A DNA stretch of 34,029 nt from Komagataeibacter xylinus (lineage in GTDB: Bacteria; Pseudomonadota; Alphaproteobacteria; Acetobacterales; Acetobacteraceae): positions 1 through 34,029 of the forward strand of contig NZ_QQBI01000030.1 in NCBI RefSeq assembly GCF_004302915.1, given 5' to 3'. Shown piece by piece: positions 1 to 34,029 of this stretch. Each line of letters begins with the position of its first letter. The stretch's first letter is position 1. The position numbers and the translations under genes were made by a program. Under the pieces are notes generated by a model, which made no database searches, was not told where the DNA came from, and worked only from the letters and a program-made list of their open reading frames with translations.

Positions 1-126
1 TCAGCCGACCAGATCCTCGCCTCGGTGAAGCGCTTTTGTCACAAGACAATGAACCGAACTTCAGATTCAGGTGACTATGTTTTGCATGATGCTGTTCGGA
101 GCAGTTTTGGGAAAGCTGTGTATTAA
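1..126 (+). mobile_element. C-terminal end of an IS630-family-like transposase (partial, cut by window edge)
   Basis: The frame is open from base 1 to a TAA at 124-126. It reads SADQILASVKRFCHKT then NRTSDSGD, which resembles the C-terminal tail of IS630-type transposases from memory; no search was possible. Those proteins usually end soon after the SDSG motif, but this frame continues about 16 residues, so the end may have been altered by truncation or a lost stop. The catalytic DDE residues would lie left of the window. Terminal inverted repeats and a TA target duplication could not be identified. It marks the left side of the accessory region. Confidence 0.5.
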
Positions 127-140
127 ATACTTATAATGGG

Positions 141-175
141 CAGGTTTTATCAGGCATATTCCTGATAAATACCTG
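141..175. repeat. Hairpin: 9-bp perfect stem extended by 5 bp past one bulge
   Basis: TTTATCAGG (146-154) and CCTGATAAA (161-169) form a perfect stem around the loop CATATT. The outer CAGGT (141-145) and ACCTG (171-175) extend it past one bulged T at 170. It lies between the transposase tail and hen1. It could be an insertion-sequence end, a terminator for the transposase (no U-tract follows) or a regulatory structure ahead of hen1. The sequence does not decide between these. Confidence 0.45.
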
Positions 176-289
176 AAACCCTTGTCCAGCAATGAAATGT
201 TGCATTAAGTATGGCCCCATCGTGCCTGTGCGTGGGGCAAGGGCGCTACGCCGCCCTGCGCATGCGCGCGCCCGTAACTGGAGTCCGTG

Positions 290-1696
290 ATGCTTCTGAG
301 CCTTTCCACCACCCATGTGCCCGCGACGGATCTGGGTTTTCTCCTCATGAAGCATCCCGATAACGTGCATCAACTCCAACTCTCGATGGGGCGGGCGTCG
401 CTTTTCTATCCGCAGGCGGATGAAGCGCGCTGCACGGCGGCCATCATGGTCGAGATCGACCCCATCGACCTTGTGCGCGGGCGCGGCCACGCCACGGGCC
501 AGCAGGACAGCTACGTCAATGACCGGCCCTATGCCGCCTCGTCGCTGCTGATGACCGCCATGCGCCGCCTGCTTGGCACCGCCCTGTCCGGTCGCTCGCG
601 CATGCGCCAGGACCTGGCTGATAGCGATATCCCGCTTGAGGTCACCATCACCCCGCTGCCGGTGCGCGGGCCTGCGGACCTCGCCGCGCGCCTGTTCACG
701 CCGCTGGGCTACGAGGTCGAGACCACGCCCATCGTGCTCGATCCCGCCCACCCGGAATGGGGCGACAGCCCTTATGTCACCTTTACGCTCAGGGGCAGGG
801 TGCGGCTGTCCACCCTGCTGCGGCAGCTTTTCCTGCTGGTGCCGGTGCTTGATAACAGCAAGCATTATTACGTGGGCGAGGACGAGGTGGAAAAGCTCCT
901 GCGCGAGGGGGCGGGCTGGCTTGATGCCCACCCCGAGCGCGACCTCATCATCCGCCGTGCCCTCAAGGGGTTCCGTCCGCTCGTGGCGCGTGCGCAGGCG
1001 GAACTCAGCGCGCCCGATGATGCGCCCGCCCCGGCCGAGACCGATGGGCCTGATACGCCAGAAAGGCGGCTCGAGGCCCCCCTGCGCCTGCAGGATGCCC
1101 GCATCGCCCACGTGGTCGAGACCCTGCGCCACCTGCATGCGCATAGCGTGCTTGATTGCGGCTGTGGCGAGGGCGACCTGCTGCGCGCCCTGCTTGCCGT
1201 GCCCGATTTCAGCCGCATCGTGGGCATGGATGTCGCCCCGCATGTGCTGGCGCGCGCGGCGCAGCGGCTGCGGCTTGATGACATGCCCGAGCTTAAGCGC
1301 AGGCGCATCACCCTCATGCAGGGCGCGCTGACCTATCGTGACAGGCGCATGCAGGGGTTTGACGCGGCCTGCGTGATTGAAGTGATCGAACACATGGATG
1401 CCGAGCGCCTGCCTGCCTTCGAACAGGTGCTGTTTGGCCACGCCCGCCCCGGCATTGTCATCGTGACCACGCCCAACCGGGCGTATAATGCCCTGTTCCC
1501 CAACCTGCCCGCCCTTGCCATGCGCCACCCTGACCATCGTTTTGAATGGGATCGCGCCACCTTCAGCCGCTGGGCGCGCGATGTGGCGCAGGCTTATGGC
1601 TACACCGTGGCGTTCGAGGGCATTGGCCCGGTTGACCCCACCCATGGCACGCCCACGCAGATGGCGCTCTTTACGCAGGCAGGACACGAATCATGA
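290..1696 (+). CDS. hen1: Bacterial Hen1, 3'-terminal RNA ribose 2'-O-methyltransferase
   Basis: The product is about 468 aa. Bacterial Hen1 methylates the 2'-OH at the 3' end of a broken RNA before Pnkp seals it, so the repaired tRNA resists being cut again by the same ribotoxin. The N-terminal half (about 1-250) matches the Hen1 module that activates the Pnkp ligase. The C-terminal half is a SAM methyltransferase: VLDCGCGEGD is the SAM-binding loop (about residue 287), EVIEHMD carries the metal-binding Glu/His residues, and TTPNRAYN and HRFEWDRATF are typical of the family. A GTG at 287 directly precedes the ATG at 290. GGAG at 280-283 fits the ATG best. The stop overlaps the pnkp start (ATGA), indicating translational coupling. 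Confidence 0.93.
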   Translation: MLLSLSTTHVPATDLGFLLMKHPDNVHQLQLSMGRASLFYPQADEARCTAAIMVEIDPIDLVRGRGHATGQQDSYVNDRPYAASSLLMTAMRRLLGTALSGRSRMRQDLADSDIPLEVTITPLPVRGPADLAARLFTPLGYEVETTPIVLDPAHPEWGDSPYVTFTLRGRVRLSTLLRQLFLLVPVLDNSKHYYVGEDEVEKLLREGAGWLDAHPERDLIIRRALKGFRPLVARAQAELSAPDDAPAPAETDGPDTPERRLEAPLRLQDARIAHVVETLRHLHAHSVLDCGCGEGDLLRALLAVPDFSRIVGMDVAPHVLARAAQRLRLDDMPELKRRRITLMQGALTYRDRRMQGFDAACVIEVIEHMDAERLPAFEQVLFGHARPGIVIVTTPNRAYNALFPNLPALAMRHPDHRFEWDRATFSRWARDVAQAYGYTVAFEGIGPVDPTHGTPTQMALFTQAGHES

Positions 1697-4236
1697 AGAT
1701 CGAGATACCGGAATTCGCGCTGGTCCTGCTGGTTGGCGCCTCGGGCACGGGCAAGTCGAGCTTTGCCGCGCGCCATTTCAGGCCCACGGAAGTCATTTCA
1801 TCGGATGCGATGCGGGGCTGGGTCTGTGATGATGAAAGCGATCAGGCCGCAACGCCCGATGCCTTCGCCATGCTGCATGCGCTCGCCCGCACTCGGCTCA
1901 GGAACCGCCGCCTTACGGTGATTGACGCCACCAACGTACAGCCCGCCGCCCGCAAGAGCCTGATAGCACTGGCGCGTGAGGCGCATGCGCTGGTGGTGGC
2001 GATCGTGTTCGACCTGCCCGAGGCGGTGGCCGTGGCGCGTAACGCAGGCCGCGCGGGGCGCGACATCAGCGCAGGCGTGGTGAGCCGCCAGATGCGTGAC
2101 CTCCATCGCGGCCTGCGCGGCATGCGCAGCGAGGGCATACGCTACACCCATGTGCTGCACACGGCGGCGGAGGTCGATGCCGTAGCCATCACCCGCACCC
2201 GCCTGTGGACCGACCGGCGTGAGGACAGGGGCCCGTTTGACATCATTGGTGACGTGCATGGCTGCGCCGATGAACTGCAGGAGCTGCTGCAAAAACTCGG
2301 CTACACCATAACCTGGCAGGGCAAGGCGGTGCAGGTCACGCCGCCTGCGGGCCGCCACGCGGTTTTTGTGGGCGATCTGGTCGATCGTGGTCCCAACACG
2401 CCCGATGTGCTGCGCATCGTGCGCGCCATGGTCGAGGCGGGCCACGCGCTGGCGGTGGTGGGCAACCATGATGACAAGCTCAAGCGCTACCTGTCGGGCA
2501 AGGCGGTCAAGCGCACCCATGGCCTGGCTGAGACCATAGAACAGCTCGAGGCCGAACCGCCCGCCTTCGTGGCCAGCCTGCGCCCGTGGCTCGACGGGCT
2601 GATCAGCCATTACGTGCTTGATGAAGGCCGGCTGGTCGTGGCCCATGCGGGCATCAGGGAGGACATGCAGGGCCGCGCCTCGGGTGCGGTGCGCGCCTTT
2701 TGCATGTATGGCGAGACCACGGGCGAGATCGACAGTTTCGGCCTGCCCGTGCGCTATGACTGGGCGGCCGACTACAGGGGGCAGGCCAAGGTGGTGTATG
2801 GCCACACCCCGGTCATGGAGGCGCAGTGGCATAACGGCACGCTGTGCATCGATACCGGCTGCTGCTTTGGCGGCAGGCTGACCGCCCTGCGCTACCCCGA
2901 GATGGAACTTGTGGCCGTGCAGGCACGCGAGACCTATGCCGAGCCGCTGCGCCCGCTTGGCGGCCCCGCCACGCCCGAGGCCCAGCCCCCCGCCACCATG
3001 CCTGACGTGGCCGATATGCTGGGCAGGCAGGCGGTCGAGACGCGCGACCTTGGCACCATCGTCATTGCGCCTGACAACGCCGCCGCCGCGCTGGAGGTCA
3101 TGAGCCGCTTTGCGGTGGACCCGCGCTGGCTCATTCACCTGCCGCCCACCATGTCGCCGCCCGAGACCAGCGCCATGGAGGGCTGGCTGGAACGCCCGGA
3201 GGAGGCGCTGGCCTATTACCGCAAGAACGGCGTGGGTTCCGTGGTGGTGGAGGAAAAACACATGGGCTCGCGCGCGCTGGTGGTGCTGGCGCGCAACCCT
3301 GATGTCGCGGCCCGCCGCTTTGGCGTGAGCGACGGCGCGCGCGGCATCGTGGTCACCCGCACCGGCCGCCGCCTGTTTGATGACCCCGCCATCGAGGCCG
3401 CCGTGCTGCACCAGATGGATGCCGCCATGACCACCGCCGGCCTGTGGGATGATCTGGCAACCGACTGGGTGCTGTGGGATGTCGAGGCCATGCCGTGGAA
3501 CATGAAGGCGGCAGGGCTGGTGCATGCGCAGTTCGCCCCGGTGGGGGCTGCCGCCATTGCCAGCCTGTCAGCCGCTGAGCAGGCGCTGGCGGCAGCACGC
3601 GCGCGCGGCGTGGCGGTGGATGACCTGCAGGCCGCTACTGCCGTGCGGCTGGAGGATGCCTTTCGCTACCGCGATGCCTATAACCGCTACGTCACCCCGT
3701 TCGAGGGGCTGGCCAGTGTCAGGATCGCGCCGTTCCACCTGCTGGCATCGGAGGGGCATGTGCATGCCGACCGTAACCATGCATGGCACATGCAGCACGC
3801 CCACAGGCTGGCCGAAGCAGGCGGCCCGCTGGTCATGGCCACGCGCCACCGGCTTGTTGACCTCAACGACCCCGAACAGTGCGCCGCCGCCATTGCGTGG
3901 TGGGAGGACCTGACCGGGGCAGGCGGCGAAGGGATGGTGGTCAAGCCGCTGGATTTCCTGGCACGGGGCAGGCGCGGCCTGATCCAGCCCGCCATCAAGT
4001 GCCGGGGGCGCGATTACCTGCGTATTATCTATGGCCCTGATTATGACCGTCCCGAGCATCTCGCGCGGCTGAAAAAGCGCAATCTGGGCCAGAAACGCTC
4101 CATGGCCATTCGCGAATTCGCGCTGGGGCTGGAGGCCCTGCGCCGGTTCGTGGCGCACGCACCCCTGTCGCAGGTGCACCAGTGCGTGTTTGGCGTGCTG
4201 GCCATGGAGAGCGAACCGGTGGATTCGCGCCTGTAA
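1693..4236 (+). CDS. pnkp: Polynucleotide kinase-phosphatase-ligase Pnkp (RNA end healing and sealing)
   Basis: The 847-aa product has the usual full length for the family and three modules. (1) An N-terminal kinase has P-loop GASGTGKS at residues 15-22. (2) A central metallophosphatase has DIIGDVHG (about 183), FVGDLVDRGPN and VVGNHDDK, the ligands of a two-metal phosphoesterase. (3) A C-terminal ATP-grasp-like nucleotidyltransferase has EEKHMGSR, with the nucleotidyl-acceptor Lys at about 522. Pnkp heals 5'-OH and 2',3'-cyclic-phosphate ends left by ribotoxins. Its ligase needs Hen1, which is encoded immediately upstream with a 4-bp overlap. No motif is missing, so the enzyme looks intact. 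It ends 14 bp short of the convergent pglX-like stop. Confidence 0.95.
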   Translation: MKIEIPEFALVLLVGASGTGKSSFAARHFRPTEVISSDAMRGWVCDDESDQAATPDAFAMLHALARTRLRNRRLTVIDATNVQPAARKSLIALAREAHALVVAIVFDLPEAVAVARNAGRAGRDISAGVVSRQMRDLHRGLRGMRSEGIRYTHVLHTAAEVDAVAITRTRLWTDRREDRGPFDIIGDVHGCADELQELLQKLGYTITWQGKAVQVTPPAGRHAVFVGDLVDRGPNTPDVLRIVRAMVEAGHALAVVGNHDDKLKRYLSGKAVKRTHGLAETIEQLEAEPPAFVASLRPWLDGLISHYVLDEGRLVVAHAGIREDMQGRASGAVRAFCMYGETTGEIDSFGLPVRYDWAADYRGQAKVVYGHTPVMEAQWHNGTLCIDTGCCFGGRLTALRYPEMELVAVQARETYAEPLRPLGGPATPEAQPPATMPDVADMLGRQAVETRDLGTIVIAPDNAAAALEVMSRFAVDPRWLIHLPPTMSPPETSAMEGWLERPEEALAYYRKNGVGSVVVEEKHMGSRALVVLARNPDVAARRFGVSDGARGIVVTRTGRRLFDDPAIEAAVLHQMDAAMTTAGLWDDLATDWVLWDVEAMPWNMKAAGLVHAQFAPVGAAAIASLSAAEQALAAARARGVAVDDLQAATAVRLEDAFRYRDAYNRYVTPFEGLASVRIAPFHLLASEGHVHADRNHAWHMQHAHRLAEAGGPLVMATRHRLVDLNDPEQCAAAIAWWEDLTGAGGEGMVVKPLDFLARGRRGLIQPAIKCRGRDYLRIIYGPDYDRPEHLARLKKRNLGQKRSMAIREFALGLEALRRFVAHAPLSQVHQCVFGVLAMESEPVDSRL

Positions 4237-4250
4237 AAGTTCCGGGTGAT

Positions 4251-7200
4251 TCAGTCCGGCACGCCCCTGATCGGTTTCAGCGCCCCGGCAAAAAGCCGGT
4301 AATTGCGCCTGACGCCCGCATCGAGATCAAGGGTGATCCCCTGCTGCGCCAGCGGATGGAGCACACCATCCGCCCACGCGCCCAGGGCCTTGATCCGCGC
4401 TGCTACCGCCCGGCTTTCCTTTTGCGCCCTGCTGCGCTGATGAGGCAGGCTGCCTGCATCCTTGGCCTGCCTGTGCAGCCGGGCCTGTTCGCGCGCCAGC
4501 CGTGCAATGAACTGGCGCAGGGATGCCAGCACGGTGGAGACGGTCTCCCGCTGGTAGCGGTGCATGTACACCAGCGCGTTGAAGTGCCCATCGGGGCTGG
4601 AAAACATCCAGTAAACAGGGCGCTTCCTGTAGCGTTTTACATGGTCATCGAAAAAATCACGGCTGAACCACCGGCGTAGGTCCTTGCCGAGCGCGCGTTC
4701 AATGAAGGCAAGGTTTTCGTGAAACTGCGCCACGCCAAAGCTCACGCGCAGGAATTGGCAAACGGCGGTTACGATATCATCGCCCAACCCGTCTTCCTCC
4801 AGCACGGGAATGACGTTGTCACGCACGGGGGCAAAGCGGGGGTGAGGTACGCGGGCGAAATACGCCTCAAGCCCCGCGCCCTGCCGGGCAAGGATGAGAC
4901 CGGGGGCATCAAGGCTGTAGCGCCCGAACAGGCAGCCCACGGCATAATGCAGCAATTCGGCCACCGTATCCGCGCGCAGGCGGGCTTCGCCATCGGCGGC
5001 CCTGGGGCCGCCATAGCGATAGGCGGGATTGCAGGTAAGCGTGATGTCCCTGGCCGGCACATCGGGTGTCAGTTCGTCGTGCAATCCATAGGCGTTGATG
5101 AAAAGGCGGTTATTGTCTTCCTCCAGCCGGGCCATGGCATCGGTCATGCCCTGCCAGCGCGCGCGCAGCCGGGTATAGGCGCGGGCAAGCGTATCGCCCG
5201 GGCAGGCGACCGACAGCAGCGGCAGGGTAGTGAAATCCCACGATGTTTCGTGCCCGTCCCAGTCGCATTTGCCAATCTTCACGGCGGCCTGCACGATGGC
5301 CTGTATGGCCTTGGTGTCGATCTGTTCGGGCAGCGGGATGGAGGCGACGTTATTGACCTGAAAATTCAGGGTCGGGTTCAGGGCCTGCAGGAACAGGCCA
5401 GCCGTTTTTGCGCACAGGGCGCCCGTATAGAGGCTGATCTGGTCGGGCTGGGCGGGAAAGAGCGAGCAGCCAGCCATGTCAAAGATGAAACCGGGCGGCT
5501 GCTGGCGCACGCCAAAATAGGCTGACGACAGGAAAGACCAGCTGACCGAGGGGCTGAAATACCGTTGCCTTGCGCGTGGATAGGCCCGGCCCGAGGCTAC
5601 GATGGCGCGGCCATCATCGTGCCAGTTCACCACGTAATCGGCATTGCCGTACCATTTGCGGAATTCGCCGCCCTTGGCATAGGGGAACCATGTGCAGCCC
5701 GACTGCCGGGCTGCGGCGGGGGAGAACGCATCCGTTTTGAGCCGGTTGCGGTCCACTTCATGCCATGCCCTGACAAAGCGTGCATTCTCGCCCGTGGTCA
5801 TGCCGCATACGGCGGCGGCCGATGCCCCGATCAGCGGAAAGCGCGAAAAGCACTGCCTGAAATTCTCCGATAGCCAGTACGCAATCGGCTGGCCTGGGAT
5901 CTGTTCAAAATCTTCCGCTGCAGCCTGATGGCGCCATCCACACTCCGGGTGCTGGATGGCCTCTTGCAACCGGGCTTTCTTTTCGGCTTCCGATCCGCCC
6001 TCGACAAGCCGGATGAAGGTGCCTTCGTACTGCGCATCACGGGTATTCCCGATCACGAAAGCCGTGGTGGACACCACAGCACCGCCGATGCTGTCAAACG
6101 CCCGCTCGCCCAGATGCGCCATGGACATGATCGTGGTTTCGGCCAGCAGCCGGGCGCGCAGTTTTTCGTAGGAGGCGAGGAACATCCATGACTGCATGGT
6201 GATCATGGCCATCAGCCCGTGCCGCACGGTCAGGCCCAGCGCGCGCTCCATGAACACGGCAAAAAGATCGCACCTGCTGTGGGGATGGTTGGCCCTGATG
6301 AAGGCGGCCAGTGCATCGTTCATGCCTTTTGCCCCCATATAGGGCGGATTGGCCACGGTGACGTGGTAGCGGGGGGCAAGCGCCTCGGCCATGCGCAGCA
6401 CGGCCAGGGCACGGGCCAGTACATTCGTCACGCGCGGGTCCGCGCCACCATTGCATGCCGCGATGCGGTGGCGCGCGCCCGTCACGTCGCATTGAGCGGG
6501 CACGATCAGCGCCCCCAGGTTCCGGGCCTGTTCGAACTGCCCCAGCAGCGTGCGCAGGCCGGGCGTGAACAGATCGCGCCCGAGCACGACGGCGATGTCC
6601 GCCATCTCGGCTTGGTTGAAGGTGACGTTGCGCATCACCACGATAGCGGGCCGTGCCTGCAGGTGCAGGAACGGCTGCCGCCCCAGCCGTGTGGCCGCCT
6701 TCATCAACAGGGCGAAGGCCGCGAGGGCCGCCGCCTGCGCGTCGATCTCGATTCCCGTCAGGTTATGTGTCAGGATCAGGCCCGGGATTTCATGGGGGGC
6801 ATGGCCTGCCTCGGCATAGATTTCATACAGCAGGTCGAAGCTGTAGGTCAGCATATGGCCCGCGCCACAGGCGGGGTCGCACAGGCGGATATCCTCGGGG
6901 CGGACAAGGGGGGGCACGTCGGTTTCAGGTGCCGAGGGCGCGATGTAATACGCCATCTTCGCCGCCAGTGCTGATTGCGGGTGGTTGCGTAGCCACAGCC
7001 GCCCCAGTGAATTTTCCACCAGGTAACGCACGATCCAGTGCGGCGTGAAAAGCTGCGTCGCTGCGGGAATATTCGCGGGCGTGATTTTGATGTTACGTTT
7101 CAGCCCGGCAAAGACCGCATCTTTTTTTGCCGAGATATAGAACTGGTACAGCCATCCGATGATCTCGACATGCTGGCAGGCGGCCTCGGTCATCACCGCG

Positions 7201-7628
7201 CGCAGGCGGGCGAGAAAGCCATCGGGTGCCAAAAGGCCATCAGGCATGAGGAGATCGGTGTAATCCCCGGCCCCTGCAAACAGGAAAGGCATGCGGTCGT
7301 GCCAGTCATGGCAGGCCTGGAGCACATGCAGCCGGTAGGCTTCCTCATGCCCTTCATGGGCGCAGGGGGCGGCTTCGCGCACGACATGCGGGGTGGTCAG
7401 GCCCATGACATCCATGAAGCGCAGCGCCGTAAAGCGGTTGAACCAGGTGCAGGCCGCCTGTTCGATAACCGCCTCGCGGTTGCGTTCAATGGCGGTCCTC
7501 AGCGCTGTGATTGCCCCGGAGGGAGCGCGTGCTTCCTCGGCAAGCACCCTGTCGAGCCGGGTCGTGACCTGATCGATCATCCAGATGCGTGTAGTCCGGG
7601 CAAAGCGTTTGAGTGCGTTGATATCCAT
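4251..7628 (-). CDS. pglX: PglX-type (BREX-1 family) adenine-specific DNA methyltransferase, without other BREX genes
   Basis: The product is about 1125 aa, close to the 1200 aa typical of BREX-1 PglX. The N-terminus (MDINALKRFARTTR, then ACTWFNRFTALRFMDVMG) is characteristic. The SAM motif CDPACGAGH lies near residue 250, and the amino-methyltransferase motif NPPYMG near 426 predicts N6-adenine methylation. In BREX, PglX marks host DNA and works with BrxA, BrxB, BrxC, PglZ and BrxL; none of these is in the window. The frame opens 69 bp further upstream, but MDINALKRF at 7628 is the conserved start. The start sits behind a weak GGAA within a CAGGCA...TGCCTG inverted repeat. It is probably cotranscribed with the nuclease-like gene ending at 7755. 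It could act as an orphan or as part of an unrecognised system. Confidence 0.85.
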   Translation of the reverse strand: MDINALKRFARTTRIWMIDQVTTRLDRVLAEEARAPSGAITALRTAIERNREAVIEQAACTWFNRFTALRFMDVMGLTTPHVVREAAPCAHEGHEEAYRLHVLQACHDWHDRMPFLFAGAGDYTDLLMPDGLLAPDGFLARLRAVMTEAACQHVEIIGWLYQFYISAKKDAVFAGLKRNIKITPANIPAATQLFTPHWIVRYLVENSLGRLWLRNHPQSALAAKMAYYIAPSAPETDVPPLVRPEDIRLCDPACGAGHMLTYSFDLLYEIYAEAGHAPHEIPGLILTHNLTGIEIDAQAAALAAFALLMKAATRLGRQPFLHLQARPAIVVMRNVTFNQAEMADIAVVLGRDLFTPGLRTLLGQFEQARNLGALIVPAQCDVTGARHRIAACNGGADPRVTNVLARALAVLRMAEALAPRYHVTVANPPYMGAKGMNDALAAFIRANHPHSRCDLFAVFMERALGLTVRHGLMAMITMQSWMFLASYEKLRARLLAETTIMSMAHLGERAFDSIGGAVVSTTAFVIGNTRDAQYEGTFIRLVEGGSEAEKKARLQEAIQHPECGWRHQAAAEDFEQIPGQPIAYWLSENFRQCFSRFPLIGASAAAVCGMTTGENARFVRAWHEVDRNRLKTDAFSPAAARQSGCTWFPYAKGGEFRKWYGNADYVVNWHDDGRAIVASGRAYPRARQRYFSPSVSWSFLSSAYFGVRQQPPGFIFDMAGCSLFPAQPDQISLYTGALCAKTAGLFLQALNPTLNFQVNNVASIPLPEQIDTKAIQAIVQAAVKIGKCDWDGHETSWDFTTLPLLSVACPGDTLARAYTRLRARWQGMTDAMARLEEDNNRLFINAYGLHDELTPDVPARDITLTCNPAYRYGGPRAADGEARLRADTVAELLHYAVGCLFGRYSLDAPGLILARQGAGLEAYFARVPHPRFAPVRDNVIPVLEEDGLGDDIVTAVCQFLRVSFGVAQFHENLAFIERALGKDLRRWFSRDFFDDHVKRYRKRPVYWMFSSPDGHFNALVYMHRYQRETVSTVLASLRQFIARLAREQARLHRQAKDAGSLPHQRSRAQKESRAVAARIKALGAWADGVLHPLAQQGITLDLDAGVRRNYRLFAGALKPIRGVPD

Positions 7629-7754
7629 CAGGCAGGCATCTTCCTGCCTGCGCGGGCCCGGACCAATAGGGTCTTTGTCATGTGATGGAGGTAGCACACC
7701 CCATCATGTTTTCGAGGCCGGTTGTGCCCATGACAGAAACGCCGCTGCTAGGCC

Positions 7755-8777
7755 TCATGCATGGGCGTGCGTCAGGTCGCTGCGGGCCAGATCAAGCATT
7801 GTCATCACCTCGCGCAGGAAGGCGACCGTCGCGTTGAAATCGAGAAGGCCCTTCTGGTCAAGTTTGATCCAATCAGGGCCGGTGCCAACGCATGCGGCGG
7901 CCATGGAGCGTCCATTTCCACGCCGTGCGGGGCGCTGGATGGTGATGCCCGTCTGCCTGCTGGTAGCCTCGAGTGTCTTGAGCCACCGGTCCCTGACAGA
8001 TGCACAGACGGCAGGGGGATGCTTCGTGTGCCAGCAGCCCAGCCTCAGAACGAGGGATTCCTGTTCGATCTGCAGATAGGTTTCCCAGCCAGACCAGGCG
8101 CCATAATGCCACCACGCGCCCATGAAGCCGCCTCGGGGGTTGGCAACATATCCCCACCTGAGGTCGGGAAAGACGTGTTGCAAGGCCAGAAAAAAGCCTT
8201 CCCACGCCTGGCTGGGCCATTGGGCAACAGGGAGGGTGAGGAAGCTTTGCGTTTTTTCTTCACGACATTCCAGTGAAGATAAAAAATCATCAATAATGTT
8301 ATTTTCCAGGCCATCTGCTGTTATTTTTCGTAAAACAGATAGAAAGTCATGCCTTAGAAACAGGCTATAGCCGGATTGTTCTGCTTTTTTGTAATTGGAC
8401 TGGTTTCCCGTCTTGCAGAAGATGGGAAGAACGGCCCGCTGTGGATAATGTTCTTGCAGGACTGCATGATAACGTTTCAATTGATCGCCATGCTCGCAGG
8501 TGTCGGTCTTGTCCTCAATGAGCAGAACAAGATTCTCACCCACCTCAGCAATCACATCGATTGAATAAAACTGCTTTTTGACACGGACTGTCGTGCCTGA
8601 AACAGGCGGTTGATTGCTGTGTTGCAGCAGGGCATTGAGGAAGGTTAGGCCCGTCGCGTGCATGGCGGGGTTTTTGGCTGCATTGCTTCTGTCGGCCCAG
8701 CTTAACAACCAGCAGATAAAGGCATCCTGCGATAGTTCAGACGTGGCCCAATAGAACAGATTGGTATTGTAGGTCAT
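7755..8777 (-). CDS. PD-(D/E)XK nuclease superfamily protein (PDDEXK_4 type)
   Basis: The 340-aa product begins with a helical segment, FYWATSELSQDAFICWLLSWAD, that recurs in PD-(D/E)XK proteins of Pfam PF14281. It is followed by a nuclease core, IDVIAEVGENLVLLIEDKT, giving the Asp...(Glu)-Asp-Lys triad, then an LKRYHAVL helix. The C-terminal half, rich in Trp, is not recognised. It lies 126 bp upstream of the pglX-like gene on the same strand. Cleavage activity is inferred, not shown. Its start is preceded by AGGAAAAG at some distance. Upstream DNA is clearly more AT-rich than the flanking core genes, suggesting foreign origin. Confidence 0.75.
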   Translation of the reverse strand: MTYNTNLFYWATSELSQDAFICWLLSWADRSNAAKNPAMHATGLTFLNALLQHSNQPPVSGTTVRVKKQFYSIDVIAEVGENLVLLIEDKTDTCEHGDQLKRYHAVLQEHYPQRAVLPIFCKTGNQSNYKKAEQSGYSLFLRHDFLSVLRKITADGLENNIIDDFLSSLECREEKTQSFLTLPVAQWPSQAWEGFFLALQHVFPDLRWGYVANPRGGFMGAWWHYGAWSGWETYLQIEQESLVLRLGCWHTKHPPAVCASVRDRWLKTLEATSRQTGITIQRPARRGNGRSMAAACVGTGPDWIKLDQKGLLDFNATVAFLREVMTMLDLARSDLTHAHA

Positions 8778-8848
8778 GTAAATAAATACTTTTCCTGTAG
8801 ATTGAATTAAAAAATAAAAACATTGATCTAATAATTTATTGCACTTAT

Positions 8849-8875
8849 TTTCCTTAACCTGTGACCGTAAGGAAA
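8849..8875. repeat. 8-bp inverted repeat upstream of the nuclease gene
   Basis: TTTCCTTA (8849-8856) and TAAGGAAA (8868-8875) are separated by 11 bp. The pair sits in the very AT-rich gap between the end of the WYL frame and the nuclease start at 8777. Its place in the promoter region fits an operator. It has no U-tract on the minus strand, so it is a poor terminator for the WYL gene. Confidence 0.3.
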
Positions 8876-8912
8876 TTTTTAAATGCCTGATACGTCAAAA
8901 ATGGTCGTCGTT

Positions 8913-9008
8913 TCATGAAAAATTGTGTTTGGGCACTTTTTCATGATGGGCCAGAGCTGCGGCAAGCCTATTGCAGAGTTCTTCCCTCAAAGATGCCGGT
9001 TCAAGGAT
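8913..9008 (-). pseudogene. Detached C-terminal tail of the WYL regulator, beyond an in-frame stop
   Basis: Reading on in the same frame past the TAA at 9009-9011 gives ILEPASLREEL, a short linker, RLAAALAHHEK and a few more residues before a TGA at 8913-8915. The pattern of a strand ending in LEP followed by xLRxxL and a final helix is the usual end of WYL-domain regulators. The stop therefore appears to interrupt an ancestral longer protein by about 31 residues. Sequencing error, a recent nonsense mutation and readthrough of TAA are all possible. Confidence 0.7.
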
Positions 9009-9908
9009 TTATACTGCGGTTCCCCATGTAAACAGGTGATTTTCCATTTCAATAGAACTGCCAGCAATGAACTGGACAATCAGGCTGCCATCTTGTTGGG
9101 GGTGTAAAGTCTGGTTGGGATGAAAGAGAAAGCGGGCGGCGTCATTGGCTGCTGCTGGCGTAAAGCGCAGGGTAATGCGCTGCGGTTTTTCCTGAAAAAC
9201 ACCAAATGAACGTGCCGCAAAAGCAGAGATTGACCAGCCTGCTGGTGGCGGAACGGCCTGCCCATGTATTTCAGGAGATCTGATCTTGTCAAAACGCCAG
9301 AGGGCAGGCTGGGCCTTGCCCGTGGCAGGCCCGACCAGATAGTAAGCACGTCCGTAAAGGATGCCCCAGGGGGAGACCGTGCGGTGAGAATTGGCATTAT
9401 GCCCATAAGTAAAGGTTAAATAATTGCCGCCTTTCAGGGCCGTGCGCACAATTTCCAACGTATGCGGATCAGCAAAAGGTTGAGGACCAACCTGCGTGAC
9501 GTAACCTGTGGCTACGGTCAGGGCATTGATATCGGGTGCCAGTTTATGTCTGTCTGTCGGGCGCAAGGCCGCCTCGATCTTTTGGCCGAGTGCTGTCAGC
9601 AGATGGGCGCGGGCAGAACAGCCGCCCTGTTGCAGGGCGGTAGCGGCAGCATACAGTTCCGCAAGTTCATCAGATGTGGGTGCCTGCAGGAAGCGATCGA
9701 GGCCACCTGTCATACGAAAGCGCAGCTTATGCCCGTCTGAAATGGCTTCGAGTTGCGGAAAAATCTCTTCAATAGCGGCTTTCAGGCGTTCTGCCGTCCG
9801 GCGGCTGACTGTGTAGGTGGCGGCAATTTCATCAAGCGTCATGCCCTCGGCTGTTCCAGCCAATGCGCGCGCAAGCTTGATGAGCAGGGCTGCTTTTTCA
9901 AATCGCAT
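9009..9908 (-). CDS. WYL-domain transcriptional regulator, apparently truncated at its C-terminus
   Basis: The product is about 299 aa from the ATG at 9908. That start has GAAGG eight bases upstream; an ATG at 9923 overlaps this ribosome site and is less likely. The N-terminal winged helix-turn-helix includes MTLDEIAATYTVSRRTAERL. The WYL core includes YLTFTYGHN and GRAYYLVGPATGKAQPALWR, and a WCX-like C-terminal region follows. WYL regulators of the BrxR/CapW type commonly repress defence operons and respond to nucleic-acid or nucleotide signals. Lying between nuclease genes and a pglX-like gene fits that role. A TAA cuts the frame just before the last conserved helix, so dimerisation or repression may be impaired. 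Confidence 0.8.
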   Translation of the reverse strand: MRFEKAALLIKLARALAGTAEGMTLDEIAATYTVSRRTAERLKAAIEEIFPQLEAISDGHKLRFRMTGGLDRFLQAPTSDELAELYAAATALQQGGCSARAHLLTALGQKIEAALRPTDRHKLAPDINALTVATGYVTQVGPQPFADPHTLEIVRTALKGGNYLTFTYGHNANSHRTVSPWGILYGRAYYLVGPATGKAQPALWRFDKIRSPEIHGQAVPPPAGWSISAFAARSFGVFQEKPQRITLRFTPAAANDAARFLFHPNQTLHPQQDGSLIVQFIAGSSIEMENHLFTWGTAV

Positions 9909-9926
9909 GGTGCCGACCTTCATTAT

Positions 9927-9947
9927 CTACGACCGTTTCTGACGTAG
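9927..9947. promoter_or_regulatory. Candidate operator of the WYL regulator (CTACG-N11-CGTAG)
   Basis: CTACG (9927-9931) and CGTAG (9943-9947) are inverted around a centre at 9937, and 7 of 10 positions per half-site match. The site begins about 19 bp upstream of the preferred WYL start codon, a common place for an autoregulatory operator. Assignment to this regulator rests only on position. Confidence 0.3.
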
Positions 9948-10044
9948 GTGGGCATTATTAAAGGTGAAGGAAGCCGTCAAGCAGGGAAAGGGTAGTGCGG
10001 GTTTTGTATAGGCTTATGCTGAACGGGGGCGGCCGTTGGCTGCT

Positions 10045-10176
10045 ATGGCAGCGGCGGTGCAAGCCGGAGATGGCCTGCCTGGCTATACCGGTAGCACCGT
10101 GAGTATGTGCAACGGGAATTTCATCTACGTTTATAATGTGAGTGGCCGCCAGAAATCCTGTCTTTCAGCGCGATAA
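10045..10176 (+). CDS. Possible small ORF of 43 codons, unknown
   Basis: The frame runs from ATG 10045 to TAA 10174-10176 and is open upstream to a TAG at 10009. It contains GLPGYTGSTVSMCNGNF. Its base composition is closer to coding DNA than the AT-rich sequence to its right. There is no convincing ribosome site and no recognisable domain. It may be a remnant of a decayed gene or pure chance. Confidence 0.2.
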   Translation: MAAAVQAGDGLPGYTGSTVSMCNGNFIYVYNVSGRQKSCLSAR

Positions 10177-10349
10177 ACCGTAGAATATTTATGCCATTTT
10201 CATATTATTGATATGATCAATTAATGCAAATACTTTCTGTTTTAATATGACAAGCTTACACAAATCATATGATGATACGATTTATTCAATAAGAATAATT
10301 TTTTCTATCCATTTAATCAATAATATATATGAATATAAGGAGAAATGTC

Positions 10350-11078
10350 TTGAATTCCGTCAATTTTGGTACAGATGCTGATATGGCACTATGCCGCCGA
10401 CTGCCGACGTTGTTAGATTCCATACGGCCACTGCTTGGCGCGCATGATCCGGTTTCTTCCGTTGTGCCTGATGTGCTGCCAGACCGTATTGTAGAGCTGA
10501 CCAATATGATTATGCCGCTGCATAATCAGGCATGGGCGCGTGGTGATGCGATTGATATATGGGATGTGGCAGGCCTGAAGTCTAATGAAGGCCGTAACAG
10601 CGCGGTTCTGGGGTGGCTGCTGGACCCGAAGGGCACCCATGGCTGGGGCGCGCGCCTGCTCCGTGATGTGTTGCGCTTGGCAGGGGATCGATATCCACAC
10701 TGGCCCCGTCTGGACAAAGACCTGGACCATGTATCGGTCGTGACCGAGTGCTGGCCCGCAGGCAGCACAACCGAGCGCGTTGATATTGCTATTGATGGCG
10801 ATGATTTCGTGCTTTTCATCGAGATCAAGATACAGGCACGCGAAGGCGAGCAGCAACTGGCCCGTTACGTGAAGGTAGCCGAGGCAAAACGACAGATTAC
10901 CGGCAAACAGTACGGGCTGGTTCTCTATCTGAGCGCCATTGCGCCGGTTGATCCGCCTGAAGAAGTGGCGCTCATGACCTGGCGTGATGTGGCAGATATT
11001 CTGGCCCGTTTCCCGAAAAGCGGCTTCAATGGTGTCATTACGCAGCAGTTTGCACAGCATATCCAGAAATTTTATTGA
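10350..11078 (+). CDS. PD-(D/E)XK nuclease superfamily protein, first gene of a two-gene unit
   Basis: The product is about 242 aa. The nuclease core is ERVDIAIDGDDFVLFIEIKI (about residues 140-160), giving Asp...Glu-x-Lys, followed by the helix EGEQQLARYVKV. NSAVLGWLLDPKGTHGWG upstream is the N-terminal helix of the PDDEXK_4 group, which the gene at 7755-8777 also resembles. AAGGAG (10337-10342) is well spaced for a TTG start at 10350; an in-frame ATG at 10329 has no ribosome site. An out-of-frame ATG-TCT-TGA at 10345-10353 overlaps the TTG. The gene ends 12 bp before the acidic partner gene, so both are probably one transcript. Substrate and activity are unknown. Confidence 0.7.
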   Translation: MNSVNFGTDADMALCRRLPTLLDSIRPLLGAHDPVSSVVPDVLPDRIVELTNMIMPLHNQAWARGDAIDIWDVAGLKSNEGRNSAVLGWLLDPKGTHGWGARLLRDVLRLAGDRYPHWPRLDKDLDHVSVVTECWPAGSTTERVDIAIDGDDFVLFIEIKIQAREGEQQLARYVKVAEAKRQITGKQYGLVLYLSAIAPVDPPEEVALMTWRDVADILARFPKSGFNGVITQQFAQHIQKFY

Positions 11079-11090
11079 GGAGAAAAAGAA

Positions 11091-11681
11091 ATGAATAGTC
11101 CTGAACTGAACAAGGCCCTTGTTGAGAACCTTGCCGACCTTGAGGCGACGGCAACACGCCTCCATATGCTTGATGATGCGCTTGGTGCCGCTATTGATGC
11201 AGATACGAATAAATGGATGGCTGAGAATAACTGGTCCGGAGACACGGATGAAGATGATGGATGGGTCGCGCCGAAAGGAGAGGGGTGGTACAACCCTGAC
11301 GACGATGAGCCTAATGGTGCCTTTTTTGAATGGGCAGACTTTGAAGACCAGGCCGAAGATAATTATTACGTTACGCAACTCTGCCAGCTAGGGCAGGATA
11401 AAGTTGGCATTCGCTTTGTGCAGGACCAGATCGGACGTGCGCAATGGAAAAAAATAGTGCCTGAACTGGCAGAACTGGTCAGTGGAACTGGTTTTATACT
11501 TGAGGAAAAGAAGCTGAGCTTCTTCCTGCCTGTCAAAATCGATCAGAAAATTCTGGCATCCAGTCTGGGGGATGACGACATGGAAGCCGGGCTGAAACAG
11601 TATCGGGAAGCCCTGGATCAGCTTTTAAAGGCCAGAACAGCTTTTGACAAAGTGATTGCCCGCATCAAGCAGGTTGGTTGA
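11091..11681 (+). CDS. Acidic protein of unknown function, partner of the upstream nuclease-like protein
   Basis: The 196-aa product was not recognised. The first 35 residues form a likely amphipathic helix. A highly acidic, Trp-rich stretch follows (SGDTDEDDGWV, NPDDDEPNGAFFEW, then FEDQAEDNYYV). The C-terminus returns to helices (LKQYREALDQLLKART). There is no signal peptide or membrane segment. GAGGAG lies just before the ATG, and only 12 bp separate it from the nuclease gene. An acidic DNA-mimic-like inhibitor or a complex subunit is conceivable, but this is inference from charge and context only. Confidence 0.65.
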   Translation: MNSPELNKALVENLADLEATATRLHMLDDALGAAIDADTNKWMAENNWSGDTDEDDGWVAPKGEGWYNPDDDEPNGAFFEWADFEDQAEDNYYVTQLCQLGQDKVGIRFVQDQIGRAQWKKIVPELAELVSGTGFILEEKKLSFFLPVKIDQKILASSLGDDDMEAGLKQYREALDQLLKARTAFDKVIARIKQVG

Positions 11682-11699
11682 TGTAAAGTAAGCACCCCA

Positions 11700-11737
11700 T
11701 GCGAACCAGCGGGCACGTTGTCTTCCGCTGGTTCGCA
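11700..11737. terminator. 13-bp perfect hairpin after the nuclease/acidic-protein pair
   Basis: TGCGAACCAGCGG (11700-11712) and CCGCTGGTTCGCA (11725-11737) form a perfect 13-bp stem with a 12-nt loop, lengthened by CAT/ATG past one bulge. It starts 18 bp after the stop of the acidic-protein gene. No U-tract follows, so it would be an unusual terminator. An RNA-stabilising 3' structure is an alternative. Confidence 0.45.
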
Positions 11738-11835
11738 ATGAACAAGCCATAAAAGACGCAAAAGATAAGATGGGCCGTTATGATGCCGGTCAGCAAGAGG
11801 GACGTATCCCTTTTGTGATGCCCATCGCACACGGG

Positions 11836-11910
11836 CGTTTTTGGGGAAGCTTTTCTCAAAAGCCTGGAAGAGGGTCACTGTTTGGAAAAATGTGGTCCCT
11901 TAAAAACAAT
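11836..11910 (-). repeat. Possible degraded, inverted copy of the hairpin repeat
   Basis: CGTTTTTGGGGAAGCTTTTC (from 11836) closely matches the reverse complement of the AGCTTCACCAAAAACTT part of the copies at 29691 and 30910. The segment to about 11905 is roughly compatible with a decayed hairpin half. Identity falls off quickly, so this is tentative. Confidence 0.3.
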
Positions 11911-11927
11911 GCTATTTTATGTATCCG

Positions 11928-12015
11928 TGGTGCGAGCTGCGGGACTCGAACCCGCACGCCCAGTTACAGGCGCAAGATTTTAAGTCTCGTGCGTCTACCA
12001 TTCCGCCAAGCTCGC
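11928..12015 (-). tRNA. tRNA-Leu (anticodon UAA), CCA encoded
   Basis: On the minus strand the gene begins GCGAGCTTGGCGGAATGGTA and ends with the paired acceptor strand AGCTCGC, discriminator A and an encoded CCA at 11930-11928. The anticodon stem CGAGA/TCTTG encloses the loop CTTAAAA, anticodon TAA. A variable arm longer than in class I tRNAs and the T-loop GGTTCGAGTCC fit class II tRNA-Leu. The 3' end points toward the accessory genes at left, the orientation expected where islands integrate into tRNA genes. No integrase or second copy of the tRNA end was seen. Confidence 0.95.
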
Positions 12016-12205
12016 ATATGCCACCCTGTTTAGCATATACAGGGCACAGCACAATCATCAGCCTTGATTTTATTGAATTGAGACGCTGGCGCTCTATTCA
12101 TAAATCACGGCGGCCTGAATCAGTTTATAAAGATCAGCCCATGTAATGGTATGGGGACCAGGCTGGTCAAGAAGCGTATTGTTCCCTTCAAAGGTGGTCA
12201 GCCAC

Positions 12206-12233
12206 GCCTGCCGCGCCGCCAGGGCGGGCAGGC
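12206..12233 (-). terminator. Weak candidate terminator of the efflux operon
   Basis: GCCTGCC (12206-12212) pairs with GGCAGGC (12227-12233), 11 bp beyond the stop of the outer-membrane-protein gene on the minus strand. The stem is GC-rich but has no U-tract, so function is uncertain. Confidence 0.25.
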
Positions 12234-12243
12234 CGCAACCACG

Positions 12244-13770
12244 TTACTGCTGGAAGGCGCGCGCCAGCATGTTCTGCTTTTCAAGCGATACGGGCAGCGT
12301 GGTGTTGGTCAGCGCAATGCCCTGCCAGCCCGCGCCAAGGGCGGTGTAAAGGTTGATCGCATCCTGCAGGCGCTCCAGCCGGGCCATGGCCTCGGCATTC
12401 TGGGCGTTCAGCGTGGTGCGCTCGGTCGTCAGCACTTCCAGGAAGCCAACCAGACCCGCTGCATACAGCTTGCGGGCGCGTTCGCTGGCCAGTGAGCTGT
12501 CTTCCGCAGCCTTGGCCAGCAGTTCGGTGTGTTCCTCATCATCATGCCAGGCGGCCATCGCATCCTCGACTTCCTTGAAGCCGTTCAGCACGGATTGCCG
12601 GTAGGCCAGGCGGCTCGCCTCGGCCGCAGCCTGCGCCATGCGGATCTGCGAGGTGTATTTGCCACCATGCATCAGGGGCAGCGAGGCCATCATCAGGAAC
12701 TGCCAGCTCATGCCACCCATCTGGAACACCTGGTACAGCGCCGATGCGTTGGGGTTGAAGTTCAGCGGGATGGTGAAGTTGGGGTAAAGCTGGGCCACCG
12801 CCACGCCAATACGCGCCGTGGCCTCGGCATAGGTGCGCTCGGCCTTGCGGATGTCGGGGCGGTTGGCAATGACCATGGATGGCAGGGTAGCGGGGAACTC
12901 CGGCACCGGCGGCAGCGGCTTGGCCACCTTCAGTTCCAGCTCCGACGTGCCCGGCATCTGGCCCATCAGCACGTCGATGGCATGGGTGATCTGGGAGATA
13001 TGGGTCTTCAGCGGCTCGCGCGCGGCAGTCTGGGAATCCAGCTCCGCCTTGGCCTGCGCGATCTGCATGGTGTTGCCCACGCCTTCAAGGTACAGCCGGT
13101 TGGTCAGGTCATAGGCGTCCTGCGCCACATGGATGTTGTTGTTGGCGATTTCCAGCCGCAGCTGCTGGTCGCGCAGCATCATGTAGTCGCCAGCAAGCTC
13201 CGACAGCATCATGACCATGACGCCACGACGGTCCTCGATCGATTCCTCGACAGCGCGGTTCTCTGCTTCCACCCCACGGCGGATGCGGCCGAACACGTCA
13301 ATCTGCCAGCTTGCGCTGAAGCCATAGCCCAGATACGCGGCCTGCGGCTGGTTGGCCGCGCCCGCAGCTGAGCCGGGGCGCAGCGGCCAGTTATCGATAT
13401 TGACCGAATAGCGGACATTACCGGCCGAGGCCTGCGTATCGACCTGCGGATACCACTGCGATGCCTGCACATCGCGGATGGCGCGCTCGGCCATGATCCG
13501 CTGGCCCGCCACCTGCAGGTTGTAGTTGCCTGCAATGGCCTTGTCGATCAGCTTGTCGAGTTCAGGATCCTTGAAGAGGTGCCACCACTCCTTGAGTTCC
13601 TTGTTGGTGTCCTCGATCTCCTCGGGGGTGGCGGTATGCTCGTCCTCGGTGAACTTGGCGGGAAGTTTCATCCGGTCCGGCTGGTAGCGCGGCCCCACCG
13701 TGCAACCGGCCAGGAAGATGGCCGATGTCAGGAACAGGCCGGTCCTGCGGGTAACTGAAGTGATGTTCAT
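12244..13770 (-). CDS. NodT/OprM-family outer-membrane efflux lipoprotein
   Basis: The 508-aa product is the normal size for the family. A lipoprotein signal ends in the lipobox LAGC, with the lipidated Cys at residue 23, followed by TVGPRYQPD as in OprM/NodT proteins. Two outer-membrane-efflux repeats follow, with motifs such as ANRPDIRKAERTYAEATARI and YRQSVLNGFKEVEDAMA. It should form the trimeric exit duct for the adjacent membrane-fusion protein. It is the last gene of the operon and starts 15 bp after that gene's stop. Substrates are unknown; AaeA-type systems often export aromatic acids. Confidence 0.92.
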   Translation of the reverse strand: MNITSVTRRTGLFLTSAIFLAGCTVGPRYQPDRMKLPAKFTEDEHTATPEEIEDTNKELKEWWHLFKDPELDKLIDKAIAGNYNLQVAGQRIMAERAIRDVQASQWYPQVDTQASAGNVRYSVNIDNWPLRPGSAAGAANQPQAAYLGYGFSASWQIDVFGRIRRGVEAENRAVEESIEDRRGVMVMMLSELAGDYMMLRDQQLRLEIANNNIHVAQDAYDLTNRLYLEGVGNTMQIAQAKAELDSQTAAREPLKTHISQITHAIDVLMGQMPGTSELELKVAKPLPPVPEFPATLPSMVIANRPDIRKAERTYAEATARIGVAVAQLYPNFTIPLNFNPNASALYQVFQMGGMSWQFLMMASLPLMHGGKYTSQIRMAQAAAEASRLAYRQSVLNGFKEVEDAMAAWHDDEEHTELLAKAAEDSSLASERARKLYAAGLVGFLEVLTTERTTLNAQNAEAMARLERLQDAINLYTALGAGWQGIALTNTTLPVSLEKQNMLARAFQQ

Positions 13771-13785
13771 GATCGTGCCCGCGCC

Positions 13786-14697
13786 TTACAGATGGTCTTG
13801 CAGCCATGTCGTCAGGCGGCCGCGTTGCGTGCGGGCCTGCGGGCCGACGCTGATCGTGGCCGTCATGCCGGCGGCGAGTGTCACGCTGTCGGGCACATGG
13901 TCAAGGTGGATACGGACCGGGATACGCTGCGCGAGCCGCACCCATGTGAAGATCGGGCTGACATCCTGCAGGCCGAGCCCGTCGGGGCGCCCGTTCTGGT
14001 CATTGATACCGCGCGCGATGCTGACCACGTGGCCGGGAATGATGTCCTTGTAGCCCATGAGCTTGACGCGCGCCTCGTCACCCACATGCACGCCCCACAT
14101 CTTGGTTTCTTCGAAGTAGCCGTTGACCCAGTAGGAGTCGGCGTCGATCACGGCCAGCCGGGCATGCCCCTCGGTCACGTAGTCACCGATCCGCAGGTTG
14201 AGGTTGGTGATGTTGCCGTTGACAGGTGAGTACAGGATGGAGCGCTGCAGGTTCAGCTTGGCCAGGTCAAGGGCCGCGCGCGCCGCATCGACCGAGGCGA
14301 TCTGGGTCGCCACGTTCGAGTTGAACACTTCCTGCTCTTCCGCCGAGACGATGCCGCCAAGGCCCATGCGGCGGCGGGCGTCGTTCTGCTTGAGCTTCAG
14401 GTCTTCCAGCGCGCCATCGAGCCGGGCCTGCGCCTCGCGGATGGCAAGGCGGAAGCGCACGGGGTCGAGCACGAACAGCGGGTCGCCGCGATGGACGTAC
14501 TGGTTGTCCACCACCGGCAGCTGCACCACCGTGCCCGATACTTCCGGCGCCACGTCAACGACATAGACACGGACGCGGCCGTCACGCGTCCAGGGGGCAA
14601 TCATGTAGGTGTCCCATAAAGTGATGCCCATGACGACGGCCATCGTCACGACCGCCAGGGTCAGGACCACACGGATCAGGGTGCGCAGGAGAGGCAT
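13786..14697 (-). CDS. HlyD/AaeA-type membrane-fusion protein of an efflux system
   Basis: The product is 303 aa with one N-terminal membrane anchor (about residues 8-28). APEVSGTVVQLPVVDNQYVHRGDPLFVLD is the first half of the lipoyl-like domain, shown here as a run of overlapping short motifs: EVSGTV, NQYVHRGDPL. A short alpha-helical hairpin (about 80-140) and SPVNGNITNLNLRIGDYV complete it, followed by the barrel region. Size and sequence match AaeA/EmrA-like periplasmic adaptors. It lies 27 bp after the DUF1656 gene and 15 bp before the NodT gene. The usual FUSC/AaeB pump is absent nearby, so its inner-membrane partner is uncertain. Confidence 0.9.
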   Translation of the reverse strand: MPLLRTLIRVVLTLAVVTMAVVMGITLWDTYMIAPWTRDGRVRVYVVDVAPEVSGTVVQLPVVDNQYVHRGDPLFVLDPVRFRLAIREAQARLDGALEDLKLKQNDARRRMGLGGIVSAEEQEVFNSNVATQIASVDAARAALDLAKLNLQRSILYSPVNGNITNLNLRIGDYVTEGHARLAVIDADSYWVNGYFEETKMWGVHVGDEARVKLMGYKDIIPGHVVSIARGINDQNGRPDGLGLQDVSPIFTWVRLAQRIPVRIHLDHVPDSVTLAAGMTATISVGPQARTQRGRLTTWLQDHL

Positions 14698-14724
14698 GGG
14701 GATTCTCGAACCTTCTTGGGACAG

Positions 14725-14919
14725 TCAGATGTACAGGATCATCAGGCACAGGACGCAAGTGTATAGCGCGACCTCGAACAGGGCGAGATGCCAGAACCAT
14801 TTCATTATGCCGCACCACCAAAGCAGCGAGCGCAACAGCATGGTGACAGGCAGGGCAGCGACGGCATAGACGACAATCGGTGCCATAAAGACACCGAAAA
14901 GGTTGAATTCGCTCAGCAT
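14725..14919 (-). CDS. DUF1656 (AaeX-like) small inner-membrane protein
   Basis: The 64-aa product begins MLSEFNLFGVFMAPIVVYA and has two predicted membrane helices, matching the DUF1656 proteins that accompany HlyD and FUSC genes. The ATG at 14919 shares its A with a TGA of an upstream open frame (TGATG on the minus strand), a pattern usually seen when two genes are translationally coupled. No FUSC gene now lies upstream. The role of AaeX proteins is not established. Confidence 0.85.
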   Translation of the reverse strand: MLSEFNLFGVFMAPIVVYAVAALPVTMLLRSLLWWCGIMKWFWHLALFEVALYTCVLCLMILYI

Positions 14920-15106
14920 CAGGCGGTTCTCATTCCGAACGGTCCCGTTGAAGGATAAGCAGGCAGCGACACCCGGTGACAGACTCCGCGCCGCTGTGCC
15001 GCTATCTGTAGCCGACACGGCGGCGGGAAGAAACCGTCAATGGCGCCACAATGCAGGGACACGCCCCCGGCATGGGGTGGAAAAAGGGGGGGAAAGGGCA
15101 GGGGCA

Positions 15107-15586
15107 TCACCGCATTGCCACCGTCTGGGGGGGCTGGGCGGGTTTTTTGCACAGGTTGGCTTCGATCCGCTCGAAAACCGAATAGCAGGCCAGCAGCTCC
15201 GGCGTGGAAATGCCATGCAGCAGGCGGCTTGAAACCGCTTCCACCGCATGGCGCACCTGGCGGGCCGTGCGTTCGCCCTTTTCCGTCAGGCTGACGAGTT
15301 TCGAGCGTTTATCTTCATGGTCGGGGGAACGGAACACAAGGTCGCGGCGTTCCAGTACATCGAGAAGGCGGGCGACGGATGGGGCTTCGATTTCAAGCAC
15401 GCGCACGAGGTCTGTCTGGCGCACGGGCGGCGGCAGCAGGCCAAGGTACAGGACGGGCCGCCATGTGGCTTCGGTCAGGCCATATTCGCGCAGGTCATGA
15501 TCGACCTGCCGACGCCACGCGGCGCCAAGCCGCGCGAGGCGGCGACCGAATGACAGCTCCTTCTTGTTGCGCTCCAGATCGGGCAT
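15107..15586 (-). CDS. MarR-family transcriptional regulator
   Basis: The 159-aa product has the winged-helix core of MarR proteins. VRQTDLVRVLEIEAPSVARL forms the helix-turn-helix, and LERRDLVFRSPDHEDKRSKL with VSLTEKGERT form the wing with the diagnostic D-x-R-x-K. It heads the efflux genes on the same strand, 187 bp upstream of DUF1656. It probably represses itself and the operon and releases DNA on binding phenolic or other small acids. A strong inverted repeat lies just upstream. Confidence 0.92.
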   Translation of the reverse strand: MPDLERNKKELSFGRRLARLGAAWRRQVDHDLREYGLTEATWRPVLYLGLLPPPVRQTDLVRVLEIEAPSVARLLDVLERRDLVFRSPDHEDKRSKLVSLTEKGERTARQVRHAVEAVSSRLLHGISTPELLACYSVFERIEANLCKKPAQPPQTVAMR

Positions 15587-15602
15587 CGGGTTCCGCCAGC
15601 GG

Positions 15603-15651
15603 GGACATACAGGTATTAAGCATGCAAACCATTTGCGTGCTTAGTATGTCC
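15603..15651. promoter_or_regulatory. Nested inverted repeat, likely MarR operator
   Basis: TAAGCATGCAAA (15617-15628) and TTTGCGTGCTTA (15632-15643) form a 12-bp inverted repeat with one mismatch around CCA. The outer GGACATAC (15603-15610) and GTATGTCC (15644-15651) are perfectly complementary. The site ends 16 bp upstream of the marR start at 15586. Half-site spacing of this type is common for MarR dimers, so autorepression is likely. Confidence 0.6.
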
Positions 15652-15712
15652 GGAAGCTGCACGTTTCCAGAAAACGCCAAAGTGAGCCAATGCAATTTCA
15701 GCATGGATACTA

Positions 15713-15740
15713 TCTGGCAATGACGTGGATCATTGCCAGA
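15713..15740. terminator. 11-bp perfect inverted repeat between the holin-like gene and marR promoter
   Basis: TCTGGCAATGA (15713-15723) and TCATTGCCAGA (15730-15740) form a perfect stem with loop CGTGGA. It lies 28 bp beyond the stop of the minus-strand gene at 15769. No U-tract follows, so it may be a Rho-assisted terminator or a second regulator site. Confidence 0.35.
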
Positions 15741-15768
15741 CAGGTCGGGTGCGGCGGTCTGCCGGTAT

Positions 15769-16203
15769 TTATCTGCCGCGACCGGACAGGCTGCGCAGCA
15801 GCCCCCATACCGCCCGGAAGGTGTGGCGGGTGAGTGGTCCCGCCACCGTGGTGGCCACGGCGGACAGGGCCACGGTCTGCCGCAGTTCGTTCAGGGCGTG
15901 TTCGCGTGCGAATCGGACGCGGATTTCCTCTGGCGTCATGTAGGAGCGGCGGCCCATCACCAGGCCCATGAGCACCACCAGCACATCGGCTGCGAAGACC
16001 ATGCCTGCCGCGCCAAGGGCGCTGAAGCCCAGGGTCTGGTAACAGAAGGCCCACAGCAGCCCATGGCCCGAAATGACGGCAAAGAAGGCAAATATCGCCG
16101 CCACAACCAGGAACGCGGCCTGACGACCAAGACGGATCGCCATCAGTTTACGTAGGGTCAGCTCCCCCTCAATGATGGTTTTACCGATTTCGCCTATTCT
16201 CAT
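15769..16203 (-). CDS. Phage-holin-superfamily/YqjE-like membrane protein
   Basis: The 144-aa product has an amphipathic N-terminus (EIGKTIIEGELTLRKLMAIR) followed by two strong membrane helices (about 29-55 and 62-85) and a cytosolic C-terminal helical region. This is the layout of the PF07332-type proteins to which E. coli YqjE belongs. It starts 40 bp after the YqjD/ElaB-like gene on the same strand, an association also found in enterobacteria. It is not expected to be a phage lysis protein. The cellular role is unclear. Confidence 0.7.
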   Translation of the reverse strand: MRIGEIGKTIIEGELTLRKLMAIRLGRQAAFLVVAAIFAFFAVISGHGLLWAFCYQTLGFSALGAAGMVFAADVLVVLMGLVMGRRSYMTPEEIRVRFAREHALNELRQTVALSAVATTVAGPLTRHTFRAVWGLLRSLSGRGR

Positions 16204-16243
16204 GATGCTCGCATGTCCTCTGGTTACGGCAGGCTAGAATGCC

Positions 16244-16504
16244 TTATTTCGTTGCGCGGCCAAGAAAATAGCCGATCACCGAGAAAATGGCGATAGCCAC
16301 AAGCGAACGAGCGCGTGAGCCGCCTTTTTTGGGGGCATGTTCTTCAAGGCTTTCACGGGCGTGGCCCGCCAGTTTCTCGGCCTTGCCCGCTACGTCATGC
16401 AGCGCCTGTTTGCCATGCGTGTGCAGCAGGGTTTCAATGTGGCTTTTCAGGGCCTGCAGGTCTTCGTGGGTCACGTTCTTGATGGTGTCCGTGGTCTTGC
16501 TCAT
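16244..16504 (-). CDS. DUF883 (YqjD/ElaB-like) ribosome-associated-type membrane protein
   Basis: The 86-aa product has a long soluble helix (about 1-60) with LKSHIETLLHTHG and AGKAEKLAGHARESLEEHAP, then a C-terminal membrane anchor (SLVAIAIFSVIGYFLGR). This matches the YqjD/ElaB/YgaM group, whose E. coli members tether ribosomes to the inner membrane in stationary phase. The start ATG at 16504 is preceded by AAAGGAAA. The frame extends further upstream but without support. Confidence 0.8.
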   Translation of the reverse strand: MSKTTDTIKNVTHEDLQALKSHIETLLHTHGKQALHDVAGKAEKLAGHARESLEEHAPKKGGSRARSLVAIAIFSVIGYFLGRATK

Positions 16505-16605
16505 TGTCGTTTCCTTTTTAGGACGGGTGAAGCGGATAATCCTCTGGCAAGGAGGTAACCATTGCTTATAACGCTTTATCCCCCCAGTCAGGTTTCTGTT
16601 ATCGC

Positions 16606-17718
16606 ATGTCTCCTTTCTCCTCACGGCTGGTTGCAAGCGCGCTGGCCGCCTCTCCCGGCGCGCCGGGCCTGTCCTTTTCGGCACAGGCCGGGGCGTGCCT
16701 GGCCATTGTCAATGAGCAGGCGGCGTGCCTGAGCACGGTTGCCGACCTGCTTGCGGGCCATGTGCCGGCAGGGGCCGGGCAGCTCATGGTCGATGGCGTG
16801 GATGTCACGGCCCTTGCGCCCGAGGCACGCCCATGCACGCTGGTTGGCTGGCGTGACCCGCTGTTCATGCACATGAACGTGCAGGCCAACCTGGCCTTCG
16901 GGCTGCGGGCGCGGGGCATGGAGTCGCAGGCGGTGATGGCGCGGGTGCGCGGCGTGCTGGCCCTGCTGGGGCTTGACGGGCTGGAGCAGGCCCGCCCGGC
17001 AACGCTGCCCCCCGAGCAGGCGCTGCGCGTCATGCTGGGCCGCGCCCTTGTGTTCGAGCCGCCCGTGCTGGTGCTTGAAGATGTCTTTGCCCCGCTGCCT
17101 GCCGCCAGTCGCCGCGCCATGCGCCGCCTGGTAGGCCGCCTTGTGCACGCGCGGGGGCTGTGCGTGGTGCTGCTGACCCGCGCGCGTGAGGATGCCCTGC
17201 TGCTTGGCGATACGATTGCCTGCATGCACGGCATGGACGTGCTGCAGGTCGGCACGGCGCGCGACCTGTTCGAGCGCCCCGCCTGCGACCGCGTGGCCAC
17301 CGAATTTGGCGATGCCAATGCCCTGACCGTGCGCGTGGCCAGCGTGGAGGATGACGTGGCGCTGGCCCACCTGCCCGGCGGCCTGCCGGTCGAGGCCATG
17401 GCCATGCCCGGTGTCGTGGCGGACCAGCTGGCCACATTGTGCATCCGTCCCGACCGGGTGGCGGTGATGTTTCCCTCCCGTCCCGGCATGGCGGCGGCCG
17501 ACCCCGACGAGCCGCCCCTGCTCACGGCGACGTTGACCGACCTGCGCCAGATGGGTGACCACGTGCTGCTGCGCCTGCGGCTGGAAAATGGGGTGGAACT
17601 GCTCGTGCGCCGCCCCCCCACCGCCGCCCTGCAGCGCGTGGCGCCGGGGCAGGCGGCGGTGCTGGCGTGGCAGCCCGCGCAGGCAATGGCCTTTCCGTTC
17701 CGGGGTGAAATGGAGTAG
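16606..17718 (+). CDS. PotA-like ABC ATPase homologue lacking all catalytic motifs
   Basis: The 370-aa product aligns along its length with polyamine/iron-type ABC ATPases: a VDGVDVTALAPEAR segment, NLAFGLRARGM, and a C-terminal TOBE-like region containing CIRPDRVAV. Yet Walker A (residues 36-44) reads NEQAACLST with Leu in place of the Lys. The Q-loop Gln is replaced (VGWRDPLF). The signature LSGGQ is LPPEQ (134-138). Walker B ends LEDVF instead of LDEP (157-161). The D-loop is APLP, and the switch His is Arg192 (LLTRA). ATP hydrolysis therefore looks impossible. The frame is intact and GC-rich as in neighbours. It is followed by binding-protein and permease genes. Confidence 0.75.
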   Translation: MSPFSSRLVASALAASPGAPGLSFSAQAGACLAIVNEQAACLSTVADLLAGHVPAGAGQLMVDGVDVTALAPEARPCTLVGWRDPLFMHMNVQANLAFGLRARGMESQAVMARVRGVLALLGLDGLEQARPATLPPEQALRVMLGRALVFEPPVLVLEDVFAPLPAASRRAMRRLVGRLVHARGLCVVLLTRAREDALLLGDTIACMHGMDVLQVGTARDLFERPACDRVATEFGDANALTVRVASVEDDVALAHLPGGLPVEAMAMPGVVADQLATLCIRPDRVAVMFPSRPGMAAADPDEPPLLTATLTDLRQMGDHVLLRLRLENGVELLVRRPPTAALQRVAPGQAAVLAWQPAQAMAFPFRGEME

Positions 17719-17762
17719 CGTCCGCCATCTTCCGCCCCCGCCCGAAAGGCTGTTTCCCACCC

Positions 17763-18782
17763 GTGTTCCAGATTGTGTCCCGCCGTTCCCTTAGCGCCAT
17801 CCTGCCCGGCCTGCTCGTGGCCCTGACCGCCCTGCCCGTGCCGGTGGCTGGCGTGCAGGCGGCAGCGCGCACCCGGCACAGCCCCGCGCTGGTGGTGGCC
17901 AGCACGGAGCCGCAGCTGGGCCCGGCGCAGGATGCCGCGTTTTTCCAGCCCTTTACGCGGGCCACGGGGCAGCCTGTTACGCGCCGGGCGTGGACGGGCG
18001 CGCTGTCGGACCTCGAGCCCCAGGGCGGGGGTGCCAGCGCCTGGTCGCTCGCCTTTGCCGAGGACAGCACCATCCGCGCCGCCTGCATGCAGGGCCTTGT
18101 GGTGCATCTGGCAGGCAGCGCCACCAACCCCGATGGCTGCGGCGCGCCGGGGCTGGCAACACAGCTCGTGGTGGCATGGGACCAGACATGGCGTGACAGC
18201 GCGCCGCGATGGAATGATTTCTGGGACATCGTGCGCTTTCCGGGCAAGCGTGGCCTGCGGCGCGACCCGCGCACCACGCTCGAGATCGCGCTGCTGGCTG
18301 ATGGCGTGCCGCCCGCCCAGGTTTATGGCGAGCTTTCCACGCCGCAGGGCGTTGACCGCGCCTTTCGCAAGCTCAGCCAGCTACGTCCTTATATAACGTG
18401 GTGGTCTACCCCGGCCGAGGCCGCAAGCCTCCTGTCACGCAAGCAGGTGCTCATGGGCAGCGCGCCGCGTGAGGCCGTGGACAGCATCGCCACGCATGAC
18501 GGGCAGGTGAGGATTGGCGTCAATGCCGACATGGCGCTGTCCTATGACCTGTCATGGGCGGTGGTGGCGGGCCAGTCCGCCGAGCGGCTGGGTCGGTCGC
18601 GCGACCTGCTGCATTTCATCGTGCAGCCGGACCGGCAGGGTGCTTTCGTGGCGGCCATGCCCGCAGGGCCGTCCGGCTCGGGCCATCCGGCGGCCCTGCT
18701 GCCCATGGATGTGCAGTTCTGGCAGGTGAATTACGCGCCCCTGTCCCGGCGGTTCGCATTATGGCTGCGCAAGGCGGGCTGA
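17763..18782 (+). CDS. PotD-like periplasmic solute-binding protein
   Basis: The product is 339 aa from a GTG start. A Sec signal peptide is visible (SLSAILPGLLVALTALPVPV, cleavage near VQA-AAR). The mature part has features of spermidine/putrescine-type binding proteins: RWNDFWDIVRFPGKRGLRR, LEIALLADGV, GVDRAFRKLSQLRPYITWW, and an MGSAPREAVD segment corresponding to the MxWNGR region. It starts 44 bp after the degenerate ATPase gene and overlaps the permease start by one base (TGATG). Ligand unknown. Confidence 0.75.
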   Translation: MFQIVSRRSLSAILPGLLVALTALPVPVAGVQAAARTRHSPALVVASTEPQLGPAQDAAFFQPFTRATGQPVTRRAWTGALSDLEPQGGGASAWSLAFAEDSTIRAACMQGLVVHLAGSATNPDGCGAPGLATQLVVAWDQTWRDSAPRWNDFWDIVRFPGKRGLRRDPRTTLEIALLADGVPPAQVYGELSTPQGVDRAFRKLSQLRPYITWWSTPAEAASLLSRKQVLMGSAPREAVDSIATHDGQVRIGVNADMALSYDLSWAVVAGQSAERLGRSRDLLHFIVQPDRQGAFVAAMPAGPSGSGHPAALLPMDVQFWQVNYAPLSRRFALWLRKAG

Positions 18783-19246
18783 TGCTGCCCCCCCTTTCCA
18801 CCCATCCGCTCGGCACGCTGGTGGCCGATGGCTGCGGCACCGCGCTGGGGCTTGTGATGGCCTGCATGCTGGTGCTGGGCGCGCAGGCCCTGCTGCACCG
18901 GGCCTGGCCCGCGCGGTGCGTGCTACTGCGCGGGCTCATGCTCGCTCTCATGCTGCCGGGGCTGGCGCTGGCATTGCTTTGGCCGGGCCTTGCGGGGCAC
19001 GGTGGCGGCATGGGGAGCGTGGCGCAGGGGGCGCTCGTGGCCCCTGCGGCCCTGTGGCCGCTGCTGCGCGTGCTTGATGCCGTGCCGCCCGGCCTGTCGC
19101 GCACGGCGCGCGGGCTTGGCGCGGGGAGGCTGGCGCTGCTGCGGCTGGTGTGGCGGCCCCTGCTGGCGGGTCCGGTAGCAGGGGTGGGCGCGTTCTGCGC
19201 GGTGATGACCGTGCTGTGCGCCATGGCGGCAGTGGCATTGCAATGA
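18782..19246 (+). CDS. Shortened ABC-permease-like membrane protein
   Basis: The product is 154 aa with about four membrane helices, compared with roughly 260-280 aa and six helices for normal importer permeases. TARGLGAGRLALLRLVWRPL corresponds to the EAA loop that docks on the ATPase (consensus AA..LGA......F..V.LP). The ATG overlaps the upstream stop (TGATG). No frameshift was seen, and no second permease gene is present. The protein may be a reduced, specialised permease or a decaying gene. Confidence 0.65.
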   Translation: MLPPLSTHPLGTLVADGCGTALGLVMACMLVLGAQALLHRAWPARCVLLRGLMLALMLPGLALALLWPGLAGHGGGMGSVAQGALVAPAALWPLLRVLDAVPPGLSRTARGLGAGRLALLRLVWRPLLAGPVAGVGAFCAVMTVLCAMAAVALQ

Positions 19247-19280
19247 AAACTGTAAACAGGCGATATGGCAGGACGACATC

Positions 19281-19769
19281 ATGACTGATGAGACCCCCCC
19301 TTTCTGGGAGACGACGCCGCTTGCGCAGATGACCCGCGCGCAGTGGGAATCGTTGTGCGATGGCTGCGGGCGGTGCTGCCTGCACAAGCTGCGCGAGGAC
19401 GAGACGGATGAGGTGCTGTTTACCGATGTCGCCTGCCGCCTGCTCGATACCAGGACCTGCCTGTGCACCGATTACGCCCACCGCCACCGCCGCGTGCAGG
19501 ACTGCATCAGCCTGACGGCGGAGATGCTGGCCGATATCGACTGGCTGCCGCCTACCTGCGGTTACGTGCTGGTGCGCGATGGCGAGCCGCTGCCCTGGTG
19601 GCACCCGCTGGTGTCCGGCACGCACGAGACGGTGCATGAGGCGGGCATATCGGTCAGTGGCCGGGTCATCAGCGAGCGTAAGGCGGGCCTGCTGGAAGAC
19701 CACATCATCGACTGGCCCGGCGAGGCCCCGAAGGATGCATTCTGCCGCACCCGCCCGCGCGGGCGCTGA
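19281..19769 (+). CDS. YcgN/UPF0260-family cysteine-cluster protein
   Basis: The 162-aa product has the diagnostic CDGCGRCCLHKL near residue 26, then CRLLDTRTCLCTDYAHRH and further Cys residues in the C-terminal half (about eight in all). This fits the family of putative metal- or Fe-S-binding proteins without known function. AGGA lies ahead of the ATG. Its stop overlaps the next start (TGATG), indicating translational coupling. Confidence 0.88.
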   Translation: MTDETPPFWETTPLAQMTRAQWESLCDGCGRCCLHKLREDETDEVLFTDVACRLLDTRTCLCTDYAHRHRRVQDCISLTAEMLADIDWLPPTCGYVLVRDGEPLPWWHPLVSGTHETVHEAGISVSGRVISERKAGLLEDHIIDWPGEAPKDAFCRTRPRGR

Positions 19770-20488
19770 TGGCGCAGGGCGCGGGGCAGGATAACGGGCT
19801 CGAGCTCGTGCCCATCGCATCGGGGTCGGTGCCGGTGCGGTGGCGGGTCTCCGCGCGGGCGCGGCGGATTTCCATGCGCATCGACCCCGTGGCGGGGCAT
19901 GTGGTCATGACCCTGCCGCGCGCGGCCCGCAGGGCGGATGGGCTGGCCCTGCTCCGCGCCCATTCAGGCTGGGTCGCGGCCGGTCTTGCACGCCTGCCGC
20001 CTGCTGCCGAACTGCGCCATGGCGGGCATGTGCTGCTTGATGGCCAGAGCCGCGAGATCGTGCACTGCCCCGAGGCCCGGCGCGGCGTGTGGCTGGAAGA
20101 AGGCCTGCTGCATGTGAGTGGCGCGGCCGAGTTCATCTCCCGGCGTGTCATGGCCTATCTGCGCGCGCAGGCGCAGGTGCTGCTGCCCGCGCGCCTGCGC
20201 CTTCAGGCCGAGGCCAGCGGCCTGCGCCCCACCCAGCTCAGGCTGCGCGATACGAAAAGCCGCTGGGGCAGCTGCTCATCCGATGGCAGCATCATGCTGT
20301 GCTGGCGGCTGGTCATGGCCCCGCAGGAGGTACAGCATTACATCATCGCCCACGAACTCGCCCATCTGCGGCACATGAATCACGGGCCGGATTTCTGGCT
20401 GCTGGTTGATCAGCTTACTCCCCACCGCCGCCAGGCCGAGAAATGGCTGCGGGCCAATGGGGCGAGCCTGCACCGGCTGGCAGGCTGA
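19769..20488 (+). CDS. YgjP/SprT-like M48-type zinc metallopeptidase
   Basis: The 239-aa product has a C-terminal domain with RWGSCSSDGSIMLCWRLV, then the zinc motif HELAHLRHMNHG (HExxH plus downstream His) and FW...L as in DUF45/YgjP proteins. The N-terminal half is a beta-rich region typical of the family. It has no signal peptide, so it is probably cytosolic. It overlaps the YcgN-like gene by one base, and the pair likely forms one transcript ended by the hairpin at 20515-20541. Its substrate is unknown. Confidence 0.85.
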   Translation: MAQGAGQDNGLELVPIASGSVPVRWRVSARARRISMRIDPVAGHVVMTLPRAARRADGLALLRAHSGWVAAGLARLPPAAELRHGGHVLLDGQSREIVHCPEARRGVWLEEGLLHVSGAAEFISRRVMAYLRAQAQVLLPARLRLQAEASGLRPTQLRLRDTKSRWGSCSSDGSIMLCWRLVMAPQEVQHYIIAHELAHLRHMNHGPDFWLLVDQLTPHRRQAEKWLRANGASLHRLAG

Positions 20489-20494
20489 AAGGAA

Positions 20495-20550
20495 AAAAGT
20501 AAAAGTTGCTGGGGACCGCCTTTTTTCAAAAAGGCGGTGTTCTTTCAAGC
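20495..20550. repeat. Hairpin repeat copy 1, acting as a bidirectional terminator
   Basis: ACCGCC (20515-20520), a T-run, and GGCGGT (20533-20538) form a stem with T-rich flanks. It resembles copies at 29691 and 30910 in the order AGTT...G-(A/T)CCGCC-T(n)-GGCGG-GTTCTTT. The copy ends inside the stop codon of the NAD kinase gene. It separates two convergent genes and should terminate both. Confidence 0.7.
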
Positions 20551-21348
20551 TGTAAACTGTTCGGCGATGATCCGTTCCGACAGGCTCTGCCCGGGGTCGA
20601 ACAGCACGGTGGTGTGCAGTTCGCGCGCCTCGCTGATCTCGACGGAGATCACATCGCGCACCTCGGTAAAATCCGCCACGGCGGCGACGGGGCGCTTGTC
20701 GGTTTCCAGAATGTCAAAGCGCACCCGCGCGGTGGAGGGCAGCAGCGCGCCACGCCACCGGCGCGGGCGGAACGCGCTGATGGGCGTGAGCGGCAGAAGG
20801 TTGGCCGAGAGCGGCACGATCGGCCCGTGCGCCGAGAGGTTGTAGGCGGTCGAGCCTGCGGGGGTTGAAATCAGCACGCCATCGCAGATCAGTTCGGGCA
20901 GGCGCACGCGCCCGTCCACCCCGATGCGGATCTTGGCCGCCTGCCGTGTCTGGCGGAACAGGAACACGTCATTGAGGGCGAGGGCATGCACGCACTGGCC
21001 ATCCATGGTGGTGGCCTTCATGCGCAGCGGGTGCAGGATGGCCACCTGGGCCGCGGCCAGGCGGGCGGGCAGGTCATCAGGCACGGCGGGGTTCATCAGG
21101 AAGCCCACCGTGCCGCAGTTGATGCCATAAACCGGCAGTGTGCGCCCAAGGGTGGTGTGCAGCGTTTCCAGCATGAAGCCATCGCCGCCGAGGCAGATCA
21201 GCGCCTCCGCCTCTTCGGGCGGGCATTGGCCGTACTGGTCCACAAGCCGCTCGTGCCATACCTGCGCGCTCTCGTTGGGAGCGGCGGCGAAGCACAGTTT
21301 TGTGGGGATGTACCCATCGGCCCAGCCGGGGTACGACATATCGGTCAT
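20545..21348 (-). CDS. nadK: NAD kinase
   Basis: The 267-aa product phosphorylates NAD to NADP. GGDG lies at residues 54-57, and ALNDVFLFR carries the usual Asn-acidic motif with Asp in place of Glu. [18 protein letters not shown] is the conserved C-terminal motif. The start ATG overlaps the stop of the upstream nitrilase-family gene by 4 bp (ATGA on the minus strand). The gene is convergent with the metallopeptidase gene. Confidence 0.93.
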
Positions 21349-22196
21349 GGAGTGTGGATGGACAGGCGGTGATGCGCCATGACCGGCATGCGCGCGCGCG
21401 TGCTGTCAATCACGCCACGCTCGATGCGCGCTGTGCTCCAGCCCGGCCCGTCCGAGACCTGGGCCACGATGGTGCCCCACGGGTCGATGATCATGGAATG
21501 GCCATAGGTGCGGCGCGGCTGGCCGGAGGCATCGGTGTGGGTGCCGGTGGTGCCGCAGGCCACCATCCAGCACTGGGTCTCGATGGCGCGGGCGCGCAGC
21601 AGTGTTTCCCAATGGGCCAGCCCGGTCTCGACGGTAAAGGCGGCGGGCACCAGCAGCACGTTGGTGCCGCGCGCGCGCAGCGCATGGAACAGGGCGGGAA
21701 AGCGGATGTCATAGCAGATGGCCAGCCCGGCGGTGAGGTCGGGTGAGATCGGGGCGGTCACGATGTCGGAGCCGGGCGCGTAGGTATCGCTCTCGCGGTA
21801 GCCCTCGCCGCCGGGGGTGGTCACGTCAAACAGGTGGATCTTGCGATAGCGCGCGACCTCGTGGCCCTGCGGGTTGAACAGGAGGGATGTGTTGAACAGC
21901 TTCTCCCCATGCCGTTCGCCAATCGAGCCACCATGCACGCTCACGCCATGCGCGCGCGCAAGACCTGACAGGAAGCGGTACAGAGGCCCGGCCTCGCCCG
22001 TGCCATCGGGGGCGGGCAGCACCTCGGCTGCGGCGAATTTCATGTCGCGCGTGCCGCCAAGGCAGCTCCACATCTCGGGCAGCACCACGAGGTCGGGCTT
22101 GTCGGCGGTGATGGCGGCGGTGATGAGGGCGCGTGCGGTATCGATATTTTCGGGCGCGGAGGCGCCAGGCGCCATCTGGATGACGGTGGTGCGCAT
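21345..22196 (-). CDS. Carbon-nitrogen hydrolase, Nit1/deaminated-glutathione amidase-like
   Basis: The 283-aa product has the nitrilase-superfamily triad: Glu41 (LVVLPEMW), Lys119 (RYRKIHLFD) and Cys161 ([10 protein letters not shown]). The sequence around [16 protein letters not shown] and [15 protein letters not shown] is closest to the Nit1/YbeM branch, which hydrolyses deaminated glutathione, a metabolite-repair reaction. The start [10 protein letters not shown] at 22196 is the conserved N-terminus; an upstream extension is unlikely. It overlaps nadK by 4 bp. Confidence 0.88.
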
Positions 22197-22307
22197 CTGG
22201 GCTGGTACTCCGTAGGCAGTGCCGCGTGACCATAGGACAGGCGGCCCGCCCCTAGCAACCGGCACGCAGGGCTGCCGCACTGTTAAAAGGGGGCGGGGCG
22301 CGATAGA

Positions 22308-23297
22308 ATGGCCTTCTGGTTCAATATTGAAAAATCAATGGCACATTCCTCATCTTCCCGAACGGTCATCTTCGCGGCCCTTGGCGGCAACCTGCTGGTG
22401 GCGGCCACCAAATTTGGCGCGGCTTTCCTGACCGGCAGCGCCTCCATGCTCAGCGAGGCCATCCATTCCCTGATCGATACCGGCAACCAGGGCCTGCTGC
22501 TCGTGGGCATGAAGCGCGCGACCCGCCCGGCCACGGCCACGCACCCGTTCGGCTACGGGCTGGAGCTGTATTTCTGGACCTTCGTGGTGGCGCTGCTCAT
22601 CTTCGGGCTGGGCGCCGGGGTGTCACTGTATGAGGGGATCATCCACATCATCCACCCGCAGCCGGTGGCGCATGTGCTGGTCAATTACGCCGTGCTGGTG
22701 GCGAGCATCGTGTTTGAAGGCTCGGTGTGGCTGATGGCGCTGCGGGCCTTCCGCAAGGAGGGCAAGGGCCGGCGCGGCTGGGTGGAAGCCGTGCAGATGA
22801 GCAAGGACCCCACCGTGTTTACCGTATTGTTCGAGGATACGGCGGCGCTGAGCGGGCTGTTCGTGGCGCTTCTGGGCAATGTGCTGGCCGAGTGGCTGGA
22901 CATGCCGGTGCTTGATGGCGTGGCGTCGATCATCATCGCCTTCATCCTTGCGGTCACGGCGACCTTCCTCGCGCGCGAATCCCAGTCGCTGCTGACGGGC
23001 GAGGGCGTTGCGCCGGAAGTGCTGCGCGCGCTGCGCACCATGGCGCTGGAGGCGGACGGCGTGGAGCGGCTGAACGAGATCCGCTCCATGCATTTTGGCC
23101 CGCGCGACGTGCTGGTGGTGATCAGCCTCGATTTTCGCAATGACATGACGGCGGGGCAGGTCGAGATCGTGGTCAGCACGCTCGAGCGCCAGATCAAGCA
23201 GGCCTACCCCGAGGTCACGCGCGTGTTCATCGAGGCGCAGGACAGCCGTGGCCAGCCTGCCGCCACCGCCGCCCGCGGCACGGCCGTCACCCCATGA
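22308..23297 (+). CDS. Cation diffusion facilitator family transporter (SLC30A9-like branch)
   Basis: The 329-aa product has six membrane helices. SEAIHSLIDTGNQGLLL (about 44-60) is the first metal site (HxxxD), followed by the HPFGYG motif. FTVLFEDTAALSGL gives acidic ligands in helix 5, as in the SLC30A9-like branch rather than the classic HxxxD pair. A cytosolic C-terminal ferredoxin-like domain follows, and there is no His-rich loop. Zinc or manganese export is likely but not shown. Starts at 22308 or 22338 are both possible. The 3' end overlaps convergent serB by 11 bp. Confidence 0.85.
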   Translation: MAFWFNIEKSMAHSSSSRTVIFAALGGNLLVAATKFGAAFLTGSASMLSEAIHSLIDTGNQGLLLVGMKRATRPATATHPFGYGLELYFWTFVVALLIFGLGAGVSLYEGIIHIIHPQPVAHVLVNYAVLVASIVFEGSVWLMALRAFRKEGKGRRGWVEAVQMSKDPTVFTVLFEDTAALSGLFVALLGNVLAEWLDMPVLDGVASIIIAFILAVTATFLARESQSLLTGEGVAPEVLRALRTMALEADGVERLNEIRSMHFGPRDVLVVISLDFRNDMTAGQVEIVVSTLERQIKQAYPEVTRVFIEAQDSRGQPAATAARGTAVTP

Positions 23298-24177
23298 CGA
23301 ATTCCGCCGCCCGGTAGCCCTGCGCGAACAGAAGGCTGCGCAGCGTGGTGGCGTTGACCTGGTTGCTGATCTCGCGCCGCACGGCGGGCTTGGCATGGAA
23401 GGCGATGCCCAGCCCCGCAACCCGCAGCATGGCAAGGTCGTTCGCGCCATCGCCCGTGGCCAGCGCATCCGCCTCGCTCACGCCCTGGGTGGCGGCAAGA
23501 CGCCGCAGGTGCGCAAGCTTGGCATCCGGGCCCAGAATGGGCTGGCCCACCTCGCCGGTCAGGCTGTCGCCTGCGGCAAGCAGGGTATTGGCATGGTTTT
23601 CATCAAAGCCGCACAGACCGGCCACCCGGCTGGTAAAGAACGTGAACCCGCCAGACACCAGCGCCGTGCGCGCGCCACCCGCCCGCATGGTGCGCACCAG
23701 TTCGACTGCGCCCGTGTTGAGCCTGACGTCCTTCCACGCTTTTTCCAGCAAGGTCACGGGCAGGCCGCGCAGCAGGGCCACGCGCTCGCGCAGGGCGGCT
23801 TCGAATTCGATCTCGCCATTCATGGAGCGGCGCGTGATTTCGGCAATCTTCTCGCCAATGCCGGCATGGGCCGCGATGTCGTCCAGCGTTTCGCAACTGA
23901 CAATGGTGCTGTCCATGTCAGCCACCAGCACGCGCTTGCGGCGGCCGCCAGCGGGCGTTACCAGCACGTCGATATGGCCCTTGGCAAAAACGGCGCGCAG
24001 GGCTGCGATATCAGGGGTGGTGCAGGCCATCTCGACCGCTTCCCCTTCCGACAGGGTCACGGGGGCGGCAGCGCCGGCAAGGTCGCGCGCGGCTTCGATA
24101 TCGACCGCCGTGAGCGATGTGGCCTCGCGGTTGGCCACCAGTACAAGGGTATGGGCGTGGGAAGGGGAATCAGCCAT
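23287..24177 (-). CDS. serB: Phosphoserine phosphatase
   Basis: The 296-aa product makes L-serine from O-phosphoserine. The haloacid-dehalogenase motif I DMDSTIVSCE gives catalytic Asp87 and Asp89. LVSGGFTFF is motif II, and GDGANDLAMLRVAG is motif IV. An N-terminal regulatory domain of about 80 residues resembles those of other SerB proteins. It is divergent from miaA with only 30 bp between start codons, so the promoters overlap or lie inside the opposite gene. Confidence 0.94.
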   Translation of the reverse strand: MADSPSHAHTLVLVANREATSLTAVDIEAARDLAGAAAPVTLSEGEAVEMACTTPDIAALRAVFAKGHIDVLVTPAGGRRKRVLVADMDSTIVSCETLDDIAAHAGIGEKIAEITRRSMNGEIEFEAALRERVALLRGLPVTLLEKAWKDVRLNTGAVELVRTMRAGGARTALVSGGFTFFTSRVAGLCGFDENHANTLLAAGDSLTGEVGQPILGPDAKLAHLRRLAATQGVSEADALATGDGANDLAMLRVAGLGIAFHAKPAVRREISNQVNATTLRSLLFAQGYRAAEFVMG

Positions 24178-24207
24178 GGGGTCCGGGTCAGTGAAAGGGA
24201 TGAAACA

Positions 24208-25212
24208 ATGACACGCCCCCCTTCAGGGCAGGCGCGCGTGGCGCTAATCGTGGCGGGTCCGACCTGTTCGGGCAAGTCCGCACTCGCGCTGGCGCTTGCC
24301 CGCGAGGTGGGGGGCACCATCATCAACGCCGATTCGATGCAGGTCTACCGCGACCTGCGCATTCTCACCGCCCGCCCCACCGTGGCGGAGGAAGCCTGCG
24401 TGCCCCATGCGCTGTATGGCGTGCTGCCCGCAGCATGCAATGGCTCGGTGGCGTGGTGGCGCGAACAGGCGCTGGCGGCGGCGGAGAACGCGTGGAATGC
24501 CGGGCGCATGCCGATATTCTGTGGCGGCACGGGCATGTATTTCCGCGCCCTGACCGATGGGCTGGTGGATATTCCCCAGCCGCCGCCCGCCATCCGCGAA
24601 CACGCGCGCGCCCTGCTGGCCGAACTGGGCGCCCCCGCCCTGCATGCCCGCCTGCTGCAGCTTGACCCCGAAACCGCCGCCACCCTGCGCCCCAATGATG
24701 GCCAGCGCCTTGCCCGCGCGTGGGAGGTACATGCCGCCACGGGCCATGGCATGGCATGGTGGCGGAGCAAAGCCGTGCTGCCCGGGCTTGACGCCCGCTT
24801 CATTGCCATAAGGCTGCACCCCGCGCGTGACGGGCTGCGCGCGGCCATTGCCCGGCGCTTTCATGCCATGCTTGGGCAGGGCGCCATGGCGGAGGTGGAA
24901 GCCCTGCTGGCGCAGGGCCTGCCGCCTGACCTGCCCGCCATGCGGGCCCATGGCGTGCCCGAACTTGCCGCCGTACTGCGCGGCGAGATGACGCGGGCGG
25001 ATGCGGCGGCGCGCGCCATCCAGTTGACCGGGCAATATACGAAGCGGCAGGCCACATGGTTTGCCCATCATGCGTGTGCTGCCCCGGCGGACACGTTTTT
25101 ATATGAAAAACGGTTTGAAAAAGACGAAGCTGCGCAACAAATGGAAAGGGTAGGCGATAAAATCATTTCTTTTGTTATTAAACGCATTGACGCGGGCCAA
25201 GGCTTTCCGTAA
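24208..25212 (+). CDS. miaA: tRNA dimethylallyltransferase
   Basis: The 334-aa product adds dimethylallyl to A37 of tRNAs reading UNN codons. The P-loop GPTCSGKS is at residues 17-24, followed by INADSMQVYRDLRILTARPT with the tRNA/DMAPP-site residues. GGTGMYFRAL and QYTKRQATWF are also diagnostic. The start ATG at 24208 has AAAGGGA upstream. The C-terminus is slightly long and charged. The tRNA-Leu(UAA) at 11928 belongs to the UNN-decoding class, a typical substrate group. Confidence 0.95.
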   Translation: MTRPPSGQARVALIVAGPTCSGKSALALALAREVGGTIINADSMQVYRDLRILTARPTVAEEACVPHALYGVLPAACNGSVAWWREQALAAAENAWNAGRMPIFCGGTGMYFRALTDGLVDIPQPPPAIREHARALLAELGAPALHARLLQLDPETAATLRPNDGQRLARAWEVHAATGHGMAWWRSKAVLPGLDARFIAIRLHPARDGLRAAIARRFHAMLGQGAMAEVEALLAQGLPPDLPAMRAHGVPELAAVLRGEMTRADAAARAIQLTGQYTKRQATWFAHHACAAPADTFLYEKRFEKDEAAQQMERVGDKIISFVIKRIDAGQGFP

Positions 25213-25242
25213 ACCCGGCCCGGGATTTCGCCTGTAATGGGC

Positions 25243-25262
25243 TGGCCGGATTGTTCTGGCCA
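25243..25262. terminator. Hairpin with TTGT loop between miaA and ilvI
   Basis: TGGCCGGA (25243-25250), loop TTGT and TCTGGCCA (25255-25262) form an 8-bp stem with one G-T pair. The core GCCGGATTGTTC is identical to that of the ilvC terminator. There is no U-tract, and the ilvI ribosome site AAGGAG starts 10 bp later. It may end miaA or influence ilvI. Confidence 0.4.
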
Positions 25263-25284
25263 CCAGTGGCGAAGGAGCAGGACC

Positions 25285-27105
25285 ATGAACACAGCATCGC
25301 ACCAGACCGACCTGAAGCCTCACGCAGCGGGCGCGGATACATCCGTGCTCAGCGGCGCGGAAGTGCTTCTGCGCGTGCTGGCCGAGCAGGGGGTCGAGGT
25401 CATTTTCGGCTATCCCGGTGGCGCGGTCCTGCCGATTTATGATGCCATTTTCCGCCAGGATGCGATTCGCCACGTGCTGGTCCGCCACGAGCAGGCTGCC
25501 GTGCATGCGGCCGAGGCCTATGCCCGCTCGACCGGCAAGGTGGGCGTGGTGCTGGTCACCAGCGGGCCGGGCGCCACCAATACCGTGACCGGCCTGCTCG
25601 ATGCCATGCTGGACTCGATTCCGGTGGTCTGTTTCTCGGGGCAGGTGGGCGTGCCGCTGATCGGCACCGATGCCTTCCAGGAGGCGGACACGACCGGCAT
25701 CACCCGCCCGGCCACAAAATACAACTACCTCATCCGCCGCGCGGAAGATGTGGCGCCCTGCGTGCACGAGGCCTTCCATATCGCGCGCAGCGGCCGCCCC
25801 GGCCCGGTGCTGGTCGACCTGCCCAAGAACCTGATGGTGGGCCCGGCACCCTATAGCGACGCCCCGCGCGCGCCGCATCCGTCCTATCGCCCGCAGACCG
25901 AGCCGGGCCGTGACGTGATCGCGCGTGCCGTGGCCGCCATGAAGGGCGCGCGCCGCCCGCTGTTCTATACTGGCGGCGGCATCATCAATGCGGGGCCGGA
26001 GGCCTCGGCCGCGCTGCGCAAACTGGTGGAAAAGACGGGCTTTCCGTGCACTTCCACGCTGATGGGGCTGGGGTCGATGCCAGCGGGCGACAGGCGCTTC
26101 CTGGGCATGCTGGGCATGCACGGCACGTACGAGGCCAACATGGCCACCCATGGCTGCGACGTGCTGATCGCGCTCGGTTCGCGCTTTGATGACCGCGTGA
26201 CCGGCAGGCTCGATGCGTTCTCGCCTGGCTCGTTCAAGATCCATGCCGATATCGACCCCAGCCAGATCAACAAGATCGTGCAGGTTGACGTGGGCATCGT
26301 GGGTGACGCACGGCGCGTGATCGAGATGATGCTGGAGGAGTGGGAGTGCACCCCCGCCAATACCCGCCAGCCCATCGACATGGCGCAGTGGTGGCACCAG
26401 ATCAACGAATGGCGCAAGACCGACAGCCTCGGCTTCGTGCAGGACAGGGCGCCCGGGGCGATCATCCGCCCGCAATACGCTATCCGCCGCCTGCATGAAC
26501 TGGCCATCGCCACCGGGCGCGACACCTATGTCTCGACCGAGGTGGGGCAGCACCAGATGTGGGCGGCCCAGCATTTCGGCTTTGACAAACCCAATCGCTG
26601 GCTGACCTCGGGCGGGCTTGGCACCATGGGCTACGGCCTGCCGGCTGCCGTGGGCGCGCAGATCGCCCACCCCGATGCGCTGGTGATCGACATCGCGGGT
26701 GAGGCGTCGACGCTGATGAACATCCAGGAGCTTTCCACCATCGCGCAGTACCGCCTGCCGGTTAAGGTGTTCATCCTCAACAACCAGTATATGGGCATGG
26801 TGCGCCAGTGGCAGGAACTGCTGCATGAGTCGCGCTATTCCGAAAGCTACAGCGCGGCCCTGCCCGATTTTGTGAAGCTTGCGGAAAGCTTCCATGGCAA
26901 GGGGCTGCGTGCGACCTGCATGGGCGAGCTTGATGGCGTGATTGCCGAGATGCTGGCCCATCCCGGCCCGGTAGTGGCGGACATATGCGTGGCGCAGGAT
27001 GAAAACTGCTACCCCATGATCCCCTCGGGGGCGGCGCATAACCAGATGCTCCTTGGTCCCGGCCAGGATGACGAGATCAGCGCCGAAGGCCGCATGCTGG
27101 TCTGA
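25285..27105 (+). CDS. ilvI: Acetolactate synthase, large (catalytic) subunit
   Basis: The 606-aa product condenses pyruvate (or pyruvate and 2-ketobutyrate) for valine, leucine and isoleucine synthesis using ThDP and FAD. The ThDP-activating Glu69 lies in LVRHEQAAVHAAEAYAR. TSGPGATNTVTGL and the FAD-domain LGSRFDDRVTGRL are present. The ThDP motif reads IAGEAS...LNNQYMG, with Glu where enterobacterial enzymes have Asp (GDGS/GDAS), a variant I associate with alphaproteobacteria. AAGGAG precedes the ATG at 25285. It is followed by the regulatory subunit gene. Confidence 0.95.
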   Translation: MNTASHQTDLKPHAAGADTSVLSGAEVLLRVLAEQGVEVIFGYPGGAVLPIYDAIFRQDAIRHVLVRHEQAAVHAAEAYARSTGKVGVVLVTSGPGATNTVTGLLDAMLDSIPVVCFSGQVGVPLIGTDAFQEADTTGITRPATKYNYLIRRAEDVAPCVHEAFHIARSGRPGPVLVDLPKNLMVGPAPYSDAPRAPHPSYRPQTEPGRDVIARAVAAMKGARRPLFYTGGGIINAGPEASAALRKLVEKTGFPCTSTLMGLGSMPAGDRRFLGMLGMHGTYEANMATHGCDVLIALGSRFDDRVTGRLDAFSPGSFKIHADIDPSQINKIVQVDVGIVGDARRVIEMMLEEWECTPANTRQPIDMAQWWHQINEWRKTDSLGFVQDRAPGAIIRPQYAIRRLHELAIATGRDTYVSTEVGQHQMWAAQHFGFDKPNRWLTSGGLGTMGYGLPAAVGAQIAHPDALVIDIAGEASTLMNIQELSTIAQYRLPVKVFILNNQYMGMVRQWQELLHESRYSESYSAALPDFVKLAESFHGKGLRATCMGELDGVIAEMLAHPGPVVADICVAQDENCYPMIPSGAAHNQMLLGPGQDDEISAEGRMLV

Positions 27106-27157
27106 GCGCCCCGCACCTGCCTGTAGCGCGCCGCACTACGGGTTTCTGTCCTTTCCT

Positions 27158-27182
27158 GCCGCCCCTGCCTTCGCAGGGCGGC
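27158..27182 (+). promoter_or_regulatory. GC-rich hairpin between ilvI and ilvH
   Basis: GCCGCCCCTGC (27158-27168) pairs with GCAGGGCGGC (27173-27182) with one bulged C and loop CTTC. It fills part of an unusually long 102-bp gap for an ilvI-ilvH pair. It may be a processing or stability element, as it has no U-tract. Confidence 0.35.
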
Positions 27183-27207
27183 GCCCCAAGCAGTCAGGAA
27201 ACACATC

Positions 27208-27723
27208 ATGACCACGCAGCAGGAGAGCCCGGTCTCCGCGGTCATTTCCATTCAGGTCGAGAACGAGAGCGGCGCGCTGGCCCGCGTGATCGGCCTGTTC
27301 TCAGGTCGTGGATACAATATCGAGAGCCTGACCGTGGCCGCGGTGGATGAAAGCCGCCACCAGTCGCGCATCAACATCGTCACCACCGCGACCCCGCATG
27401 TGCTGGGCCAGATCCGCGCGCAGGTGGAACGGCTGGTGCCGGTGTACCGCGTGGCGGTCATGACCGGGCGCGAGCCGCACGTGGCGCGCGAGATGGCGCT
27501 GGTCAAGGTGATTGCCAGCGGCGAGCGCCGGGCCGATGCGCTGCGCATTGCGCAGGCCTTCCGCGCGCACCCGGTTGATGCCTCGGCCACCTCGTTCGTC
27601 TTTGAGCTGACCGGCGCGTCCGACAAGCTCGATGCCTTCATCGACCTCATGCGTCCCCTTGGCCTGGCCGAGGTGTCGCGCACGGGTATTGCCGCCATCG
27701 CCCGTGGGGCGGCAATCCTGTAA
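27208..27723 (+). CDS. ilvH: Acetolactate synthase, small regulatory subunit
   Basis: The 171-aa product activates the large subunit and confers valine feedback inhibition. The N-terminal ACT domain reads VENESGALARVIGLFSGRGY then NIESLTVAA. The C-terminal ACT-like half has REMALVKVIA and FVFELTGASDKLDAFIDLM. Length is usual. A GGAAAC site precedes the ATG. It lies between ilvI and ilvC, giving the ilvIHC order found in many alphaproteobacteria. Confidence 0.95.
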   Translation: MTTQQESPVSAVISIQVENESGALARVIGLFSGRGYNIESLTVAAVDESRHQSRINIVTTATPHVLGQIRAQVERLVPVYRVAVMTGREPHVAREMALVKVIASGERRADALRIAQAFRAHPVDASATSFVFELTGASDKLDAFIDLMRPLGLAEVSRTGIAAIARGAAIL

Positions 27724-28794
<1,071 letters not shown>

Positions 28795-28838
28795 TCTGTG
28801 TAAAATAACGGGGCGCCCTGTCGCCACCATATTTTCAG

Positions 28839-28872
28839 CGCCAGCCGGATTGTTCCGGCTGGCGTTTTTTTT
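28839..28872 (+). terminator. Intrinsic terminator of the ilv genes
   Basis: A perfect 11-bp stem, CGCCAGCCGGA (28839-28849) and TCCGGCTGGCG (28854-28864), with loop TTGT is followed by eight T residues (28865-28872). It lies 44 bp after the ilvC stop. Confidence 0.93.
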
Positions 28873-28968
28873 ATGCCCGCTTTCATGGGGCTGCCCCGCA
28901 TTTGCCGTGACACGACCGGGCACGGGTGCCACCATGCGCGCCGGTATGAACAGCAGGAGCGCCGTATC

Positions 28969-29661
28969 GTGACGGATTACGTAATTCCCCCCTACACCCT
29001 TCCTGTCGTGCCAGTGGAGGGGAGTGCGGGTGTCTTTCCTGTCAGGCGGATATGGTGCGTGGGGCAGAACTATGCCGCCCATGCGCGCGAGATGGGCAGC
29101 AACCCCGAGCGCTCCGAACCCTTCTTTTTTGCCAAGCCCGGTGATGCGGTGGTGCCCGGGGGCGGGCTTCTGCCTTTTCCCGTCAGCACGGCCGACCTGC
29201 ATCATGAGGTGGAGCTTGTCGCCGCCATCGGGCGCGAGGGGGCTGACATTGAGGTGGAGAAGGCGCTCTCGCATGTCTATGGCTACGCGGTGGGGCTGGA
29301 CATGACCCGGCGCGACCTGCAGGCCGCCGCCAAGAAGGCGGGCCGCCCGTGGGCGCTGGCCAAGGGGTTTGACCAGTCCTGTCCCATTTCCGCCATGGTG
29401 CCGGCCGCGCGCATTGGCCACCCCGAAAGCGGGGGCATTGCCCTGAGCGTCAATGGCGAGCAGCGCCAGAAAGGCGACCTGGTGGAAATGATCTGGTCCG
29501 TGCCCGAGATCATCTCCTGCCTGAGCCGTTTCGTAACCCTTGCGCCGGGTGACCTGATCATGACCGGCACGCCCTCGGGCGTGGGGCCGGTCAGGCGGGG
29601 CGATGTGCTGCATGCCACCTGTGCCGGGGTGGGCGAGCTGAACGTGACCTATACCGGCTGA
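28969..29661 (+). CDS. Fumarylacetoacetate hydrolase-family protein (FAHD1-like)
   Basis: The product is 230 aa from a GTG at 28969, with AGGAG nearby; the frame is open further upstream but without conserved sequence. WCVGQNYAAHAREMG, FFFAKPGDAVVPGG, HHEVELVAAIG (metal-binding Glu residues), VGLDMTRRDLQ (metal-binding Asp) and MTGTPSGVGPV match FAHD1-type proteins. Family activities include acylpyruvate hydrolysis, fumarylpyruvate hydrolysis and oxaloacetate decarboxylation or tautomerisation. The exact substrate cannot be told. It follows the ilv terminator, so it has its own promoter. Confidence 0.88.
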   Translation: MTDYVIPPYTLPVVPVEGSAGVFPVRRIWCVGQNYAAHAREMGSNPERSEPFFFAKPGDAVVPGGGLLPFPVSTADLHHEVELVAAIGREGADIEVEKALSHVYGYAVGLDMTRRDLQAAAKKAGRPWALAKGFDQSCPISAMVPAARIGHPESGGIALSVNGEQRQKGDLVEMIWSVPEIISCLSRFVTLAPGDLIMTGTPSGVGPVRRGDVLHATCAGVGELNVTYTG

Positions 29662-29690
29662 AGCCTGCCTTATGTGGCCCCTGTCATCAT

Positions 29691-29780
29691 AAAGGTTTCT
29701 GGGTGCCGCCTTTTTTCAGGAAGGCGGCGTTCTTTTCAAAGCTTTTTGAAAAAAGCTTCACCAAAAACTTTTCATTATTG
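29691..29780 (+). repeat. Hairpin repeat copy 2 (also a terminator)
   Basis: The copy reads GGTTTCTGGGTGCCGCC, T(n), GGCGGCGTTCTTTTC, then a second hairpin AAAGCTTTTTGAAAAAAGCTTC and an ACCAAAAACTTTTC end (parts shown separately). Two adjacent hairpins with T/A runs make it a two-stem element of about 90 bp. It lies 29 bp after the upstream gene's stop and close to the aldo/keto reductase start at 29832, so it could terminate one gene and shape expression of the next. Confidence 0.8.
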
Positions 29781-29831
29781 GCGTAATGCCACGTGGCAGG
29801 CGTTTTACAGACATTCAGGGAAGGAAAAGAG

Positions 29832-30905
29832 ATGCAATACCGCCAGCTTGGCCGTTCGGGCCTCAGGATTTCAGCCTTCACGCTGGGTACCATGACCTTT
29901 GGCGGCAAGGGTGACTTCGCCAAGACCGGCGATACCGATCTTGCAGGCGCCCGCCGCCAGCTTGACCTGTGCATTGAGGCCGGGATCAACATGTTCGATA
30001 CGGCGGATATCTATTCATCGGGCGTATCGGAAGAGATTCTGGGCGCTGCGCTGAAGGGCCGCAGCGATGACATCATGGTCACCACCAAGGCCCGCTTTAC
30101 CATGGGCAAGGGCGCCAATGATGCCGGGCTGTCGCGCTATCATCTCATCCGCGCGTGCGAGGCCAGCCTCAGGCGGCTGGGGCGTGACCATATCGACCTG
30201 TATTACCTGCATGAATGGGATGGCCAGACCCCGCTCGATGAAACGCTGGAAGCGCTCGATACCCTGACCCGCGCGGGCAAGATCCGTTATACCGGGGTGT
30301 CCAACTTCTCGGCCTGGCACCTGATGAAGGCGCTTTCGGTGGCCGAGCGTGACCGGCTGATCGCACCCGTGGCGCAGCAGATCTATTACTCGCTGCAGGC
30401 GCGCGAGGCGGAATATGAACTGCTGCCGCTTTCGCTCGATCAGGGCATTGGCGTGCAGGTCTGGAGCCCCATGGCCGGGGGGCTGCTTTCAGGCAAGTAT
30501 CGCCGCGGCAGGCCGCAGCCCGAAGGCACGCGCCAGATCGAGAAATGGGGCGAGCCGCCGGTTCACGACATTGAAAAACTCTACGATGTGGTGGAAGTGC
30601 TCGTCAGCATTGCCGAGGCCCGCAACATTTCCGCAGCCCAGGTGGCGCTGGCCTGGGTGGCGCAGCGGCCCGCCATTACCTCCATTGTCATCGGCGCGCG
30701 CACCGAGGCGCAGCTTGTCGATAACCTCAAGGCCGCGGACCTTGTGCTGAGTGCTGAAGACATCAGCCGCCTTGATGAGGCAAGCGCGCCACCGCTGCTC
30801 TATCCCTACTGGCATCAGGCCAGTAATGCCTCTGACCGCCTCTCGGCCGCCGACCTGCTGCTGCTTGGCCCCGCCGTGGCAGCCAGGGCCAGCAAGGCAG
30901 AATAA
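29832..30905 (+). CDS. Aldo/keto reductase
   Basis: The 357-aa product is a NAD(P)H-dependent TIM-barrel reductase. The tetrad is Asp56 and Tyr61 (FDTADIY), Lys86 (TTKARF) and His127 (YYLHEWDG). SIVIGARTEAQLVDNL near the C-terminus binds the cofactor phosphate. The sequence falls in the group with MQYRQLGRSGL...; its physiological substrate is unknown. AAGGAAAAGAG precedes the ATG at 29832. Repeat copies flank it on both sides, making it a single transcription unit. Confidence 0.92.
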   Translation: MQYRQLGRSGLRISAFTLGTMTFGGKGDFAKTGDTDLAGARRQLDLCIEAGINMFDTADIYSSGVSEEILGAALKGRSDDIMVTTKARFTMGKGANDAGLSRYHLIRACEASLRRLGRDHIDLYYLHEWDGQTPLDETLEALDTLTRAGKIRYTGVSNFSAWHLMKALSVAERDRLIAPVAQQIYYSLQAREAEYELLPLSLDQGIGVQVWSPMAGGLLSGKYRRGRPQPEGTRQIEKWGEPPVHDIEKLYDVVEVLVSIAEARNISAAQVALAWVAQRPAITSIVIGARTEAQLVDNLKAADLVLSAEDISRLDEASAPPLLYPYWHQASNASDRLSAADLLLLGPAVAARASKAE

Positions 30906-30909
30906 AAAA

Positions 30910-31000
30910 CAGAAGTTTTCGGGTGCCGCCTTTTTTTAAAGGCGGCGTTCTTTTCGGAGCCTTTTGGAAAGAGCTTCACCAAAAGCTTCTTTACTGTTGA
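30910..31000 (+). repeat. Hairpin repeat copy 3 (also a terminator)
   Basis: The copy reads GAAGTTTTCGGGTGCCGCC, a T-run, GGCGGCGTTCTTTTCGG, then AGCCTTTTGGAAAGAGCTTC and ACCAAAAGCTTC (parts shown separately). Order and orientation match copy 2 with scattered substitutions. It begins 4 bp after the aldo/keto reductase stop and probably ends that transcript. Confidence 0.8.
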
Positions 31001-31122
31001 TGACTTTTTGCGGGGGCCGATTGGTATCGACCTGCGTCTTGCATCAGTTCCCCCATGAAATTGCAGGGCTTCACCATAACCCTTCGGGCGAATGGCCGTT
31101 ACGCTCATAAGGCACGGCAATC

Positions 31123-31136
31123 TTGATCCAGATCAA
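31123..31136. promoter_or_regulatory. Exact FNR/FixK-type box TTGATCCAGATCAA
   Basis: TTGAT-N4-ATCAA is matched at all ten defined positions, within the longer palindrome CTTGATC-CA-GATCAAG. It lies about 80 bp upstream of the predicted clpB heat-shock -35 element and 208 bp upstream of the ATG. FNR-type regulators are known in acetic acid bacteria. Which promoter it serves is not evident. Confidence 0.5.
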
Positions 31137-31214
31137 GGTTGCGGAGCCGGCGCCAATGGTCAGCTAACCCCATGATCAGACACGGCATGGAAGAAGGAAA
31201 CTGGCCGCCGGCAT

Positions 31215-31243
31215 CTTGTAATAACATCGTATGGATCCCATCT
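31215..31243 (+). promoter_or_regulatory. RpoH (sigma-32)-type promoter of clpB
   Basis: CTTG (31215-31218), an 18-bp spacer and CCCATCT (31237-31243) match the alphaproteobacterial heat-shock consensus CTTG-N17/18-CYTATNT except at one position. It would give a leader of about 80 nt before the clpB ATG. Confidence 0.6.
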
Positions 31244-31330
31244 GGAATCCAGCGCCTTGCCGTTGCCTGTTGAGGGACGGCGCAAAGGCAGAACCATCCT
31301 GTCGCCTGATTGAAAGGGACGAACAAACAT

Positions 31331-33934
31331 ATGAACATCGAGAAATTCACGGAACGCTCGCGCGGTTTCCTGCAGGCCGCCCAGACCATCGCCATGCGTG
31401 ATTACAACCAGCAGCTCACGCCCGAGCACCTGCTCAAGGCCCTGCTGGATGATGACCAGGGCGCGGCTTCTGCCCTCATCCGCGCCGCAGGCGGTAACGT
31501 GCCCGCCATTACCAGCGCCAACGAAGCCGCTTTGGCCAAACTGCCAAAGGTGCAGGGCAGTGGCGCAGGCCAGCCCAGCGCTACTGGTGAGCTGGTGCGC
31601 GTGCTCGATGCCGCCGAACAGGCCGCCCAGAAGGCGGGTGATGGCTTTGTGGCGCAGGACCGGCTGCTGGCCGCCATCGCCGCATCCGAAACGCCAGCCG
31701 GTCAGGCCCTGCGTGCGGGCGGTGCAACGCCACAGGCGCTGGAAAAAGCCATTGCCACCATCCGCAAGGGACGCACCGTGGATAGCGAAAACGCCGAAGC
31801 CAATTTTGACGCGCTGAAGAAATATGCCCGCGACGTGACCGAAGTGGCTCTTCAGGGCAAGCTCGATCCGGTCATTGGCCGTGATGAGGAAATCCGCCGC
31901 GCCATTCAGGTGCTGGCGCGGCGTAGCAAGAACAACCCGGTCCTGATCGGTGAGCCGGGCGTGGGCAAGACCGCCATTGTCGAAGGGCTGGCCCAGCGTA
32001 TCGTCAATGGCGACGTGCCCGAGGCGCTCAAGAACAAGAAGCTGCTCTCGCTCGACATGGGCGCGCTCGTCGCGGGTGCCAAGTTCCGTGGCGAGTTCGA
32101 GGAACGCCTGAAAGCGGTGCTCAAGGAGATCGAGTCCGCCGAGGGCCAGATCATCCTGTTCATCGATGAGATGCATACCCTTGTGGGCGCAGGCCGCAGC
32201 GATGGGGCGATGGATGCCTCCAACCTCATCAAGCCCGAACTTGCCCGTGGCGTGCTGCACTGCATCGGCGCCACCACGCTTGATGAATACCGCAAGTATA
32301 TCGAAAAGGACGCAGCCCTCGCCCGGCGCTTCCAGCCGGTCTATGTGGGCGAGCCGACGGTGGCCGATACCATCTCCATCCTGCGTGGCATCAAGGAGAA
32401 ATACGAACTCCATCACGGCATCCGTATTTCCGATGGGGCGCTGGTGGCGGCGGCAACGTTGTCCAACCGCTACATCACCGACCGCTTCCTGCCTGACAAG
32501 GCGATTGACCTTGTCGATGAAGCCGCAAGCCGCCTGCGCATGCAGATCGACAGCAAGCCAGAGGAACTTGATGAGCTTGACCGCCGCCTGATCCAGCTCA
32601 AGATCGAGCGTGAAGCCATCCGCAAGGAAGACGACGCGGCGAGCAAGGAGCGTCTGGTCAAGCTGGAAGCCGAACTGTCGGAACTGCAGGAAAAATCCGA
32701 TGCGCTGACCGCCGCCTGGCATGCTGAAAAGGACCGCGTGAACGCGGTGCAGAAGCTGCAGGAGGAAATGGACCAGATCCGCTCGGATATCGAGATCGCC
32801 CAGCGCAAGGGTAACCTCGCCCGGGCATCGGAGCTGATGTACAGCCGCCTGCCGCAGCTTCAGGCCCAGATTGCCAAGGCGCAGGAAGAGGCCGACCAGA
32901 TCAGCAAGGGCGATGGCATGGTCAGCGATACCGTGACCGATCAGGGCATCGCCGCCGTGGTCTCGCGCTGGACCGGCGTGCCGGTGGACCGCATGCTTGA
33001 AGGCGAGCGCGCCAAGCTGCTGCGCATGGAAGATGAACTGCGCAAGAGCGTGGTGGGCCAGGAGCCTGCGCTCAAGGCCGTCTCCAACGCGGTGCGTCGT
33101 GCCCGTGCTGGTCTGCAGGACCCCAATCGCCCCATCGGTTCGTTCCTGTTCCTTGGCCCGACGGGCGTGGGCAAGACCGAGCTGTGCAAGGCGCTGGCCC
33201 GCTTCCTGTTCGATGACGAGAAGGCCCTGCTGCGCATCGACATGAGCGAGTTCATGGAGAAGCATGCCGTCTCACGGCTCGTCGGTGCGCCTCCCGGTTA
33301 TGTCGGTTATGAGGAAGGCGGCGTGCTGACCGAGGCCGTGCGCCGCAGGCCCTATCAGGTCATCCTGTTCGATGAGGTCGAAAAGGCGCATGAGGATGTG
33401 TTCAACATCCTGCTGCAGGTGCTTGATGACGGTCGCCTGACCGACGGGCAGGGTCGCACGGTCGATTTCCGCAACACCCTGATCGTGCTGACCAGTAACC
33501 TCGGCTCCGAAGTGCTGGCCCATCTGCCTGATGGTGAATCGGTTGATAGCGTGCGGCCCGAGGTCATGCAGGTGGTGCGCAACCACTTCCGGCCCGAGTT
33601 CCTCAACCGCCTGGACGAGATCATCCTGTTCTCGCGCCTGCAGAAGGCGGATATGGGCAAGATCGTGGAAATCCAGATCGGTCGCCTGCGCAAGCTTCTG
33701 GCTGACCGCAACATCACGCTTCGTCTGGACAAGGGCGGCGAGACCTGGCTGGCCAATGAGGGTTATGACCCGGTTTATGGTGCGCGTCCGCTCAAGCGCG
33801 TGATCCAGCGCGCGCTGCAGAACCCGCTCGCGGGCCTGCTGCTTGAAGGCACCATCCATGATGGTGAAACTGTGACCGTTGATGCGAAGGACGACCACCT
33901 GACCATCAATGGCACCGAGGTCGAGGCCGACTGA
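31331..33934 (+). CDS. clpB: ATP-dependent disaggregase ClpB
   Basis: The 867-aa product is full length. The N-terminal Clp repeat domain is followed by nucleotide-binding domain 1 with Walker A GEPGVGKT (about 207) and [12 protein letters not shown]. The coiled-coil middle domain (about 410-530; [19 protein letters not shown]) distinguishes ClpB from ClpA/ClpC. Domain 2 has GPTGVGKT (about 609) and [15 protein letters not shown]. With DnaK it extracts and refolds aggregated proteins after heat shock. [12 protein letters not shown] at 31331 is the conserved start; seven codons of upstream frame are ignored. A heat-shock-type promoter lies about 90 bp upstream, and an intrinsic terminator follows. 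Confidence 0.98.
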
Positions 33935-33961
33935 TACCGGCGCACGACACCAGCTTTACGG

Positions 33962-33988
33962 AAAGGAGGGGCTTGCCCCTCCTTTTTT
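33962..33988 (+). terminator. Intrinsic terminator of clpB
   Basis: AAAGGAGGGGC and GCCCCTCCTTT (overlapping the U-tract) form a GC-rich stem around TT (33973-33974), ending in six T residues at 33983-33988. It lies 28 bp after the clpB stop. Confidence 0.9.
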
Positions 33989-34029
33989 CATATAATTTTC
34001 ATTCTGGTGCATTTTTTTTGGTGCGGATT

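Follow-up and report, generated by a model that had tools for sequence, protein, structure and literature searches.

The question raised by this locus, located in a window of 34,029 nucleotides (the whole stretch of DNA that was analysed) from Komagataeibacter xylinus, is what a gene set with the layout of an ABC importer does when its only ATPase gene has lost the residues that catalyse ATP hydrolysis. The features concerned are as follows.

15769-16203, minus strand: small divergent membrane protein, weakly holin-like (homologue upstream in relatives' loci)
16606-17718, plus strand: pseudo-ATPase of 370 aa with PotA-like NBD fold and TOBE domain (Pfam ABC_tran and TOBE_2, orthologues, motif tally)
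16711-16737, plus strand: its residues 36-44, NEQAACLST, the former Walker A (alignment)
16846-16872, plus strand: Q-loop residues 81-89, GWRDPLFMH, the coupling-helix cleft by MalK F81-Y87 (orthologue conservation; PMC7658222)
17005-17022, plus strand: residues 134-139, LPPEQA, the former ABC signature (tally of the first signature Gly)
17077-17100, plus strand: residues 158-165, EDVFAPLP, the former Walker B and D-loop (tally of the catalytic Glu)
17173-17193, plus strand: residues 190-196 including Arg192, the former H-switch (tally of the His)
17437-17694, plus strand: TOBE_2 domain, residues 278-363 (Pfam 2.9e-13, conservation, omega)
17763-18782, plus strand: pseudo-binding protein of 339 aa with SBP_bac_8 fold (Pfam, structure model, lost conserved residues)
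18782-19246, plus strand: mini-permease of 154 aa with four long helices (structure model, orthologues)
19091-19165, plus strand: coupling helix and EAA-like motif, residues 104-128, RTARGLGA..W.PLL (model helix 104-111, conservation)
19281-19769, plus strand: YcgN-family cysteine-cluster protein, constant downstream neighbour (NCBIfam above cut-off, 57/58 loci)
19769-20488, plus strand: YgjP-like metallopeptidase-domain protein, constant downstream neighbour (Pfam 5.3e-44, 57/58 loci)
20515-20538, plus strand: terminator-like hairpin 3' of YgjP (consensus match only)

The pseudo-ATPase stop and the binding-protein start are separated by 44 bases, and the mini-permease ATG at 18782 shares one base with the binding-protein TGA. 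Terminator-like sites numbered 10 in the scanned stretch, by consensus match, against 2.6 expected. The small divergent membrane protein scored 15.4 bits with Phage_holin_3_6, below the cut-off of 28.4, and all 42 loci whose flank was long enough had a homologue of it upstream.

The description of the first protein as PotA-like with a TOBE-like tail, made in a sequence-only reading of this DNA, was borne out by matches above cut-off to Pfam ABC_tran (27.9 bits, cut-off 25) and TOBE_2 (50.1 bits, cut-off 21) and by a profile comparison in which positions 21-346 matched 3d31_A, in agreement with an NBD plus TOBE fold. The score against NCBIfam potA (TIGR01187) was 141.5 bits, below the 355.6 required, which places the protein outside PotA proper. 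Each of the motif losses listed in the same reading was found again: in the former Walker A, NEQAACLST, Leu42 stands where Lys is expected, Trp82 replaces the Q-loop Gln, LPPEQ occupies the position of LSGGQ, Walker B reads Glu158-Asp159 instead of Asp-Glu, Pro165 replaces the D-loop Asp and Arg192 replaces the switch His. Thus, the Walker A Lys, signature, Glu, Gln and His by which an ATPase of a type I ABC importer is recognized are all missing. The Walker A Lys, Q-loop Gln, first signature Gly, catalytic Glu and switch His were each present in 0 of 88 orthologues, a set in which 58 loci were merged with 30 sequences from a second set that shares species with the first, and still in none of the 36 that remained when the set was thinned at 80% identity. 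Among 28 comparison proteins (21 ordinary ATPases, three paralogues from the same genome, three intermediates and one pseudo member, L084), the corresponding counts were 27 for Lys, 25 for Gln, 24 for the signature Gly, 26 for Glu and 24 for His. In a search of the same genome for ABC domains, in which the window protein scored 30.6 bits, the best 30 of 79 matches listed all kept GK[S/T] (29 by pattern and the last one by eye). No convincing PADLOC match to anti-phage defence was obtained, the best being mad3 (E 0.001, 16.7 bits, over 70 residues).

The usual pattern of conservation is inverted in this protein. The former Walker A, with a variability of 2.33 bits versus 0.06 in 21 ordinary proteins, ranked highest among the eight regions compared (ordinary-set means were computed for all but two), while the docking cleft stood at 1.05 bits in the orthologues and TOBE residues 245-290 at 1.49 bits, versus 1.62 in ordinary proteins. 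Thus, the former ATP site varies freely, and the permease-docking cleft and TOBE end are conserved. Binding of nucleotide or another ligand in an altered pocket might be suggested by the Walker B Asp, which is absent from the window protein and retained in 68 of 88 orthologues, but we consider it unlikely, given that no region compared is more variable than the former P-loop and that no replacement Lys is conserved there among the 88 orthologues.

In a tree, 31 pseudo-ATPases and L084 formed a single clade with support of 100/99. Three further proteins (L086, L099 and L105) have the Walker A Lys together with loss of the signature and switch His, and their genes diverge from an ECH_2 gene that is found in the same arrangement with 13 of 21 ordinary operons; from their sequences they look like evolutionary intermediates. 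The relatives in which intact motifs were noted were all more distant ones, with the genes at a different site on the chromosome. The nearest relative of the trio among the loci fetched was the ordinary Acetobacteraceae ABC-SBP-permease-permease operon by ECH_2 (L085, L087, L102 and others), which shares the initial gene order but differs in its intact motifs, two full-size permeases and lack of a YcgN-YgjP neighbour. The ancestor would have been an Acetobacteraceae operon of the PotA/Atu4243 type, in which the ATPase presumably lost its signature and switch before its Walker A. Coexistence of the trio with an intact copy was not supported, as the ordinary ATPase had no near relative among the matches listed for 27 trio genomes (best E 5.8e-39 to 4.9e-81), against E 5.9e-170 or better in three genomes that carry the ordinary operon.

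The binding protein had been described as normal-looking and exported. A signal-peptide-like start is present, as judged by eye, and the protein matched Pfam SBP_bac_8 at 81.1 bits, but its normality did not hold up, since Asp95, Glu103, Glu114, Glu228 and Asn275 were each kept in only 0-3 of 86 orthologues versus 16-19 of 19 ordinary relatives. In addition, the N-lobe segment around Pro63-Phe64 was missing in 38 of the 86. The scaffold was retained, with 12 checked positions conserved in 85-86 of 86 orthologues. A model with pLDDT 86 matched the fold of 4i1d of Bradyrhizobium and of AgtB, MotA and the GABA-binding Atu4243 of Agrobacterium (Foldseek E about 1e-18 to 1e-21; 4i1d also by sequence, E 3.5e-23), from all of which the trio protein differs by these replacements and, in 38 of 86 orthologues, by the missing segment. 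As both lobes are retained in the model of the window protein, binding of a ligand may persist.

Five helices are the minimum for the permease core of a type I importer, together with the EAA loop. The mini-permease model (pLDDT 89) has four long helices, three before and one after a coupling helix that is kept, and the match to Pfam BPD_transp_1 was near Pfam noise (19.8 bits, cut-off 26.4). In a Foldseek search with this model permeases ranked first, with PotC at the top, at a best E of 0.11 and TM of 0.53 and with no hit below 0.001. The coordinates, the modelled coupling helix and the conserved motif thus agree with the earlier description of a 154-aa permease with an EAA-like loop. Conservation was concentrated in the coupling region (Arg107 in 85 of 86 orthologues; Leu112, Gly113 and Pro126 in 86 of 86); outside it conservation of the mini-permease is poor, with 33% mean column identity and five invariant columns. 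In addition to the parts for burning ATP, which are gone, the trio has probably lost others for holding and moving cargo.

On the side of the pseudo-ATPase, Asp47 was found in 87 of 88 orthologues, and a contact with permease Arg107 is possible from sequence. This pair was rejected as a reversed salt bridge, for which we take MalK Arg47 and the EAA Glu to be the reference pair, as Met47 was noted in 20 of 28 comparison ATPases and Arg in 14 of 14 aligned ordinary permeases; because of the latter, Arg107 is not a special compensation. The cleft itself, which in MalK comprises F81-Y87 and receives the coupling helix (PMC7658222), was conserved at Arg83 (86/88), Asp84 (83/88), Pro85 (86/88), Leu86 (84/88) and Phe87 (85/88). 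All structure models were of single chains.

The persistence of a membrane part with a conserved coupling helix, and retention of the whole set, would also be consistent with a passive channel or facilitator in which two mini-permeases form a pore that is gated without ATP by the pseudo-ATPase and the relative of binding proteins. We give this little credence, since poor conservation outside the coupling region would be unusual for a selective pore. Equally doubtful is a transporter powered by a borrowed ATPase, in which the NBD would be of the shared MsmX-like kind and the local ATPase would serve as a regulator. Shared NBDs have precedent among type I sugar importers (PMC7658222), the genome encodes further Pot/Ugp-type ATPases that are 28-34% identical to the pseudo-ATPase, and Arg107 is ancestral-like, so that docking of an ordinary NBD is conceivable. 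Against this, the mini-permease model is one helix short on the far side of the coupling helix, and every complete locus retains the dead ATPase, which has a conserved docking cleft and would compete with a borrowed NBD. As to the earlier suggestion that the trio may have been repurposed, for instance as a sensor or a transporter driven by another ATPase, repurposing as such is favoured by motif loss and selection; a role as a sensor would be compatible with these results, whereas nothing found speaks for a transporter driven by another ATPase.

Purifying selection acts on each of the three genes. Median pairwise omega in Komagataeibacter, Gluconacetobacter and Gluconobacter, respectively, was 0.19, 0.28 and 0.09 for the pseudo-ATPase, 0.30, 0.23 and 0.12 for the binding protein and 0.43, 0.50 and 0.12 for the mini-permease, which evolves fast and reached 0.88 in one pair. 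Omega was lower for TOBE than for the NBD part in all three genera. Among 58 loci from acetic-acid bacteria, 57, the window included, run pseudo-ATPase, binding protein, mini-permease, YcgN, YgjP, while the 58th ends at a contig end; in an overlapping genome set this order was noted in 30 of 31, the remaining one being broken by a contig end. Two of 59 loci (L171 and L172) had been excluded as Rhodobacter-type, their 25-27% identity over 204 residues being taken to indicate chance relatives, and L076/L161 of Ameyamaea stop after the ATPase and hence fall outside the order check; L076 was also omitted from alignments A1-A3 and L077 from A2. Trio order and open frames extended across 10 named genera, and all 14 genomes of the window's own genus keep the trio. 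That this order and these losses recur across genera is more than chance. In 286 genomes from other families of the class the best match was at 4.6e-15 (265-aa frame), to be read beside the weakest match counted as a mini-permease (5.6e-15, 201-aa frame in G219) and the best ordinary permease within the family (2.3e-14, 300-aa frame), as scores alone separate these groups poorly and highly diverged mini-permeases would escape such a search.

These results bear on whether the locus is decaying. A pseudogene was rejected, with median omega well away from 1, open frames and widespread orthologues, and the earlier argument against simple decay, as well as the comparison of orthologues proposed with it, came out in favour of repurposing; intact motifs in close relatives combined with relaxed selection in the window were not seen among the relatives examined. 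A former importer in slow decay towards loss might still be read from the losses in all three parts, the fast evolution of the permease and the small-genome relatives in the family sample (about 2 Mb), mostly without a mini-permease match. This reading is highly improbable in view of omega, open frames in fixed order, the 14 genomes and 19 invariant pseudo-ATPase positions among 30 sequences.

Somewhat less improbable, although still not favoured, are separate new roles for three proteins that form no complex and merely inherited their synteny. Every one of the three parts lacks signature residues of its own, and YcgN and YgjP travel with the trio for no obvious reason, but what is conserved, docking cleft and coupling helix, is meaningful only jointly. 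Furthermore, in G117 the trio moved as a set and lies apart from the YcgN-YgjP pair, because of which the association with that pair may be incidental.

With catalytic residues lost clade-wide, order fixed and docking surfaces kept in the sequences compared, selection preserves the trio despite the lost ATP-burning parts, which argues that it is most likely no longer a pump but something else, perhaps a sensor or scaffold. The best explanation as a whole, to which we give about an even chance, is a membrane complex derived from an ABC importer that does not pump by ATP hydrolysis and perhaps serves signalling or scaffolding. In such a complex the pseudo-ATPase, held together by its TOBE domains, would sit beneath the mini-permease via the coupling helix, and the relative of binding proteins would cap it in the periplasm. 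Less surely, the complex might act as a signalling or scaffold unit rather than a transporter and the TOBE end might offer a partner its cytoplasmic contact; no sensory partner was identified.

Among known systems, the PotABCD spermidine/putrescine importer (TIGR01187; 8y5f) resembles the trio in the full-length alignment of NBD and TOBE and in the first rank of PotC, but the trio has lost five catalytic residues, its binding protein is altered and it has one permease of 154 aa versus two of about 250-290 aa. A degenerate ATP site in an ABC protein usually has a functional partner site. SUR1 and CFTR, which are examples of use other than as a pump, and type I exporters with a single degenerate site share with the trio a site incapable of hydrolysis, but in all of these ATP is still bound or cleaved at one site or more, whereas the only ATPase gene of the trio operon is without Walker A altogether. 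PstSCAB, a phosphate importer used for sensing, has an active ATPase and transports, in contrast with the dead ATPase of the trio. No description of such a system was found among the open-access papers listed. Genes of this type pass as importers, which is a warning for annotation pipelines. Gluconobacter and Komagataeibacter are genetically tractable and an arrayed knockout collection of G. oxydans exists (PMC12041372, PMC8602642); the role of the trio is therefore directly testable.

A selected importer set with a dead sole ATPase would show what the ABC frame is capable of without ATP, and the trio would separate docking and TOBE residues from catalytic ones. More tentatively, acetic-acid bacteria may harbour an ATP-free class, made up of a pseudo-ATPase, a four-helix pseudo-permease and a pseudo-binding protein for signalling or scaffolding, of which intermediates survive; if so, these would reveal in what order the parts of an ABC ATPase can be given up while the complex persists.

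The sequence-only reading had placed an importer-like trio in three open, coupled frames, and the positions of all three were borne out, the permease start lying at 18782. The trio lies directly upstream of YcgN and YgjP and is flanked on its other side by a divergent gene whose product matched no Pfam family above the cut-off:

15769-16203, minus strand: small membrane protein encoded divergently from the trio; 42/42 loci with enough flank have a homologue
16606-17718, plus strand: PotA-like pseudo-ATPase
17763-18782, plus strand: binding protein
18782-19246, plus strand: mini-permease

Elsewhere in the window, G+C was 0.47-0.55 over positions 8001-12000 and 0.61-0.73 in the remainder, and this low-G+C stretch, which looks like a foreign island, is adjoined by PNKP-ligase and Eco57I-type genes lying side by side:

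1693-4236, plus strand: PNKP-ligase protein, 847 aa, with kinase, phosphatase and ligase parts
4251-7697, minus strand: Eco57I-type restriction-methylase protein, 1148 aa
7755-8777, minus strand: weak PDDEXK_4 nuclease-like protein, low-G+C stretch
9009-9923, minus strand: WYL-domain protein, low-G+C stretch
10329-11078, plus strand: PDDEXK_4 nuclease-like protein, low-G+C stretch

In the 654-aa frame at 23248-25212 (plus strand), the IPP transferase (MiaA-type) match was confined to residues 365-607, so the gene probably begins much further downstream than listed.

Both ABC_tran and TOBE_2 of Pfam matched the PotA-like protein, which scored far below each of the curated ABC ATPase families listed (25 of 120). 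When this protein was aligned with three ordinary ATPases from the same genome and checked by position, Leu42 replaced the Walker A Lys, Trp82 occupied the Q-loop Gln position, the signature read LPPEQ, Glu158-Asp159 stood where Walker B Asp-Glu was expected, and the D-loop Asp and switch His were replaced by Pro165 and Arg192. Since the MalK residues bear the same numbers (K42, Q82, D158 and E159; PMC7658222), the length of the frame is unchanged up to Walker B. The Walker A Lys, Q-loop Gln, first signature Gly, catalytic Glu and switch His were each present in 0/88 orthologues (0/36 once thinned at 80% identity), as compared with 27, 25, 24, 26 and 24, respectively, of 28 comparison proteins; the Walker B Asp was still present in 68/88 orthologues. 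The loss of catalytic motifs in the pseudo-ATPase clade is fixed, not drifting. New residues have instead become fixed: R83, D84, P85, L86 and F87 stood in 86, 83, 86, 84 and 85 of the 88, respectively, where ordinary ATPases read Gln-Ser-Tyr-Ala-Leu-Phe; in MalK, residues 81-87 are described as the cleft receiving the permease coupling helix (PMC7658222).

Site entropies of 36 thinned orthologues and 21 ordinary proteins, sets of unequal depth for which only the pattern counts, were 2.33 and 0.06 bits at the former Walker A, 1.91 and 0.00 at the signature, 1.05 and 0.42 at the docking cleft and 1.49 and 1.62 over TOBE 245-290, a pattern in which the catalytic regions of the pseudo-ATPase are free and its cleft, linker and TOBE are held. 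Median pairwise Nei-Gojobori omega, calculated with our own script for Komagataeibacter, Gluconacetobacter and Gluconobacter in that order, was 0.19, 0.28 and 0.09 for the ATPase, 0.30, 0.23 and 0.12 for the binding protein and 0.43, 0.50 and 0.12 for the permease, compared with 0.08, 0.16 and 0.05 for YcgN and 0.17, 0.26 and 0.14 for YgjP. Constraint was loosest on the permease (one pair as high as 0.88), and the NBD part of the ATPase was looser than the TOBE part in 3/3 genera.

The permease measured 133 to 186 aa where a start could be placed among the 58 loci checked for the five-gene order and 109 to 163 aa in a second set of 30 loci. Its model (mean pLDDT 89, 30-row alignment) had helices at 10-41, 43-70, 75-100, 104-111 (short) and 116-153, so modelled that three long helices would precede the coupling helix and one would follow; ordinary permeases extend some 60 residues beyond the end of the match. 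Foldseek ranked type I permeases highest, PotC, CmpB and ModB among them, but the matches were weak (E 0.11 and worse, TM about 0.5); Arg107, Leu112, Gly113 and Pro126 were present in 85-86 of 86 sequences. The binding protein model was two-lobed (pLDDT 86, 29 rows), with 4i1d, AgtB, MotA and Atu4243 as nearest folds. Compared with 19 ordinary relatives, its orthologues kept twelve checked scaffold positions in 85-86 of 86 cases (among them Cys108, Cys126, Trp150, Gly161, Arg163, Glu174, Asp180, Gly181, Tyr188, Trp213-214 and Trp320), whereas Asp95, Glu103, Glu114, Glu228 and Asn275, found in 16-19 of the 19 and putatively ligand residues from that conservation, occurred in 0-3 of 86. The Pro63-Phe64 segment was absent from 38/86.

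At E 1e-40 or better, the window ATPase matched 55 of 200 Acetobacteraceae genomes, and the neighbourhoods of the 54 non-window genomes (55 stretches) were searched in six frames. A window-type relative was found in 31 genomes (30 and the window); in 30 of them ATPase, binding protein, mini-permease, YcgN and YgjP followed one another in that order, and the 31st locus ends with its contig after the ATPase. In one further genome (G117, locus L084) the trio, at 4875-7624 of that locus, stood without YcgN-YgjP, which sit elsewhere in that genome, and had the most worn permease match of all (9e-7). In the remaining 23 genomes the ATPases were either ordinary or intermediate. When named genomes were scanned, 59 loci were found; two Rhodobacter-type loci were dropped, and the 57 retained came from Komagataeibacter, Gluconacetobacter, Novacetimonas, Nguyenibacter, Tanticharoenia, Gluconobacter, Swaminathania, Brytella, Ameyamaea, Acidomonas, Neokomagataea and four uncultured members. 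With the window included, 57/58 had the five-gene order, the Ameyamaea exception being truncated by a contig end. Counting short-frame matches with E of at most 5.6e-15, a permease profile matched 80/397 family genomes, including 14/14 of the own genus, and 0 of 289 class genomes (286 from other families). Among the genomes sampled, then, only part of the Acetobacteraceae has the system.

On a midpoint-rooted tree of 59 ATPases, 31 pseudo-ATPases and L084 formed a single clade (support 100/99), with the intermediate L099 as next branch (99/83) and two further intermediates, L086 and L105, in basal positions on the side of the ordinary ATPases. In L086, L099 and L105, the Walker A Lys was intact, the signature read SPEQ, SRAE or SPAE, and the switch His was Arg; the Q-loop Gln was additionally gone in L086 and L099. 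All three lay divergent to an ECH_2 gene, which was also found upstream on the opposite strand at 13/21 ordinary operons. Neither a binding protein nor a permease followed L099, the only intermediate whose contig continues, and, among the matches listed, 27 trio-bearing genomes had nothing closely related to the ordinary ATPase. The motif state, tree position and ECH_2 neighbourhood of the intermediates are read as erosion of the ATPase at its original site, where Walker A would have outlasted signature and switch; the trio would have moved separately to the site between the divergent small membrane gene and YcgN-YgjP.

In the trio, loss of catalysis is conserved, as are docking cleft and coupling helix, selection is purifying and linkage is fixed. 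The pseudo-ATPase and mini-permease would form a complex held together through TOBE contacts, with the binding-protein relative sitting atop it; sensing or scaffolding via the TOBE end is speculative. Such a complex, one that does not pump by ATP hydrolysis, is predicted at even odds, and any single task for it is a more doubtful proposition. Although built on a type I ABC importer frame, the trio lacks defining features among those tested and is therefore not filed as a member. On a bold reading, it would represent an ATP-free class of ABC-derived complexes.
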